The notes beneath the pieces were generated by a model that was not told where the DNA came from, did not search any database, and saw only the letters and a list, made by a program, of their open reading frames with translations. Position numbers and translations under genes: made by a program. A DNA stretch of 64,000 bases from Flagellimonas myxillae (GTDB lineage: Bacteria; Bacteroidota; Bacteroidia; Flavobacteriales; Flavobacteriaceae), in the NCBI RefSeq assembly GCF_023502235.1, contig NZ_JAMFLY010000001.1, forward strand, positions 1,612,001 to 1,676,000, in the 5' to 3' direction. Positions 1 through 64,000 of this stretch are shown here, in pieces (within the stretch, counting starts at the first letter, position 1; every line of letters begins with the position of its first letter).

Positions 1-398
1 AGCTTTCGGCCCTTTATTGCGTCAAGTAACTCAAAGAAGGAAACTTCTGTTTTTCCTTTGGAATTTATGAACCTATGTGTCTCGTACGTTCTATTGGAAC
101 CGTCCTGCAGAGTAACGGAATACGTTTTAGACTCATCAAGGACCACGACTTGTTTTTCCCCCATTAGAACTTCAATGGTTCCTTCCACTGCATTGAACCG
201 TACCAAATAGGTCTTTTGGAATCCTTCAATTTTTGCTGGTGAAAACTTTTTGGTCAAATACGGAGAGCCTTCTGGACCTCCATACTTTTGAAGATAGAAA
301 TTAGGTTCATAATAAACGTCCCCGAATTTGGTCCTTAATTGTTGTCCAACAGAGGAAACGTAGCTCAATACGAATAGGACTAGCATCAGTTTTTTCAC
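1..398 (-). CDS. secreted protein of unknown function (3' end beyond the window)
   Basis: An open frame runs leftward from a GTG at 398 to the window edge, giving at least 132 residues. The N-terminus (KKLMLVLFVLSYVSSVGQ) is a short basic stretch plus hydrophobic core ending in a signal-peptidase-I-like site, so the protein is probably periplasmic or secreted. The rest is hydrophilic and strand-rich, with no motif I recognise. An ATG four codons in (384-386) would break the signal peptide, so GTG is preferred. It is divergent from the Rrf2 gene at 583. I cannot assign a function. Confidence 0.6.
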   Translation of the reverse strand, partial: MKKLMLVLFVLSYVSSVGQQLRTKFGDVYYEPNFYLQKYGGPEGSPYLTKKFSPAKIEGFQKTYLVRFNAVEGTIEVLMGEKQVVVLDESKTYSVTLQDGSNRTYETHRFINSKGKTEVSFFELLDAIKGRK

Positions 399-559
399 AA
401 TAGTCAGTATTTGATTTTTGTTCGTTTTTTGTTGGTTTAGGCACATATAATGTTCCTGAAGGATTCACATACCCAATCCCTTAAAATTATATCAAAAACC
501 GAACCAATCAAACTTGTTGGCTTGGCAAAGTGTTGGCAAAAAGCTGAATACTCATTTCA

Positions 560-573
560 TATATTTGATAAAA
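560..573 (+). promoter_or_regulatory. -7 box overlapping a TTTGATAAAA motif upstream of the Rrf2 gene
   Basis: TATATTTG at 560-567 fits the Bacteroidota -7 consensus TAnnTTTG. It overlaps the 12-mer TATTTGATAAAA (562-573), which recurs exactly at 5732-5743 upstream of norC. The start codon at 583 leaves a short leader. A TTG at 533-535 could serve as the -33 element, although its spacing of about 24 bases is longer than usual. The overlap suggests autoregulation by the downstream repressor; this is inference. Confidence 0.4.
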
Positions 574-582
574 AAATAGTTA

Positions 583-1038
583 ATGTTATCCAACGCAAGC
601 AAATACGCTATTCGGGCCATTCTTTACCTAGGCATGGAGACCAAAAGAAAGGAGAAAATGGGAGTCAAGATAATCGCTGAAGCCCTGGATACACCACAAC
701 CCTTTTTAGCCAAACTACTACAACAACTTGCCAAAAACAATTTGGTATCATCTTCCAAAGGTCCAACTGGTGGTTTTTTCTTGGAGGATTCAAACTTGGA
801 AAATTCTATTTGGGATATTGTGAAATGCATTGATGGAACCGAAAAATTTGAGCGATGTTTTCTGGGCCTTCCGGATTGTAATGACGCCAATCCATGTCCG
901 GTTCATTTTAGTGTGATTCCTTTCAAGAATAAAATCTATCGGGATTTTAAGGATAAATCCATCAAAGAATTTGTTGAAGAAATAAAACAGCGTGGAAGTT
1001 ATATTTCGCTAAAGGACTTTGACGCAATTCAAAAGTAG
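583..1038 (+). CDS. Rrf2-family transcriptional regulator, probable NO or Fe-S sensor
   Basis: 151 residues, typical Rrf2 length. The N-terminal winged helix is recognisable (SKYAIRAILYLG near residues 6-17; LAKLLQQL and GPTGGF in the helix/wing region to about residue 66). Three cysteines, C92, C99 and C105, are spaced much like the Fe-S ligands of IscR and NsrR; C82 is a further one. Rrf2 proteins of this kind sense nitric oxide or Fe-S status through a cluster. The gene converges on the 3' end of the nor operon with a gap of only 22 bp, and its promoter shares a 12-bp word with the norC promoter. The likely role is NO-responsive control of norCBQD. An IscR-like role is the alternative. Confidence 0.85.
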   Translation: MLSNASKYAIRAILYLGMETKRKEKMGVKIIAEALDTPQPFLAKLLQQLAKNNLVSSSKGPTGGFFLEDSNLENSIWDIVKCIDGTEKFERCFLGLPDCNDANPCPVHFSVIPFKNKIYRDFKDKSIKEFVEEIKQRGSYISLKDFDAIQK

Positions 1039-1060
1039 TTTTACCAAATTTTCCTTGTTC

Positions 1061-2833
1061 CTAGGACTGGTGTTTGATTCTTTCGTACAATTTGACCAAA
1101 GATTGCAATAGTTCCACAGGGGTGGTGAGGATTTGATAGTGGTTTTGGCCAAACATTTGAGGGAGGTAGTATTTTGCCTGGGCCTCAATGGCCAAAGCAT
1201 AAGTGTTTATGCTACGCTCATTGAGTTCCCGAAGCGCTTGTTTGATGTCATTTATTCCGTATTTCCCCTCATATCTGTCGTAATCGTTGGGTTTTCCATC
1301 CGAAATAAGAATAATCCATTTGTTTCTGGTGTCCCTGTTATCCAGTAATGCTCCGGAGTGACGTAAAGCCGGCCCAATACGGGTATAGCCCTTGGGTTCC
1401 ACTGCGCCAATCTTAAATTTTGCAGTGTTCCAATCCTCATCAAAACCCTTCATAGTGATATAGGCAGAATGGTTTCTTGTTTTGGAATAAAAGCTATTGA
1501 TAGAGAAATCGATATTGAATTCGGACAAAATCTCCCCAAACAATATGGAAACCTGTTTTTCAACATCTATGACCCGGTTTCCAGCCGCATAGCCATCACT
1601 GGACAAACTACTATCCAAAAGCAGCAAGATGGAAAGATCCTTTTCTTTTTTTCGTTTGGACAAATAGATATTTTCCGAAGGGGTGTGACCAGAATTTACA
1701 TCCACGAACAGGTCGGTTAATGCATCCAGGTCAAATTCCTCCCCTTGGGTCTGCCTGCGTTGTTGTTGGTATCTGTTGTTTACCGTGGTAAGCATCTTAC
1801 GAAGCCCCATTAAGGTAGACCTATTCTGGGAAATTGCTTCATTATAATATTCTGGACTGATCTTTAGAATATTCTTGGGATAAACTTTACAAAAGTCCTC
1901 TTTGTAAACCCGTTTGACATGATCCCACTCGTCGTACCTTACAAAATGGCCTTTATCATCACTTTCAGCACTTTCCGCTATGGTGGTATTCTCGACAAAA
2001 TCTGCCTGGTAAACCGAATGCGTGGTGTCGTCCACCCTTACCGTAAATTTCATACTTAGGTCCTCCAGAGCGTTGGCATGGTCGTCCAATTCATCATCCC
2101 CATCCATATTCCTAAAGTTCCCACCAAACTCATCGGCAGTTTCCACCTTTTCAAACTGATGCTGTAGAACGGCGTCTTCCACCTGTTTTTCATCAACCTG
2201 GACGGATACTATTTCTTCCACCGCATTGGCTTTGAGCACAGTGGTTGGTTCCTTTTGGGCAGCCTTTACTTTTTCGTCAAAATTCTCTAACCTATCCGCT
2301 TCATTATCCTCAGTATTGTTCCGCATCCATTTGCCATAAATAAACGAAAGGTCGGGAGTTTTGCCCGATTTAGTCATTTCAGCATAGTGGGAAACAAACT
2401 TTTGATGGTATTGTTCGGTTATCGGGAATTCTTGGAACAGGGCGCCCAGTACTTTAGGAGCCGTAATTTTCGCTTTTTCTTGGGAGTCTCCAAGGGAATA
2501 ATCCCCAGTTTTTTTCCAGTTGAAACCCAGTTTTTTTTGCGTAGCCAAATAGAGTATCCTAAAGAGATAGAAGGACAAATTCTCTTCAACCGTAGGGAAT
2601 TGGGCATATTTAGCGGGAAGAAAAAAGCTGTTCTTTTTATACCCCCCTTCCCTTTCAGCCGCGTAAAGTTCAATGGGCTCGCCTGTCACCGCACGGGCCA
2701 AAATGGTAAGTCTGGGCTTTATTCCATGTAGCGTGACGGTATAGGGCAAGTTAGCTTCCTTTCTCCTTTTTCGCCTTTTGAAATAGTGGGCAAACTTTGT
2801 AAAAATATACTCATCTGGTTCAAACTCGAACAT
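1061..2833 (-). CDS. norD: NorD, von Willebrand A protein for nitric oxide reductase activation
   Basis: 590 residues. The C-terminal 190 residues form a von Willebrand factor A domain: the MIDAS motif DSSLS lies at 407-411 after a hydrophobic strand, followed by the ISDGKPNDY segment near 512-520. The N-terminal part is the charged region typical of NorD/CbbO proteins. NorD works with the AAA+ ATPase NorQ to mature the NorBC enzyme, thought to help insert the non-haem iron. It is the last gene of norC-norB-norQ-norD, 78 bp after norQ. No signal peptide is seen, so it should be cytoplasmic. Family and operon position agree. Confidence 0.92.
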   Translation of the reverse strand: MFEFEPDEYIFTKFAHYFKRRKRRKEANLPYTVTLHGIKPRLTILARAVTGEPIELYAAEREGGYKKNSFFLPAKYAQFPTVEENLSFYLFRILYLATQKKLGFNWKKTGDYSLGDSQEKAKITAPKVLGALFQEFPITEQYHQKFVSHYAEMTKSGKTPDLSFIYGKWMRNNTEDNEADRLENFDEKVKAAQKEPTTVLKANAVEEIVSVQVDEKQVEDAVLQHQFEKVETADEFGGNFRNMDGDDELDDHANALEDLSMKFTVRVDDTTHSVYQADFVENTTIAESAESDDKGHFVRYDEWDHVKRVYKEDFCKVYPKNILKISPEYYNEAISQNRSTLMGLRKMLTTVNNRYQQQRRQTQGEEFDLDALTDLFVDVNSGHTPSENIYLSKRKKEKDLSILLLLDSSLSSDGYAAGNRVIDVEKQVSILFGEILSEFNIDFSINSFYSKTRNHSAYITMKGFDEDWNTAKFKIGAVEPKGYTRIGPALRHSGALLDNRDTRNKWIILISDGKPNDYDRYEGKYGINDIKQALRELNERSINTYALAIEAQAKYYLPQMFGQNHYQILTTPVELLQSLVKLYERIKHQS

Positions 2834-2911
2834 GGTTTTTCTTTTGGTCTTATAAAGGTTAAGGACTCTGATTAAAGGTTGAGGGGAAGATTCATTCCCT
2901 TTTGGCTTCCC

Positions 2912-3733
2912 TTATATCATCAAATCACATAAATCCTTTAAGGCGCTTATAACCTCTTCATCATCCGAAAGCGGTTCCACAACTGCTACATGAACGGCCG
3001 AACGCTTGGGTAACCCTGAGCGAATAAGTTTGGCGGCATCTACCAACAATCGGGTCGATACGGTTTCTGTAAGGCCTAATTCCGTCAAATTCCGAATCTT
3101 GTTTCCAATATCCACAAGTCTTTTGGCATCGGCATCCAGAATATTGGTTTCGTTCTGGACGATATCAGCTTCCACCCTGGGTTCGGGATAATTAAAAGAA
3201 ACAGCGACAAAACGCTGTCTTGTGGATGGTTTTAGCTCTTTAAACCCTCTTTGGTATCCGGGATTAAATGAGGCAACCAACATAAAATCTGGGTGGGCCT
3301 TAATCGTTTTGCCCAACTTATCTATAAAAAGTTCACGACGGTGATCCGTTAAGGAATGAATGGCCACAACCACATCGGGTCTTGCCTCCGCCACCTCATC
3401 CAAATAAAGAATGGCACCGGTTTTAACAGCAAGGGTCAATGGGCCATCCATCCAAATGGTCTCGGCTCCTTTAATAATGTACCTCCCTATTAAATCGGTG
3501 GACGACGTTTCTTCATGGCAGCTGACCGTGATAAGATTTTGGTTCAACTTGTGGGCCATATATTCAATAAAACGCGACTTACCTGTTCCTGTAGGTCCCT
3601 TAAGCAAGAAAGGAAGTCTACAGCTATGGGCATGCTCAAAAACATCGATTTCCTTTCCGACAGGCCGGTAGTATGGAGCCTTTTGTGCCATCATGGCTTT
3701 GGTTCCTGGTTTTTGTTCAACGGAATTGATCAT
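2912..3733 (-). CDS. norQ: NorQ, MoxR/CbbQ-type AAA+ ATPase
   Basis: 273 residues, the usual size for NorQ/NirQ/CbbQ. Walker A (GPTGTGKS) is at 46-53, Walker B (LYLDE) at 109-113, and the sensor-like ASFNPGYQRGF region follows. These ATPases form rings that work with a vWA partner, here NorD, to activate a metalloenzyme, here NorBC. ATG at 3733 is used. Later methionines at residues 14 and 15 are possible starts, because the first conserved block begins around residue 20. It follows norB after about 160 bp without another gene. Confidence 0.93.
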   Translation of the reverse strand: MINSVEQKPGTKAMMAQKAPYYRPVGKEIDVFEHAHSCRLPFLLKGPTGTGKSRFIEYMAHKLNQNLITVSCHEETSSTDLIGRYIIKGAETIWMDGPLTLAVKTGAILYLDEVAEARPDVVVAIHSLTDHRRELFIDKLGKTIKAHPDFMLVASFNPGYQRGFKELKPSTRQRFVAVSFNYPEPRVEADIVQNETNILDADAKRLVDIGNKIRNLTELGLTETVSTRLLVDAAKLIRSGLPKRSAVHVAVVEPLSDDEEVISALKDLCDLMI

Positions 3734-3894
3734 AGAACATATTTTTTGGCCTAAAAAGCAATCAGAAATAAAGCAATCCTAAAAATTTGGTATGAGTAAG
3801 ATGAGTACTTTACAACTGGTTGGTATTGCTAATTAGGCCTTGTTTTAATAGTTCAAGTATTTTACCCTTTGTCCTGGGGACTTTTAACAGGGGT

Positions 3895-5238
3895 TCATTG
3901 TATTGTGCTTGGTTCCAAAGCCTGGTCCGTAGGCTTACCGTGCTTGATAAAGTCGATTATGTACAGGGCAATTCCGAAGGTTAGGACAGCTGCACAAATA
4001 AGGAGCACCACAAAGTGGATACTTATTTCGTTTTGCACCTGCATAAACTCCATTTTAAACTTCCGCTCCAGATACACCTGAGCCACTCCTGCAACACCAA
4101 ATGCCACCGTCATTCCAATCATTCCAATATTCGACAACCAAAATGCTGCCCGACCCCTAGCACTCAAGTACAATTTCCGACCAGTCATATTGGGCATACT
4201 ATAGCTAATAATCGCAAGCACAATCATGGCATAGGCTCCCCAGAAGGCCAAATGTCCGTGCATGGCCGTTACCAAGGTCCCATGAGTATAGAGGTTGGTT
4301 TGCGGAAGGGTGTGCGCAAAACCTAATAAACCTGCGCCCAAAAAGGATACAATGGCTGCACCCAAAGTCCAGAACAAGGCCAATTTATTGGGATGCCTTT
4401 TTTCTCCTTTGCGATACATGTTTACGGCAAATAAGGCCATGGCCAAGAATGCCAAGGGTTCCAATGCTGAGAAAATTCCTCCTACGATCAACCATATCTT
4501 GTTGACACCAATGTAGTAGTAATGGTGACCTGTTCCCAAAACACCGGACAAAAAGGTAAGACCAACGATTACATAGAGCCATTTTTCTATTACCTCCCGG
4601 TCCACACCAGTAAGCTTGATCAACAGGAAGGAAAGAATACCCCCCATGATCAGTTCCCAAACACCTTCTACCCAAAGGTGAACTACCCACCAACGGAAAA
4701 AGGAATCCATTACCTGACTATCGAAGGGCAACATCCCTGGCAGGTACAGGAGAGCAGCAAACAACAGTCCCATAGAAAGCACCAGAGCCGTTGTTGTTCG
4801 TCTTTTTCCTTTAAAAAGGGTGACCAAGATCAGTCCTAAAAACAACAAGACGTTAACCACTACCAAATAATCCAACTGTCTGGGGATTTCCAGGAATTTA
4901 CGTCCTTCCCACCAGTTAAAATGGTATCCAATTATGGCTGCAACCCCTACCAAAGCAAGGGAAATCAACTGAACATAGGCCAGTTTAACGTTGACCAGTT
5001 CCCGCTGAGCCTCTTCAGGAATAATGTAGTATGCGGCTCCCATAAATCCGGACAGCAACCAAACCACCAATAAATTGGTGTGAACGGCCCTCGCCGTGTT
5101 AAAGGGAATAAAATCGTGAAGCCCATCGAGGCCAACCCGAGCAAATCCCATGATAAATCCATAAGCCAATTGCAAAACGAGGAGTAGCATGGAAAGGGCA
5201 AAAAACCAATAGGCTACTTTTTGTGATCTGTATTTCAT
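3895..5238 (-). CDS. norB: nitric oxide reductase, catalytic subunit NorB
   Basis: 447 residues from the ATG at 5238, which begins 10 bp after the norC stop. A longer frame to 5316 would overlap norC and is rejected. It is a 12-helix haem-copper oxidase-superfamily protein reducing 2 NO to N2O. Ligands match the Pseudomonas cNOR pattern: H53 and H329 (haem b), H327 (haem b3), H187, H238, H239 and E191 (FeB). The conserved glutamates E195 and E260 are also present. There is no N-terminal quinol-oxidase extension, so this is the cytochrome-c-dependent type and needs NorC. Confidence 0.96.
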   Translation of the reverse strand: MKYRSQKVAYWFFALSMLLLVLQLAYGFIMGFARVGLDGLHDFIPFNTARAVHTNLLVVWLLSGFMGAAYYIIPEEAQRELVNVKLAYVQLISLALVGVAAIIGYHFNWWEGRKFLEIPRQLDYLVVVNVLLFLGLILVTLFKGKRRTTTALVLSMGLLFAALLYLPGMLPFDSQVMDSFFRWWVVHLWVEGVWELIMGGILSFLLIKLTGVDREVIEKWLYVIVGLTFLSGVLGTGHHYYYIGVNKIWLIVGGIFSALEPLAFLAMALFAVNMYRKGEKRHPNKLALFWTLGAAIVSFLGAGLLGFAHTLPQTNLYTHGTLVTAMHGHLAFWGAYAMIVLAIISYSMPNMTGRKLYLSARGRAAFWLSNIGMIGMTVAFGVAGVAQVYLERKFKMEFMQVQNEISIHFVVLLICAAVLTFGIALYIIDFIKHGKPTDQALEPSTIQ

Positions 5239-5248
5239 AATGTTAGAG

Positions 5249-5689
5249 TTAGTTGTTGGTTTTATCTTTGGCCAAAGGAGATACGACGGTGTCAAAACCA
5301 TTGAGGTCAATATCATCTATCCAATCAAAAAAGGCGATAAGATCTTCCGCCTCTTCGTCCGAAAATCCATAGGCAACCATTTTTCTACCGTTTGGTGCCC
5401 AGGCATTAGGAGTGGTAAGTACGGCCTTGATATACCCCTTACCCCTTCGGTCGATAACCTTGGTTAGTTCTGGTGCATAGTAAGCGCCTTCCCCTAAAAT
5501 GGTATGGCAGCCCATGCAGTTGTTGGCTTCCCATAATTGTTTTCCACGAACAACCTGTTCTGTAATGTTCTCGTAATTGGATTGATCTTGTTCCTTGCTA
5601 AAGGAATAGATCGTGAGCCCTATGAAAATAAGAAACGTCACAACAGTTCCCCCAAGAAAAAAAGTACGTGCTTGTTTTTTTGATAACAT
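5249..5689 (-). CDS. norC: nitric oxide reductase, cytochrome c subunit NorC
   Basis: 146 residues with one N-terminal membrane anchor (about 10-29) and a periplasmic cytochrome c domain. The haem site CMGCH is at 58-62, and M104 in GRKMVAYGF is the probable axial ligand. NorC passes electrons to the haem of NorB. It is the first gene of the nor operon, and the start ATG lies about 33 bp from the AT-rich inverted repeat proposed as operator. Confidence 0.95.
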   Translation of the reverse strand: MLSKKQARTFFLGGTVVTFLIFIGLTIYSFSKEQDQSNYENITEQVVRGKQLWEANNCMGCHTILGEGAYYAPELTKVIDRRGKGYIKAVLTTPNAWAPNGRKMVAYGFSDEEAEDLIAFFDWIDDIDLNGFDTVVSPLAKDKTNN

Positions 5690-5721
5690 GGTGAATTGAT
5701 TATTATAATATTAAAAGATAT

Positions 5722-5796
5722 TTTTATCCTTTATTTGATAAAAGTAACAGAGAAGACTGCTCCTGCACATGATTTTTATCATGTTTGGATAAAATC
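5722..5796. promoter_or_regulatory. two TTTTATC-N7/8-GATAAAA inverted repeats in the nor promoter
   Basis: The norC upstream region holds two inverted repeats of the same half-site: TTTTATC at 5722-5728 with GATAAAA at 5737-5743 (8-bp spacer), and TTTTATC at 5774-5780 with GATAAAA at 5788-5794 (7-bp spacer), the latter extended outward by GAT/ATC. The proximal one contains the 12-mer TATTTGATAAAA that also overlaps the Rrf2 gene's -7 box. They are plausible operators for the Rrf2 regulator; FNR/Crp-type binding is the alternative. No binding data can be inferred. Confidence 0.5.
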
Positions 5797-5844
5797 ACCA
5801 TATTCAATCAAAACCGAGCAATGGGAACGGTTGATTTTAATTTC

Positions 5845-5875
5845 TGAAAAATGAAAACTGGGCCTTGGTGGGCCC
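5845..5875 (-). terminator. probable intrinsic terminator of the peptidase/racemase operon
   Basis: Read on the minus strand just after the stop of the M14 gene, a GC-rich stem (GGGCC and GGCCC arms at 5871-5875 and 5860-5864, 6-base loop) is followed by the T-rich tract AGTTTTCATTTTT. It separates the upstream operon from the nor promoter, so nor should be an independent transcription unit. Confidence 0.6.
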
Positions 5876-5882
5876 GTCTCCC

Positions 5883-7130
5883 CTACTCTTTTAGGAGCAC
5901 TTGCATCATGGCCTTGGCAGAGGTGGCACCTATTTCTGCAATTCGGTCCCTCGGGGTATGGTCCCCAATCTCATAGGTTATTCCCGTGGCATTTTGGCCA
6001 TACAAGAACCATCCTTTGGAAACGGGCATTGTACTATTGGCAGCAGCTTCGTTTACCATATACCCCTTTATATCCCTTTCCAAAATTTCAAACCAGTCGT
6101 CGATGAAATTCGGTAAGGTGGTTCCCTCCCGCTTTACATTGGTATAAAAAACATCTTCATAGGTAGAATGGAAATCCAGACCCAAAACGATCCCGCCCTT
6201 GTCCTTTTTACTGGCTTTGGTAATGTAGGTAACAGCATTTTTTATTTCTGGCTGACGGTATTTCGACCAATCACGGTTAAGGTCTATGCCATTGGCATTG
6301 TGTCTCCAATGTCCCAAGTCTACCCCGTCAGGATTAAGGATTGGAAAGGCCAATACCCTATAGCTATTCAAAAATTGGGTGGAAAGTTCCGATTGATCCA
6401 CAATGGCCTTAAGAAAATGTTGAAAAGCAAAGAATCCGGTTACCTCGGGTGGGTGTTGCCTAGTCATTAAAACAATGATAGGTTTCCCTTCCGCATCCCC
6501 GTGGTGGATATCCAAAACCGGGAGGTTTTTCCCCATTTTTGATACCCCTGCACTACCTAAGCGGACAAAGTCCCTGTCCTTAACTATTTCTTGCCGAATC
6601 CAGTCCCCAACATCCTTGGAGGAGTTTATTTCCTGGGCCGCTATTGTCTGGGGCTCTTTTTGCAGTTCGAGTTTGAGCAAGGGCCCATTTTCAGTATGGA
6701 TCAAATCCAGGGAATCAATTACCGTCCATTCCCCATTTATCTTTCGTTTTGGCTTGTATCTGTGGTCAAATCCCTCTGGGTAGGTGAATGCAAAGTAGAC
6801 CTTGTTTGGAACCTCCGACCATGTCTGAAAAGCGTAGTACGGACTTTTATTTATTGGTGTATTTTCAGGATAAAACTGCAGGGTAATTGTAGAGTCGTTA
6901 AGTTGATAGGCCCCATTTAGTCGGGCCCCGTCGAACTCATTACTGACCCAAACCCCAATATCCTTAAATTCGTACGTTTTCTTGGTTTGATAGACAATCT
7001 GTTTGTCCGTTGTATCCACCGACTTTTCAGACTTTACCTTCTTCACGGTGCAACCTGCCATAAAAACCAGAGCTGCGCCTACAACAAACAACAAGCCTTT
7101 CTTTCTAGATAATAGGATTCTTTTTTTCAT
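5883..7130 (-). CDS. M14-family zinc carboxypeptidase lipoprotein (second of two)
   Basis: 415 residues from the ATG at 7130; a longer frame to 7184 would overlap the symporter gene. The lipoprotein signal ends at C27 (VFMAGC). An N-terminal beta-rich domain (about 50-190) precedes an M14 peptidase domain. Zinc ligands are H226 and E229 (HPPE) and H321 (DFHS), the substrate-binding NR pair is in DLNRDW (283-288), and the catalytic glutamate is E387 (TYEIGDH). The beta-domain plus M14 architecture recalls the cytosolic-carboxypeptidase/deglutamylase branch, but substrate cannot be read from sequence. It is the last gene of the operon, before a hairpin terminator, and paralogous to the gene at 11590-12744. 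Confidence 0.88.
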   Translation of the reverse strand: MKKRILLSRKKGLLFVVGAALVFMAGCTVKKVKSEKSVDTTDKQIVYQTKKTYEFKDIGVWVSNEFDGARLNGAYQLNDSTITLQFYPENTPINKSPYYAFQTWSEVPNKVYFAFTYPEGFDHRYKPKRKINGEWTVIDSLDLIHTENGPLLKLELQKEPQTIAAQEINSSKDVGDWIRQEIVKDRDFVRLGSAGVSKMGKNLPVLDIHHGDAEGKPIIVLMTRQHPPEVTGFFAFQHFLKAIVDQSELSTQFLNSYRVLAFPILNPDGVDLGHWRHNANGIDLNRDWSKYRQPEIKNAVTYITKASKKDKGGIVLGLDFHSTYEDVFYTNVKREGTTLPNFIDDWFEILERDIKGYMVNEAAANSTMPVSKGWFLYGQNATGITYEIGDHTPRDRIAEIGATSAKAMMQVLLKE

Positions 7131-7152
7131 TTTAGTCTTGTTCTTATTAAAA

Positions 7153-8469
7153 TTACTTGGCCTTATTTTGTTCGTAATTGTCATCCCAATTTTTGATTTT
7201 GGGCTCCCCTAACTTCCCGACCGATTTCGCAACCAACATGGATACTGCACCATCACCTGTAACATTTACCGAGGTCCTCAGCATGTCCAAAGGTCTGTCC
7301 ACCGCAAAAATCAAGGCCAGGCCAGCCTCCGGAATTCCAGCATAGCCCATCACCCCAACCAACATCACCATACCTGCACCTGGCACTGCCGCAGAACCAA
7401 TGGATGCCAAAGTTGCGGTGGCAATTATGCCCAGTTGGGTAGCAAAGTCCAAGTCCATGCCAAAGGCTTGTGCAATAAATACCGCGGCTACGGCTTGATA
7501 TAGGCTTGTACCATCCATGTTGATGGTGGCTCCTATGGGTAAAACAAAACTGGCGGCTTCCTCCTCAACGCCCAAATGTTCCGTAACCCGTTCCATGGTA
7601 ACGGGTAAGGTTGCAGCGCTGGAACTTGTGGAAAAGGCCAAAAGTTGAGCCGGGGAAATCCCGTTGATGAAAAAACGGGGAGTACGCTTGGTGAAAAAAT
7701 AAACCAACAGGGTATAGATGGCAATCATTACCAACAACCCCAAAATCACGGTTGTGGAGTACCAACCCAAGGCCTTGAACAGGTCCGCACTAGGTGCTTC
7801 CACCACAATTGCCGCCAATAGGGCAAATACACCATAGGGTGCGGCCAACATTATGAGGTCCACCATTTTTAAAATGACCTCATTAAATCCGTCAAAAAAG
7901 TGCTTTACCGTGCTACCTACTTCTGGGGGAATCAAAATAAGGCCTATTCCAAAGAAAACTGCAAAGAATATTACCTGGAGCATATTCCTGTTGCTGGTTG
8001 CGGAAGCGAAAATGTTGTCCGTAACCAAATCCTCCAAGGGCTTTAGTGGACCTTCTTCTTTTCTACTTTTTGCAGTGTCTTTGTAGGTTTGGGTGCTCTG
8101 GGTATAGTTAGAGACCATTTCGGTCCGCGTGGTTTCGCTTATGGACGTCCCCGGGCGGATCAGGTTTACCAAACACAACCCAATGCTAACCGCCATTACC
8201 GTTGTGGTCAAATAAATTCCTATGGTCCTCCCTCCCATTTTGGAAAGCTTTGAAATATCTTTTAAATCGGAAACTCCTTTAATCAGTGCGGCAAGAATCA
8301 ATGGAATAGCGATAAGTTTGAGCGCATTGATGAATATTTTGCCGAAGGGTTTTATCCAATCCTGAACAAACCCTTTGCCCCAACCAAAGTTGGAAAGGGC
8401 CAGCCCTAGGAGAACCCCTAGTACCATACCAATCAATATTTTCCAGTGGAGTGCAAGTTTTGGTTTCAT
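7153..8469 (-). CDS. Na+/H+:dicarboxylate (glutamate/aspartate) symporter, DAACS family
   Basis: 438 residues with the eight-helix plus two-hairpin pattern of the GltP/GltPh/DctA family. The serine-rich hairpin (STSSSAATLP) and the NMDGT motif of the ion/substrate site are intact, and the C-terminal DMLRTSVNVTGD segment has the arginine/aspartate region of acidic-amino-acid transporters. It should import glutamate, aspartate or a C4-dicarboxylate across the inner membrane. It lies 15 bp after the lipoprotein racemase gene and 23 bp before the second M14 gene, so it is the natural uptake step for an acidic amino acid released in the periplasm. Confidence 0.92.
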   Translation of the reverse strand: MKPKLALHWKILIGMVLGVLLGLALSNFGWGKGFVQDWIKPFGKIFINALKLIAIPLILAALIKGVSDLKDISKLSKMGGRTIGIYLTTTVMAVSIGLCLVNLIRPGTSISETTRTEMVSNYTQSTQTYKDTAKSRKEEGPLKPLEDLVTDNIFASATSNRNMLQVIFFAVFFGIGLILIPPEVGSTVKHFFDGFNEVILKMVDLIMLAAPYGVFALLAAIVVEAPSADLFKALGWYSTTVILGLLVMIAIYTLLVYFFTKRTPRFFINGISPAQLLAFSTSSSAATLPVTMERVTEHLGVEEEAASFVLPIGATINMDGTSLYQAVAAVFIAQAFGMDLDFATQLGIIATATLASIGSAAVPGAGMVMLVGVMGYAGIPEAGLALIFAVDRPLDMLRTSVNVTGDGAVSMLVAKSVGKLGEPKIKNWDDNYEQNKAK

Positions 8470-8483
8470 AGTGGTGAGGTTGG

Positions 8484-10025
8484 TTAAATCTTGCTTTCTT
8501 CTTTAAGGTCCTTTGTCTTCTCGCTTGTTTTATTGAAATGCTGCATCAGTTCATAGACATAAGGAATCTGCTTTTGGAAACGCGATAAAATATCCGCTGA
8601 AATGTTGTCCCTGCTAAAAGGAACCACCTTAACATATTCCTGAATTTCCCCAGCCTTCCTACCGTATTTAAAGTCGTAGGGGAATCGACCCGATTGGTCA
8701 ATCACGTTGGCCGCATTGTCCCTATTGGCCACACTGATGTAAAACTCGCTTTCGTCGATGTTTCCATTGGGGTTAAACAAGGCTTGTCCTTTTAGGTGGG
8801 CGAAGAGTTCTTTGGCCGTATCTACAGCGGGATCAATGAGCTTTACATCCTGAACCATTAAATCGCGGTATAGAAATTTACCATTCTTTCCCCTGTAACT
8901 ATAAAGTTCCTCTAGGATTTCGGAGATTTCTTGGGTCATATAGGGGTAATGGGTACATCCCAAAATGATGGATTTAAGTTTGTTTGTTGTCTTTGACTGG
9001 CGAATTTGTTCCATCAATGTTACCAGATGGTAGCGTACATAGTTTTTGGCATCATTTATCTGAAGGATGGAGCAATCATCCGATTTTTCACTATCGCACA
9101 GCATTTTGCTATCGTCAAAATCGAAGTTGTAAATATCAAAAAGGGTTCTATCTATTTTCACCTCCCCGTCCAAACTGGGTCCCTTGTATGCCTCTCTGGG
9201 TTTTTTAAGATTTTTATCGAAGTAATCTGGATCCTCATCCACAGCTTCCGCGATGCCCACACCTCCTTGGGAAAAGACTTCAATTTTTCCGGTATAACCC
9301 AATTCGTCCTTCATTCTTAATAGGGTATTGCGATAACCTTTTGAAGCCACCGTGCCGGCCGTGGCCAAAACACCCACAATAGCATCCTCATCTTTTGACA
9401 TACTCTCCAAAGTGCCCCGCACCCCGGCATCGATGACCCCGATGACCTTAATATCCGAGTTCGCCTTTTTTAGGAATTCCTCAATATAATCTTTACCATA
9501 GGCCGTTGCAGTATTACAGGCAATAACAAGGGCTTTTACAGGTTGTTTGTCCGTATTTACGCTTGGGTCCAATGCGTTGGAGTAGTATTTATTGCCCAAT
9601 AAAAACTGGGCATCCTTAATAATGTGTTCGTTCAGTAGATCTCCTTTCCCTACCCCGGAATAGTTCCCATAGGGCATATTGGCCTGATCTCCCAAATAGA
9701 TGAAGGATTCTTTGTTAAAATCCAATTCCCCGTCACTCCCATTTTTGTGGGAATCGTTTTGGTTTTCGTCATAATTCACAATGGCTTTGAGCACCGTAAG
9801 TCCACCAGTACCCGAATCGAAGACACCAATGGGAAGTGTTTTGTCATTGCTGGGATAGTTCTTGAAATCGATATGATAAAAATTGTCCTCATCATTTATG
9901 ATGGTGTTGACTATGTCACCCTTTTTGGAAGGCTGTTCGGCAGATTTTTGTGTGCCCGTATTTTGTTTGCAAGACGTCCATAGGGCTACCGCCATTATTG
10001 AAGTGATGATTTTTATGTGTCTCAT
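8484..10025 (-). CDS. lipoprotein with a complete Asp/Glu racemase (MurI-like) active site
   Basis: 513 residues, about twice the usual 260-280 of glutamate racemase. A lipoprotein signal ends at C19 (WTSC). The racemase hallmarks follow: GVFDSGTGG (67-75), LGDQANMPYG (111-120), the first catalytic cysteine C170 in IACNTATA, and the second in GCTHYP (C357, H359). Both catalytic cysteines are therefore present. The extra length is an N-terminal linker, insertions around 245-330 and a C-terminal extension. MurI enzymes normally supply D-Glu for cell-wall synthesis in the cytoplasm. A lipid-anchored version cannot do that directly and more likely converts D-Glu or D-Asp released outside the inner membrane. 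Neighbours (D-aminoacylase, carboxypeptidases, acidic amino-acid symporter) fit this. Activity and direction are inferred. Confidence 0.85.
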   Translation of the reverse strand: MRHIKIITSIMAVALWTSCKQNTGTQKSAEQPSKKGDIVNTIINDEDNFYHIDFKNYPSNDKTLPIGVFDSGTGGLTVLKAIVNYDENQNDSHKNGSDGELDFNKESFIYLGDQANMPYGNYSGVGKGDLLNEHIIKDAQFLLGNKYYSNALDPSVNTDKQPVKALVIACNTATAYGKDYIEEFLKKANSDIKVIGVIDAGVRGTLESMSKDEDAIVGVLATAGTVASKGYRNTLLRMKDELGYTGKIEVFSQGGVGIAEAVDEDPDYFDKNLKKPREAYKGPSLDGEVKIDRTLFDIYNFDFDDSKMLCDSEKSDDCSILQINDAKNYVRYHLVTLMEQIRQSKTTNKLKSIILGCTHYPYMTQEISEILEELYSYRGKNGKFLYRDLMVQDVKLIDPAVDTAKELFAHLKGQALFNPNGNIDESEFYISVANRDNAANVIDQSGRFPYDFKYGRKAGEIQEYVKVVPFSRDNISADILSRFQKQIPYVYELMQHFNKTSEKTKDLKEESKI

Positions 10026-10052
10026 AATTGCTGATTTTTGTTTTGGTAACGA

Positions 10053-11609
10053 CTATTTTGTCAAAACCTTACCGTTTAGTTTTTGCGTGAACTCCCCCTG
10101 TTCCAAAGCTATCTTCCCGTTGATAATGCTGTATGCCAAACCTTCAGCAAATTGAAATGCGTCGGTATAGTCAGCTTTGTCCATAAACTTTTCTGGATGG
10201 AAAGCAATGATATCTGCAAAGTATCCTATTTCTAACTTCCCTCGCTGAGGAATCCTGAAAATTTCTGCAGTCTTTGAAGTACTTCCATTGATAAAATCCG
10301 CTACCCCAATTACACGATCGGTTTTAACGTATTTGTGGTATTTTCTTGGGAAGGAACCATATTTTCGGGGATGTCCTGTATTACCGTCCGAACCCGTTAC
10401 CACCCAATCCTGTTTCATAAAATTTTCAATATCGTAGGGATTCATATTAAAGGAAGCCACACGGACATATCCACTTTGCAAAATGGAATACACGGCTTGC
10501 TCTGGGCTAACCCTTAAATCTTCCGATATTTCCAAAAGTGTTTTTCCCAGAAACCTATCGTCATCACATTTCACGATCAATAGTTTATCTGGACCGCCCC
10601 TTTTGGTAATGTTCATTTTGGTATCCTGAAGTACCTTTGTTTTATATTTCGGGTCATTTGCCCGAATCAACAGTGAATCTTTTCCCCCACTTTCGGCCCA
10701 TCTTGGGGATACCGCCGAATTTAAACTTGTTGCCGAAGCGTCGTAGGGGTATTGATTGGCGGTTACCTCTATACCTACTTTGTGAGCATTATTAACCAAG
10801 GTAATGATGGAATCGCTCTGCTTCCAAACATCCACTCCCAAGCATTTTATGTGCGAAATATGAATGGGCAATTTAGCCTGTCTCCCAATTTCAATAGCTT
10901 CTTTAATAGCGGTAATCAGACCAACGGTGCTGGAACCCTCATCCCGTAAATGCGTATCGTAAACACCATCATTCTGGGCGACCACTTTCGCAAGGGCTAT
11001 CACCTCATCGGTTTGGGTATAACTCCCTGGGGCGTAATACAGGCCCGTTGACATCCCGAAGGCTCCTTCCTCCATTTCTTTCTGCACTAGTTCGCACATT
11101 TTTTGGAGTTGCTCGCTTGATGGTCGGGTATCGCTGTTGCCAATAACCGATTTTATTACCTCATGATGCCCCAAAAGTGGTACCACGTTGGTCCCAATAC
11201 CTTGTTCCAAATACAGCTTCTTATATTTTGACAAAGGATAGAAACTGTCTCCATCGTTACCAACCACGACGGTGGTCACACCTTGCATTAAAAATGGGAG
11301 GTTATGGGCTTCATCCGGTTTGTTCAAATCCCTATCGGCGTGCGTATGGGGGTCGATAAAACCTGGGGAAACGATCAACCCGGTTGCATCTATCGTTTTC
11401 TTTGGGTTGATGTGGTCTGTTGCTGTTCCAATAAAAACAATCTTATCGTCTTTGATGCCAATGGCATTTGAAGCAGGGTTTTGATCTACACCATTGTACA
11501 CCGTCCCGTTTATAATGAGCAAATCAACATTAAGCTTTGGGTGGGAACAGCCTATCACACCGATAAAAACAAGGGCTATATGTAGTAATCTACTCCGAAA
11601 AAGCACCAT
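10053..11609 (-). CDS. D-aminoacylase-like amidohydrolase lipoprotein (N-acyl-D-amino-acid deacylase family)
   Basis: 518 residues. A lipoprotein signal ends at C21 (GVIGC). The amidohydrolase metal motif GFIDPHTH is at 83-90. Family blocks follow: GMSTGLYYAPGSYTQTDEV, the YDTHLRDE block, IHISHIK, and GSDGNTGHPRKYGSFPR. Relatives hydrolyse N-acyl-D-amino acids, including D-Glu and D-Asp derivatives. The position usually occupied by the metal-binding cysteine of D-aminoacylase (GNCG) reads GNDG here (D119), so the metal site may differ. The start overlaps the upstream M14 gene by 20 bp, indicating tight co-expression. It probably acts in the periplasm or on the outer membrane's inner face. Confidence 0.85.
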   Translation of the reverse strand: MVLFRSRLLHIALVFIGVIGCSHPKLNVDLLIINGTVYNGVDQNPASNAIGIKDDKIVFIGTATDHINPKKTIDATGLIVSPGFIDPHTHADRDLNKPDEAHNLPFLMQGVTTVVVGNDGDSFYPLSKYKKLYLEQGIGTNVVPLLGHHEVIKSVIGNSDTRPSSEQLQKMCELVQKEMEEGAFGMSTGLYYAPGSYTQTDEVIALAKVVAQNDGVYDTHLRDEGSSTVGLITAIKEAIEIGRQAKLPIHISHIKCLGVDVWKQSDSIITLVNNAHKVGIEVTANQYPYDASATSLNSAVSPRWAESGGKDSLLIRANDPKYKTKVLQDTKMNITKRGGPDKLLIVKCDDDRFLGKTLLEISEDLRVSPEQAVYSILQSGYVRVASFNMNPYDIENFMKQDWVVTGSDGNTGHPRKYGSFPRKYHKYVKTDRVIGVADFINGSTSKTAEIFRIPQRGKLEIGYFADIIAFHPEKFMDKADYTDAFQFAEGLAYSIINGKIALEQGEFTQKLNGKVLTK

Positions 11610-12744
11610 TGTTTTGTTTTTCCAATAAGGTTTTCATGAGTTGTTCGGCATAGACCTCGGCCTTTTTTCGAATGGTATCCCTGTTGATTTCGTCTCCATC
11701 TTCGTAGGTTACCGCTTCAGTGTTAAAGGCATTGATAAAGTAATTGTAGCAATATGGCAGTTCTTGACTTCTTCGTCGAGCCTCCACTGTGAAGGAAGAT
11801 GTGGAATCGATTTTCTTGATCCATTCTGGGATAACACCAATAGTTTTGACCTCGTTTACCGAATCGAGAACCAAAATATAGGGACCACTATATGAAGTAT
11901 GGAAGTCCAGCGCAAAACGGATTTTTTTACCTTGTTGGACCTTATCCTCCACAAACTGCTTTACAGTTTGGGTTTCAGGCTGTGTAAAATCAATCCAATC
12001 CCTATTCAAGTCCACTCCCTTGGCATTGTGCCTCCAGTTGCCCATGTCGGCCCCATCTGGATTCAACAGGGGGAAGGTATAAATATTGAAAAATTTCCTA
12101 AACGCCTTTGCTGTTTCGGCTTCCGAGAAAAGGGTCTCATAGAAGCTTTTAAATCCGATGGTTCCTCCAGGGATCTCCGGTGGATGTTGTCTTGCAACCA
12201 ATACAATGGCGTTATTTGCATTCTCTGGTTCATGCACTATGGCATAAATATCTTTACCTAATACCGTTTTCCCAGCTACCACAATTTGCGTTTGATCAAA
12301 TGTTTTCATCCAGGCATAGGTATCGTCCGAAGTTTCAATTTCTTGGGCCGAAACATACAGTTTTTTAGGAGATACCTCTAATTGTAAGGTAGCCGTGTGG
12401 TCAAGTGTATCAATTTCGATCTTCGAACTATCCATGGGTTGCCAATGAATTTTATCCGTGCTCAGCTTGGGTACGTAACGATGTTGGTACGCTCCATAAT
12501 CCAAGGTTAAATTGATTGTAGTATTGCCCTTGGCTGTTACTGCAAAGGCATACCACGGACTTTTGTTTACCGGTTCAAATGCGGGTAGAACCTTTGCTCT
12601 ATAGGCATTCTTCCCGGTAACCTCTACCGCTGCCAACCGGGCACTTTTAAAGGAGACATCAAAAATGACTTCATCAGAATCCTTTTTGCCACAGGCAACA
12701 AGCAGGACAAGGGTAAGTATCCCTAAAAAATATTTTGCTGGCAT
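11590..12744 (-). CDS. M14-family zinc carboxypeptidase lipoprotein (first of two)
   Basis: 384 residues. A lipoprotein signal ends at C18 (LLVAC). A beta-rich N-terminal domain (about 25-130) is followed by the M14 catalytic domain. Zinc ligands are H187 and E190 (RQHPPE) and H282 (DFHTS). DLNRDW at 245-250 holds the substrate-binding arginine, and E348 (VTYEDGD) is the catalytic glutamate. It shares architecture and motifs with the gene at 5883-7130, pointing to an old duplication within the operon. It sits between SusD and the deacylase and probably trims peptides imported by the SusC/D pair. Confidence 0.88.
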   Translation of the reverse strand: MPAKYFLGILTLVLLVACGKKDSDEVIFDVSFKSARLAAVEVTGKNAYRAKVLPAFEPVNKSPWYAFAVTAKGNTTINLTLDYGAYQHRYVPKLSTDKIHWQPMDSSKIEIDTLDHTATLQLEVSPKKLYVSAQEIETSDDTYAWMKTFDQTQIVVAGKTVLGKDIYAIVHEPENANNAIVLVARQHPPEIPGGTIGFKSFYETLFSEAETAKAFRKFFNIYTFPLLNPDGADMGNWRHNAKGVDLNRDWIDFTQPETQTVKQFVEDKVQQGKKIRFALDFHTSYSGPYILVLDSVNEVKTIGVIPEWIKKIDSTSSFTVEARRRSQELPYCYNYFINAFNTEAVTYEDGDEINRDTIRKKAEVYAEQLMKTLLEKQNNGAFSE

Positions 12745-12791
12745 TTTAGTATGGCAAGGATTGGTCTAAACGATTACTAACGGTTTGAATT

Positions 12792-12825
12792 AACAGGCTG
12801 TCCAGGGTTGATTGAACAGCCTGTT
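12792..12825 (-). terminator. intercistronic hairpin between susD-like and M14 genes
   Basis: Perfect 10-bp arms AACAGGCTGT (12792-12801) and ACAGCCTGTT (12816-12825) enclose a 14-base loop. On the minus strand the stem is followed by TTAATTC, a weak T tract. This is either a leaky terminator or a 3'-end stabiliser lowering peptidase expression relative to susCD. Confidence 0.5.
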
Positions 12826-12880
12826 TTCAGAACAACACTTAATTTTAAAAACTAAACTTGAACTAACTCAATCCTTTAAA

Positions 12881-14269
12881 TTACTGGTTCACAGGGGTTT
12901 TTACAAAAATATCAGCTATATCCGGAACATTGGCCTCGTTGGTATTTTCCTCGGAGAATGGGTATAGAAATCTCTCTGGATGCTGGCTTCCCACATTGAA
13001 CGGAACTCCTACTTGTATGGCTACTGGGTCCTTTTTGGTCCTACGTAAATCGGTGAAGCTCACCAATTCGGCAAAGAAGGAAACATAGCGTTCCTGGATG
13101 ATTTCCCTTAACAGGGCATCTTCCATAGATAGGGAACCATCCACATTTTCTATGCCCCCCGATTCGAAATCGGCTTGAACATAATCGTCATAGATTCCGG
13201 TGGTTATTGCAAAATGTTCCCCATTTCTAAGATTACTCCGATGCTCGTTCAATTTCGTCAATGCAGTGGCGAAGTCATTGGACCTAATAGCGGCTTCTGC
13301 CCAGGTCAGTAAACTTTCCTGAACCGATACAAGATTCATAGGCTCGTCCACCCCGGCAATACCATTTAAGTTTATTTGGGTGCCATCAAAATAATAGGCC
13401 GCCCTGTCCACCTCGTCTGTCTTGGCATTGTTCCTGTTGTTTACACCGGTCATCAATTCAATTAAATAGGTGCCCTCGGTGGTCAGATCATCGGGAAAAC
13501 TCCCGGTAAAGAACTGGTTCAACAAGTTGGTATCTCCGGTGAGCACTACCGCCGGAGGCGTATATTGCATGGATTCGGAAGCCATTGAAACCCCATTTTG
13601 GACAGCTCCAATAGCGCTACCATAATCTCCTACCTCAAGATACAATCTTGCTTTAAGGGTATAGGCCGCCCTAATCCAACCATTGGAATCCCCTCCAAAA
13701 AACAAATCCTCTGAAATTCCTCCACCTGTTCCCGCAGCTTGTAAATCTGCAATGGCTTCATCCAGTAAGCTCTGTAGGCCACTGTAAACCGCCAATTGTC
13801 CATCATAAGCTGGAGTTGGGATTTCTGGATTTACCGCTTCGGTAAAAGGTACATCCCCAAACATACTAGCCGCCGTACCAAGGGCATGGGCCTCCAAAAC
13901 CTTGGATGCACCAAAGAAAAAGTCCTTGTTGGTTACTGGAATACCACTTCGCAACTCTCTTGCTTGTTGCACAACGCCCACGTAAATATTGAACCATGGG
14001 GTATCCGAGTTTGTATTTCCATACTGATATTCTTGAATGGGGGCGAATCGCCCACTTCCTGCAAAATTGCCTGTCCAAACTCCTGCTGCCCAGTTTAAAT
14101 ATCCCAATTGGGCTGTGATATCCGCCAATTGCATTCCCGTGAATAGGGTTTGTCCATCGACGGTGCTAATGGTGTTCGGGTCGTTGTCGTTGATATCATC
14201 TACAATTTCCTGACATGCGAGGAAACTGGAAAGAATTACTATTGCTGCGCTTATTTTAAATACTTTCAT
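12881..14269 (-). CDS. SusD/RagB-like outer-membrane nutrient-binding lipoprotein
   Basis: 462 residues. The lipoprotein signal ends at C19 (FLAC). The body has a SusD/RagB helical fold with the blocks NWAAGVWTGNF, a long TPR-like segment rich in ALTKLNEHRS-type helices, and the late ERFLYPFSEENTNE motif. These resemble the shorter SusD-like type often annotated as 'nutrient-binding outer membrane lipoprotein'. It forms the lid on the SusC barrel and binds substrate at the surface. It begins 10 bp after the susC-like stop. The genes downstream are peptidases and amino-acid enzymes, so a peptide substrate is more likely than a glycan; this is inference from context. Confidence 0.92.
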   Translation of the reverse strand: MKVFKISAAIVILSSFLACQEIVDDINDNDPNTISTVDGQTLFTGMQLADITAQLGYLNWAAGVWTGNFAGSGRFAPIQEYQYGNTNSDTPWFNIYVGVVQQARELRSGIPVTNKDFFFGASKVLEAHALGTAASMFGDVPFTEAVNPEIPTPAYDGQLAVYSGLQSLLDEAIADLQAAGTGGGISEDLFFGGDSNGWIRAAYTLKARLYLEVGDYGSAIGAVQNGVSMASESMQYTPPAVVLTGDTNLLNQFFTGSFPDDLTTEGTYLIELMTGVNNRNNAKTDEVDRAAYYFDGTQINLNGIAGVDEPMNLVSVQESLLTWAEAAIRSNDFATALTKLNEHRSNLRNGEHFAITTGIYDDYVQADFESGGIENVDGSLSMEDALLREIIQERYVSFFAELVSFTDLRRTKKDPVAIQVGVPFNVGSQHPERFLYPFSEENTNEANVPDIADIFVKTPVNQ

Positions 14270-14279
14270 AACTCCTTTT

Positions 14280-17200
14280 TTAAAATGTTAAACTCAAGTT
14301 GAACAAATAGGATTTGGTAGATGGATTGGTGTAGTAATCCAATCCTCTTGAGTTCCCAACCCCGGCAAAATTTTTGTCCGGGTCATTACCGATTACATCT
14401 GTCCAAAGCACAAGGTTTCTTCCTGTGAAGCTCAGGTTCAAATCGGAGAGTTTTAATTTTTCCAATACCTTCTTACCAAAGGAATAGGTAAGGGTCAACT
14501 CCCTTAAACGGGTCCAGGTGGCATCTTGCAGCCATAGTTCACTGAATCCTCTGTTTCCAGCGCCATTTCCGCGGTACCAGTTCTGCTCTAAAAGAACCGG
14601 ACCAGCACCAAAATCGAATAGGTTACCTCGAACTACGTCTCCTGCGGAATAGGTTGCCCCGGTCACATCGTTGATTCCATCTGATGGAATGGTCACTTTG
14701 TTTCCAGATTCCCTACTAAATCCACGTTGGGAATTGATTTGACGGGTCATATCATAGAAATCTCCGCCCTGGGAATGTTCAAACAAAACATTCAACGCCA
14801 AATTTTTGAACCCTAAATTGAATCCTAGGCCCCCGGTCCAGTCCGGGTTTGGATCTCCAATAACATCGTATTCTGGAGTTCCGACCGGAAATCCATTTGC
14901 ATCCAGTTGGATACTTCCATCTGCATTGCGCGGTAATTTTCCGCCAAAAATAGCTCCCATTTGGTATCCTACAGCAGCAACTGAATCACCCGTGCCAAAT
15001 CCTGTTAGCGTTTGAACATCTGCTTCGGCCAAACTTGTCACCTCGTTTTTGTTGGTTGCAAAATTTCCGTAAGGGGTAAAAGTCCAAAACTCGTTATCTC
15101 GCAAAATGTTGGCACTAAACTCAAATTCAAACCCGTGGTTTTTCATTGAGGCCCCATTGGTATAGATGCTCGAGAAGCCACTGGAAGGTGACCTATCCAA
15201 TGTTAAAAGGATATCTTCAATATCGTTGGTGTAATAGGTAAAGCTGGTATTCAACATGTTCTCGAAAAATCTAAACTCCAAACCTCCTTCAATTTCAGTT
15301 TTGATCTCCGGCTTAAGGTTGGCGTTCCCAAGTCTATTATCTAGTCTAAAACCACCTCCGTGGTTGGTTGCGGACAGGTTTCCAAATATTCCATTACTAT
15401 AGGTAAAGTCCCCCTCATAATTTGTGGCACTTCTATAAATATCGGGTTGGATACCCACCTTACCCCAGCTCAACCTTGCCTTGGCAAAGCTTACAAAGCT
15501 ATCTTCGGGGAAAAAATCGGCATCAGAAAATTGCCAAGCCACACTGGCCGATGGGTAGAAAAAAGGATCCTTAATGGTTGAAGCGGCTTCAACGGTACCG
15601 GATAGGTCGATATAAAGTTGCTCATACAATCCAAAATTGGCCGTGGCAAAGCCTCTATTGGACCTTCTATGACTGATAAAATTATCTCCTTGGATTATTC
15701 TTGAGTTGTCCAAAGTGTATATTTCATCGTTCACAAGAAAATCGCTACCAACAATTGTTTCTCTATTGAACTTCCTATCGTTGATATTCCATCCCAAAAT
15801 AAAGGAAGAAGTAATGTCATCGGTAAGGTTCCTATCATACTTGGCGATGGCATCAAAATTCAATTCTGTTGCCCCGATGCTCTCAAAGGTTAAATTTCCT
15901 TCCAACCTAGGAATAAGCCCAGTCCGAGCCGAACCGCGTGGATATAAATAGGTTCGATCATCACTATAAGTATCCACACCTCCCCTAAGTTTTATGTTCA
16001 AACCTTCCAATGGGTACACATCAAGCTCTGCAGAATAAATATGGCGGTTCACAATATTTGGGGCTTTTTGTTTGTTGGTGGTCCAAAGTGGGTTGTTGTA
16101 AAATGGACGTTCGGAAGCCCCTACCGGATTTCGGTAAGACCTATGCCTACCACTAAACTCAGCGCCTGTGTCACTAACATAGGTACCCGTATAGTCCCTA
16201 ATATCAAAATCGGCAATGTTCCTGTAAAACCCGAGAAGCAATCCTGCGGTATTGGAGTTTTGCTGAATTCTATTGGCACTAATCCTGGAGTATTTTCCCT
16301 TTAATTTTAGGTTGATGTAATCGTTGAATCTATGTGAAGCACTCAGGTTCACTGTATGTCTTCTGTAGTCATTATTCTTAATTATCCCTTCTTGATCAGT
16401 ATTTCCCAAGCTGAAGAAGATATTACTCTTTTCGTCGCCCCCGCTCACACTCACAGATTGTTCCAAGAGCACCCCGGTCCTAAAGACCTGGTCAAAGTTT
16501 TCATCCAAAAAGGTCTCTTGGGAATTTTTACCACCGTGAAGGTTGTCTGTAGTTCCATCAGGAATAGGATAATAAGTCCTTCCCGTTTGATCACCGATAA
16601 AGAAGCCTCCCGAAGTATCAAAATTGTCCTCTCCGCCGGAACGCGTGGAAATTTCATCCCCCCATCCATGCAGATAGCCATACCTAAATCTTCCATCAAG
16701 TCCTTGTCCGTAGTTAGATTGTAGAGGCGCAATGGCGTTAACTTCATCTAAGGAAACAGCGGTTTTTAGATTGACCCTAAAACCTCTCCTACCCGATTTT
16801 GTGGTGATAATTACCACCCCATTGGAGGCCCGAGATCCCCAAAGGGCAGCTGCAGATGCACCCTTTAGCACTTGTAAGGTCTCAATATCGTTAGGATTGA
16901 TATCGTTCAACCGCGACTGCTGGGAGGTACCGTTACCCGTTGCACTACTCGCCCCACCTTGGGTGCTGCTGTTACTAATGGGTATTCCATCAACAATAAT
17001 CAAGGGTTGGGTACTTCCAAAAATGGTGTTGGCACCCCGAATTCGGATATTGGAGCCAGCTCCCGGATCACCATTGGACCGAGTGATGTTAACCCCAGCC
17101 ATTTTACCTTGAATGGCATTGGCGACCGAGGTTTCCCCAGAACGAACCAAAGCCTCGGGTTTTACGCTGGAAACCGCGCTACCCAATTTATCGGTACGTA

Positions 17201-17876
17201 CTTCAAAACCCAAAGCGGTAACCACTACTTCATCCAAAGCCTGTGCATCTTCCTTTAATACAACATTGACAGTGGACTGTCCGTTTACGGGAACCTCCTG
17301 AGTGAGGTATCCAATATAACTTACCACCAATACGGCGTCCCCACTTGGCACTTCAAGGGAATAATTTCCATCAAAATCCGTAGTGGTCCCATCCGTGGTT
17401 CCCTTGACCACAATACTGGCTCCTGGTAATGGTCCAACATCATCGGTCACCGTACCCGAAACCGCCAATTGTGGTGCTTCTTTGGTGGCCCTTGGTTGGG
17501 TTTTAATCGCATTTTTTTTCAACACGACCTGTCTTCCATTAATGTGGTAGTCAATACGGTTGGGCTTAAAATGCTTTTCCAGTGCACCTTCAATGGTCTG
17601 GTTCTTAATTTTAAGATCCCCTTTTCTTTCATTCAAAGTTGGCAGCAAATCCTCACCGTACATAAAAACAAACTCACTTTGCCTCTCAATGCTATAAATG
17701 ATATCCAGCAATGTGGCATCCTTTAAATTGACCTTGAGCTTCGTTTTTTGTGAGTAAGCGTCTGTGTAAGAATAAAGTGTGAAGAGCAATAAAAATAGTG
17801 TCAGAAACCTCATCACTTTTTTGATTTTGTCCATAAAATCGCCACGGCGATCATACGGAAACCCCATTTTTTCCAT
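14280..17876 (-). CDS. SusC/RagA-like TonB-dependent outer-membrane transporter with STN domain
   Basis: 1198 residues. After the signal sequence (hydrophobic core about 23-41) there is an STN domain (about 48-125), a carboxypeptidase-regulatory-like beta-sandwich (about 135-212), a TonB plug starting near ALDEVVVTALG, and a 22-strand barrel ending in the aromatic SYLFNLSLTF. The STN domain is the signalling module that contacts a FecR-type anti-sigma factor. The genes immediately upstream are exactly such a sigma/anti-sigma pair, so occupancy of this transporter probably controls the operon. ATG at 17876 is used; ATG at 17834 also leaves an intact signal. Confidence 0.95.
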   Translation of the reverse strand: MEKMGFPYDRRGDFMDKIKKVMRFLTLFLLLFTLYSYTDAYSQKTKLKVNLKDATLLDIIYSIERQSEFVFMYGEDLLPTLNERKGDLKIKNQTIEGALEKHFKPNRIDYHINGRQVVLKKNAIKTQPRATKEAPQLAVSGTVTDDVGPLPGASIVVKGTTDGTTTDFDGNYSLEVPSGDAVLVVSYIGYLTQEVPVNGQSTVNVVLKEDAQALDEVVVTALGFEVRTDKLGSAVSSVKPEALVRSGETSVANAIQGKMAGVNITRSNGDPGAGSNIRIRGANTIFGSTQPLIIVDGIPISNSSTQGGASSATGNGTSQQSRLNDINPNDIETLQVLKGASAAALWGSRASNGVVIITTKSGRRGFRVNLKTAVSLDEVNAIAPLQSNYGQGLDGRFRYGYLHGWGDEISTRSGGEDNFDTSGGFFIGDQTGRTYYPIPDGTTDNLHGGKNSQETFLDENFDQVFRTGVLLEQSVSVSGGDEKSNIFFSLGNTDQEGIIKNNDYRRHTVNLSASHRFNDYINLKLKGKYSRISANRIQQNSNTAGLLLGFYRNIADFDIRDYTGTYVSDTGAEFSGRHRSYRNPVGASERPFYNNPLWTTNKQKAPNIVNRHIYSAELDVYPLEGLNIKLRGGVDTYSDDRTYLYPRGSARTGLIPRLEGNLTFESIGATELNFDAIAKYDRNLTDDITSSFILGWNINDRKFNRETIVGSDFLVNDEIYTLDNSRIIQGDNFISHRRSNRGFATANFGLYEQLYIDLSGTVEAASTIKDPFFYPSASVAWQFSDADFFPEDSFVSFAKARLSWGKVGIQPDIYRSATNYEGDFTYSNGIFGNLSATNHGGGFRLDNRLGNANLKPEIKTEIEGGLEFRFFENMLNTSFTYYTNDIEDILLTLDRSPSSGFSSIYTNGASMKNHGFEFEFSANILRDNEFWTFTPYGNFATNKNEVTSLAEADVQTLTGFGTGDSVAAVGYQMGAIFGGKLPRNADGSIQLDANGFPVGTPEYDVIGDPNPDWTGGLGFNLGFKNLALNVLFEHSQGGDFYDMTRQINSQRGFSRESGNKVTIPSDGINDVTGATYSAGDVVRGNLFDFGAGPVLLEQNWYRGNGAGNRGFSELWLQDATWTRLRELTLTYSFGKKVLEKLKLSDLNLSFTGRNLVLWTDVIGNDPDKNFAGVGNSRGLDYYTNPSTKSYLFNLSLTF

Positions 17877-17891
17877 AATTTAGTTAGTTGT

Positions 17892-17953
17892 TTGTTTAAA
17901 CAATTCCTGTTTTTACAGGTTACCCGCCAGAGCATGGTGCGAACATGCTCTGG
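17892..17953 (-). promoter_or_regulatory. palindrome and two hairpins in the leader between fecR-like and susC-like genes
   Basis: The 81-bp gap contains TTGTTTAAACAA (17892-17903, perfect palindrome), a CCTGT-TTTT-ACAGG hairpin (17906-17919) and a strong stem with 10-bp arms CCAGAGCATG (17927-17936) and CATGCTCTGG (17944-17953) around a 7-base loop. The large stem lies directly after the FecR stop codon. It has a T tract only on the plus side, so on the transcribed strand it is more likely an attenuator or RNA-stability element than a full terminator. Confidence 0.4.
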
Positions 17954-17957
17954 TTTT

Positions 17958-19169
17958 TTATTTGGTAATCAAATATCCATTGACTCCATTTTTTTCATAT
18001 TTGGCCGAAGCCGATACGGCTAAATTCTCCATGGTTTCTTCCATGGTGTCATTAAGGTCCAGTTTACCGGTCAGCCTAAATTCTTCGTTAATACTTTCAG
18101 CCAATTCAATCTCGATGTTGTAATAGTCTTCCACGCGTTTCACAACATCTTTCAACCTTTCCCCCCTGAATATCAACAATCCCTTGGTCCAGGATATGTA
18201 GATTTCGGTATCGACCTGCATTTTGCTTTGCACGGCTTTAGCCGATACACTCCACTCCACAAGTTCGCCAGGTTGCATAATGGTTTTCTTGTCCTTTCCA
18301 AATAGGCTGTTCTTGGCTTTGTTGACCAAGTGAACCTCACCTTCGGCCAATACGGTGGTAACCCTATCGTTTTTGCCATAGGAATTCACGTTAAACTTGG
18401 TGCCCACCGCGGTCACGGAAAATGCTTCGTCTTTTAGCACCTTGACCGTAAAGGGTCTGCTGGCGTCCGACTCCACCTCAAAAAAGGCCTCTCCATCTAG
18501 ATAAACTTCCCTGGAATCTCCTAGGAACTTCTTTGGAAATACCAATCTGGAACCGGAGTTTACATGCACAATGGAACCATCCGACAGGGTAATTTTACTA
18601 TGCTTCCCGAAAGGCACGATGAGTTGGTTCATTTGAACTTCTTCAACAGCAGTGCCCGCACTGATATCCAACGTATCCTTTTTGTTGATTACCAAATTGT
18701 TGTTACCGGAGTAATTGATGATAGACCGTTTTTCATCAATGGCAATCTCTTGGTCGTTTTCAAGTATAAGTTTGGTATCAGTGACCGAATCTATGGCCAC
18801 TTGCAACAAGGAATCTATATTGACATTTTCTTTTTCGGAAGATTCAATAGTTAAATAATAGGCAGTACCAACAAGGACCAAAAAGATAGCTGCGTATTTT
18901 AAGAAATTCAGGTATATCGGTCCCTGACCAGATTTCGCCAGAACTACCTTGTCGTAAATCCTATCTAAAATTTCCTGCTTTTCGTTTTGGGATAGTTTGT
19001 CATTGGTCGCCTGCAAGGCTCCCAAGTATTGTCTTAATATTTTAATTTTCCCTTCCTCCTCAGGATTTTGACTGATGTATGTTTCCCAATAAGCGTTTTT
19101 TTCATCCGTGGGATCAACAATCCAATCCACAAATTTTTCGTCATCGAGATATTTATTGAAATCGTTCAA
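17958..19169 (-). CDS. FecR-family anti-sigma factor
   Basis: 403 residues. A cytoplasmic N-terminal part (1-88) is followed by one membrane helix (89-107), a periplasmic FecR domain (VGTKFNVNSYG and LAEGEVHLV near its end) and a C-terminal DUF4974/STN-like domain (about 325-403). It should hold the sigma factor at 19310-19897 inactive until the STN domain of the downstream SusC protein signals. The assigned start is TTG at 19169; I found no in-frame ATG that gives a better N-terminus, so the exact start is uncertain. Confidence 0.9.
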   Translation of the reverse strand: MNDFNKYLDDEKFVDWIVDPTDEKNAYWETYISQNPEEEGKIKILRQYLGALQATNDKLSQNEKQEILDRIYDKVVLAKSGQGPIYLNFLKYAAIFLVLVGTAYYLTIESSEKENVNIDSLLQVAIDSVTDTKLILENDQEIAIDEKRSIINYSGNNNLVINKKDTLDISAGTAVEEVQMNQLIVPFGKHSKITLSDGSIVHVNSGSRLVFPKKFLGDSREVYLDGEAFFEVESDASRPFTVKVLKDEAFSVTAVGTKFNVNSYGKNDRVTTVLAEGEVHLVNKAKNSLFGKDKKTIMQPGELVEWSVSAKAVQSKMQVDTEIYISWTKGLLIFRGERLKDVVKRVEDYYNIEIELAESINEEFRLTGKLDLNDTMEETMENLAVSASAKYEKNGVNGYLITK

Positions 19170-19309
19170 TGCTATGCTATTTACCTCATAGGGACAGAAG
19201 TTTTCATTTTGTGGACACTTTTTTTAAACTTTTTTCGATTTTTTATCAGAATTGTTTCATTTCCGGCAATTAAATAAAGCCCGGATACCATCAAAAAAGG
19301 TAAGTGGAA

Positions 19310-19897
19310 TTATAGTATGCGTAGCATGGAATAGAACAGGACAATGCCCTTGTAGTCATCAAAAGCTTTGCTGTTCCTAAGTTTTTTAACCGCCCTGTAG
19401 ACTTGCTTTCTGACCGAGGCATGATCTATGCCCACGATTTCAGATATTTCCTCATAGGCAAGGCCCACACTAAAGCGTAGGTACATGATCTCTTTTTGTT
19501 TTGAAGTAAGGGTTTGAAGGGCCTTCGTAACCAGCTGTTTCTTTTCCTCGTCCAGTTCGGACAAGATTCTTTTATCCTCGAAATTGTGACCGGCACTAAA
19601 ACTCACCAAGGGCTGTTCGTGAAGTTTTAATTTTTTTCTTTCCTTTTTCTGCTTTTTGAAAATGGTATGCTTTAATGCCTTGAGAATATAAAATTTGATG
19701 TTGTAGGGTTCGGAAACTGCGTTTCTGCGTTCAAATATGTCAATGAAAACCTCTTGGATACTATCTTTTACCAATTCTTGGTCGGATTCCAATTTTAGGC
19801 CATAGGCATACATGTCATCAATACATGATCTATAGACGGATTCGAATGCTGTCTTGTCACCAGCTTTAAATCTTGACCATAAGTTGCCCTGATCCAT
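19310..19897 (-). CDS. ECF-type RNA polymerase sigma factor
   Basis: 195 residues. Region 2 lies at about 10-80 (ESVYRSCIDDMYAYG, then LVKDSIQEVFIDIF) and region 4 at about 125-180 (LTSKQKEIMYLRF, then YEEISEIVGIDHASVRKQVYRAVKKLR). It pairs with the FecR-like anti-sigma factor 140 bp downstream and the STN-containing SusC beyond, the standard Bacteroidota cell-surface signalling set. The expected targets are the susCD-peptidase genes downstream. The C-terminus is a short hydrophobic tail. Confidence 0.93.
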   Translation of the reverse strand: MDQGNLWSRFKAGDKTAFESVYRSCIDDMYAYGLKLESDQELVKDSIQEVFIDIFERRNAVSEPYNIKFYILKALKHTIFKKQKKERKKLKLHEQPLVSFSAGHNFEDKRILSELDEEKKQLVTKALQTLTSKQKEIMYLRFSVGLAYEEISEIVGIDHASVRKQVYRAVKKLRNSKAFDDYKGIVLFYSMLRIL

Positions 19898-19953
19898 AAA
19901 TTTTTTAGTGCACGTTGGAACCCAATCTGGCCCCTACCTTTAATTGATAAAAA

Positions 19954-19961
19954 CAAACTTA
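19954..19961 (-). promoter_or_regulatory. possible -7 box for the sigma factor gene
   Basis: On the minus strand TAAGTTTG (19961 down to 19954) fits TAnnTTTG, the Bacteroidota primary-sigma -7 element, 57 bp before the ATG at 19897. I see no TTG at the expected -33 distance. It would separate the peptide locus from the glucan locus upstream. Confidence 0.35.
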
Positions 19962-20094
19962 AAAAATAAATTTTACCTTGTTGTCGGGCACTAATTCATA
20001 ACCCTTCCAAAAATCTATGTGATGCTGACCTAAAACCTACTGCGGTGTATTCTCGCCATAGAACTTGAAACTTGGGAAGACTATGTACAGGAAT

Positions 20095-20982
20095 TTAGAA
20101 CTTGAGATTCCCATCCTTGTCCCAAAGGCCCCAATAGGCACCTACATCGCCTTCGGCCCCAACTTTCCAGGACTCATCGAAGGAGGAGAAATAAAATATT
20201 TCAATATCATCTTCCTGTGACCATTTTTGGGTGTTCATAAAGTATTTTAACGCATTTTCCAGAGAGGGGAAGGCACCTTCCAAGTTGGTACCTTGACTGG
20301 GCCACCCGGTTTCCGAAATAATCACTTTTTTGCCGTTTCCGGCCCGAAGTGCGCGTTGGTACATATCTTTCATATACAATAGGGAATAATCCAGGTCACA
20401 CCCTTCCCAAAAGGGATAACAATTGGCCAAGATCACATCGCAGGCTTCGGTAATTCTGGGGCGTTCCGAAAATTCGTAGTAGGCATCAACGTAGCCCACC
20501 GTGGTATTCGGAATGGCATCCTTGACCAAATGGATAAAATCGAGCAATTCATCTTCGGTAAGATCCCCGCGGTACATTACCTCGTTTCCAACGGCAGCAA
20601 TATCGACATAACCTTCGTTGGCCAATTCAATAAGTCCAGCAATCTCCCTTTCATTGATTTCAGGATTATCGCCCAACCACGCACCCACAAGGGTCTGGAT
20701 GCCATACTCCTTAGCAATCTTGGGAATAATTTCATTGCCATCGGTACAGGAAAATGATCGTACCCATTTCGTATAGGGCTTAATAATTTCCATACGCTCA
20801 CGAATTTGTTCCTCGGTAAGTTGGTCTCCTGGATTTTGTCCTTCCACATACGGGCTAAAGCAAATGCCGTGCATGCCATCCTCAAGAGCCTGTCTGCCCA
20901 ATTTCTTTAGTTCTTTGACCGACTTGCCACTATAGTCCAAGGCCGCCAGTGCCAAAAATTTCTCTTTTCTTCCTGAAGACAT
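20095..20982 (-). CDS. GH17 beta-1,3-glucanase/glucosyltransferase-like enzyme, cytoplasmic
   Basis: 295 residues forming a single GH17 TIM barrel. The acid/base glutamate is E134 in AAVGNEVMYRGD and the nucleophile is E224 in IISETGWPSQ; both family motifs are intact. There is no signal peptide, so the enzyme should act in the cytoplasm on imported beta-1,3-gluco-oligosaccharides. It may be a hydrolase or a transglycosidase that reshapes chains for the GH149-like phosphorylase. It is the last gene of the glucan locus, on the same strand as the transporter and GH30 genes. Confidence 0.9.
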   Translation of the reverse strand: MSSGRKEKFLALAALDYSGKSVKELKKLGRQALEDGMHGICFSPYVEGQNPGDQLTEEQIRERMEIIKPYTKWVRSFSCTDGNEIIPKIAKEYGIQTLVGAWLGDNPEINEREIAGLIELANEGYVDIAAVGNEVMYRGDLTEDELLDFIHLVKDAIPNTTVGYVDAYYEFSERPRITEACDVILANCYPFWEGCDLDYSLLYMKDMYQRALRAGNGKKVIISETGWPSQGTNLEGAFPSLENALKYFMNTQKWSQEDDIEIFYFSSFDESWKVGAEGDVGAYWGLWDKDGNLKF

Positions 20983-21054
20983 ATTAGATATTCTTTTTGT
21001 TTGTTCTGTATGTTTAGGTTGCTTTGTTTCTTAACCGTGCCGTACCCAGAAATC

Positions 21055-21690
21055 TTAAAAAACCCCTCTACAGTTTTTACTGGTATAAATAACAAGGCGT
21101 TCCACTTCTTTGGCTCCTGCAGGCATTTCTGCCAATTGTAGCCCGGGGTAATCATCCACTTCCTTCCATTTTTCGATAGTTGTGCTGAAAAAGGTAGAGG
21201 CCGCGGCATCTGCTTCGTAAATGATCAAATCATAGGCTTCTCCCTTATCACCACCAAAGCGGGTGATTACCTGCCATTCCCCATCTCTTTTATAGGAGGT
21301 ATTCGTATGATCGGATTGCGGGTAGTACCTGTCATCAGTGGGCCTAATGACCACCCAAATATCCTTATCGTGCCCCTCGGGGTAGACACCCTTGGTTAAA
21401 ATGCGGCAATCCACCGAATCCTTCTCCATTGGGGAAACCACTTTAACGGTCTCTACGGGTCCACTTATCTTCAACTTTTTACCGATGGAAACTTGCTCCA
21501 TTTGTGTGTTATAATTTATCAAATCGGATGAGTAGCTCCCGTAGATCATCATTAAGATTCCAATGATCCAAAATGCAGTGACCAATTTACTATTTAAAAA
21601 TCCCTTTTCGGATTTCCCCTTTCTGTTGCCAATTATGGCGACTAGAATCAGAAAAACCCCTATTACTATGATTATTATTTTTGTTGACAT
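21055..21690 (-). CDS. small membrane protein of unknown function in the glucan locus
   Basis: 211 residues with two predicted membrane helices (about 4-21 and 34-52), then about 150 soluble residues rich in strands, with one conserved-looking KVVSPMEKDSVDCRI stretch. I recognise no family. It lies 26 bp after the GPH transporter gene and about 70 bp before the GH17 gene, so it is likely co-transcribed. It could be a transporter accessory or a binding protein facing the periplasm, but no motif supports either. Confidence 0.6.
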   Translation of the reverse strand: MSTKIIIIVIGVFLILVAIIGNRKGKSEKGFLNSKLVTAFWIIGILMMIYGSYSSDLINYNTQMEQVSIGKKLKISGPVETVKVVSPMEKDSVDCRILTKGVYPEGHDKDIWVVIRPTDDRYYPQSDHTNTSYKRDGEWQVITRFGGDKGEAYDLIIYEADAAASTFFSTTIEKWKEVDDYPGLQLAEMPAGAKEVERLVIYTSKNCRGVF

Positions 21691-21716
21691 CTCACTTTTT
21701 TTTATCTCCTTAAAAC

Positions 21717-23147
21717 TTATAAAACTCCCCGTCTTTCCTCCAGCTGAGCCTTAATATCCTTTGCTCGCTCCTCTGACAAACTGTATTTCCACATCACCCA
21801 AATGGCCAAACCGGCGGTTACCACAGGGATAACAATATCGGCTATTCTTAATTTTGTCAAAGTCTCGACTGTTTGGGTAGCGGCATTACCATCAAACCCT
21901 ATTACTTTTAGAACCAAGCCTCCCAGAACCAGTGCCAAACCTTGTCCAAGTTTCACGACCCACCAATATAGCGCACCAAAAGTCCCTTCCTTCCTTGGCA
22001 TGCCATTGCGAAGTTCATCCAAATCACAAACATCGGCCGTCATACTCATCATCAAGGTAAACAAGCTACCTAATCCAAAGGACATTAAAGGTATGGGAAT
22101 AAACGAGAGCCAAATGTTATCAGGTGTAAAAGCCCACCATTTTAGGATATAACCTACAATGGAGAGTGCTGTTGAAATAATAAAGGCTTTCTTTTTACCC
22201 CATTTTGTGGCCATGGCAGAAACAATGGGAATCACCAAAAACGCGGACACCAATGCCCCGATTGAGCTAAACCAAGCCGGCCAGGTCGCGGTAGCTTCGT
22301 AACTTCCATTGAAAATATAAAAGACAAATATGAAAAAGCTAAAGGAAGCCACAATCTGATACCCATTAAATACCAAAAATGTAGCACCACATAATTTCAT
22401 AAAAGGCCTATTCTTTACCGCTTCCTTTATACTGATGAACAGGTCTTTCAAATTACTAAATATCGATGTGAACGTTAATTTTTTTCTGTTTCCCATGTGA
22501 GATGCATCAATACCACGACAAAAAATGGCTGGCAACAAGCCCAGAAACAAGCAAGCAACACCTACATAAATGGCCATGGTCCTGACGCCTTCAGCCTGAT
22601 TAACAAATATATCTGGGTCAGCAATGATTACCCAAAACCAAGGAACGATCACCCAGGCCAATAAACCTACTGTTTGTGAAAATGCCATCAATCGTGTCCG
22701 CTCGTTATAGTCGGAGGTCATTTCATAACCAAGTCCAACCAATGGAGTTGCAAACATGGTGTTTCCAATCAAAAACACCATCGACATGATTAGGAAGTAC
22801 CAGAAATTATAGTTCGAAGAATTGGTTTCATCCAATTGCCAAAGTAGTACAAATGTTATGGCACTTATGATTCCCCCAACCAAAATATAGGGTCGTCGTC
22901 TACCCCATTTAGAGCTTGTATTATCAGAAATAAATCCCATTATAGGGTCGGTAATTGCATCAAAAAATCGGGGCAATCCACCTAAAAGGCCAGCCAAAAA
23001 TGGGTCCATTCCAAAAGCAGTCAGCAGGAAGAACATAAAGAACCCCAGGGCTCCAGGGTAAAGGTTCAAAACCAAGTGACCTGCTCCAAAGGCGGCTTTT
23101 TGACCCAAGGGGACCTTGTTTATTTTCACAATTTTTTCATTAGACAT
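21717..23147 (-). CDS. GPH-family (melibiose-type) sugar:cation symporter
   Basis: 476 residues with 12 membrane helices. The N-terminal half carries the GPH signature region RFFDAITDPIMGFISDNT with the KWGRRRPYIL loop after it. This family brings glycosides and oligosaccharides across the inner membrane with Na+ or H+. It lies between GH30 (11 bp upstream) and the unknown membrane protein, so the likely cargo is a beta-gluco-oligosaccharide or gentiobiose-like product. A second, unrelated sugar porter sits at 29504-31018. Confidence 0.9.
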   Translation of the reverse strand: MSNEKIVKINKVPLGQKAAFGAGHLVLNLYPGALGFFMFFLLTAFGMDPFLAGLLGGLPRFFDAITDPIMGFISDNTSSKWGRRRPYILVGGIISAITFVLLWQLDETNSSNYNFWYFLIMSMVFLIGNTMFATPLVGLGYEMTSDYNERTRLMAFSQTVGLLAWVIVPWFWVIIADPDIFVNQAEGVRTMAIYVGVACLFLGLLPAIFCRGIDASHMGNRKKLTFTSIFSNLKDLFISIKEAVKNRPFMKLCGATFLVFNGYQIVASFSFFIFVFYIFNGSYEATATWPAWFSSIGALVSAFLVIPIVSAMATKWGKKKAFIISTALSIVGYILKWWAFTPDNIWLSFIPIPLMSFGLGSLFTLMMSMTADVCDLDELRNGMPRKEGTFGALYWWVVKLGQGLALVLGGLVLKVIGFDGNAATQTVETLTKLRIADIVIPVVTAGLAIWVMWKYSLSEERAKDIKAQLEERRGVL

Positions 23148-23157
23148 AATAGTTGTT

Positions 23158-24669
23158 TTAGTTTGTTGGCGTTGTTAGCTTCGCTTCATTCCCCGGTATC
23201 ACAACAGTCTGCAAGGCCTGGGGGCTAATTGTAATCCCTACGGAACGTTTTCCTAGGGCTAGGATCGTATGTTTTGATTTTTTATCTTGATTTAAAAGGA
23301 TGGCCACAATAGACCCATCAGGGTTTCTGGCAGCAGTTACTTGCAAGGACTCGTCGGTATTCGTAAAACCAATCCGTATTGCCCCAGGTCTTATAAATTT
23401 ACTGAAGTGTACCATGGTATGGAAAAGCGGGGTAAAATAGACCTCATCTTTTTCAGGGTCCACAATGATCGGGGCCACGCACCAATTTTTAAACCAATTG
23501 GGACCTCCCTGGGTATCCAGCACCATGTTCCAATCTATCCAGCCATCTACCCAGTAGTTTAAGCAGCCAATTATATCCCTTGCATAACGATAAACCGGGA
23601 CATATCTGGGATGCAGGTATTTTTGGGCTTCGGGCGCCCAGTCCCAACCCCAATCTGTCGCTTCTTTGGACCAATACCACAAATCTTCTTTCCACTTTGG
23701 AACCTGGGCATCCACGCAAGCTTCGGTTTGAATCAAGAATTTATCCGGTGCTTTTTTATGTGCGTACTGCAATGCTTCGGGAAATACGTTGTAGGTACTT
23801 GCATACCAATGGATAGCTGTTCCATCAAAGTACTTGGAGCTTGCCTCAGTGGCAAACATTGCATCCACCCATTCCTCAAGGTGTTCCCTATTCTGATCGT
23901 ATCCCAATATCTTAATCCCCCTTTTGCCATCCTTCTCCAGTTGAGGACCTAGATGGTTTTGCACAAAATGGGTCATTTCCGCAGGGGAAAAGTGCATGCT
24001 TTCCCAATTGTTCCCGTTGCCCAAGGGCTCATTCTCAACGGTAATGCCCCAAATGTTGATACCCTCGGCTTTGTAGGCATCAATGTATTTGGAGAAAAAC
24101 AAGGCCCATGTATCGTAGTATTTCGGTAGTAGTTTTCCTCCTGTCCAATGTTTGTTATCCTTCATCCATGGCGGAGCCGTCCATGGGGATGCCAAAATTT
24201 TGAAACCATCGGTGGACACCGCCATGGCATCCTTAATACATGGAATGATATCACCTTGATCCTCCTCAATGGAAAAATATTCCAATGCTACATCTTCCTC
24301 AACTGGGGCAAAGGAATAATTACCCAAGGCGAAATCGCAGGAATTTATGTGCGTTCGGGTCAAAGAATATCTTGCCCCATCATCCCCAAAATAGGCTTCA
24401 ATGATTTTATTTCTGTTTGCTTTGCCCAACTTGTTCAGCAAATGTGCGGAAGCCTTTGTAAACGACCCACCAAACCCAGTTATGGTCTGATATTGTTTAT
24501 CCGGAAACAATGAAATCTGTCCAGAGGCATTTGTTTCCAAAACCGCAGCAATTGGGGTCAATTTGTTGCCCGCAGCGGAGGTTTCATAAATGTCCACCTT
24601 CAATTTCCCTTGGGTTGAAGGGTCGATGGTTAAAACCGGTTCTTGTATATAAGCACCTTTGTTGAACAT
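23158..24669 (-). CDS. GH30 beta-glucosidase/beta-1,6-glucanase-like enzyme, no signal peptide
   Basis: 503 residues from the ATG at 24669; a GTG start at 24705 adds 12 basic residues and still no signal peptide. GH30 motifs are clear: GFGGSFTKASA near 65-75, SPWTAPPWMKDN, the acid/base E214 in ITVENEPLG and the nucleophile E317 in LIQTEACVD. GH30 enzymes from marine Bacteroidota cut beta-1,6 linkages in laminarin or glucosylceramide-type bonds. Lack of a signal is unusual and suggests branch removal inside the cell. It is flanked by GH17 and a GPH transporter. Confidence 0.9.
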   Translation of the reverse strand: MFNKGAYIQEPVLTIDPSTQGKLKVDIYETSAAGNKLTPIAAVLETNASGQISLFPDKQYQTITGFGGSFTKASAHLLNKLGKANRNKIIEAYFGDDGARYSLTRTHINSCDFALGNYSFAPVEEDVALEYFSIEEDQGDIIPCIKDAMAVSTDGFKILASPWTAPPWMKDNKHWTGGKLLPKYYDTWALFFSKYIDAYKAEGINIWGITVENEPLGNGNNWESMHFSPAEMTHFVQNHLGPQLEKDGKRGIKILGYDQNREHLEEWVDAMFATEASSKYFDGTAIHWYASTYNVFPEALQYAHKKAPDKFLIQTEACVDAQVPKWKEDLWYWSKEATDWGWDWAPEAQKYLHPRYVPVYRYARDIIGCLNYWVDGWIDWNMVLDTQGGPNWFKNWCVAPIIVDPEKDEVYFTPLFHTMVHFSKFIRPGAIRIGFTNTDESLQVTAARNPDGSIVAILLNQDKKSKHTILALGKRSVGITISPQALQTVVIPGNEAKLTTPTN

Positions 24670-24712
24670 ATTTTTCTTTTTCACTGCTCTGGAGGGCAAT
24701 TGCACTTTTATG

Positions 24713-26005
24713 CTATTGCATTACCTCGCGTTCTTTCTTTAACGGGGGAGCCTGCACTTCCTTCATTAAGGCTTCTTCATCCCCATTGTATGTTTTGGTG
24801 ATTGGGTTTCCATTTCGGCTTAGGCCTTCAAAAATTCCTTGATCCACCAAATCCCAAAGAGCGTACTTGGCCTGCCCATCCAAGGTGAACAATCCGAAGT
24901 GGTTCTCTGATCCATTCTTGTTTTGTGCATCCTTCCATTTTTCATTGAAGGCTTCAAAGTAAAAACAGGAAATTCCAGCTTTATTGGTCCATTTACGGAT
25001 GTGCTGGTGGTACAGGGCTTCCTTGTATTCGTCGGTTGCTTTGGAACCTTTTGGTCCATAATGCCCATTGGAAACCGTGGCCCATCCTGTTTCACCAATG
25101 TGGATAGGTTTGTTTAATCCGAGGCTTTTTAAATAGTTGGTAACCGAATCGTACTGGGCAATGGCAAAGGCTTTGGACCTAAGCATGGCTGCCTCGATTT
25201 TTGCCAAATCGGGAAGTTGTTCTTCATCCTCGGGTACCAACCAGAATTCTGGATTGTAGTGGGAATTGTGATAGGCATAGGTGTGCATGGAAATATAATC
25301 CACAGCCTTTACCAATTTCTCTAAATCTTCGGTATGGTAACTGGAATCACCGCCTCCCCATGAGGAAAAGTCATCGGAACTGGTAATCCATAGGTCTTTG
25401 GGGAGTTTTCCCTCCTGTTTTAGTTGTTGTAGGTGGGTCACCCATTTTAGGATTACCCCGGGCTGTACGTAATAACTTGTGGCCCATCGGACCATGGCTT
25501 CATTACCAACCGCCACAATTTTTACAATCTCAGGATATTCGTTGGCCAATGCTACCGCCCTGGCGATTTCCCCTTCATTCTGTTCGCTTTCCACAAAATG
25601 GTCTGGCTCCAATCCCGTCCAAGCATTCTTGCAGTCTATCCAAGCTCCCAACATCACGTACATCTCAAACTTGGGGTCTTCCTTTTTTAGTTCCCTTATA
25701 GCTTTCAGTAAATTGGATGCCTGCTGCAATTGCACGTTATAGGTCCGCACAATTTTAATACCCATTGCGGATAGGATTTTCATGTCTTCTTTGAGCTCGT
25801 CCAATGTAGGTTGTATCTCACGGGTAACCGCTCTATATCCGCCATAGGAGATGGCCAAATAATCTGGGTTGCCTAATATGTCCTTAGCTGTCACTTCTTT
25901 TTCTATTTGGGATTTGACTTCTTCACTATTTTCTTTCTTGTCCTTACATGATTGGCAAAGGATCAACGCCATTGCAACCATAGTAATTCTGATAACTGCC
26001 CTCAT
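24713..26005 (-). CDS. GH17-like beta-1,3-glucan-active lipoprotein
   Basis: 430 residues. The lipoprotein signal ends at C20 (ILCQSC). A GH17-type TIM barrel covers about 40-400, with the acid/base glutamate E169 in VAVGNEAMV and the nucleophile E305 in IHIGETGWAT. The last 30 residues are a charged tail. As a lipoprotein it acts in the periplasm or at the cell surface and probably shortens beta-1,3-glucan fragments before inner-membrane import. It follows the GH149-like gene by 15 bp. Confidence 0.88.
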   Translation of the reverse strand: MRAVIRITMVAMALILCQSCKDKKENSEEVKSQIEKEVTAKDILGNPDYLAISYGGYRAVTREIQPTLDELKEDMKILSAMGIKIVRTYNVQLQQASNLLKAIRELKKEDPKFEMYVMLGAWIDCKNAWTGLEPDHFVESEQNEGEIARAVALANEYPEIVKIVAVGNEAMVRWATSYYVQPGVILKWVTHLQQLKQEGKLPKDLWITSSDDFSSWGGGDSSYHTEDLEKLVKAVDYISMHTYAYHNSHYNPEFWLVPEDEEQLPDLAKIEAAMLRSKAFAIAQYDSVTNYLKSLGLNKPIHIGETGWATVSNGHYGPKGSKATDEYKEALYHQHIRKWTNKAGISCFYFEAFNEKWKDAQNKNGSENHFGLFTLDGQAKYALWDLVDQGIFEGLSRNGNPITKTYNGDEEALMKEVQAPPLKKEREVMQ

Positions 26006-26020
26006 TATATTCCTTTTTTT

Positions 26021-29000
26021 TCATCTTAGTTTTTTGGCCCTTATATTTACCCGGATTTGATTTACATTACCGGTTCTTTTGAATATTTTTTCACTTGTCT
26101 CCCTGTCCAATTCCAGAGTCCCAAAATGGGATACCTTATTGTCCTTGAACAGCACATCCGTTCCTTCCTCATCCGATATCTTATAAGTTATCGGGACTTG
26201 GCAATAGGTAAAACAAAGGGAGTCCTTGTCTAGCACAAGCTGTCTTGAAAACCCCTCAACATCAATATAATCGAATGTATCAACCCCGTTTTTAAATTCT
26301 TCCTTGCGCAGCAAACCAGGATTAAAACATAGTTTTCCTTCCTCCACGTAAACCCCAAGTTCGCCAAAGCGGCTCAGGATATCCTCCTTCACCTGCCCAG
26401 TCATACCCGGTTGTTGGGCCCCTTTGCCCGCTGGGGTATGCGAATAGGGATCCGTTGGAAATGCCCCATATAGTGATGGGGATTTATGAACACCTATACC
26501 TTCATTTATTTCATAAAAATGTTCCAACAAGCGACCAACAACCACCTCGTCGGCTTCCTCGGAAATGGCCTTTAAGCACGATTCTTGCACTGCAAGCAAC
26601 AATTTGGAAACCATGTGCCAATAAATGGAACCTAAGCCCTCATAACCGAAAAACGTTCCAGAGCGTCCTGTAAAGGACTTGTGATCAAATTCGTTCTCAA
26701 ATGCGTGTAATATGGCCAGTCTGTCTACCTCTACCTGTTTTCCAAATTTTGTGTTTGCCAACAAGTCCAAAGCCTCCTCAAGGTCATGGGCATTCCTGAA
26801 ATTCCCGTTAAAATGGAAATCACCGTTCCCATCTTTTTCTATGATCTGCTTGTTGTCGTCATCCAATAACTGGGAAAGGAGTTTGATACCAAGAACCGTC
26901 TCTTCCGGAATACTGTTTTTCTCTGAAAACAAAGGCAATTCCTTATTTGGATATAATAGATAGCTGTACTGATCTTCCCTAAAGAGTTTGCTCTTCTTAA
27001 GGCCATCCAAAACCTCCAGAGCCTCCTTGGACGACAAATACCCAGAGCTTAATACGGCTACTTGGCCCTCCAGCATTTCACTGAGGTTGGATATTGAAAT
27101 TCCTTCATTGCCTTCAACGGTCATCAGGTTATAGGCATGATATAAATTATCCGCACGTTTGTTATTATCTATGGAATGTTCCAAGTATTGAAGCCCTAGA
27201 TCCACGAACTGTTTTAATTCCTCAAGGGAAATCCGACTTTTCTCTCCTGAAAAGGCACTATTGTATATCAACTCCCTGAATTCGCTCCCGGCACCCCCAA
27301 GACGATCGGTAATCTGCCTGCGGGCCGTATTGTCGATGGTCGAGGATAACAGCTTTTTATGCGCCTCAAATGTTTTTTTGATATCCTCAAAAAGTTGGCC
27401 CAGTTCCAATGATATCGTAAATTCCTCCGAGCTGGAATCAGTCAACACCTTATTGAGAAAACTCAGAAAACGTCTTAAATAATAAAGGGTAACCATGGAT
27501 ACCCCGTTGCCGACCAAAGCATTGTTGGCATCGTTCCATTCTGGACGTTGGGTGTTCATCCAAATACCCCCCTCAGGTATAAAATTGGAAAGCTTGGCCA
27601 ATACCGTAGCCAACAATTTTTCGATAAAATTCACGCGATAAATACCACGGTCCCGATCTTGCAACAACGCTCCATCCGCTCCCAAAGTCTCCCTTCTCGA
27701 CCGGATTTGGGCATCCATATCGTGGTCAAAATCTATAGTATCTTTTGGGTTTTCCAGGATTTTCCCATAGTTCTTTATTCTGTAAGGTACATTGGCATAG
27801 ACAAATTGATCTTGGGTAAAATACTCATCCAATTTTCCTGGATAATGATTTTGCAAAAACTCTAAAAACTTGAGTAGATATATAATCTGATGGTCTCCCC
27901 AATATCCAATGTATGACCAAGGGTCGTCGGGCTCAATAATCTCCCAATCAAAACCATCCTTGGTCACCCTATACGGGTTGTAACCGTCAAAGGTTGTAGC
28001 GTTCAGGAATTTATTGATCATGCTTTCGATAAACTCTGGATACGAATGTGCTAGGGCTTCCCAATTCTGGAAGATATCCCGCCAATTCCCTTCGTAATCC
28101 AAAATTTTAGATCCGTCATTTTCATTTTTTGTGTTGATGGAGAATTTGTTCCACGGTCTACTGGGATCTCCATGCCTTCTACTAAATTTCAAAGGCATAT
28201 ATTCCAAACAAAGTCTTTTGAAGTCCTTATCCCCGCTTTTTTCAGCCAATTCTTTTAGGTCGGAGAGTGCAAAAACTTCGGGGAGGTCTTGAATTAGTGG
28301 TTCTGTCACTTTAAAAACCTCTTTGTTCGCTTTGGACATATAACTGGAGAAATCCCACTTTTCAATTTCATAATTGTTATCGAAAATCCCTCCACGCATA
28401 ATGTTGAAGAGCGTGTTGGAGAAATGCCTAGTATCCCGTAATCCATCTGAAGTAAGTTGTAATCCATCGGAGGCGGCAACCAATTGAATCAACTGCTCGG
28501 TTCCTTTGGCGATATCTATTTCGATTTTTTCTTGAAGTTCCTTATCCTCTTTAATTTGATTCGAAATGGCAACAATGGAGGAATGATTTTGGTTAACGTT
28601 TGCTACCAGCATCCAATTTTCTTCTTCCTTGGGTGGTAAGGTCAAGGTAGTCTGCACAAAATATGCCCCTTTTTCGGCCTTTATATCGGTTTCGGGTTGA
28701 AGCGGAATTCCTTTTCTAAAATTGGAAAGCTGTAATGATGACAACAAATAACCCGCATTTTCCATTCCCAAGGACCACACAATGTTGGCCTTAAGTGCCT
28801 CACTGGGCTCTGCCCTGTCCACAATAATTGCACTGAGCGCATAGATTCCCAATCCAACGTCCTCGACCAATTCACTACGCTTATAGGCATCGACCAAATT
28901 ACTCTGCCTGTTTTGCAGATCACTACCCGCACCATAAGGAATAATATTCTGAAGGCCATCCAACAAGGAAATGGTCTGCTCTTTATACCCATCATTGACA

Positions 29001-29482
29001 AGGGTACAATGTCTAACAAATCCATAGGTGTCACTGGAACTCCATTGATATCTGAAAGTCATTTCCAAATGATGATTGACCTCTTCAAAAATGATTTTGT
29101 CCCCATAAACGCTTTTGTACAGGTTTCTACTTATCCAATGTGTTCCCTGAAGCTTATCAGAAAAAGGCTCCCAAAGTTGGGGTTTGTCCCCATTGTCTAC
29201 CCTAATAATGGTTTTACAGCCGGTGGTCTCAATGGACTCCGTGATCTTATCATCTGTGTAGTATGGAAAAAGGGAATATTCAGCATTTTTTCGCCCGGCA
29301 GTAAGTCCCCCATTGCTTGAAATAAACATCCAATGGTCAGAATCACTTACAATACTCATGAAAAATGGACGAAGAGCATCACTATTCGAAATTTTAAAAT
29401 AGTGCTCGGTTCCAATTTTAACTTGTTCCATATCCCTAGTGTCGTTCCCTGTAAATTCCTGCATTATAATTTGTTCAGTCAT
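26021..29482 (-). CDS. probable beta-1,3-glucan/oligoglucan phosphorylase (GH149-like)
   Basis: 1153 residues and no signal peptide, so cytoplasmic. The N-terminal part (DHWMFISSNGGLTAGRKNAEYSLFPYYTDDKI) resembles the beta-sandwich of GH94-type phosphorylases. The middle is an (alpha/alpha)6-like domain with PEWNDANNALVGNG, in which D651 is the probable general acid, analogous to the WND motif of GH94. Length and neighbours (two GH17, GH30, GH16) fit GH149, whose members use phosphate to release alpha-glucose-1-phosphate from beta-1,3-glucan. The family call is from memory of the family's size and context and should be tested by profile search. Starts at M7 or M18 are possible. Confidence 0.78.
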   Translation of the reverse strand: MTEQIIMQEFTGNDTRDMEQVKIGTEHYFKISNSDALRPFFMSIVSDSDHWMFISSNGGLTAGRKNAEYSLFPYYTDDKITESIETTGCKTIIRVDNGDKPQLWEPFSDKLQGTHWISRNLYKSVYGDKIIFEEVNHHLEMTFRYQWSSSDTYGFVRHCTLVNDGYKEQTISLLDGLQNIIPYGAGSDLQNRQSNLVDAYKRSELVEDVGLGIYALSAIIVDRAEPSEALKANIVWSLGMENAGYLLSSLQLSNFRKGIPLQPETDIKAEKGAYFVQTTLTLPPKEEENWMLVANVNQNHSSIVAISNQIKEDKELQEKIEIDIAKGTEQLIQLVAASDGLQLTSDGLRDTRHFSNTLFNIMRGGIFDNNYEIEKWDFSSYMSKANKEVFKVTEPLIQDLPEVFALSDLKELAEKSGDKDFKRLCLEYMPLKFSRRHGDPSRPWNKFSINTKNENDGSKILDYEGNWRDIFQNWEALAHSYPEFIESMINKFLNATTFDGYNPYRVTKDGFDWEIIEPDDPWSYIGYWGDHQIIYLLKFLEFLQNHYPGKLDEYFTQDQFVYANVPYRIKNYGKILENPKDTIDFDHDMDAQIRSRRETLGADGALLQDRDRGIYRVNFIEKLLATVLAKLSNFIPEGGIWMNTQRPEWNDANNALVGNGVSMVTLYYLRRFLSFLNKVLTDSSSEEFTISLELGQLFEDIKKTFEAHKKLLSSTIDNTARRQITDRLGGAGSEFRELIYNSAFSGEKSRISLEELKQFVDLGLQYLEHSIDNNKRADNLYHAYNLMTVEGNEGISISNLSEMLEGQVAVLSSGYLSSKEALEVLDGLKKSKLFREDQYSYLLYPNKELPLFSEKNSIPEETVLGIKLLSQLLDDDNKQIIEKDGNGDFHFNGNFRNAHDLEEALDLLANTKFGKQVEVDRLAILHAFENEFDHKSFTGRSGTFFGYEGLGSIYWHMVSKLLLAVQESCLKAISEEADEVVVGRLLEHFYEINEGIGVHKSPSLYGAFPTDPYSHTPAGKGAQQPGMTGQVKEDILSRFGELGVYVEEGKLCFNPGLLRKEEFKNGVDTFDYIDVEGFSRQLVLDKDSLCFTYCQVPITYKISDEEGTDVLFKDNKVSHFGTLELDRETSEKIFKRTGNVNQIRVNIRAKKLR

Positions 29483-29503
29483 TCAATTGTAATTCTTGAT
29501 GTG

Positions 29504-31018
29504 CTATGCTCTTATCAATGATTGCTCTATTTCTTCCAGTGTCTTTCCTTTTGTTTCAATCACATATCTTTTTACAAAAAAGAATGCCAAAAAGGACAAT
29601 AAGGCATAAATTGCAAAGGTTAGGGTTGGTCCCAAATTGGATAGTTCCCATGGAAATATTTGAGTCACGGAAAAACTAACCAAGGAATTGAAAAAACCCA
29701 CCACCGATATTGCAATTCCCTTTATTTTACTAGGAAAAATTTCTGAAATCAAGGTCCACATCACCGGACCCAGCGAAATCGCAAATGCTGCCACATATAA
29801 CAGAATGGCAACTAGGACCAGAGTAGCATTTATGTTGATAAAGTTGGTGATCTCGTTTCTTTTGAAGTTTAAGAATTGTTCGTCGTCCAGCTTTTCCCTA
29901 ACTTCCTGAAACATTGCGGATTGGCCATCAAAGGATTGTCCTTTCATTTCCTGTAAGACTTGATGCATCTGTGGATCACTAACCCTATTTAGGGCATCTC
30001 CGCTAAACGTATATGTGGCATTGTTGAATGCCATGGTTGCCATAAGCAATGCAACGGTCATAGCACCTGTGCCGATGAGCAAAAGTGGTTTACGACCCAA
30101 TCGGTCGATGAGCCAAATGGCGACCAACGTAAACAACAAATTGGTGAGCCCAACCACAATGGCTTGCAAAAATGAGGAGTCCGTATTGCCTCCCGCTTGC
30201 TCAAAAATGGTGGGTGCATAGTAGAAAATGGCATTTATCCCGGTTATCTGTTGAAAAAATGCAATGCCCAATGCGATAATCATAATAGTGGCATACTTTC
30301 CCTTCAGCAAATCCGAAAACCTGCCTTTCTCTTCCTTTTTCTTCAGACCTCTTTGGATCTCCGCTACTGTAATTTCGGCATACTCCTCCCCCCCAATCTT
30401 TTGCAGTATTTTACGAGCAAGTTTTACCTTGTTCAGTTTTAGAATCAACCATCTTGGACTTCGGGGAACGGTAAACAACGAGGCAAAGTAAATTAGAGCT
30501 GGTATAGCTTCAACCCCCAGCATCCATCGCCAGCTTTCATTCCCATAATTCACTAAAAAATAGTTGGAAAAATAGGCAACCGAAATACCGATTACAATAT
30601 TCAATTGATTGAAGGAAACTAAACTACCACGGAGTTTCGGAGGGGCTATTTCGGCAATGTATATGGGAGCGATTAAGATAGCTCCACCAATTCCAATGCC
30701 GCCTATGATTCTTGCTATAATAAATTCCGAATAGCTGGTCGCCATTGCCGACCAAGTAGCCGAAATGGCAAAAAGGGCCGCAACAACAATTAGCACTTTT
30801 TTTCTTCCGAACCTATCTGCAAGGGGCCCTGCCAATAAATTACCTGCCATGGCGCCAAAAATGACACAGCCCACTGAAAATCCCAGCATGGCGTCGGTCA
30901 TATTAAAATACACGGTAATGCCCTTGACAGCCCCAGAAATAACTGCACTATCAAATCCAAGTAGAAAGCCGCCCAAGGCAACTATCAAACTTATCAGTAC
31001 CGTGTACGACTTATTCAT
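29504..31018 (-). CDS. sugar-porter-family MFS transporter
   Basis: 504 residues from the ATG at 31018; a TTG nine codons upstream is less likely. There are 12 membrane helices with sugar-porter signatures: LADRFGRKKVL after helix 2, PRSPRWLI in the central region, RLGRKPLLL in the second half and a C-terminal ETKGKTLEEIE. A large loop (about 335-400) between helices in the C-terminal half is longer than in XylE-type proteins. It probably imports glucose or short gluco-oligosaccharides by proton or sodium symport. It precedes the phosphorylase gene by 21 bp. Confidence 0.9.
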   Translation of the reverse strand: MNKSYTVLISLIVALGGFLLGFDSAVISGAVKGITVYFNMTDAMLGFSVGCVIFGAMAGNLLAGPLADRFGRKKVLIVVAALFAISATWSAMATSYSEFIIARIIGGIGIGGAILIAPIYIAEIAPPKLRGSLVSFNQLNIVIGISVAYFSNYFLVNYGNESWRWMLGVEAIPALIYFASLFTVPRSPRWLILKLNKVKLARKILQKIGGEEYAEITVAEIQRGLKKKEEKGRFSDLLKGKYATIMIIALGIAFFQQITGINAIFYYAPTIFEQAGGNTDSSFLQAIVVGLTNLLFTLVAIWLIDRLGRKPLLLIGTGAMTVALLMATMAFNNATYTFSGDALNRVSDPQMHQVLQEMKGQSFDGQSAMFQEVREKLDDEQFLNFKRNEITNFININATLVLVAILLYVAAFAISLGPVMWTLISEIFPSKIKGIAISVVGFFNSLVSFSVTQIFPWELSNLGPTLTFAIYALLSFLAFFFVKRYVIETKGKTLEEIEQSLIRA

Positions 31019-31160
31019 TTTAACTATTTGCGAATTGGATTGCAAAGCGTATTTCTTTTTGGGTTAGATTTTTTGGAAACTGAAATTCAGTTAATGAACG
31101 GGCCGAAAAAAAGAGCTTCCGACCCATCCATATCCAACCAAACTTCATAGTCACCCATAC

Positions 31161-31178
31161 TCCCAATGCGTATTGGGA
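31161..31178 (-). promoter_or_regulatory. intercistronic hairpin between glycan-binding protein and sugar porter genes
   Basis: Perfect 7-bp arms TCCCAAT and ATTGGGA flank a GCGT tetraloop, starting 16 bp past the stop codon of the upstream gene. No T tract follows, so it is probably an RNA processing or stability element between the surface and the inner-membrane/cytoplasmic halves of the locus. Confidence 0.4.
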
Positions 31179-31194
31179 ATACAGTCAATTAGCA

Positions 31195-34100
31195 TTAAAT
31201 CTCTGTTACAACAACATCGTCTATTAATATCTCTCCTGCGCAAGTGCCAGCACCCCCGCAAGTAGCCTGAATCAGTAGGGATATTCCTTCCTCAATGTTA
31301 ACATCTGTTGTAAACGTACCAGTATAGTCCTGCCAGACATCTACGGTACTAACATCGGAGGCATTACCCAAATCATGGGCAATAGCCGGGTCCGTTGCAA
31401 ACTCCGAAAAGGCCAAAACTTGTAGAATTGCGCCATCTACGAAGCTTGTGGTGACCTTATACCTGAATGTCACCTGAACACCCTGATTCCCTGCAATACC
31501 GGTAGCAAATCGCTCTTGCTTGATGTTTGGTACCTGGGCAGGTCCGGAGGTCATACGTACAGAATATGTGCCTGAATTTGCATCCGTATCTATTATGGTC
31601 ACGGCTCCACCTCCGTCGTTCAATTGCCAACAAGCAGCATCACCGGAATTGGCTTCAAAACCACCATTGGAGAGTAATTCACCACTTGGAGGTGCAGGGC
31701 ATCCTCCACCGCCACCACTGGCATCTCTATAGAAATAGATATTATCCAGATAGATGTCCTGTGGGTCAGTATTGGCACTGCCATCCCCGTTGAACTGTCC
31801 GTCGAACTTCATTTGAATCACACTGTCCCACGTCATTCCTGTGAAATCCGCGATGGGAAGATCCACACTGTTCCAAGATCCCGGAGTTACCGGAACCACT
31901 ACAAGTACCTCTCCGGCCCCAGTTCCACTGTTGATAGGGCTAATTTTTACTTGACGATCAGTACCCGAGGGCACCCAGATGTCCACATGGAGGAACTCCA
32001 TGGCAGAAGCGTCTTGGGCATTGCCCGAGAAATCCGTACCCTGATAGTTGAAGGTTGGGTAGGCCAGGGCTAGATTGCCGTCTCCTGGATCAAAGGCTGT
32101 GTTCACCAAGCCGAAACCGGACTGTCCCCAATTGGGATCGTAGTCGATTCCGGTAACATTGGTATAAGCTTCCCCATAGACAGAGATCACATCTCCCGCA
32201 TCCCTAGTTGGAGGCACAGGTGCCGAAGTGGTCGGTGCACTACCGCCACCCCCGCTGGGTTCCCTATAGAAATAGATATTGTCCAGATAGATATCATGTG
32301 GGTCGGTATTGGCACTGCCGTCCCCGTTGAACTGTCCGTCGAACTTCATTTGAATCACGCTGTCCCACGTCATTCCTGTGAAATCCCCGATAGGAAGATC
32401 CACACTGTTCCAAGATCCTGGAGTTACCGGAACCACTACAAGTACCTCTCCGGCCCCAGTTCCACTGTTGATAGGGCTAATTTTTACTTGACGATCAGTA
32501 CCCGTGGGCACCCAGATATCCACATGGAGGAACTCCATGGCAGAAGCGTCTTGGGCATTGCCCGAGAAATCCGTCCCTTGATAATTGAAGGTTGGGTACG
32601 CTAGGGCTAGATTGCCATCCCCTGGATCAAAGGCTGTGTTCACCAAGCCGAAACCGGACTGTCCCCAATTGGGATCGTAGTCGATTCCGGTAACATTGGT
32701 ATAGGCCTCTCCATAAACGGAGATCACATCTCCCGTATCCCTCGCTGGGGGCGCAGGTGCCGAAGTGGTCGGTGCATTACCGCCGCCCCCGCTGGCTTCT
32801 CTATAGAAATAGATATTGTCCAGATAGATATCATGTGGGTCGGTATTGGCACTACCGTCTCCATTGAACTGTCCATCAAATTTCAATTGTACAACTTCAT
32901 CCCATGTCATTCCGGTGAAATCCCCGATGGGAAGGTCAACACTGTTCCAGGAACCTGGGGTGAGTGGAACCTCCGCTAGGAATTCCGCAACACCGGTACC
33001 TCCACCTCCATTAATGGGGCTAATTTTTACTTGTCGGTCAGTACCTGTCGGCACCCAGATATCCAAATGCAGGAACTCCATGGCCGAAGCATCTTGGGCA
33101 TTGCCCGAGAAATCCGTCCCTTGATAATTAAAGGTTGGGTACGCTAGGGCTAGATTGCCATCCCCTGGGTCAAAGGCTGGATCCACCAATCCAAAACCGG
33201 ACTGTCCCCAATTGGGATCGTAGTCGATGCCGGTGATATTGGTATAGGCCTCCCCGTAGACAGAGATCACATCTCCCGCATCCCTTGCAGGTGGAGCAGG
33301 TGCTGAAGTGGTCGGTGCATTTCCGCCACCACCGGCGCCTTCTCTATAGAAATAGATGTTGTCCAGATAGATGTCTTGCGGGTCAGTATTAGCACTGCCG
33401 TCTCCATTGAACTGTCCGTCGAATTTTAGTTGGACTACCTCATCCCATGTCATTCCAGTGAAATCCCCGATAGGAAGGTCAACGCTGTTCCAGGAACCTG
33501 GGGTCAGTGGAACCTCCACTAGGAATTCGGCATCGCCGGTACCTCCACCCCCATTGATGGGGCTAATTTTAACTTGTCGATCGGTACCCGTCGGCACCCA
33601 GATATCCAAATGGAGGAACTCCATGCTAGAAGCATCTTGGGCATTGCCCGAAAAATCCGTTCCTTGATAATTAAAGGTTGGGTACGCCAGCGCTAGATTG
33701 CCATCTCCTGGGTCAAACGCAGGATCTACCAAGCCGAAACCAGACTGTCCCCAGTTGGGATCGTAGTCGATGCCCGTGATATTGGTATAGGTCTCCCCAT
33801 AGATGGAGATTACATCGGCAGCATCCCTTGTTGGTGGTGCTGGTGCCGAAGTCGTGGGCGCATTTCCGCCACCGCCTGTCATAGTCTCCACTTGCTCAAT
33901 GTCGTCTATAAAAAATGTACCTGCCGTGGTTCCAGGCCCATCCACAAATAATGTGAATCTTGAAAAACTATCTGCAGAGTCAAAGTCAAAGGAAATGGAT
34001 TCCCAACCAGAACCGCCATGGCTGGCAGTTTGCTCTACGTTTGCGCCAGTACCTTCTTCTAACTTCAATAAGACATCCACCGCAGCCTCTGCCCATAAAT

Positions 34101-34659
34101 TCATCTTTATGGTTTTGTCTTCCGATAGATCAATTGCCGTTCCCAAATCGAAGAAGAATCCTTCAAATTGACTTCCGCTATTGGTTATGCTTCCTACCTT
34201 GGAAGCTTTATCATTTGAACCACCAGGTGCTGGGTTGTCCACTATATCGAAAGCTACCCCATTGAAGGTGGTTGCATTATAGTTTACATTGGCACCATCA
34301 AAGGTAATGGGCAACATTACTGGTTCTGGAACCACAATGACCAGTTCGTCATCAAAAGTATCCGTACCTCCAGCAGCATTGGTAGCTGTTAAACTTACTG
34401 TATACGTTCCTGTGGAAAAGGTTTTAATGGGGTCTATTTCCGTAGACGTAGTCCCATCTCCAAAATCCCATTCAAAATCTTCAGCATTTTCGGAGGTATT
34501 GATGAAAGAAACTGTACCTGTATCCTCGCTAATCAAATGTGAAAAACTAGCCAACACTTCTGGTAGCGCATTGCCTTCATCGTCTTCTTCGCATCCTAAA
34601 TAGGAAATTGCCAAGATCATCAGGAAAATGACCTTTGCTCTGTTAAATAATAGTTTCAT
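31195..34659 (-). CDS. multivalent surface glycan-binding lipoprotein (PKD, four tandem modules, CBM4/9-like)
   Basis: 1154 residues. The lipoprotein signal ends at C23 (SYLGC), followed by acidic residues typical of surface export. Then come a PKD domain (about 35-110; WDFGDG at 64-69), a beta-sandwich binding-like domain (about 115-255), four tandem copies of a roughly 180-residue module (about 259-977) joined by Gly-rich PTTSAPAPP linkers, and a C-terminal CBM4/9-like domain (about 980-1154, ELLSNGGFEANSGDAACW). There is no catalytic domain. It probably holds glucan at the cell surface next to the GH16. The tandem module also ends the neighbouring protein at 35555-36976. Confidence 0.85.
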   Translation of the reverse strand: MKLLFNRAKVIFLMILAISYLGCEEDDEGNALPEVLASFSHLISEDTGTVSFINTSENAEDFEWDFGDGTTSTEIDPIKTFSTGTYTVSLTATNAAGGTDTFDDELVIVVPEPVMLPITFDGANVNYNATTFNGVAFDIVDNPAPGGSNDKASKVGSITNSGSQFEGFFFDLGTAIDLSEDKTIKMNLWAEAAVDVLLKLEEGTGANVEQTASHGGSGWESISFDFDSADSFSRFTLFVDGPGTTAGTFFIDDIEQVETMTGGGGNAPTTSAPAPPTRDAADVISIYGETYTNITGIDYDPNWGQSGFGLVDPAFDPGDGNLALAYPTFNYQGTDFSGNAQDASSMEFLHLDIWVPTGTDRQVKISPINGGGGTGDAEFLVEVPLTPGSWNSVDLPIGDFTGMTWDEVVQLKFDGQFNGDGSANTDPQDIYLDNIYFYREGAGGGGNAPTTSAPAPPARDAGDVISVYGEAYTNITGIDYDPNWGQSGFGLVDPAFDPGDGNLALAYPTFNYQGTDFSGNAQDASAMEFLHLDIWVPTGTDRQVKISPINGGGGTGVAEFLAEVPLTPGSWNSVDLPIGDFTGMTWDEVVQLKFDGQFNGDGSANTDPHDIYLDNIYFYREASGGGGNAPTTSAPAPPARDTGDVISVYGEAYTNVTGIDYDPNWGQSGFGLVNTAFDPGDGNLALAYPTFNYQGTDFSGNAQDASAMEFLHVDIWVPTGTDRQVKISPINSGTGAGEVLVVVPVTPGSWNSVDLPIGDFTGMTWDSVIQMKFDGQFNGDGSANTDPHDIYLDNIYFYREPSGGGGSAPTTSAPVPPTRDAGDVISVYGEAYTNVTGIDYDPNWGQSGFGLVNTAFDPGDGNLALAYPTFNYQGTDFSGNAQDASAMEFLHVDIWVPSGTDRQVKISPINSGTGAGEVLVVVPVTPGSWNSVDLPIADFTGMTWDSVIQMKFDGQFNGDGSANTDPQDIYLDNIYFYRDASGGGGGCPAPPSGELLSNGGFEANSGDAACWQLNDGGGAVTIIDTDANSGTYSVRMTSGPAQVPNIKQERFATGIAGNQGVQVTFRYKVTTSFVDGAILQVLAFSEFATDPAIAHDLGNASDVSTVDVWQDYTGTFTTDVNIEEGISLLIQATCGGAGTCAGEILIDDVVVTEI
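31727..33883 (-). repeat. four in-frame tandem repeats of 537-543 bp
   Basis: Units begin at 31727, 32264, 32801 and 33344 (plus-strand landmarks, CTATAGAAATAGAT), so periods are 537, 537 and 543 bp, all multiples of three. Much of each unit is identical at the DNA level. The two units at low coordinates (C-terminal) share one version of the mid-segment and the other two share another, showing pairwise duplication. Confidence 0.9.
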
Positions 34660-34675
34660 CGTTCTGAGAGTTAGT

Positions 34676-35527
34676 TTAGTCTGTTAAATTATTTTCGTAC
34701 ACCCTTACGTAGTCCACCAACATGGTCTGGGGGAAGGTGGTCTCATCATTGGGGGAACCTGGAAAGGTACCTCCAACGGCCACATTCAAAATGATATAAA
34801 AGGGATGGTCAAAAACCCATTCCCCTGCTACATCCTCTGGGGTTATTTGGTTATACAGGTCCCCGTCCACGTAATAATTGATGTATTCCGGTGACCATTC
34901 AATTCCAAATACATGAAAGCCCGTATCAAACCTATCGCCGGTCAATTCGTATTCCTTGGTTTCGGCTTCCCCGGCGGAATATCCTGGTCCGTGCACGCTT
35001 CCAAATACCACAGTTGGGGAATCCCCGAGGTATTCCATGACATCGATCTCTCCACATTGGGGCCAGATATTTTGATCACAATCGTTCCCTAGGAGCCAAA
35101 ACGCTGGCCAAATTCCCTTGCCATAAGGCAGTCGAATTCGGGCTTCGAAGCGTCCATAAGCCTGTTCGAAAAGGCCTTGGGTTGTCAATCTTGCTGAAGT
35201 ATAGGAAGCTCCTTCAAAGGATTCCTCCCTAGCAGTAATCAACAAAAAGCCATTATCAACTTTTACATTTTCGGTTCTGTCGGTGTAAAATTGTAATTCT
35301 TGATTACCCCATCCATCACCATTGGGTCCCCGCCCAATATTGTAATTCCATAGGGATGGATTCGGGGCTCCTTCGGTATCAAACTCATCCGACATCACAA
35401 GTTTTGTAAGTGTTGTCACCGTTTGGGTTTCTTCCGTTTCGCAAGCTGTCATTGCAAAAAGCAATAGGATCAATAGCATCGGAACCTGTACGGCTATCGT
35501 ATGCTTAATTTTATATGAATTCTTCAT
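34676..35527 (-). CDS. GH16 laminarinase-like lipoprotein (endo-beta-1,3-glucanase)
   Basis: 283 residues. The lipoprotein signal ends at C29 (FAMTAC). A single GH16 jelly roll carries the catalytic motif E160-I-D162-V-M-E165, with E160 as nucleophile and E165 as acid/base. WGNQELQFYTDR and the KGIWPAFWLLG segment are also typical of bacterial laminarinases. It has no attached binding module; that role is covered by the two neighbouring lipoproteins. It should make the first endo-cut in a beta-1,3-glucan at the cell surface. Confidence 0.93.
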   Translation of the reverse strand: MKNSYKIKHTIAVQVPMLLILLLFAMTACETEETQTVTTLTKLVMSDEFDTEGAPNPSLWNYNIGRGPNGDGWGNQELQFYTDRTENVKVDNGFLLITAREESFEGASYTSARLTTQGLFEQAYGRFEARIRLPYGKGIWPAFWLLGNDCDQNIWPQCGEIDVMEYLGDSPTVVFGSVHGPGYSAGEAETKEYELTGDRFDTGFHVFGIEWSPEYINYYVDGDLYNQITPEDVAGEWVFDHPFYIILNVAVGGTFPGSPNDETTFPQTMLVDYVRVYENNLTD

Positions 35528-35554
35528 TGTAATTGTTGTTTTAGATGAGATTGA

Positions 35555-36976
35555 CTACTTGTAGTAATAAATGTTGTCCACAAAAATGTCGGCTATGGTT
35601 CCATCCGAAATGAAGAACAACAATCCGATCTGGGAACGATCCCCCAAGTCGGCAAAATCAGCAAGTGGTATATCCAGGCTAACCCATTGATTGGCCACAA
35701 GAGTGCTGGAATCGATGGTCACAGACCCAGAAGTTTCATTGTTTCCTACGGAATTTAAAAGTTGTAGCCTGATGAAATCGTCAGCATCTACGGCCTCATT
35801 AACCTTAATGTCCACATGCAAGTGGGTCATGTCGGTTAGATTAAGCGGGGCAACATCATTAAAGGTGCCAATACCCACAAAATTCAGCAAGGTGTAGTTG
35901 ATGATCATATCGCCGTTGACATCGATTGGGGGTGCTCCCCCTTCGGTAGTCTGGAAACCATCGGTAAAGAATCCGTTATAGTAATCCACAGGAACGTTGT
36001 TATAGGCATCGCTAAAAACGGAGATAACATCCCCAGCATCCCGAGCGGGAGGCGTTGGGGCAAAATCGAATGTTCCTGCAACATCCAAGGCCAAGGAACC
36101 AGCGGCAGCTACGTTGGCCAATGTGGCCGTTATCGTTGCCTGACCTGTACCTACAACCGATACAACCCCCAATTCGTTCGACCTGGCCACATCCACATTG
36201 GTGGATTGGAAATCGAAATAAGAGGGTTTGGCAATTACTGTGATATTTTCACCCGATCCGGAATTGAAAGTTTGCGTAAGGCCAGTCAAGGTAATCGGAA
36301 TATCTATGAACGCGTCCTGTTCAACATCCTCTCCATTTAAAATGGAGGGTTGCGCTTGGGCAATGGTCCCCAAATTTTCAAACCTTACCTCATCCAACCA
36401 AAATGTATAACCGAACCCTCCTGTATCGTTGGTGCCAGCTGCGTACCAGAGCATTCCCTTTTCTTCTATCAATTTAGAGGCATCAGGAATTGGAATCACG
36501 TATTTGGCCCACTGGGTTCCCAAGCTAACATTGGTTCGGGTTACCTGGAATTTGTTTTCTCCAAAGTCCTGTCCAAATCCAATTTCACCAATGTTAACCC
36601 CTTGAGATGCCTTGGCCCAAAAAGTGAGGGCATCGAATCCGGTTAAATTACGGCCAGAACCATCAATTCTAAAGATGGCACCAGCAAAATTTCCATTGGG
36701 GTCATTGGCATTGGGCACGTCAATCCTAATCGATGCTTGGCCTTCGTAAGCGGTATTTTCGTCTACAGAGAAAGCAGTCGCCTTTGACCCCAAAAATGGA
36801 AAGTAAAAATTGCTGCCCAAACCAACCGGTAAATCTGTAAATACGTCTCCAGTGGTTGAGAATGTGGCAAACTCGGCTTCGTCGGAGAGATCTCTCTCAC
36901 ATCCGAGCAATATCATAAAAACCAAAACCGAAAGGATGGTTTTCCCATTTCGTTGTTTTCTATTTTTCATGTCCAT
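35555..36976 (-). CDS. glycan-binding lipoprotein with Ig-like and repeat-type C-terminal module
   Basis: 473 residues from the ATG at 36976; ATG 36970 is also possible, while a longer frame to 37045 would overlap the upstream gene. The lipoprotein signal ends at C26 (FMILLGC). Three domains are visible: a beta-sandwich resembling carbohydrate-binding modules (about 40-190), an Ig-like domain (about 195-285), and a C-terminal module (about 290-473) opening with PPARDAGDVISVF and closing with IFVDNIYYYK. The last is a diverged copy of the tandem module of the 1154-residue neighbour. No catalytic residues are seen. Likely role: surface glucan capture. Confidence 0.8.
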   Translation of the reverse strand: MDMKNRKQRNGKTILSVLVFMILLGCERDLSDEAEFATFSTTGDVFTDLPVGLGSNFYFPFLGSKATAFSVDENTAYEGQASIRIDVPNANDPNGNFAGAIFRIDGSGRNLTGFDALTFWAKASQGVNIGEIGFGQDFGENKFQVTRTNVSLGTQWAKYVIPIPDASKLIEEKGMLWYAAGTNDTGGFGYTFWLDEVRFENLGTIAQAQPSILNGEDVEQDAFIDIPITLTGLTQTFNSGSGENITVIAKPSYFDFQSTNVDVARSNELGVVSVVGTGQATITATLANVAAAGSLALDVAGTFDFAPTPPARDAGDVISVFSDAYNNVPVDYYNGFFTDGFQTTEGGAPPIDVNGDMIINYTLLNFVGIGTFNDVAPLNLTDMTHLHVDIKVNEAVDADDFIRLQLLNSVGNNETSGSVTIDSSTLVANQWVSLDIPLADFADLGDRSQIGLLFFISDGTIADIFVDNIYYYK

Positions 36977-36980
36977 TTTT

Positions 36981-39900
36981 TTATTTTCCAATGTTAATAT
37001 GCACGTACGTCCTAATTTCCCATTCCTGTCCTTCATCAAAGCCAACCGGACTTAGCACGGGTTCTGGCGGAAAGGTATTCGGGGGAATTGCGTTAGGCGA
37101 ATAGCGAGGAGAAAACTCATCGAGTGAACGCCAAATACCCCTAATTCCAATTTTGGTGTCGGGTAAAAGGAACCAATCCGGCTTGCTTACAGATGTGGAA
37201 ATATCCAGCATCAATTGAACTGGGTAGGTAAGGTTGAAATCCCGGTGATAATCATAGGGGCCCCAATCGTTTACCTTGAAGGCATGTTCCAATTTCCATT
37301 TCTTGTAGATCACACGAACATCCCCTCCAAACCGTTCAATAACCCGAGGGTCGCTACCGTTTGACTGTGCATTTCCTCCATACAAATTGGCTATCAGTGC
37401 CAAATCTGGACCAACCTTGGAAACTATTCGCGAGCTTGCTTCCCATAAATCCTTGGCGGGTACCGCACTTGGGAAGGCAAAAGGATTCCGATCAGCTCCA
37501 AATCCAATAGCAGCATCTTGTGTTGTTGGAAGATGTCGGAACACAAATCCAAGGTTGAAGGCCAACTTGGCATCTTCACTGCGATCGTTGTCCCATTGAT
37601 AAAACCATGTGCCGGGTGTTGGATCAAAAGTCAGCAACAATTCACCCGCGGTGGTTTTTCTGTTACCACGCACGGCAAAGGGGTCATCTTGAACATTCCG
37701 TAGGACTGCAGGGCCACCCGCATCTACCGGAACCGGACCCACTAATGGTTCTTGCCATAAGAAATTAGGTGCTACTTGAAAGTTGCCAAAGGTATAAGTG
37801 AACCCAGAAAGAAAACTGTTCTGGTTACCACTTCCGTTGTCCTTCAATTTCCAACCTGTAAAGGTGACTGTTTGATCTACGCCTCCGTTGGCCACCAAAC
37901 CTGTGGAAGCACCAAGGGCATACCAATTGAATTTTCCTTTGGAATAGGTAATCCTAGCTTTGGCACCCCAATTATCGTCGGCATTTATTTCGTCATTGTA
38001 AATCACATAGTTCCCTGGTCCGCCTTCCACAAATTGGAAATCCCGACCATTCAAGGGCTGTCCGCCCCAAATTCCCCCAACTTCTAGTCCGAGGTTGCCA
38101 AATTCCCGTTCGATATGGAGCGTTGCTCTACGTGTTTTTGGTAGTGGAATGGCTCCAGAGGTCTGGGTATTTCTTCTTTGCCCTAAATCCTCATGATAGA
38201 CTCCAGTTAAATCAAAATGTCCAAGTTTGGTATGGTATTTCAATAAAATTGCTGGGTTGGCTCCCCACCACAATTGATCTCCAAATGCAGCTTTTAAGCC
38301 TTTAAAAGCTTTTTTGCCATCCACTTCCATTCCCAGGATTTCCCCATTGTATATATCCAGGTTGGGACCATAATTGGCTTCTGGATAGAGTCCAAAGAAA
38401 TCCCCTTCATAACCCCAATGGTAATGACCAGTTCTATAAAACCCTCTTACATCGGCCTGTTTGGTCTGCCAATCAAACTCCGCATTATACACCCTTACTC
38501 TATTGTTATCGGCAAAGGTTACCTCTCCATTGTCTGAGTTCACAGCAACGGGGCGACCTACATTTTCATAAAATATTTCGTTAATGGGATTTGTGGCAAT
38601 ATTTCCAAGAATGTTGAAATTGACATTGGCCCTCATATTGGAGGACGGCTCCCCTTCGATACCTACATAGTAGGATTGCATATGGTCAAAGCCCCTTTCG
38701 TCAGGAAAGTTATTTGCTGTTGGGTCGGCTATTGCGGGAGTGGTAATCAAACTACCTCCAGTACTAAAAGTGGTGAATTCGGCCCTAAGTTTACTTACCC
38801 GAATTTTGCTTCCACTGTTAGCTTCCAATGCCGCTTTATCTCCTCGAGCTTTTAGCACGGCATCCATTAACCCTATGCCATCAAAATAATCGTTAATGAA
38901 CTCCGAGGTTACTCCATCTGCATATGGATTGAGTTGATGGGCTTCCTTTAAGGCGTAGTAAGCGGCCCTTGGATAAAGATCATAAAGTCCCCTTTCGCTG
39001 GTTGGACCTTTGGCACAGATACCAAACCATTCCTCGTTCATGTTGTTCTCACCTGGGGCTGCTAAATCCCTGGCGTAACCCCCATTGGACCATGAGGCAT
39101 TGTTATCATGTATATCTGCATTTTCTCTATCGTCAAAACCGTATTTCCACCATCCATCACTAAACTGAAAAGTGAAGCCTCCAACGGAGTTTCCAACCTT
39201 CCCCAAACCAGCGGCGTTATCGTAGATTTCCTTCCAGTTACCCACCATGTAGTAGGCCTGGGAGTATTGATCTTCCTTATTTTCCATAGCATTATAGGCG
39301 TCGGCACCAAACTCCGTGAACATCACAGGTTTGTTCAGCTTGTCCTTAACGACTTGGAACATATCACCAAAGGAAACCCCTCTATAGGTGTTGGTTCCGT
39401 AGATGTCCACATCTTTACATTCCTCAGCTACAATATCAATGAACAACACATCGCCATTACATATGGCCACTGGGTGTGAGGGGTCCATGGCCTTCATTTT
39501 CTTTGCAGCCTCGTTCATAAGTCGGTACATTGGTCTTCCCCGACTTTCCCCTATAAACTGGATCCTTCCTTCATCATCCGGAAAATCTTCGGTCTCTGCC
39601 CCGGCCCAAAACAATCCATAGTTGTTTTCGTTGCCCAAGAGGTAGAGTAAAAGTCCAGGGGTGTTTTTGTAGCCCTTGACCAACTCCTCCATTTCTGACA
39701 TTAAAAATTCTTGGGTTTTGGCATCGTCGTAAATGGTTACAGGGGTCCATACCCCATCCAAAGTGAGACCATACCGCCCGAAGGAATGATTAAGCATGGT
39801 GTAGATACCATAGTTCTCGTAGATATACTGTATCCACTTTGCTGGAACTCCGGTGTATTGCCTAATAACATTTACCCCCATGTTCTTTAGAAGGGACATT

Positions 39901-40133
39901 TCTGTGTCAAGTCCCGCCTTGATCACATCGTCCGACTTCTTCCAGAAATTTGCATTTACGGTATTTGTTCCGATTGGGATGTAGTCCCAATTCATACCGT
40001 TGATCATGAAATCCTCGCCATTGACGACCAATTTCATTCCTTCTTCGTTGCTAACGACCGATACTTTATCGGCTTGTGCATTTACGCTAAGGACAACCAA
40101 GAAAAATAGGAATCTGAATAGATAGTTTTTCAT
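36981..40133 (-). CDS. clan GH-A glycosidase fused to an outer-membrane-like beta-barrel
   Basis: 1050 residues. A signal peptide (about 1-20) is followed by a TIM-barrel catalytic domain (about 30-430) of GH2/GH5-like type, with acid/base E169 in YLLGNENNYG and nucleophile E274 in VMFTEFGAD. From about 455 to the end the sequence changes to alternating hydrophobic/polar strands with aromatic girdle residues and short turns, ending in IRTYVHINIGK, like a porin. The expected arrangement is an enzyme held on an outer-membrane barrel. It is the first gene of the glucan locus, which has no SusC/D pair, so it may serve as the glucan entry pore. The exact GH family is uncertain. Confidence 0.75.
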   Translation of the reverse strand: MKNYLFRFLFFLVVLSVNAQADKVSVVSNEEGMKLVVNGEDFMINGMNWDYIPIGTNTVNANFWKKSDDVIKAGLDTEMSLLKNMGVNVIRQYTGVPAKWIQYIYENYGIYTMLNHSFGRYGLTLDGVWTPVTIYDDAKTQEFLMSEMEELVKGYKNTPGLLLYLLGNENNYGLFWAGAETEDFPDDEGRIQFIGESRGRPMYRLMNEAAKKMKAMDPSHPVAICNGDVLFIDIVAEECKDVDIYGTNTYRGVSFGDMFQVVKDKLNKPVMFTEFGADAYNAMENKEDQYSQAYYMVGNWKEIYDNAAGLGKVGNSVGGFTFQFSDGWWKYGFDDRENADIHDNNASWSNGGYARDLAAPGENNMNEEWFGICAKGPTSERGLYDLYPRAAYYALKEAHQLNPYADGVTSEFINDYFDGIGLMDAVLKARGDKAALEANSGSKIRVSKLRAEFTTFSTGGSLITTPAIADPTANNFPDERGFDHMQSYYVGIEGEPSSNMRANVNFNILGNIATNPINEIFYENVGRPVAVNSDNGEVTFADNNRVRVYNAEFDWQTKQADVRGFYRTGHYHWGYEGDFFGLYPEANYGPNLDIYNGEILGMEVDGKKAFKGLKAAFGDQLWWGANPAILLKYHTKLGHFDLTGVYHEDLGQRRNTQTSGAIPLPKTRRATLHIEREFGNLGLEVGGIWGGQPLNGRDFQFVEGGPGNYVIYNDEINADDNWGAKARITYSKGKFNWYALGASTGLVANGGVDQTVTFTGWKLKDNGSGNQNSFLSGFTYTFGNFQVAPNFLWQEPLVGPVPVDAGGPAVLRNVQDDPFAVRGNRKTTAGELLLTFDPTPGTWFYQWDNDRSEDAKLAFNLGFVFRHLPTTQDAAIGFGADRNPFAFPSAVPAKDLWEASSRIVSKVGPDLALIANLYGGNAQSNGSDPRVIERFGGDVRVIYKKWKLEHAFKVNDWGPYDYHRDFNLTYPVQLMLDISTSVSKPDWFLLPDTKIGIRGIWRSLDEFSPRYSPNAIPPNTFPPEPVLSPVGFDEGQEWEIRTYVHINIGK

Positions 40134-40437
40134 AGTAATGTTTAGTTTAAGTTTCTCCGAACCGGTGGGTTGCTAACCCTTATGCTGTAAAGCCTCTTGT
40201 CCTAAGACGACTAAACGACCGATTCTGGGATGGTTAAACTTATCTTAATTAAATGCGAAATCCTTAAGAAGCACCTCAACAAAAAATATACATCTCAATA
40301 TTTTGACATATTTTTTGAGTTATTCTCAAAACGCTTGTTTTTAAAGGGGTTTAGAGGAAAAAGGGAAATAGTTGTTTGGCAGGGAAATTTGCCGTTGTAT
40401 AGGTAATGTTGAGGTGTTTGGGGAAGAATGCTGCGGT
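40134..40437. other. 304-bp intergenic control region of the glucan locus
   Basis: AT-rich gap between the regulator gene's stop and the first structural gene, both on the minus strand. It holds no credible ORF. Besides the inverted repeat at 40313-40331 it contains further CTCAA words at 40275 and 40294. A TAAGTTTA near 40236-40243 on the minus strand is one base from the -7 consensus. It is the likely main promoter region of the glucan genes. Confidence 0.5.
40313..40331. promoter_or_regulatory. perfect inverted repeat TTTTGAG-N5-CTCAAAA, candidate operator
   Basis: Seven-base perfect arms (40313-40319 and 40325-40331) flank TTATT, about 180 bp upstream of the first glucan gene. The LuxR-type regulator encoded next door is the obvious candidate to bind it. 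Additional CTCAA half-sites occur at 40275 and 40294. Confidence 0.4.
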
Positions 40438-43308
40438 TTATAGCTTAAGAATATAATCCACTAAATTGTCATCATGGGTCAAATTCATCTTTTTACGCAA
40501 TCTGTAGCGTTTAATTTCCACGCTCCTGGGAGAAATATTGAACATGGGAGCTATCTCTTTGGAAGACAAATTCAAACGTAGATAGGCACACAACCTGATA
40601 TCGTTTGGGGATAAATTGGGGTGTGCATTCTTGAGTTTCTTTAAAAATTTTCTATCTGCATTATTAAAGGCTTCTTTAAATAACTCCCAATCGTCATTTT
40701 GTTTCAAACTTTTGTCAATTATGCCGATTATGGATTGCACGGAATCCTTATTATCTACACTGGCGACCAACTGCTCTTTTACTTTGGACAACAACTCATT
40801 CTTTTTGATGATACTCATGGTTGAAGCGGCTAGTTCATTGCTCTTGTTTTTAAAGTCCTCCTTGAGTTGTTGGTTTTTAAGTTTAATGATCTCCTTTTCG
40901 TTTTGAGCCTTGGCCAGGGCCATTTCCCGTTGATTCTTTTCTATCAATTTCTGTTGCCGTCTGTGATAATATCTACGGTACGCATTATGAATAGCAATGG
41001 AACCCAATATGAACGCAAATAGATAGATGATCAAAAAAAGATTGGAACGATACCATGGCCGAGCTATGGTAAAACCGTAGGAAGCAATATTTTCGGAGCT
41101 TCTTTCTCCTATTTTAGCCCGTACATTGAAAATGTACGAACCAGGAGGAAGGTTTTCAAAAGCCACGGACGAATTTCCCGTCAAGTCACTCCAATTGGGG
41201 TAAATTCCTTCAAGTTGATACTGATATTGGGGCTTAATGTACTTGTTATAGGAAGGAACGAAATAAGTGAATTCCAGGTTGTTTTCGGACGGCAGAAAAT
41301 CTCCCTCGGTATTTTGGTCAACCAAATTTTCATCGGTTACCGGTAAGTTTTTTCCAGCCTGTCTTATGGTTTCAATACTCACGAAGAACTCTTCTTCCTC
41401 AAAATTTTCGATGTCAACGGTGAGGTAGCCCGAACGTGCCCCGAATAAATAAGTATGATCATCTAGTGCTGTAGCACTTTCGTACCCAATTATCCCATTT
41501 CGCATGTCCTCGGTTAGTGGAATTTGTTTAACACTGGGCGAACTCCCCACTCCCCCTCGGAGCACAAATCCAACACTTGAGTTGGAAAAAGTCCACAAAT
41601 GTCCATTCCGCTGATCCAGGACCATTTTTCCGGAAACATACTCATCCTCAGAATAAAGCCTACTAAGGACGGAGTCCTTGTCGAACTTGTTTTTATCCCA
41701 GTTGTATTTTAGGATGCCTTTTTTATAGGCATACAACAAATCTCCTCCATATTTTAAGATCCCCGAGTTAGAATCCTTGATCAGGGTATCTACATCTTGG
41801 ATGGTAATCCCAGAATAGTTGGCATCGGGCCTTAACCTAAACACTCCTTTATATTCATGATTTACAAAGATATCCTCCTTAAAAACCTCGAAATATCTTG
41901 CAGAATGATCAAATCCTCCTAGTCTATTTCTTAACTGCCAACTGTTGTTGTTCCTCTGTAAAACATACAATCCGTCGTAATTCCCCTGCAAGAGAAGGTC
42001 GGTTTGCCCAGGTATTTTGCCCACCTTCCAGGTGCCCTGTATATCAGATATTCTATTGGCCTGATCATTTTCTACCAAAAAAGTTCCTGTATGATGACCA
42101 CAGAACAAGTTGCCGTCAATTTCTTCCAATGACCACACTTGGCCATGGGTTCCTTCCACAAATTGGAAATCCGACCTACTATCTTGTTCCTTATAAAAGA
42201 GCCCTTGGTTTGTCCCCAAATACAGATACCCTCCCTTTATTGCCGAGGCGTAGACACTCCCCACTAAACCTTTTTTATCAGGGTAAATTCGAAATGGTGA
42301 ACCCCGATTTATGAAGCTAATCCCAACATCCAATCCCAACCAAATATTGCCATCAATATCCTCGTACAAGGCCAAGACCGTATTGTTTTGTAGTCCCTTA
42401 ACTTGATCTATATGATCCACCAATTCCCCAGCTTGATCCAAAAGGACCAGACCATGCGAAATGGTACCCAAGGCCAAATCCCCATCCCTTAATTGCAAAC
42501 CACTATATAAGCTGATTTGTGACAGAAGATCATCAGCTTCAGTATTCCATTTGGCGATGGATTGATTTTGTGTCTGGAAAAAACCCTTGTTTTTGGTCAG
42601 GATCAACAATTCCCTTCCAATCGGAAAAATATTGATAATCTCGTCATCCATGATGGATTCCTCTGCATATACCAAAACTGCCCTACCATTTTCAATCTTA
42701 AAAATTCCTTCTCCAACTTTTTGGAAATAAATGGTCGTACCTACCTGGAACATTTTGGGTAAAAAGGAATCCGACTTAATCACATTTAGTGAATTGTCAT
42801 CAAGCCCATGGATATAAATTCTGCTATGCGACTGAAATACCACGTAACCCTCAAGTTCAATAATGCTCCAGAACTCTTCATCTTCAAGCATTTGTTGCTT
42901 CAATTCCCTAGATAAACTAGTGTATTCCAAGGCCCCGGTCTCCGAGCTTTCCCAATAGCCAAACTCCATATAACAACCGATATAGGCTCGTTCACCAACC
43001 ACCTTAACCGATCTTATAATGGATCCATTTGGAGAGGGGTACAGCGTCCATAAAGCCCCATTGAATTTTAACAAACCATTGTTGTTAGCTATAAACATGG
43101 TTTTGTCCTCTCCCTGGGAAATAGCCCAATTTTGACTTTCAGAGCCATATTCGGCGGGAGAAAAATTCTGAATTGGAGGGATTTCTTGGGAATAAGCACC
43201 TTGGCATACTATGAAATATGACATGAGTAATATTTGCAGAGGCCTTTTTGCTAAATCCCAATTCAAGAATGTTGTATGGTTTCCAAGGCGATCAAATAAA
43301 ACTCCCAT
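40438..43308 (-). CDS. membrane-bound propeller/Y_Y_Y regulator with LuxR-type HTH
   Basis: 956 residues from the ATG at 43308 (a GTG five codons upstream is the alternative). A signal or anchor segment is followed by a large periplasmic beta-propeller (about 45-670, with repeats such as NIWLGLDVGISFINR), a Y_Y_Y domain (about 680-750), one membrane helix (about 757-776), a coiled coil, and a C-terminal HTH (LSPNDIRLCAYLRLNLSSKEIA through SPRSVEIKRYRLRKKM). There is no kinase or receiver domain, so it is a one-protein transmembrane regulator. It lies directly upstream of the glucan genes on the same strand and probably senses a released oligosaccharide. Confidence 0.88.
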   Translation of the reverse strand: MGVLFDRLGNHTTFLNWDLAKRPLQILLMSYFIVCQGAYSQEIPPIQNFSPAEYGSESQNWAISQGEDKTMFIANNNGLLKFNGALWTLYPSPNGSIIRSVKVVGERAYIGCYMEFGYWESSETGALEYTSLSRELKQQMLEDEEFWSIIELEGYVVFQSHSRIYIHGLDDNSLNVIKSDSFLPKMFQVGTTIYFQKVGEGIFKIENGRAVLVYAEESIMDDEIINIFPIGRELLILTKNKGFFQTQNQSIAKWNTEADDLLSQISLYSGLQLRDGDLALGTISHGLVLLDQAGELVDHIDQVKGLQNNTVLALYEDIDGNIWLGLDVGISFINRGSPFRIYPDKKGLVGSVYASAIKGGYLYLGTNQGLFYKEQDSRSDFQFVEGTHGQVWSLEEIDGNLFCGHHTGTFLVENDQANRISDIQGTWKVGKIPGQTDLLLQGNYDGLYVLQRNNNSWQLRNRLGGFDHSARYFEVFKEDIFVNHEYKGVFRLRPDANYSGITIQDVDTLIKDSNSGILKYGGDLLYAYKKGILKYNWDKNKFDKDSVLSRLYSEDEYVSGKMVLDQRNGHLWTFSNSSVGFVLRGGVGSSPSVKQIPLTEDMRNGIIGYESATALDDHTYLFGARSGYLTVDIENFEEEEFFVSIETIRQAGKNLPVTDENLVDQNTEGDFLPSENNLEFTYFVPSYNKYIKPQYQYQLEGIYPNWSDLTGNSSVAFENLPPGSYIFNVRAKIGERSSENIASYGFTIARPWYRSNLFLIIYLFAFILGSIAIHNAYRRYYHRRQQKLIEKNQREMALAKAQNEKEIIKLKNQQLKEDFKNKSNELAASTMSIIKKNELLSKVKEQLVASVDNKDSVQSIIGIIDKSLKQNDDWELFKEAFNNADRKFLKKLKNAHPNLSPNDIRLCAYLRLNLSSKEIAPMFNISPRSVEIKRYRLRKKMNLTHDDNLVDYILKL

Positions 43309-43340
43309 AGGTTTAAAATACACAAAAACATTTTAAGTCA

Positions 43341-43446
43341 ATTCCGATTTCCAATTCAGGAATGCAGAATCGGAATGCAAAAGGGTCCAAAATTTTATCT
43401 TTTATCTAGGCTATTATCACATAAAAAAAGAAGACAATTATCTAGG
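43341..43446. promoter_or_regulatory. repeats in the divergent promoter region (regulator / cytochrome trio)
   Basis: The 205-bp divergent gap has an inverted repeat with 9-bp perfect arms ATTCCGATT (43341-43349) and AATCGGAAT (43368-43376), a direct repeat GGAATGCA (43359-43366 and 43372-43379), and a direct repeat TTATCTAGG (43402-43410 and 43438-43446, 36 bp apart). The function is unknown; they are candidate regulator sites for one or both genes. Confidence 0.35.
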
Positions 43447-43513
43447 AGTCAAAAATTTGCAATGTTCTGCTTAATTTTAGCTGACAGGAATAAAATTAAT
43501 TTGGTACGGCTTC

Positions 43514-46500
43514 ATGGGTAAATTTGGTTTTTTGATTGGGATATTGGCTGCTTTTTCCATGGTTTCCTGTGGGGATCCGGATTTGCCCGAATATGTCGCA
43601 ATCGAGTACGCCAAACTTCCAGAAAAACTGGATTTTAACCAACATGTAAAACCCATACTTTCGGATAAATGCTTTATCTGTCACGGCCCGGACAAAGCCA
43701 AAGTCTCTGCCGGCCTGCAATTGCACACCCCCAAAACTGCCTATGCCGAATTGCCCGAAAACCCAGGGAAATTTGCAATAAAACCGGGGAGTTTGAAAAA
43801 TTCTGAGTTGTTCTATCGCATATTGCAAGAGGATCCCGATTTGGTGATGCCTACCCCAGATTCTCACCTAAGTCTGACTCCAATTGAAAAAGCCACTCTG
43901 ATAAAATGGGTCGAGGATGGAGCCGAATACAAGGATCATTGGGCTTTTATTGCTCCCCAAAAAACAAACCTGCCCGAAGTATCTATAGATAGTTTAACAG
44001 CAAATCGCATAGACCATTTTATACTGGCAAAATTGGAGGCTAAGGGGTTATCCTTTTCCAAAAAAGCAGAGAAGGAGATTCTTTTGAGGCGCTTGTCGTT
44101 TGATCTTACCGGAATGCCTCCATCCATTGAGGAAATAGATGACTTTATGGCTGACGACAGTCCGAATGCCTTTGAAAATCAGGTCGACCGCTTATTGGCC
44201 TCCCCCCGTTATGGCGAGCAAATGGCATTGGGTTGGATGGATGTGGCCCGATTTGCCGATACCCATGGGTACAGTGTTGACCGTTATCGTGATATGTCGC
44301 CATGGCGCGATTGGGTCATAGGTGCTTTCAACAAAAATCAACCTTATAATGAATTTGTAAGCTGGCAATTGGCCGGTGATCTTATGGAAAACCCGACCAA
44401 GGAAATGAAACTGGCAACTGCATTCAATCGAATTCATCCCCAAAATATGGAAGGGGGAATCGTGGGCGAGGAATTTTTAATTGAGTATGCAGCCGATAGA
44501 ACCATTACATCGGGTCAGGCATTTATGGGATTAACCTTGGATTGCGCACGATGTCACGACCATAAATACGACCCGGTCACGCAGAAGAATTTCTATGAAA
44601 TGACTTCTTTCTTCAACAATATCAATGAATCTGGTCAAATATCCTTCAACAACGCCCTACCTACCCCGACCATGCTTTGGACCACTGAGGAAGAAGAACA
44701 AATGTTGGATTACATGGAAGGATTAGTCAAAGAAAACGAAGTTGAACTAGCAAATACAATACAAAAAATCCTGCCCGAAGCTCAAAATTGGATAGCAATG
44801 GGTAGGTATTCCAGCATAAAAGTTTCCAAACGGGGCTTGATTGGCGAATTCGACTTGGATGACAAAAGTTTGACAAATAAGGTTAGACCTTCACAAAAAG
44901 GTACCATGAAACGTGAATACGCAGAAGGACAACCCATAGATTTGGTCAATGCCCGACGTGGACAGGGGATTCGTTTTGATGGAGATGCTTGGTTGGATTT
45001 AAAACAGGTGGGGGTTTTTGGTCGACATCAACCTTTCACCGTTGGGGTTTGGGCAAAAATTCCCGAAGAAGTGACGGACGGGAATATTTTTCACAAAGGG
45101 GACGGGGCCGTTTTGTATGCCTGGCGCGGTTTCCACTTGAAAATTGTGGACAACAAACTTGAACTGCTGATGGCGCATACTGGGCCGGACAATGCCATCC
45201 GCGAACACTCCAAAATGGAAATACCCAAGGACGAATGGATACATTTTGCCGTAACCTATGACGGGTCCAGCTCGGCTGCTGGATTTAAAGTCCATGTGAA
45301 TGGCAACGAGTGGCAAACCGAGGTCATCGATGATAACCTCTATAAGGGTATTCTCTTCGGAAGAAAAGTGGAACCTGGACTTCAATTTGGTGCCCGATTG
45401 CGCGGAAAAGGTATCGGCGGTGGTATAATAGATGATATTAAGGTGTACGGCAGGGAACTTTCGCAAGTGGAATTGATGCAAATCGCTGAAAACAAATCCG
45501 TTCAAAAACTATTGGACAAAGACCCGAAAAACCTCGGTGTTTCTGAGCAAAAACTTTTGGAACAGCACTTCCTTTTAAACAGCAAGCCCATACAAAAACA
45601 ACAAAAGCAACTGGCTAAGATCAGAAAAGCCTTTGTTGACAGCCTGGAGCCCATAAAGGAAATTATGGTTATGAAGGAAACCACTCCGGTCCAAGCCCAT
45701 GTGTTGGAAAGAGGGGCTTATGATGCCAAGGCCGAGGAAGTATTCCCAAATACTCCAGAGTTTTTGCCCGGTATGGATAAAGACTTTCCCAAAAACAGGC
45801 TGGGTTTTGCAAAATGGCTGTTCCACGAAGACCACCCGTTGACCTCCCGAGTCACCGTTAATCGGCTGTGGCAACATTTCTTTGGCGTCGGATTGGTGAA
45901 GACCGCCGAAGATTTTGGCAATCAAGGGGAATTGCCAAGTCATCCAGAATTATTGGATTATTTGGCCTTACATTTTATGGAAAGCGGTTGGGATTTAAAG
46001 GCCTTCAACAAAATGATCGTAATGTCACATACCTATCAACAAGATTCCCGCTCCTCAGAAGAACTCAGGGCAATAGATCCGGAAAATAGATTGCTTGCCC
46101 GAGGACCGTCTAAGCGGATGACGGGGGAAATGCTGCGCGACAACGCATTGGTAGCAAGTGGATTACTAAACGAAAACATCGGAGGAGAAAGCGTAAAGCC
46201 CTATCAACCAGCCGGACTTTGGAAGGTGAACGGGTACACCTACACCCCTGATAAGGGCGAAAAACTATATCGTCGTAGCATGTACACCATTTGGAAGCGT
46301 TCGGTGCCCCACCCGACCTTGTCTACATTTGATGCTCCAGCTCGCGACGTATGCACCGTTCGTAGACAAGAAACCAATACCCCCTTGCAGGCATTGGTGT
46401 TGCTGAACGACCCCACCTATGTGGAAGCAGCCAGGGTTCTCGGAAAGAAAATGGCGGATACTTCGGATGCCCAAGAAGGGCTTCAAATGGTTTTTAGGAG

Positions 46501-46720
46501 CCTCACCGGACGGAGACCAACGGCCACAGAATTGAAAATATTACTGGAGTTAAAGGATAGCGAATATCAAAAATTCAAATCGAAGGAAGCAAAAACCAAA
46601 GGTTGGTTGAACACCGGGGAATTTAGGATTGATGATGCGGATGAAAAAGCATTGGTTGCCGCCAATGCCGTAGTAGCAAGTACCATAATGAATTCTGATG
46701 CGACCATAACCAAAAGATAG
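43514..46720 (+). CDS. planctomycete-type cytochrome c / DUF1549-DUF1553 lipoprotein
   Basis: 1068 residues. The lipoprotein signal ends at C19 (SMVSC). A cytochrome c-like domain carries CFICHGPD (C53, C56, H57). The DUF1549 domain follows (RRLSFDLTGMPPSIEEID; second CxxCH at C344-C347-H348 in CARCHDHKYDP). A concanavalin/LamG-like insertion (about 440-660) precedes the C-terminal DUF1553 (NRLWQHFFGVGLVKTAEDFGNQGELPSHPELLDYLA). This family is common in Planctomycetes, Verrucomicrobia and some Bacteroidota; its biochemical role is not established. It is the first gene of a trio with the DUF1501 and DUF2231 genes, likely a periplasmic redox or hydrolytic system. Confidence 0.9.
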   Translation: MGKFGFLIGILAAFSMVSCGDPDLPEYVAIEYAKLPEKLDFNQHVKPILSDKCFICHGPDKAKVSAGLQLHTPKTAYAELPENPGKFAIKPGSLKNSELFYRILQEDPDLVMPTPDSHLSLTPIEKATLIKWVEDGAEYKDHWAFIAPQKTNLPEVSIDSLTANRIDHFILAKLEAKGLSFSKKAEKEILLRRLSFDLTGMPPSIEEIDDFMADDSPNAFENQVDRLLASPRYGEQMALGWMDVARFADTHGYSVDRYRDMSPWRDWVIGAFNKNQPYNEFVSWQLAGDLMENPTKEMKLATAFNRIHPQNMEGGIVGEEFLIEYAADRTITSGQAFMGLTLDCARCHDHKYDPVTQKNFYEMTSFFNNINESGQISFNNALPTPTMLWTTEEEEQMLDYMEGLVKENEVELANTIQKILPEAQNWIAMGRYSSIKVSKRGLIGEFDLDDKSLTNKVRPSQKGTMKREYAEGQPIDLVNARRGQGIRFDGDAWLDLKQVGVFGRHQPFTVGVWAKIPEEVTDGNIFHKGDGAVLYAWRGFHLKIVDNKLELLMAHTGPDNAIREHSKMEIPKDEWIHFAVTYDGSSSAAGFKVHVNGNEWQTEVIDDNLYKGILFGRKVEPGLQFGARLRGKGIGGGIIDDIKVYGRELSQVELMQIAENKSVQKLLDKDPKNLGVSEQKLLEQHFLLNSKPIQKQQKQLAKIRKAFVDSLEPIKEIMVMKETTPVQAHVLERGAYDAKAEEVFPNTPEFLPGMDKDFPKNRLGFAKWLFHEDHPLTSRVTVNRLWQHFFGVGLVKTAEDFGNQGELPSHPELLDYLALHFMESGWDLKAFNKMIVMSHTYQQDSRSSEELRAIDPENRLLARGPSKRMTGEMLRDNALVASGLLNENIGGESVKPYQPAGLWKVNGYTYTPDKGEKLYRRSMYTIWKRSVPHPTLSTFDAPARDVCTVRRQETNTPLQALVLLNDPTYVEAARVLGKKMADTSDAQEGLQMVFRSLTGRRPTATELKILLELKDSEYQKFKSKEAKTKGWLNTGEFRIDDADEKALVAANAVVASTIMNSDATITKR

Positions 46721-46724
46721 CAAT

Positions 46725-48230
46725 ATGTGCGATCATCACGACAAGCTTAGATCCAACAACAAAGACCTGCAGCAGGTGGAAAAGATGTGCGACCGCAGGG
46801 AGTTCTTGACCAAGACCTCTTTGGGATTGGGGGCAATGGCGTTGGGCTCACTATTGAACACGGAAAAGGCATGGAGCAATGTAAAAAACCAAGTGCAACC
46901 CGATTTGGGGATGTTCGGTCGAAACGATTTAGGCCTTCCCCATCATATGCCCAAAGCGAAACGTTGTATCTACCTGTTCCAAAGTGGAGGGCCTTCACAA
47001 TTGGAACTGTTTGACTACAAACCAAAATTGCGCGACCTTTTTGGCCAAGACCTTCCAGAATCGGTGCGCCAGGGACAACGATTAACTGGAATGAGTGCTG
47101 ATCAGACCTCCTTTCCAATTGCTGCTTCCACCATCAACTTTAATCAATATGGGGAGTCACGGGCTTGGGTAAGCGATGCCATGCCCTACCTATCGGAAAT
47201 GGTCGATGATCTTTGTTTTATCAAGAGCATGCAGACCGACGCCATCAACCATGATCCAGCGATTACCTTCTTCCAGACCGGAAGTCAATTGCCAGGTAGG
47301 CCCTCTATAGGCTCATGGATAAGTTATGGCTTGGGTTCAGACAATGAAAACTTACCCACATTCATCACCCTGATTTCCAAAAATGGAGGAGGACAACCTT
47401 TGTATGCCCGCTTGTGGGGTAACGGTTTTCTCCCAACAGAACATCAAGGGGTGCAATTTCGCAGTGGGAAAGACCCGGTACTCTACCTTACTGATCCCGA
47501 AAATTATGATGGCCATGATCGTAGAAATATGTTGGATTATCTTGAGAAATTGAATGCTGTTCAACATGACACCTACGGGGACCCAGAGATCAATGCGCGA
47601 ATGGCACAGTACGAAATGGCCTTCCGTATGCAAACTTCTGTACCGGAAGTGACGGATATGAGCAAGGAACCCGATTACATTTTTGAGATGTACGGAGAGG
47701 ATAGTCGGGACCCAGGTACCTATGCAGCAAATTGCTTGTTGGGCAGAAAACTGCTGGAGAAAGATGTGAAATTTGTTCAATTGTACCACCAGGGATGGGA
47801 TCAACATGCAGGATGTCCTGGAGGTGTGGCACTGAATGCCAAAAAGACCGATCAAGCCAATGCTGCCCTGATCAAAGATCTAAAGCAAAGGGGCATGTTT
47901 GAGGACACATTGATTATATGGGGCGGGGAATTTGGCAGGACCGTGTATTCCCAAGGGAAGTTGACCACCACCGATTATGGACGAGATCATCATCCAAAGG
48001 CATTTACCATGTTTATGGCCGGTGCAGGGGTGAAACCTGGCTTCACTTATGGCGAAACGGATGATTTTAGTTACAACGTGGTCAAAGACCCTGTGCACAC
48101 CCATGATTTTCAAGCTACCCTAATGCACCTTTTCGGCATAGACCATGAGCGTTTAATCTACAAACACCAAGGAAGACGGTTCCGGTTGACCGATGTACAT
48201 GGGCATGTGGTCAAGGATATATTGAGTTAA
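46725..48230 (+). CDS. DUF1501 protein with Tat signal
   Basis: 501 residues. A twin-arginine motif DRREFLTKTS (R24, R25) precedes a hydrophobic stretch, so the protein is exported folded. The body is an alkaline-phosphatase/sulfatase-like DUF1501 domain with conserved FQSGGPSQLELFDYKP, GWDQHAG and IIWGGEFGRTVYSQG blocks. The metal ligands suggested by the fold are D/H residues in those blocks. It starts 4 bp after the DUF1549 gene, indicating translational coupling. The usual partner relation between DUF1549/DUF1553 and DUF1501 is well known, but the substrate is not. Confidence 0.92.
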   Translation: MCDHHDKLRSNNKDLQQVEKMCDRREFLTKTSLGLGAMALGSLLNTEKAWSNVKNQVQPDLGMFGRNDLGLPHHMPKAKRCIYLFQSGGPSQLELFDYKPKLRDLFGQDLPESVRQGQRLTGMSADQTSFPIAASTINFNQYGESRAWVSDAMPYLSEMVDDLCFIKSMQTDAINHDPAITFFQTGSQLPGRPSIGSWISYGLGSDNENLPTFITLISKNGGGQPLYARLWGNGFLPTEHQGVQFRSGKDPVLYLTDPENYDGHDRRNMLDYLEKLNAVQHDTYGDPEINARMAQYEMAFRMQTSVPEVTDMSKEPDYIFEMYGEDSRDPGTYAANCLLGRKLLEKDVKFVQLYHQGWDQHAGCPGGVALNAKKTDQANAALIKDLKQRGMFEDTLIIWGGEFGRTVYSQGKLTTTDYGRDHHPKAFTMFMAGAGVKPGFTYGETDDFSYNVVKDPVHTHDFQATLMHLFGIDHERLIYKHQGRRFRLTDVHGHVVKDILS

Positions 48231-48293
48231 AGGATTGGAAGACCCATCAGTCGCAATTTGAAGCATCAAAGAAAATACCTAACAAGCGATTAA

Positions 48294-49664
48294 ATGAATG
48301 AAACATCGGACATTATTTTGTTCTTAGGAAGATTCCATCCGATGGTGGTGCACCTCCCCATTGGGTTTTTACTTTTCGCTTTTATTCTTGAGGTATTGAG
48401 CCGTTGGAAAAAGAATCCAGCTTTGGCTATTGTGGTACCCTTGGCATTGCTATTGGGGGCAATTAGTGCGTTGGTTGCCTGTATTTTGGGCTATCTACTT
48501 TCACTGAGCGGGGACTACGAGCAAGGCGCTTTGGATATCCACTTTTGGTTCGGCATCATTACCACAATTATCGCCTTTATGGCCTGGCTGATCAGTGCCA
48601 ACAAAGTGACCATACCAAAATTGCAACACGGAAAACCCTATTTGATCACGCTGACAGTTGTGATAGTTTTGGTGGGAATCACGGGTCATTATGGAGGCAA
48701 TCTCACACATGGCGCCGACTATTTGACCGCTTACCTTCCATTTGGTCAATTTAAGAAGGAAAAATTGGCACCTGTGGCGACTGTTGAGGAGGCCGGAGTG
48801 TTTGCTTATCTGGTCGATCCTATTTTAGAAGATAAATGCGTTAGCTGCCACAATGCTTCAAAAAAGAAGGGCAAACTCTCTTTCGCCAATGTGGAGTCCC
48901 TATTAAAAGGAGGAGAATCGGGACCAGCGTTTGTAGCCGGTAATCCGTCAGCATCCGAAATGATACGCAGGGTTCTCCTAAACCCAGAAGATGAGGAAGT
49001 TATGCCTCCAGAAGGTAAAACACCCTTGACCGAAGAAGAGATTGCCATTTTGAATTTTTGGATACAAACTGGAAATGGCAGTTTTGAAACTAAAATGGGT
49101 GAACTTGAGGTATCTGAGGAGGTACAAACCATCGCTAGCACCATGTTGGGCCTAACCCCCAATCCCGGTGAACTAATGCTCGCCCCTGGTCCAGTGGTAG
49201 CTGATTCTACCCTAAATAAACTCCAAGATTATGGGTTTAAAATACGGGAATTGGTGGCTGGCACAAATTTGTTTGATGTGGCCGTGACGTCGAACAATCC
49301 GAAGATTACGGCTACTACCATGCCGGGCATGATCAGGGAACTGGCTTTAATTAAGAGCAATATCATATGGTTGTCCCTACCGGATAACAAGGTGAATGAT
49401 GACGACTTAAAAACTATCGCCACCTTCGAAAATCTAAGAAAACTACGTCTGGAGAAAAATCCGATAACCGATATCGGGGTAGGCCATCTTTCAACGCTAC
49501 AAAATTTGGAATCTTTAAATCTGTACCAGACTAAAATCACCCAAAAATCGATTCCTGTGTTTTCGTCCATGCAAAACCTCCAAAGTGTCTATGTTTGGGG
49601 TACGGAAATTCAGCAAGACGAGTTTTCCAAAAAAGGTTCAGACAGGCTTGAAATTATATTATGA
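48294..49664 (+). CDS. DUF2231 membrane protein with cytochrome c domain and leucine-rich repeats
   Basis: 456 residues. Four membrane helices in the first 150 residues match DUF2231 (GRFHPMVVHLPIGFLLFAF at the start). A planctomycete-type cytochrome c domain carries CVSCH (C182, C185, H186) and EEVMPPEGKTPLTEEEI. The last 150 residues have leucine-rich repeats (LRKLRLEKNPITDIGVGHLSTLQNLESLNLYQTKI, several turns). It is the third gene of the trio and the membrane-embedded part, a plausible electron route to or from the exported proteins. Confidence 0.88.
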   Translation: MNETSDIILFLGRFHPMVVHLPIGFLLFAFILEVLSRWKKNPALAIVVPLALLLGAISALVACILGYLLSLSGDYEQGALDIHFWFGIITTIIAFMAWLISANKVTIPKLQHGKPYLITLTVVIVLVGITGHYGGNLTHGADYLTAYLPFGQFKKEKLAPVATVEEAGVFAYLVDPILEDKCVSCHNASKKKGKLSFANVESLLKGGESGPAFVAGNPSASEMIRRVLLNPEDEEVMPPEGKTPLTEEEIAILNFWIQTGNGSFETKMGELEVSEEVQTIASTMLGLTPNPGELMLAPGPVVADSTLNKLQDYGFKIRELVAGTNLFDVAVTSNNPKITATTMPGMIRELALIKSNIIWLSLPDNKVNDDDLKTIATFENLRKLRLEKNPITDIGVGHLSTLQNLESLNLYQTKITQKSIPVFSSMQNLQSVYVWGTEIQQDEFSKKGSDRLEIIL

Positions 49665-49725
49665 GATTCCGATTCAAATTTCAATGGTCAGGCCCTATCA
49701 GATTTAATACGACATCGATTTTATT

Positions 49726-49742
49726 AGAAAACAAGGTTTTCT
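49726..49742. terminator. possible bidirectional terminator between convergent genes
   Basis: AGAAAAC (49726-49732) and GTTTTCT (49736-49742) form a 7-bp stem with a 3-base loop. It lies in the 114-bp gap between the plus-strand cytochrome trio and the minus-strand efflux operon. Flanks are T-rich on the plus side and A/T-rich on the other. The stem is AT-rich, so strength is doubtful. Confidence 0.4.
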
Positions 49743-49778
49743 TTGTCAAACAAAGCTGTTCAACAAATCCTGAAATCG

Positions 49779-51236
49779 TTAATCGAACACCAATTCGTCC
49801 ACTGTTATTTTCTGATCGGCTATAAAATCGAAAAGTGTCAATTTTCTCAACAGGTAGTAATCCGACCAAAACCGTTCCAATGAATTCAGATAATCGATAA
49901 TGGCCTTGTCCTTTTCTTGTTGCGCCAAGTTTAGGTCAGTAATCGTGATCTTACCCAGTACGTAGCGTTTTTTGGTAATCTCATAACGCTTGAGTGCCAC
50001 TTCTTTGGCTTTCTCCGCAGTGACAAGAAACCCTCTTTGATTGGACCAGTTTAAGGTATGGAGATATATTTCCTGCTCAAACGCCTGCCGCTCCTGTTTA
50101 ATGTTCGTATCGGTCAAATCAAGGTCTGCTTCGGCCATTTTTCTCTTGGATTTGGAAACTCCCCAATCAAAAATTGGGATTTCGAGCCTCGCGCTAATAT
50201 TCTGCTGCTGGTCATAATCCTGGAAGAGCGTGTTGTAATCATCCGATTGCCCATTGAGTCCAAAATTCGCGTTTACCCGTAAGCGCAGTCGATTGTTGCC
50301 CCTTGCCTCGGCCAACTGCTTTTCCATTTCCAACCTTCTTCTCCTAAATTCTATGACCGATTTCCTATTGTCATAAGCTTCTTCCAAAGCCTTTTCCACA
50401 CTAACACTGAATTGAGTAAGTTCTTCCGGCTCGTACAATGCCAAATCCTCGGTATCCAGGTTCAAGAACCTGGCCAAGTCCTGGGAAGCCCTTTTGAATG
50501 TAATTTCGTTGGTGGTAACTGTATTCTGCGAATTTAGGTGCCTTAATTCCATTTGTAAAAGGTCGTTTTCGGCAATTTTTCCAATATCGAACCTACCCTT
50601 CGCTATCTGCAACAAGGTGTCCTGATTGGAGAGGTTCCTTTTGGCAATTTGCAGCTGTTCTTGGGCCTTTAATAGGTCAAAATACCGCCTACATGTGGTC
50701 AAGGATATGTCTTCCATCCTTTCAATAAACTCCCTCTTGGACTCCTCGTACATCAAGGGTTCTATTTTTTTGTCCCATTTAAATGGATTGTAAAACACGG
50801 AGTTCTGGAAATAACTTATCGAAAAAGGAACCACGGAATAACTAGTGGAATTGTTATCCCCAAACCTATCAATTCGCTGAAGTTGGGAATTCACAGCAAA
50901 TATCCCACCCGTATAGGGAACCTGTTGGGTTAGGCTGAGTCCCGCATCAATAATGGATTGGTTCTGGCTTACAAAAATATCCTGCCCCAAATCGTTGGTA
51001 ATCCTGTTCACTGAGTTGGCATAGGTCGGTGAAAGGTTTAAACTGAGTCCGGGCAAAAAACTGGCAAGATAATTTCTGTACCTCCAATACTGCCTTTGGG
51101 TGGTGTTTACGAGAGCTTGGTATTCTGGAGAATTGCTTTGGGCTAAATGAATGGCCTCGGTCAACTTTACCTCCCTTTTTTGGGCATATCCCGACATGCA
51201 AAGGCTAACGGTAAGTAAAAACAGGATTTTTTTCAT
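49779..51236 (-). CDS. TolC-family outer-membrane efflux protein
   Basis: 485 residues. The signal peptide ends near residue 18 (SGYAQ). The rest has the two-fold repeated long-helix pattern of TolC/OEP proteins, with a conserved internal LNLDTEDLALYEPEEL region and long heptad-rich helices (RRLEMEKQLAEARGNNRLRL). It forms the outer-membrane exit duct for the adaptor and permease encoded upstream. It follows the permease gene by 39 bp and is last in the operon. Confidence 0.92.
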   Translation of the reverse strand: MKKILFLLTVSLCMSGYAQKREVKLTEAIHLAQSNSPEYQALVNTTQRQYWRYRNYLASFLPGLSLNLSPTYANSVNRITNDLGQDIFVSQNQSIIDAGLSLTQQVPYTGGIFAVNSQLQRIDRFGDNNSTSYSVVPFSISYFQNSVFYNPFKWDKKIEPLMYEESKREFIERMEDISLTTCRRYFDLLKAQEQLQIAKRNLSNQDTLLQIAKGRFDIGKIAENDLLQMELRHLNSQNTVTTNEITFKRASQDLARFLNLDTEDLALYEPEELTQFSVSVEKALEEAYDNRKSVIEFRRRRLEMEKQLAEARGNNRLRLRVNANFGLNGQSDDYNTLFQDYDQQQNISARLEIPIFDWGVSKSKRKMAEADLDLTDTNIKQERQAFEQEIYLHTLNWSNQRGFLVTAEKAKEVALKRYEITKKRYVLGKITITDLNLAQQEKDKAIIDYLNSLERFWSDYYLLRKLTLFDFIADQKITVDELVFD

Positions 51237-51275
51237 AGATAGGATTTATAGAATATGGACATTATGAAACCATTA

Positions 51276-52646
51276 TTATTCTTGTCTGATGGCTTCAATG
51301 GGTCTTTTGTTCGCTGCAGAACGCGCTGGAAAAACACCAAACACCAGCCCCACCAGGGTCGCTACAAAAAATGATAGCAGAATAGAACCTGTGGTGAGAA
51401 TGGTCTCAATACCGGTCAATCTCTCCAAGCTGAAAGAGGCTATTATACCCAGCACTACTCCTATTATTCCTCCTCCTAGACTGATCAAAATGGATTCGGA
51501 CAAAAACTGCCAAATCACATCCTCACGCGTTGCACCTATGGCACGTATAATGCCTATCTCCTTGGTACGTTCAAGAACCGATGCCAGCATAATGTTCATG
51601 ATGCCTATTCCCCCGATCAAAAGTGAAATTCCTGCTATGATACTCAGTACAATATTGAAAATCTGCTTCGTCTTCTGTTGTTGTTTTAGAAGATTTATGG
51701 GGATGGAGATTTCAAAATCTAGAACATCATTGTGCTTTCTTTTTAGCATTTTGCTGATGACCTCGGCGGTGGCCTTGAGTTCCGAGGAGTTGTTGACCTG
51801 CACGGTCAATCTATCTATCTGGTGGTAGTTGCCCCTGGGAATCCGCTTTTGTGGTCCGCCCTGCCGTTGTCCTATAATTTGATTGTAATCGATGGCCTTA
51901 TCGGTGATGATTTTCCGGTCCTTGTATCGTACCAAAAAGGTTTTAATGGGGACATATACATCTTGGTTAAGATCCCGAATTCCGAGATTTTCCTGAGCCG
52001 TTTCCGAAATCAATTTTTCCTCAATTATTCCGATTACTTTGAGCCATACATCCTTGACCTTGATTTGTTTTCCCAATGCGCTTTCCCCTGTGAAAAGCTT
52101 TTTTTCCACCTTCTCGCCAATGATACAAACTGGCATGGCACCGATCAGTTGTTGATCCGAAAACTTGCTGCCCCGGCCCAAATGTATATTTGCGGTCTCG
52201 AAGAAATCGTTGGTAATCCCAATAAGCTTTACATTGTTCTGCTTTCCCCTATTGATGACATAGGTGTCCAAAATAATTTCTGGGCTGGTCTTTTTTACCG
52301 TTGGAATATGGTTCTCGATGCTTATTACATCCAACATATCAAGTCCTTTGGAAAACCTTTTGGTCTCCATCGCGCCAGCACTAGCATTCTCATCCTCGTC
52401 ATCGGCACCTTCATCTTCCTCGTCGGGTATGGGGGTAATTACGATATTGTTTACACCCACCAATTCCAATTGTGCCAATATCTCTTTCTCGGCTCCGTTA
52501 CCAATGGCCAACATGGTTATTACGGCCGCAACGCCAAATATGATACCAAGTGCTGTAAGGAATGTCCTGACTTTGTTGATGGCTATGACCCGTAGGGCCT
52601 CACTAAAATTGGACTTAAGCTTGTCCAGGAATATTCTATCCATCAT
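51276..52646 (-). CDS. MacB/FtsX-type ABC transporter permease without an attached ATPase
   Basis: 456 residues. One membrane helix near the N-terminus (TFLTALGIIFGVAAVITML) is followed by a periplasmic MacB-core domain (about 55-320) and three C-terminal helices with the FtsX signature (GGIGIMNIMLASVLERTKEIGIIRAIGAT). There is no ATP-binding domain in this protein and none in the operon. Its ATG overlaps the adaptor's TGA by four bases. A related ATPase must be encoded elsewhere for it to work as a MacAB-TolC-like exporter. Confidence 0.92.
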   Translation of the reverse strand: MMDRIFLDKLKSNFSEALRVIAINKVRTFLTALGIIFGVAAVITMLAIGNGAEKEILAQLELVGVNNIVITPIPDEEDEGADDEDENASAGAMETKRFSKGLDMLDVISIENHIPTVKKTSPEIILDTYVINRGKQNNVKLIGITNDFFETANIHLGRGSKFSDQQLIGAMPVCIIGEKVEKKLFTGESALGKQIKVKDVWLKVIGIIEEKLISETAQENLGIRDLNQDVYVPIKTFLVRYKDRKIITDKAIDYNQIIGQRQGGPQKRIPRGNYHQIDRLTVQVNNSSELKATAEVISKMLKRKHNDVLDFEISIPINLLKQQQKTKQIFNIVLSIIAGISLLIGGIGIMNIMLASVLERTKEIGIIRAIGATREDVIWQFLSESILISLGGGIIGVVLGIIASFSLERLTGIETILTTGSILLSFFVATLVGLVFGVFPARSAANKRPIEAIRQE

Positions 52647-53917
52647 TCCAATGATTGGATATTCTTATCTTCCAGTCCCTCGGGTTTGTTCAGGTATACG
52701 ATGTCGTTTTCTTCCAAACCCTTTTGGACAACAACCTCATCCACATTGGAACTGCCAAGTTCCACTTCCTTTTTTACTACCGAAAGGCCAGATTTGGTAT
52801 AAACGTAGCTTATGGAATCTTTTGAAAAAATGGCCTCGAGGGGAACAATAAGGACGTCCTCCTCTTTCCCGATAAGAATCTTATTGGAAGTGGTCATACC
52901 CGGGCGGATATTGTCGTTGGTTTCGTTGAACTTGATCAATACCTGGAACAGGTTTATATCCGACCCACGTTTCTTCTCTCCCACATTGGCCACATTGGTA
53001 ACCACCCCACTTATGGTTACTTCAGGAAATGCGTCAAACCCAATGGAAACCTCTTGTTCCTTAATAATCTTACGGATGTCCACCTCATTGGCATAGGTCT
53101 TGGATTCCATTTTAGTGAGATCAGGTAAAGTCGCTATAGTTGGGTCCCATGGACTTATGCTTGATCCCACTTTTCTTTTGGAACCATCCCAGTTTTTTGC
53201 ATACGTGACCATACCGTTGGCGTCAGAACGAATGGTAAACGACCTTTGCAGCGTGGTCAGGTCTTCCAATTGCTTTTGGATTTTGGACACTTCCGTACCC
53301 ACTTCAACCATTTTGGCAATGGCCTTACGTTTTTTGATCTGATAATCCTCTTTTTTCTCCTTAAGATCCCGTTTTGCCCTTTCGATCTTTATTTCAAGTT
53401 GTTTGATGGTGCTGGGAGGCTCATAAACGGAGCGTTCAAGCTCCAGCCTATCCTCGGCCAGTGTAAACTCGAGGTCCTTAATGGCCGTTCGCTCTTGTTT
53501 TAGGGTTAAGGTGGTGTCCAATTGTTCTTGCGTAAATTTGGACTGCGCATTTTCCAAATTGAGCTGAGCATCAATTATCTGTCCATTGAGTTCAGATGGA
53601 TCAAGTCTGCCTACATAATCCCCTTTTTTGATAACCGTTCCCTCGGGAATCAAGTCCTGTATCTTGACATTGTTCAAGCGGTACTTTCTTATATCCGTTG
53701 GCCCGTTGATTTTTTTTAAACTGGTGGACTGTGCTTCACCAGAAATTACGACTTCATCTAAAAATACTCCCTTTTTCACTTTTGTGGTCACCGAAACATT
53801 GTCTTCGGAACCTGAAGAAAAAAAAGAGAATAAAAGAATAATCAGGACAAGGGGGGAAGCAATGAGCAGAAGCTTTTTTCGGTTCATTTGTTGGTTGGTT
53901 TTAGTAGGTGATTTCAT
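52643..53917 (-). CDS. HlyD/MacA-type periplasmic adaptor protein
   Basis: 424 residues from the ATG at 53917; the ATG at 53887 also gives a good membrane-anchor N-terminus (RKKLLLIASPLVLIILLFSFF). A long coiled-coil hairpin (about 100-215) is framed by a biotinyl-lipoyl-like domain (VVISGEAQSTSLKKING; SDANGMVTYAKNW), then a beta-barrel domain with GFDAFPEVTISGVV and a membrane-proximal domain ending in GLEENDIVYLNKPEG. It links the inner-membrane permease to the TolC-like duct. TACTTTTG (53927-53920, minus strand) fits the -7 consensus and would favour the later start. Confidence 0.9.
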   Translation of the reverse strand: MKSPTKTNQQMNRKKLLLIASPLVLIILLFSFFSSGSEDNVSVTTKVKKGVFLDEVVISGEAQSTSLKKINGPTDIRKYRLNNVKIQDLIPEGTVIKKGDYVGRLDPSELNGQIIDAQLNLENAQSKFTQEQLDTTLTLKQERTAIKDLEFTLAEDRLELERSVYEPPSTIKQLEIKIERAKRDLKEKKEDYQIKKRKAIAKMVEVGTEVSKIQKQLEDLTTLQRSFTIRSDANGMVTYAKNWDGSKRKVGSSISPWDPTIATLPDLTKMESKTYANEVDIRKIIKEQEVSIGFDAFPEVTISGVVTNVANVGEKKRGSDINLFQVLIKFNETNDNIRPGMTTSNKILIGKEEDVLIVPLEAIFSKDSISYVYTKSGLSVVKKEVELGSSNVDEVVVQKGLEENDIVYLNKPEGLEDKNIQSLE

Positions 53918-54190
53918 CAAAAGTAGTCAATGAAACCAAACAACTTCTGTACCAAATGTTATTCTTTTCACAACAAAATTTAAATTTTCTAAAAAAAGTG
54001 TTTAATCCGGCATCAAGCTATTGGAATTCTATAACCATCGTTTGCCATATTCCAATATCCTGGGCCTTTTGGTAAGTTGCATAGATCAACCCTCAATGGA
54101 ATCCAGGACCAAAATCAATCCCACAAATTCCAAATTGGGTAACTCGGATTGATTCCGCTGATGAACTTTATTTGGGAAAGGTTCGCTTAA

Positions 54191-54679
54191 TTAGCTTCTT
54201 TCCATTCGCAAGATTACAAAAGCCTGGTCATCACTACCATCACCATCCACATCATATTCAACAGGTCCGGTAATTGTAAAAATACCATCGCTAACCGAGC
54301 CCTGTAAGGTTTCGAGTTCGTTGGGTGCATCATCGTACCGAACGGTAAATAATCCTTCACAAAATGCCAAATCTCCTGTTGTTGATTCGCTTGCCGCCCC
54401 ACTTTCCGTAATCAACAGCGTAAATCCACCATTGCCCTGGATATTGAGCGTAACCGTACCGCCCTCGGCAACAACGTCAATTTGTTCCGACGTTCCTGGA
54501 ATATCAAAATTGGCCTGCGTAGCGGTCCAGTTTCCAGTCACATCCGATATTGAAAAATTTGGTCCGTTGAGGGAGCAATCGGAAAAATTAATCCCGTCTT
54601 CTTCATCCCCATCGCCCCCACAGGACAAAATGGGAATGCAAAGTGTCAGCAGCATCGAAACAAGCAGAACTTTTTTCAT
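54191..54679 (-). CDS. small lipoprotein, lipocalin-like fold possible
   Basis: 162 residues. The lipoprotein signal ends at C20 (PILSC), followed by a glycine/acid-rich linker. The body begins with DVTGNWTATQANFDI, the short GxW opening common in lipocalin-like Bacteroidota lipoproteins, and continues as alternating strands to the C-terminus. No catalytic motif is seen. It stands alone, about 270 bp after the adaptor gene region and 470 bp before the next lipoprotein. Function unknown. Confidence 0.7.
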   Translation of the reverse strand: MKKVLLVSMLLTLCIPILSCGGDGDEEDGINFSDCSLNGPNFSISDVTGNWTATQANFDIPGTSEQIDVVAEGGTVTLNIQGNGGFTLLITESGAASESTTGDLAFCEGLFTVRYDDAPNELETLQGSVSDGIFTITGPVEYDVDGDGSDDQAFVILRMERS

Positions 54680-55149
54680 TATCCGAAATTTAAGAGTTTC
54701 CTATTTAATTCTAAATCCAACTGCCTATATTGTTTTTGGGATGGAATATAAGCTGTAGGCAACAAACCGAAGAAGGTTTCAGCGCACTTTGACTATAAGG
54801 TACAAAAAATGCAGTAACTATTTGCTTTTTAACAATTTAAAGGGTGGGCTTTGCATTCCTTTAATCCTCCTCACTTCGAGTTATGATAGCATTAAAAAAC
54901 TAGTAATACCAGGATGTCAAAAATGTAATCGCAGAAAAGAGAGTTCGGATTACAAATGAATAAAAATGGGTAAGTATTATCGCCGTATCAAAAAACAACA
55001 AAATTCTTATCACTAAAAACGTCATACAGCCCAAATCCATAATTTGAACTTTTGAAGCTCCTTAAGCAAAACAGTTCGGAATTTGAATGCAGCTTAGAGC
55101 AAATTACATCTGCAATGCTTGGTCACGGCCAATTGATGGTAAAGAAAAT
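54680..55149. other. 470-bp intergenic region without a gene
   Basis: AT-rich, with no ORF of convincing composition and no clear hairpin with a T tract. It must contain the promoter of the minus-strand lipoprotein at 54679 and the 3' end of the unit at 55150. I found no match to TAnnTTTG at a useful distance from 54679. Confidence 0.5.
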
Positions 55150-55851
55150 CTAATTCACCTTAAACTCAAAGGTGTCGGATTCGGAAATGTTTCCTTGGGA
55201 ATCGAAAGTTCTCACATACCAATAATACGTTTGCCCAGCACTGATTTCTGCTCCCAAATTGCTTTCGGTCAACACGCCTAAACTGGTTGTTGGGGGATTA
55301 TTTGAACCATAAAAGATTTCAAACTCCACAATATCCCCGTCGATATCATTTCCTTCCCATGTTAAGTTGACCGTGCCAGTTTCAAGGTCAATGCTTTCCC
55401 CCATTTCGGGGTTCACCGCTTCCGCTGGAAAAGGGGCATGGCTCACTTCTCCATTGCCTGCATTATAAAACTTCCATGTAGCACTTTGGGCAACGACTTC
55501 ACTGCTGTTCGATTCTGATGTTACGTACCATTTGTATGGCGTTGACCTATCAAGGGTAATTTCAGCTTCGTTGGTATGCACATCCTTAATAGTTTCCGAC
55601 GTGGTTTCAAGATTTGTTATGTGAACCGTATAGGAATCGGTATTTGTCGAGGCTTCCCATTGAAAGGTAATCGTGCTTTGTTGGTCATTGATAACGGTTC
55701 CCTCCTTACACTCCGAATTGTTCTCGGGAAAAATTAAAGTGGCTGGTAAGGGGTCCTCCGCTTTGTCTTGTGCAACAGGTTCTATGGAACCCCCACAGGA
55801 AAACATGGCAAGGGCACTTATTAAAAGAAAAACGCGACTCAAATCCCCCAT
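55150..55851 (-). CDS. lipoprotein with two fibronectin type III-like domains
   Basis: 233 residues. The lipoprotein signal ends at C19 (LAMFSC). Two beta-sandwich domains follow: about 40-130 (STITFQWEASTNTDSYTVHI) and about 140-233 (TVNLTWEGNDIDGDIVEFEIFYG through TYYWYVRTFDSQGN), both with the tryptophan/tyrosine pattern of FN3 domains. It begins 2 bp after the stop of the large T9SS-type protein, so the two are probably co-transcribed and may work together at the surface. No enzymatic motif is present. Confidence 0.75.
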   Translation of the reverse strand: MGDLSRVFLLISALAMFSCGGSIEPVAQDKAEDPLPATLIFPENNSECKEGTVINDQQSTITFQWEASTNTDSYTVHITNLETTSETIKDVHTNEAEITLDRSTPYKWYVTSESNSSEVVAQSATWKFYNAGNGEVSHAPFPAEAVNPEMGESIDLETGTVNLTWEGNDIDGDIVEFEIFYGSNNPPTTSLGVLTESNLGAEISAGQTYYWYVRTFDSQGNISESDTFEFKVN

Positions 55852-55853
55852 AA

Positions 55854-58800
55854 TTACTTTTTAATTATTTTTCTGGAATACGACTTTATCCCATTTTTAA
55901 TATGCAATGAGTAAACACCAGAGGGCAATCCATCCATATTTATTTTGACGATTGAATTTGCAGCTTCATGCTCTTTTTGCCTTACCAACTTTCCGTCATT
56001 AGTAAACAAGGCTGTTTGAATCTTTCCATCTGGAATTCCACTTAAATTAATGGTAATATCTCCTTTTGTAATGGGGTTGGGAAATACCACCATTTCATTT
56101 GATATTGAAATTAAATCCTCATAAACTCCCTGACATTCTTTACCTGTTTTTACAATTAGAGCATTTTCCGGTTGTGTTAAAGGGAGGGTAATTGCATTGT
56201 CACCTGTCTGGTAGGTTGTGCCATTCAATTGGATATTATAATACTTACCCCCATTTAAATTAAGGGTTACCGTCTTTCCTGTAAGATTCACCTGGGCGAA
56301 TACCGATAAGGGTTCAGGCTCTGAAATATTCAGCATAAAACACTTGCTATATGCAGGCTCCTCCTCCACGGTTATACATACTTCGTAAACACCAGCCGAC
56401 AATCCGTCAAAGTCCACAGCCGTTGTGAAAGCAAGAGTTTGATTAATAGCACCTCCAGTCAATACTGCCGTGTAATTATAAGCTTCCAATGCTTCTATTT
56501 TGATACTCCCATTATTACTATCCCTACAAGATTCACCAACTGTCTGAATGGTAAAATTATTGGGTGGCAGACTGAAGATCTCACATCCGTCAACATTTAC
56601 TGTTGCGCCGAGAACTGTATCAGGGCATAGGTCATTTTCATTCAATACCCCATCTCCGTCAATATCTTCATCGCAAGAATCCCCTATTCCGTCGTTGTCA
56701 AAATCTGTATCGGTTGGTTCCTCAATCAGAATTTGCGTTTCAATTTGAATACAATCGGTTTGGTCTTTTAAGAATACTATATACAGGCCTGCCGTAAGTC
56801 CGGAAAATGTTTTTTCTTCAACATAGGTCACCCCATCTAGACTATATCTATGGGGAGTTTGTCCACCTATGCCGGTAATGGTCAAGCTTCCATCATTCAG
56901 CCCCATACAGGATACGTTGGTTGTCGCTATTTCAACTAACTCCAAAGCTGGCGGTAGGTTTACCTCGACCGAGGCATTGGTTTCACACCCATTGGAGTCG
57001 ACCACCCTAACATCATAGCTACCCGAAGGTAGCCCTGAAAATAAGTTCGCGTTGGTAAGTTCATTCCCATTTATCCCATATTGATATGGGGCCACACCTC
57101 CTGAAGCTGTGACTTCGATAATTCCGTAATTTGATCCCCAACAACCAATTTCGGAAACTGTTGTTATAATGGAAATTTCATCTGGTTCTGAAATTGCGAT
57201 GATATTGCTTTCATTCGTATCCCCTACATCGTCAATGACCCTTACCGAATAGTTTCCGGGAGGTAGGTTTTCAAATAGGTTGTCCGTTACACTGACAAGG
57301 GTATTACCGTTTTCGTCAAGCAAATGGTATGTGAAGGGCGGATCACCTCCGGTTATATCTACTCTAATGGAAGCGTCATCGGCTCCATTACACGTACTAC
57401 TATTTACAACGACATCCAATGAAATTGGGCTTACATAAGGATTTGAGCCATTTTCAAATTCTTCTCCGTTCAAAACCCCATCACCATCGCAGTCAGCAGC
57501 TGCCCAAATGGGGTTATTGGCATTATAGCCGGTATAATTCTCCGGTTGAATGGGCAGACAAGGATCTAAAGGATTCTCAATATCCGCTAGATCGTCCACC
57601 CCATCCCCATCAGTATCTGCATCCACCGGATTCATGCCATTATTATATTCTGCTATATTGGCCAAGCCATCCAAATCGCAGTCCATAACCATCCAATCAT
57701 CATCGGGGATTGCTTTCTGATTGTTCCATAGAAAATCACAAGTATCAGTTTTGTCAGTTCCATCGGCATCTTCGACACTATCGACCACCCCATCACCATC
57801 TGTGTCTATCATAAATGAATACGCTGCCCCGCTATGCAATGAAGGTACATTGTCGTCTACATCCGGATGATCTTCATCAGGACTGTCTTCGCCCGGAGCG
57901 CCTCCTATAATGGCATTGGCCGTAATAACCACGGAAGACCCAAATTGGTCGCCAAGACCACCGTTATCCGCAAACAAAATTTCCTTTTCTTCCCAAACGT
58001 TTCCTTCTTTTGAAAAAATATGTACCGATCCCGAATACAGACCCAGAAAATTGGATAATGACGCCCCAACCACCAATAGATCGCCTTCCAAATCTAAAGA
58101 AAGACCAAAATTCTCTACGTATTGGGTGTTACTGGGCTTTATAACAACTGGTGCAGTCCAATCATCGCCGACTTTCTCCACAATTGAAACCTCCGTATTT
58201 ACGCCATAAGCAATGGTATTGTTGGAAATTGAAACTACCCTTCCGTCCAAATCTCTGGTTATGCTAGAATAAAGATCGAGTTTTGTCTCAATCCAATTCC
58301 CATTTTCCAATTGGTATACATACGGATTTCCCCGGCTTCCAACCACCAGGGTATTACCTTCCATATCTAGAGAGGAACCAAAGCCCAACGATTCTACCCC
58401 GTCAGAAGCAGTTAATTTTTCGCTCTCGGTCCAGACACCATTGTCACGGGTATATATGTAAACTGACCCGGAATTATTTCCCGTATCATCATCCAGCTGT
58501 GCGCCAACCGCGATAATATCATCAACAATGGTCACAGACCTTCCGAAAAAATCAGCTAATGTATTATCAGCTGGAATAAGCTTGGTGTTCAATACCCACG
58601 AGTCACCCTGCTTATCAAACACAAAAGCAGACCCTGAGGAATTTCCATTTTCGTCGTCCCAATATGCTCCAACAACAATGGTCCCATTACTAATTGCAAC
58701 ATCGGACCCAAATTTTTCGTGCAAATCGTTGGTGCCAATTAACTTAGCTGTTTTTACCCATTCTGCTCCAATCCTCTCAAATACATAAACTGCGCCTTTG

Positions 58801-59000
58801 TCCCCTAGGCCATCCACAAAATGATCGGGTGCCCCAATGACCAAAATATTGTCTTCATAGGCCATGCTGCTCCCAAAACCTTCACCATCATCAATTAAAA
58901 AATTCAGCTTTATAAAATCTTCTTGGACATATTTTAAATCCTGGCCGTTTAAAAATACAATCGAAAGAAATAAAGCAACTAGTAGGGGCTGTTTATTCAT
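55854..59000 (-). CDS. T9SS-secreted FG-GAP/thrombospondin-3/SprB-repeat surface protein
   Basis: 1048 residues. The signal peptide covers about 1-19. FG-GAP beta-propeller repeats (about 30-400; FGSSMAYEDNILVIGAPDH, FGRSVTIVDDIIAVGAQ, FGSSVVITANAIIGGAP) are followed by calcium-binding Asp-rich repeats (DTDGDGVDDLADIENPLDP) and SprB-like repeats (SNGCETNASVEVNLP, GINGNELTNANLFSGLPSGSYDVRV). A second Asp-rich patch precedes the C-terminal type A sorting domain (VVFPNPITKGDITINLSGIPDGKI onward). The tail directs export by the Bacteroidota type IX system. It is likely an adhesin-like surface or released protein with no catalytic domain. Confidence 0.9.
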   Translation of the reverse strand: MNKQPLLVALFLSIVFLNGQDLKYVQEDFIKLNFLIDDGEGFGSSMAYEDNILVIGAPDHFVDGLGDKGAVYVFERIGAEWVKTAKLIGTNDLHEKFGSDVAISNGTIVVGAYWDDENGNSSGSAFVFDKQGDSWVLNTKLIPADNTLADFFGRSVTIVDDIIAVGAQLDDDTGNNSGSVYIYTRDNGVWTESEKLTASDGVESLGFGSSLDMEGNTLVVGSRGNPYVYQLENGNWIETKLDLYSSITRDLDGRVVSISNNTIAYGVNTEVSIVEKVGDDWTAPVVIKPSNTQYVENFGLSLDLEGDLLVVGASLSNFLGLYSGSVHIFSKEGNVWEEKEILFADNGGLGDQFGSSVVITANAIIGGAPGEDSPDEDHPDVDDNVPSLHSGAAYSFMIDTDGDGVVDSVEDADGTDKTDTCDFLWNNQKAIPDDDWMVMDCDLDGLANIAEYNNGMNPVDADTDGDGVDDLADIENPLDPCLPIQPENYTGYNANNPIWAAADCDGDGVLNGEEFENGSNPYVSPISLDVVVNSSTCNGADDASIRVDITGGDPPFTYHLLDENGNTLVSVTDNLFENLPPGNYSVRVIDDVGDTNESNIIAISEPDEISIITTVSEIGCWGSNYGIIEVTASGGVAPYQYGINGNELTNANLFSGLPSGSYDVRVVDSNGCETNASVEVNLPPALELVEIATTNVSCMGLNDGSLTITGIGGQTPHRYSLDGVTYVEEKTFSGLTAGLYIVFLKDQTDCIQIETQILIEEPTDTDFDNDGIGDSCDEDIDGDGVLNENDLCPDTVLGATVNVDGCEIFSLPPNNFTIQTVGESCRDSNNGSIKIEALEAYNYTAVLTGGAINQTLAFTTAVDFDGLSAGVYEVCITVEEEPAYSKCFMLNISEPEPLSVFAQVNLTGKTVTLNLNGGKYYNIQLNGTTYQTGDNAITLPLTQPENALIVKTGKECQGVYEDLISISNEMVVFPNPITKGDITINLSGIPDGKIQTALFTNDGKLVRQKEHEAANSIVKINMDGLPSGVYSLHIKNGIKSYSRKIIKK

Positions 59001-59899
59001 TGGTTTGGATTGGGTTGAGTAAGAAAAGTTTTGGTTTTCTGTAAATAACTACGTGGCTACAATTTAAGGTAAAGCTATCACTTATCACTCGAAACTGAGC
59101 TGTTCTCCTATGAACTATCCTATGTTTTCGATAAAGTTGCCAATAAATTTGTTTTAAAGAAAGATTTACGATTGACTCTTAACACTATTAGCGATAAAAA
59201 CGTTGGATCATTAGCATAGAATCCCCATTTCAGTAGGATTATCCTCTGTTAAACTTTGCGCTTCATTATGCCTATTGAACTTCAAAGGCGGAAATAAGTC
59301 CGAAATATTTTTTGATATTCTTACAGATTAATTGAATCGTTCGTTGATTTGGCATGAATCAATAAAAATGAATCCTTCCCCCTTATTAAATCAATTGATA
59401 TCCCATCAAGTCATCTGTTTTTTTACAGGTTTGTTTTAAAAATTCACCGATCAGAGAATCCTAATATTACATTGGAATTGCTGGTCGGTATCGCAAGGTC
59501 GAATGAAATTATAACATGGCAATAACAAAAACGCAAAATAAACTTGGAGCATATTGCGTAATATGTTCTGATTTCAAAAGCTTTAACTTTATTACAGACA
59601 TCCCAACGAAGAGAATGCAAAACCTGAAAAGCAAATATGTGTCTCAATATGATGGGGAAAGTCTCTATACAGAAATTGAATGCGAAGTTGTAGTGAATGA
59701 TTTTAGACCGCAAACATAGGATGAAAGGCGAATTCAATAATGTTACATGGGGTTTGATAGACATCTATGCTTTCAAAGGCACAAAATCAATACTAAGGTA
59801 AATGTTTTGTAATAGTTGGTTTGGAAATGTTCATTTTGAGAGGAATTCATATGACTTACAGATACTTAGCTTTGAGATTTAATTGTATTATGACCAGAC
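59001..59899. other. 899-bp intergenic region between divergent genes
   Basis: AT-rich gap between the T9SS protein (minus) and the hybrid two-component gene (plus). A 67-codon plus-strand ORF at 59516-59719 has ordinary composition, but I recognise no family and see no start signal, so it is not called as a gene. A TAnnTTTG match lies at 59867-59874. No repeat or RNA motif is obvious. The length is unusual for this compact window and could hide a decayed gene or a small RNA. Confidence 0.5.
59867..59874 (+). promoter_or_regulatory. possible -7 box for the hybrid two-component gene
   Basis: TAGCTTTG fits TAnnTTTG and lies 26 bp before the ATG at 59900. The nearest TTTG upstream (59835-59838) is 28 bases away, longer than the usual -33 spacing. 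Confidence 0.35.
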
Positions 59900-62800
59900 A
59901 TGATTAGATCAGTATACTTATCGGGAATAGTATTTTGGGTTTCTGTACTATGCAGTTTTGGGCAGTCACAACCAGTCTTTGATAAGATTGACCGGACCAA
60001 TGGATTGTCGAATAATAGAATCAATTCAATTGTAAAGGAATCTGAAGGGTTTGTTTGGATAGGTACAAACAATGGCCTTAACCGTTATGATGGCCTTGAT
60101 ATAAAAATATACAACCAACAGAATAGTAATCTGGCCTCAAATGATATTACGGACATCTTAATTGACTCTACCAAAAAAATGTGGATTGCAACAAGTGATG
60201 GCGGCCTGCATCTTTATGATAACATTAGTGATGATTTTGATGTCTTTCGAAGTGACCCAAATGATAAAACCTCCATTCCCTCTAACAAGATCAATGTACT
60301 TTATGAGGATTCCAAAGGTAATATTTGGATCGGTACAGAAAATGGATTTTGTCTTTTCGATAAAGAATCCAAAAAGTTCATTTCGTGGCTGAACAGCTTC
60401 TCAAGTGGAGTTACTTGTTTTTTAGAAACTGAACGAGGACTGCTTATAGGGACATTTGGCGATGGGCTTAAATTTTATAATCAAGAAAATCAGATTTTAG
60501 AGGATATTCTATGGGACAATGCAAATTTGAATTTTATACACACCATTGCAAAGTTCGATAATAATGAATTTTTGGTTGGCACAAGTGGTTCCGGCTTATT
60601 ATTGTTAGATATTGAGGGAAAACGTGTCTCGGATTTTTTAGGGGATCAATTGAGCAATGAAAAAAGTGTCAAAATAATTCGAACAATCAGAAGGGATAAG
60701 GATGGAGATTTTTGGATTGGAACGGATGGCGATGGTCTAATGCGCATCAACAACCCCAATGGCGACAATCCCACGGTCGCAAGGTATGTTCACAATTCCC
60801 AAGTAGCATCTTCATTGTCTGGTAATGCCATTTTTGACATATTCATTGATGTTCAAACCAACATTTGGGTTGGTACCGCTTGGAATGGTATAAACTACTT
60901 GAGCAGAACCAATAACTTCAACATTATTCTAAGCGATATTGAGGGGGAGAGTACTTCTCCCGTGCTATCAATCTACAAAACATCTGATAAGTTACTAATG
61001 GGGCTTGATGGTAAGGGGTTGACCATACATGAAAGCCCATCCGGCACTACGCACTTACTTAAAGAAAATGATTTGGGTGCAAGCTACGTGCAGCATATTA
61101 TGGAGGCTACAGACGGCACTTTATGGCTTGGGACTTTTACAAGGGGCTTGATAAATATTGATTCCAATGGAAGAATATTGAAAAGTTTTAATAATGAAAA
61201 TGAGCATAGTGCATTAAAATATAATGACATCAGATATATCGTTGAAGACCATAGGAAAAACTTTTGGATTGCCTCTTGGGAAGGTGGATTGAGTTATCTG
61301 GATACTGAAACCAATGAATTTGCGCACTATACCAAACAAAGTGAAAAGATAAATTCTTTAAGCAGTAATAATATTGTTTCGTTAGCAAAGGACGGCCGGC
61401 ATTTATGGATTGCAACCTTTGGGGGCGGCATCAATTTACTGGATACCAAAACAAAAAAATTCCGGCACTTTAGGTACGAAGAAAACAATGAAAACTCAAT
61501 AAGCTCGGACAACACTTTCTCGCTTCTCAAGGATTCTAGGGGGTTTTTATGGATTGGAACGGCCGGGAATGGGGTCAACCGGTATGATCCCAAGGAAGAC
61601 TGTATGGAAAGGTTTGATCATGACGAGGTAATTAGATATGCCTCAGTGGTGTCCATTGTTGAAGATAATCATGGTAAAATCTGGTTTGGTACCAAGGATG
61701 GTGTATTCAATTTTGATTATGATAAGTACAAATTCAGCAGCTTTCCAAGTTTACATGATGAATTCCATATAAATTCTTCTTTTGTGGATAGCACCGGGAC
61801 GCTATATTTTGGTGGGCTACAAGGGGTCACATCATTCAACCCCGACGAAATTTCGAATACCTCTGCGTCACCGGAAATCGTCATAACCGATTTCAAATTA
61901 TTCAATAAATCCCTTCCGATTGAACCATCCGGGGTTCTTGACAAAAGTATATTGTTAACTGATAAATTATCATTAAAATACAATCAGGATGTGGTGACTT
62001 TTAACTTTTCGGCTTTGCAATTCCCATTTGCTTCAAGAATGGAATATGCGATAAAAATGGAGAATTTCGATCCTGAATGGCGAAATATTGGGGAAGAACG
62101 CAGTGCCACTTATACTAACCTGAGGAGCGGGGACTATATTTTTAGGGTCATAGGAAGGGAGAAAGGAATGGATTGGGGGGATAATGAGGCTTCAATTGAA
62201 GTGGAAGTGCTCAAACCACTTTGGTTCGAGTGGTGGGCATATTTCCTATATGCTATGCTATTGCTGTTCATCCTTTATTGGCTAAGGCGGTATACGGTTG
62301 CCTGGGAGCGAATGAAAGCCAATTTAAGATTGGAACAGATTACCAATGAAAAAAATGAGGAAGTCCACAATATAAAACAGCGTTTTTTCATGAATATCTC
62401 ACATGAAATACGAACCCCTTTGACATTGATTATGGGGGCCCTAAACGGACTTGGAAAAGAAGCTCTTTCCTTAAAGGACCAGAAGCGCCTCAAAACCGTT
62501 AATAAGAATGCGTCCAGATTGATGAACTTGATGGAAGAGTTGCTCAACTTTAGAAAGCTAGAATCCGGGTCCATAAATCTGGAAGTTTCCGAAAATGATG
62601 TTGTCGGCTTTATAAGAGAGATTTATCTGGCGTTTGGCCAGCAGGCGATAGACAACGCTATAGATTTCCAGTTTGTTGCCACAAACGACACAATATGGCT
62701 ATGGTTTGATAAAAGGCAGTTGGAAAAGACCGTAGTAAACCTTGTTTCCAATGCATTCAAATTCACCCCAGTAAATGGAAAAATCAAAATAGAAATCAGT

Positions 62801-63901
62801 ACCCAAAAAAAACAAGTGCGTATTAGAGTTTCTGACACTGGCGACGGTATTCCTGAAGAAAAATTGTCAAAGATATTTAACAGGTTTTATCAAAATAGTG
62901 TTACTGAGAAATCAGGTTTCGGTATAGGACTGTCAATTGCCTATGAAATCATCAAACTTCATAGTGGGGAGATAAAGGTTGATAGCATTGAGGGAAAGGG
63001 TAGCGAATTCACGATTTTACTTCCAACTGGGAGAAACCATTTTCCCAAGGAATCTATTGTGTTGCCCTCATCCCAACAACCTATATACTCATTGGAAGAC
63101 CCGGAGGATATTGATGAATTGTTGGAGATGATGGATTCGGATCCAGTTGAAACTGTCCTGATTGTTGAAGATCATGAAGAATTGAGAGGGTACGTCCGCG
63201 GGGTTTTGGAAGCCCACTATAAGGTAATCGAAGCTTCCAATGGAGAAAATGGACTGAAAGTTGCTCTGAAGCAGATTCCCGATTTGATAATCAGTGATAT
63301 TATGATGCCCGGAATGGATGGGATGAAATTTTGTAGATCATTGAAATCAAGTGTTGTGACAAGTCATATTCCCATTATTTTGCTCACAGCACTTAGCTCC
63401 ATGGATGATAAACTAAGGGGCTATGAGATTGGTGCCGATGATTATGTTACAAAACCATTCAGTGAAGAACTGCTCTTGGCCAAAGTAAAAAGCCTTCTTC
63501 ATAATAGGGAACTGATACGAAGGAAGTTCAACACGGATGGCTTGCTCCTGCCAAGAGACCTTGCATTGAACAGTACAGACCAAGGATTTTTGGAAAAACT
63601 CACAGAATTGATTGAAACGCATCTGGATGCCCCGGATTTTGGGGCAAATCAACTTTCTAGGGAAATGGGCATGAGCCATTCTGTTCTGTATAAAAAAATT
63701 AAGGCCCTCTCCGGCATGAATATGGTTGAATTTATCCGGGATTATAAATTGAGGATTGCGAAAAAACTTTTAGAAAACCAATCCAATTCCGTTACCGAAG
63801 TCTGTTACAAAGTAGGCTATTCAGACAGGAAATACTTCAGTAAACTTTTCAAGCAACGATTTGGCGTACCACCCTCCAGTTTTTTAAGAAAAACAGAATA
63901 A
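59900..63901 (+). CDS. hybrid two-component system sensor/regulator (propeller, Y_Y_Y, kinase, receiver, AraC)
   Basis: 1333 residues. The signal peptide ends near residue 20 (SFGQ). A periplasmic 14-bladed-type propeller of short WIGT-N-GLNRYD repeats covers about 25-690, followed by Y_Y_Y (about 700-770) and one membrane helix (about 780-800). The HisKA domain carries H835 in NISHEIRTPLTL and the ATPase domain has NLVSNAFKF, DTGDGIPEEKL and GFGIGLSIAYEI. A receiver has phospho-acceptor D1133 (ISDIMMPGMDG), and the AraC-type HTH covers the last 100 residues. This is a standard HTCS that senses an oligosaccharide and turns on a neighbouring polysaccharide locus. No such locus lies to its left, so targets are probably downstream. 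Confidence 0.95.
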   Translation: MIRSVYLSGIVFWVSVLCSFGQSQPVFDKIDRTNGLSNNRINSIVKESEGFVWIGTNNGLNRYDGLDIKIYNQQNSNLASNDITDILIDSTKKMWIATSDGGLHLYDNISDDFDVFRSDPNDKTSIPSNKINVLYEDSKGNIWIGTENGFCLFDKESKKFISWLNSFSSGVTCFLETERGLLIGTFGDGLKFYNQENQILEDILWDNANLNFIHTIAKFDNNEFLVGTSGSGLLLLDIEGKRVSDFLGDQLSNEKSVKIIRTIRRDKDGDFWIGTDGDGLMRINNPNGDNPTVARYVHNSQVASSLSGNAIFDIFIDVQTNIWVGTAWNGINYLSRTNNFNIILSDIEGESTSPVLSIYKTSDKLLMGLDGKGLTIHESPSGTTHLLKENDLGASYVQHIMEATDGTLWLGTFTRGLINIDSNGRILKSFNNENEHSALKYNDIRYIVEDHRKNFWIASWEGGLSYLDTETNEFAHYTKQSEKINSLSSNNIVSLAKDGRHLWIATFGGGINLLDTKTKKFRHFRYEENNENSISSDNTFSLLKDSRGFLWIGTAGNGVNRYDPKEDCMERFDHDEVIRYASVVSIVEDNHGKIWFGTKDGVFNFDYDKYKFSSFPSLHDEFHINSSFVDSTGTLYFGGLQGVTSFNPDEISNTSASPEIVITDFKLFNKSLPIEPSGVLDKSILLTDKLSLKYNQDVVTFNFSALQFPFASRMEYAIKMENFDPEWRNIGEERSATYTNLRSGDYIFRVIGREKGMDWGDNEASIEVEVLKPLWFEWWAYFLYAMLLLFILYWLRRYTVAWERMKANLRLEQITNEKNEEVHNIKQRFFMNISHEIRTPLTLIMGALNGLGKEALSLKDQKRLKTVNKNASRLMNLMEELLNFRKLESGSINLEVSENDVVGFIREIYLAFGQQAIDNAIDFQFVATNDTIWLWFDKRQLEKTVVNLVSNAFKFTPVNGKIKIEISTQKKQVRIRVSDTGDGIPEEKLSKIFNRFYQNSVTEKSGFGIGLSIAYEIIKLHSGEIKVDSIEGKGSEFTILLPTGRNHFPKESIVLPSSQQPIYSLEDPEDIDELLEMMDSDPVETVLIVEDHEELRGYVRGVLEAHYKVIEASNGENGLKVALKQIPDLIISDIMMPGMDGMKFCRSLKSSVVTSHIPIILLTALSSMDDKLRGYEIGADDYVTKPFSEELLLAKVKSLLHNRELIRRKFNTDGLLLPRDLALNSTDQGFLEKLTELIETHLDAPDFGANQLSREMGMSHSVLYKKIKALSGMNMVEFIRDYKLRIAKKLLENQSNSVTEVCYKVGYSDRKYFSKLFKQRFGVPPSSFLRKTE

Positions 63902-63978
63902 CCTTCGCATTTCTCTTACATGAATTATTGTTGGCTCGCCATCAATAGGATCGTGTTATTCCAATAGATAAGGTTAGT

Positions 63979-64000
63979 ATGGAGAAAATGAAATTGTACC
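63979..64000 (+). CDS. possible start of the next gene (cut by window end)
   Basis: An ATG at 63979 opens a frame MEKMKLY running off the window, 77 bp after the HTCS stop. Too short to judge; the basic start would suit a secreted or outer-membrane protein. Confidence 0.2.

Follow-up and report, generated by a model that had tools for sequence, protein, structure and literature searches.

A candidate SusCD-type locus for D-glutamate-bearing peptides, with an exported racemase-fold lipoprotein, in Flagellimonas myxillae

We analysed a 64,000-nucleotide stretch of Flagellimonas myxillae DNA (the window), in which nine minus-strand genes between positions 5883 and 19897 form what we read, on balance, as a nutrient locus of SusCD type. 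Its cargo would be peptides that contain D-glutamate, with peptidoglycan stem peptides (L-Ala-gamma-D-Glu-diaminopimelate, muropeptides) the likeliest. From the anatomy of the locus we infer six steps, together with their substrates, order and direction. The ECF sigma and FecR proteins would sense transport through SusC, and SusCD would carry the peptide across the outer membrane. The M14 lipoproteins, or a gamma-glutamyltransferase (GGT) in other lineages, would cleave on the carboxyl side of D-Glu, and the D-aminoacylase-fold lipoprotein DAA would sever its amino-side bond, to L-Ala or an N-acyl group, freeing D-Glu. The exported racemase-fold lipoprotein RACE would then turn D-Glu into L-Glu outside the cytoplasm, to be taken up by a symporter that shares its binding residues with L-Glu/L-Asp carriers. 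Racemisation outside the cytoplasm would make a D-Glu importer unnecessary and would keep foreign D-Glu from the cytoplasmic cell-wall precursor pool. The earlier note on this DNA had proposed the same course of peptide import, trimming, deacylation, periplasmic racemisation and uptake, to which the comparison with relatives and the predicted structures lend support. A wider proposal stands, in our judgement, an even chance of being right: that this is a dedicated extracytoplasmic D-glutamate salvage, in which foreign stem peptides are dismantled around D-Glu and a lipid-anchored, cofactor-free racemase acts before import, holding food D-Glu apart from wall D-Glu, in Bacteroidota and with racemase homologues beyond.

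D-Glu is regularly found in bacterial peptidoglycan and contributes to the D-amino acids of marine organic matter, and to our knowledge the D-Glu routes known so far are all cytoplasmic. If the reading is correct, an exported racemase that works together with SusCD peptide import and L-Glu symport would amount to a novel mode of feeding on cell walls, and a function would be given to a large family recorded as 'glutamate racemase', 'Asp/Glu/hydantoin racemase' or hypothetical. Environmental counts of glutamate racemase genes, such as those in the available part of PMC12363236, could then mix biosynthesis with feeding. No paper describing such a locus was found among the listed titles and abstract openings from the open PMC subset, where 'periplasmic glutamate racemase' or a like phrase was not found and Bb3285 gave no match.

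Gene content and layout

The open reading frame list returned all nine genes at the positions given in the earlier note, and Pfam and NCBIfam profile searches agreed with the families it had named, apart from the STN part of SusC (Table 1). That domain is matched weakly (PF07660, 14.9 bits, E=0.023, cut-off 28.4), though the protein is extended at its N-terminus by about 138 residues; SusC itself is well supported (TIGR04056, 643.1 bits against a cut-off of 368.25). The sigma factor (TIGR02937, 73.8 bits, cut-off 42.9) and the SusD-like protein, encoded directly after SusC (PF12771, 78.4 bits, cut-off 27), also exceed their thresholds, and the anti-sigma factor has FecR and FecR_C domains. From M14a to M14b the genes are separated by gaps or overlaps of 14-32 bp: M14a and DAA overlap by 20 bp, DAA and RACE lie 27 bp apart, RACE and the symporter 14 bp apart, and the symporter and M14b overlap by 32 bp. 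Lipoprotein-type N-termini, read by eye, are present in M14a, M14b, DAA, RACE and SusD.

Table 1. The nine genes of the locus, in order of transcription, with positions in the window
Gene	Product	Length (aa)	Position	Strand	Evidence
ECF sigma	ECF-type sigma factor, first gene of the locus	195	19310..19897	-	TIGR02937 and Sigma70_r4_2
FecR	FecR-type anti-sigma factor	403 as listed, TTG start	17958..19169	-	PF04773 and PF16344, above cut-offs
SusC	SusC/RagA TonB-dependent outer-membrane transporter	1198	14280..17876	-	TIGR04056 and TIGR04057 signature
SusD	SusD-like outer-membrane lipoprotein	462	12881..14269	-	PF12771 (SusD-like_2)
M14a	M14 zinc carboxypeptidase-like lipoprotein	384	11590..12744	-	PF00246, 55.5 bits
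DAA	D-aminoacylase / N-acyl-D-Glu deacylase-fold lipoprotein	518	10053..11609	-	Amidohydro_3, PRK09061-type amidohydrolase
RACE	Exported glutamate-racemase-fold lipoprotein	513	8484..10025	-	TIGR00067, predicted fold and both Cys motifs
Symporter	SDF-family (dicarboxylate / amino-acid) symporter	438	7153..8469	-	PF00375, 409.9 bits
M14b	Second M14 lipoprotein	433 as listed	5883..7184	-	PF00246, 62.3 bits; alignment A3

The earlier note had also stated that no glycosidase is present. This holds inside the locus, where Pfam finds no carbohydrate-active enzyme, but not for its surroundings: upstream of the sigma gene, and on its strand, lies a GH17/GH30/MFS cluster that ends 197 bp away. The ORFs of this cluster have no cluster-mate in other racemase loci and we therefore treat it as a separate locus. 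A glycan was set aside as the substrate on the same grounds. Scans for sigma-70-type promoters (32 found, 29.8 expected) and terminators (22 found, 17.1 expected) were near chance, and a Bacteroidota-type promoter pattern was matched twice in the window, where 3.3 matches were expected, and nowhere in the locus.

Predicted folds and active sites

RACE carries both racemase cysteines, as the earlier note had claimed: C170 lies in ACNTAT and C357 in GCTHYP, and D70-S71, C170-N171-T172 and C357-T358-H359 are invariant in 19 aligned sequences. Its AlphaFold model (pLDDT 88.9) retrieves glutamate racemases from the PDB at Foldseek ranks 1-46 (E 2e-16 to 5.5e-10), with aspartate racemases below them at ranks 47-48. 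The best profile model is TIGR00067 glutamate racemase (E=3.6e-29), which it matches with 101.9 bits, under the cut-off of 146.65; Asp_Glu_race is matched above threshold (35.1 bits, cut-off 31), and there is a weak cysteate-racemase match (E=2.9e-7). Homologues at the 84 loci described below have a lipobox in 63 cases, another hydrophobic N-terminus in 16 and neither in five, by a crude rule under which a few of the 16 are incomplete or misclassified. These features make RACE a candidate converter of D-Glu to L-Glu. It is distinct from the cell's own MurI: a separate MurI scores above cut-off in 13 of 14 genomes and, in a second set, 26 of 34, on which basis RACE as the sole MurI in general was rejected. 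The other eight of the 34, whose completeness is not given, leave room for a biosynthetic role of RACE; they hold D-amino-acid-transaminase-like genes, all below that family's cut-off. The D-amino-acid transaminase model TIGR01121 had no match above cut-off in any of 14 genomes and therefore does not explain the source of D-Glu where MurI is missing.

DAA has the predicted fold of a D-aminoacylase / N-acyl-D-Glu deacylase, and is a candidate for freeing D-Glu from an N-acyl partner. Its score against NCBIfam PRK09061 is 178.9 bits (cut-off 340). Residues H88, H90, H220, H253, D408 and R415 are invariant in 16 aligned sequences; we take H88 and H90 (His-x-His), H220, H253 and D408 to be metal or catalytic residues and R415 to be the HPR arginine. 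Asp119, likewise invariant in the 16, occupies the position of the bridging metal cysteine of D-aminoacylases, presumably C96 in the A. faecalis enzyme. The alignment to 3gip ends short of the arginine expected, in the deacylase, to bind D-Glu by its side-chain carboxylate, so that this residue was not placed.

M14a, the candidate enzyme for cleavage at the C-side of D-Glu, keeps its HPPE motif, H282, E348, R238 and N247-R248 invariant in 15 aligned sequences, and its nearest solved structures are 3k2k, 3l2n and 4a37. Identity of the M14 proteins with the murein tripeptide amidase MpaA was rejected: M14b scores 19.3 bits against a cut-off of 157 and M14a has no match. The symporter is nearest to the aspartate transporter 9bgz (E=3.4e-93) and retains all six residues (Asp, Arg, Thr and Asn positions) of the amino-acid site, which we take to be D390, D394, R397, T398, N401 and D405 in GltPh. 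It is a candidate L-Glu/L-Asp uptake carrier and scores 257 bits for the GltP equivalog (cut-off 638).

Recurrence in relatives

Lack of conservation of the gene set among relatives had been named as a result that would refute the proposal; instead the set recurs over many genera. Relatives of RACE are widespread (at least 573 of at least 590 matched stretches) and patchy, occurring in 14 of 347 same-family genomes. A close DAA orthologue (at least 57% identity) is likewise found in 14 of the 347, and 12 of these carry RACE, which exceeds chance (Fisher p about 2e-18, with the identity cut picked after the list was seen and the genomes not independent). We compared 84 loci, comprising the best 80 of the at least 573 relatives, L020, L028, L029 and the window, a selection that therefore leans to close relatives; L032 was left out, its racemase gene being broken in genome G300. 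Genes were grouped by label-propagation clustering of BLAST hits between called ORFs, with families annotated on representatives. DAA occurs with RACE in 47 of the 84 loci, often with uptake genes, and directly adjoins it in 43, in two opposite orders; SusC, M14, GGT or a Glu/Asp symporter lies in many of the same runs. Gene order and SusCD vary among loci.

The accessory genes of relatives include GGT (in 18 of the 67 well-flanked loci, which remain when 17 without 4 kb on one side are removed), N-formylglutamate-amidohydrolase-like proteins, a DgcA / L-Ala-D/L-Glu-epimerase-like enzyme at two Flavobacterium loci, a diamino-acid-dehydrogenase-like gene and, at one locus, a second racemase of CuyB/asp_race type. 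At L028 and L055, RACE is the last gene of a muramic-acid/peptidoglycan operon that also encodes NamZ, a NagB-type deaminase, a NagZ-like GH3 and a MurQ scoring above its family cut-off; such operons are seen in two of the 84 loci, one only in an extended stretch, the other loci being at unextended length. The earlier note had left the source as peptidoglycan, poly-gamma-glutamate or similar, and it is the MurQ, NamZ and NagZ-like genes, with the D-Glu and gamma-Glu themed accessory genes, that favour peptidoglycan.

Twenty of the 67 well-flanked loci contain none of the DAA, M14, GGT, FGase, MLE, beta-lactamase-family and penicillin-amidase groups. These include both peptidoglycan operons and L080, which has other hydrolase groups; the 17 without a partner theme include eight Sphingobacterium loci, and several loci outside Bacteroidota also have RACE without partner genes. 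Of 64 same-family genomes in which DAA is matched at E<=1e-60, 51 have no RACE, and a genome of the window's own genus (G486) has an M14b-SusC-SusD module without RACE.

Alternative readings and known systems

It is unlikely, in our view, that the locus is a peptide or N-acyl system in which RACE and DAA have a substrate different from D-Glu (Asp, some other amino acid or an amino-sugar acid) and the symporter imports Asp or Glu. The amidohydrolase family has varied substrates: according to the available part of PMC9537276, its member OngB acts on the sugar acid GlcNAc1A and little or not on N-acetyl-D-Glu. Asp119 in place of cysteine, the weak cysteate-racemase match and the second racemase point the same way, whereas the TIGR00067 match, the low rank of aspartate racemases in the fold list and the D-Glu, gamma-Glu or muramic-acid theme of many annotated neighbours argue for D-Glu. 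Rather less probable is the same chemistry with another source, poly-gamma-glutamate or free N-acyl-D-Glu: GGT would trim from the amino end and DAA or M14 from the carboxyl end, and D-Glu would be racemised, then imported. GGT and the N-formylglutamate-amidohydrolase-like proteins suit such sources and the DgcA-like enzyme fits N-acetyl-D-Glu too, but neither the operons ending in RACE nor the diamino-acid-dehydrogenase-like gene would be expected for poly-Glu.

Very improbably, the reaction runs in reverse, the exported RACE making D-Glu from L-Glu for wall editing, signalling or supply without MurI. The MurI-less genomes and partnerless RACE genes are consistent with this; against it stand MurI in most genomes, the transaminase-like genes, below cut-off, in the remainder of the second set, and the company of RACE with DAA and uptake genes. 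For the preferred reading, a locus for peptidoglycan stem peptides, we counted as adverse the loci without a theme, the rarity of the MurQ operon, the DAA genomes and the G486 module without RACE, the distance of the M14 proteins from MpaA, Asp119, the OngB substrate and the genomes without MurI.

Murein-peptide catabolism in E. coli uses the M14 amidase MpaA, an L-Ala-D/L-Glu epimerase and a dipeptidase, and is cytoplasmic, epimerising the dipeptide. Both systems would employ an M14 enzyme for the bond between gamma-D-Glu and diaminopimelate and turn the D-centre of Glu into L-Glu. Here, however, the N-termini are of export type, the M14 proteins are not MpaA, and DAA is proposed to free D-Glu for a cofactor-free racemase acting on the free amino acid. 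RACE shares with MurI its fold and the Cys/Cys, Asp-Ser, Asn-Thr and His motifs but, at about 510 residues, has a signal or lipobox and insertions and falls under the TIGR00067 cut-off; MurI is taken to be cytoplasmic, whereas RACE homologues mostly have export-type N-termini. SusC, SusD, ECF sigma and FecR recall RagAB / SusCD polysaccharide- or peptide-utilisation loci, although here the cargo is peptidase, deacylase, racemase and symporter genes, with no glycosidase inside. Tannerella forsythia is a Bacteroidota organism that uses outside peptidoglycan fragments (MurT, MurK, MurQ, AmpG), and MurQ also occurs in two of our racemase operons; the parts described for it deal with the sugar or the muropeptide by way of a permease in the inner membrane, and the available part of PMC5388701 mentions neither a racemase nor SusC. 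For DgcN/DgcA D-Glu catabolism, dgcN is described as the key gene, and the racemisation pathway as irreversible and costly in energy (PMC12363236, available part): D-Glu is likewise turned into L-Glu for use, and two relatives of the locus hold a DgcA-like enzyme, but here the conversion would be made directly, by an exported racemase.

RACE: fold, predicted export and distribution

The best model for RACE, the glutamate-racemase-fold lipoprotein, was the glutamate racemase family TIGR00067 (E=3.6e-29; 101.9 bits, under the cut-off of 146.65), and its AlphaFold model (pLDDT 88.9, built from a 19-sequence alignment) matched glutamate racemases in the PDB at ranks 1–46, followed by aspartate racemases at ranks 47–48. 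All 19 aligned sequences retain the Asp-Ser, Cys-Asn-Thr and Cys-Thr-His motifs unchanged. Open reading frames were called in 85 loci (80 relatives, L020, L028, L029, L032 and the window), and RACE was recognised in 84, where the motifs appear as FDSG (82/84), ACNTAT (84/84) and GCTHYP (81/84). In L044 and L084 the called ORF begins within the gene; L061, L063 and L099 carry GCTHFP, which retains Cys-Thr-His. By a crude rule, 63 of the 84 N-termini have a lipobox, 16 are otherwise hydrophobic and 5 are neither; among the 16, at least two (L069, L106) begin within the protein, and a Cys overlooked by the rule is present in at least three (L102, L109, L112). From the N-termini we infer that RACE is exported. 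The homologue in Pseudoflavitalea rhizosphaerae has an open frame of 981 aa, possibly a fusion with a second domain.

RACE is an accessory gene with a patchy distribution. Of 296 genomes sampled from the class, 2 had a match; in the family the figure was 14 of 347 genomes, spread over 12 of 203 genera, and one of these 14 genes is broken. Within a species-level genome collection, at least 573 of the 590 matched stretches listed encode a relative. Most of the 80 retained from these (at least 573) belong, by their record titles, to Flavobacteriaceae, Saprospiraceae, Cyclobacteriaceae-like genera and Sphingobacteriaceae, and some to Ignavibacteria, Caldithrix, Sedimentisphaerales, Aminicenantes and one MAG labelled Eremiobacterota.

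The locus and its conserved neighbours

The gene list drawn up in the earlier note proved correct for all nine families and their strand; SusC itself was recovered, while its STN domain is a sub-threshold match. From M14a to M14b, the two M14 carboxypeptidase-like lipoprotein genes, adjacent reading frames overlap or lie no more than 30 bp apart. The locus is flanked immediately upstream, on its own strand, by a GH17/GH30/MFS cluster and downstream by NO-reductase-like genes; the ORFs of neither have a cluster-mate near RACE in the other loci compared. The upstream genes probably form a beta-1,3-glucan (laminarin) locus that adjoins the RACE locus and is not conserved with it; the downstream genes look like a nitric-oxide reductase cluster.

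Features of the window and of other stretches, with their positions
Feature	Stretch	Position	Strand
ECF sigma, FecR, SusC, SusD, M14a, DAA, RACE, SDF-family symporter, M14b (in this order)	window	19897 down to 5883	minus
GH17, MFS_2, GH30, GH17	window	20095-26005	that of the locus
Rrf2-type regulator, VWA/CoxE, CbbQ/NorQ AAA, COX1-type, cytochrome c	window	583-5689	
Hairpin then T-run, between FecR and SusC	window	17926-17954	opposite to SusC
RACE of P. rhizosphaerae	L080	9947-12892	
NamZ_N gene	G000:C1 (window genome)	194856-195461	
NamZ_N gene	G000:C1 (window genome)	349692-350300	

Antisense small RNAs over the susC start are known for some Bacteroides loci, and the strong hairpin between FecR and SusC, with its T-run, could be the terminator of such an RNA. 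Hairpins of this kind (energy < -15) occur in 5 of 20 FecR-SusC gaps in a scan that cut off the window's own (L043, second pair; L050; L072; L102; L103), and the core is alike in L050, L102 and L103.

Taking the same-strand run around RACE as the unit and grouping its ORFs, we found DAA, the D-aminoacylase-fold lipoprotein, in 47 of 84 loci, directly adjoining RACE in 43 (median gap 3 bp). It immediately precedes RACE in 34 loci and comes directly after it in 10; one locus has DAA on both sides. The former order predominates in Flavobacteriaceae loci, and examples of the latter are Echinicola, Belliella, Litoribacter, Anditalea and Gillisia. In the 67 loci whose flanks exceed 4 kb on each side, DAA occurs in 41, SusC in 35, M14 in 22, gamma-glutamyltransferase (GGT) in 18, the symporter in 14, an fn3 lipoprotein in 13 and a 2,4-diaminopentanoate-dehydrogenase-like gene in 7. 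SusC and SusD split into several groups across loci and DAA and RACE stay constant, so the gene set is defined by its enzymes rather than by transporter type. The 47 DAA loci carry M14 only (20), GGT only (10), both (5) or neither (12), as if M14 and GGT were interchangeable. The fn3 lipoprotein (~435 aa, one fn3 domain, no family assignment for the rest) stands directly after RACE in 12 of 84 loci (L020, L029, L034-L039 and others).

Close DAA homologues (>=57% identity) occur in 14 of 347 family genomes, and 12 of these genomes also belong to the 14 that carry RACE. At E<=1e-60, DAA matches 64 of the 347, including 13 of the 14 RACE genomes, but 51 of the 64 have no RACE, which we count against salvage of D-Glu from peptidoglycan. 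Separations of the two genes include a 19 kb stretch of G316 (DAA, SusCD, M14b and dehydrogenase without RACE), a stretch of G324 (DAA without RACE, SusCD or M14), G563 (RACE without DAA) and G486, of the window's genus, with an M14b-SusC-SusD module by a distant DAA (35%) and no RACE; in G375 a DAA at 40% identity lies within the RACE locus. The single strong DAA match in the window's own genome is DAA itself (next, E=1.7e-7).

Also counted against salvage, 20 of the 67 well-flanked loci contain none of the enzyme groups counted. Of these, two are the peptidoglycan operons described below and a third carries hydrolases of other groups; eight of the remaining 17 come from Sphingobacterium, where RACE follows RlmB/DnaX-like genes (labelled by eye). 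RACE stands alone in several loci outside Bacteroidota. A biosynthetic role for RACE is possible in 8 of 34 genomes of RACE loci, because no MurI, the cell's own glutamate racemase, exceeds the TIGR00067 cut-off there (genomes of L072, L075, L089, L101, L102, L103, L112 and L058); transaminase-like genes are present in all eight, all under cut-off. A separate MurI over the cut-off was found in the other 26, and in 13 of 14 genomes of another set sharing two genomes with the first; that of the window genome lies on a different contig from RACE, beside FolA- and Skp-like genes (read by eye).

Clues to the substrate

Two operons ending in RACE, in G563 (L028, L149) and the genome of L055 (with L150), give the strongest indication that the predicted exported racemase would serve peptidoglycan use. 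Their order is SusC, SusD (by eye), NamZ, SSS symporter, DUF6259-like, MurQ, GH3, GH18, FAD/Fe-S oxidase, GlcN-6-P deaminase with PIG-L, and RACE, which a NagX-like gene precedes in G563 only. The substrate of MurQ, muramic acid, is particular to peptidoglycan. MurQ exceeds its equivalog cut-off of 302 in both operons (325.6 and 329.4), as does NamZ that of PF07075 (within L149 and L150), and the deaminase exceeds the NagB cut-off in the one operon tested (253.3 vs 236.9). The GH3 falls below the NCBIfam beta-N-acetylhexosaminidase cut-off (165 vs 207) and is therefore named 'NagZ-like'. A role for the FAD oxidase in acting on the D-lactate that MurQ frees is no more than a guess, since its best model, the D-2-hydroxyglutarate dehydrogenase YdiJ, matches under cut-off. 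MurQ was present in 1 of 84 loci as fetched, the second appearing only once that locus's stretch was extended. Two NamZ_N (exo-muramidase-type) genes lie elsewhere in the window genome, which fits peptidoglycan use.

Several other neighbours have a D-Glu or gamma-Glu theme. GGT, annotated from representatives, forms one group present in 15 loci and another present in 5. Flavobacterium degerlachei and F. weaverense carry, in order, a SusD-like protein (by eye), an enolase-superfamily enzyme, a beta-lactamase-family protein, DAA and RACE; the enolase-superfamily enzyme scores best with the models for N-acetyl-D-Glu racemase DgcA (E=1.7e-61, 2.9e-57) and for L-Ala-D/L-Glu epimerase, in every case below the cut-off. 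N-formylglutamate-amidohydrolase-like, penicillin-amidase-like and beta-lactamase-family proteins occur in several loci, one of the last being D-aminopeptidase-like, under cut-off. A second racemase (TIGR00035, 134.8, over the cut-off of 93.1) and a protein that is DmpA-like by eye, with no NCBIfam match, come after RACE and GGT in Gelidibacter gilvus. The 2,4-diaminopentanoate-dehydrogenase-like protein, which adjoins SusD, M14 or DAA in L022, L024, L025 and L143 and has no evident signal, might act on diaminopimelate freed from the stem peptide.

Relation to known systems

Titles and abstract openings in the open literature searched yielded no description of the RACE/DAA/SusCD arrangement, and none of the phrases sought for an exported glutamate racemase occurred in that literature. 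Two papers on deep-sea D-amino-acid or peptidoglycan use (PMC12363236, PMC11044484) handle glutamate racemase as one class, in the parts covered, and those parts make no mention of such a locus. The parts of the locus are already known; what appears new is the combination of a SusCD nutrient locus with a predicted extracytoplasmic chemistry for D-Glu salvage.
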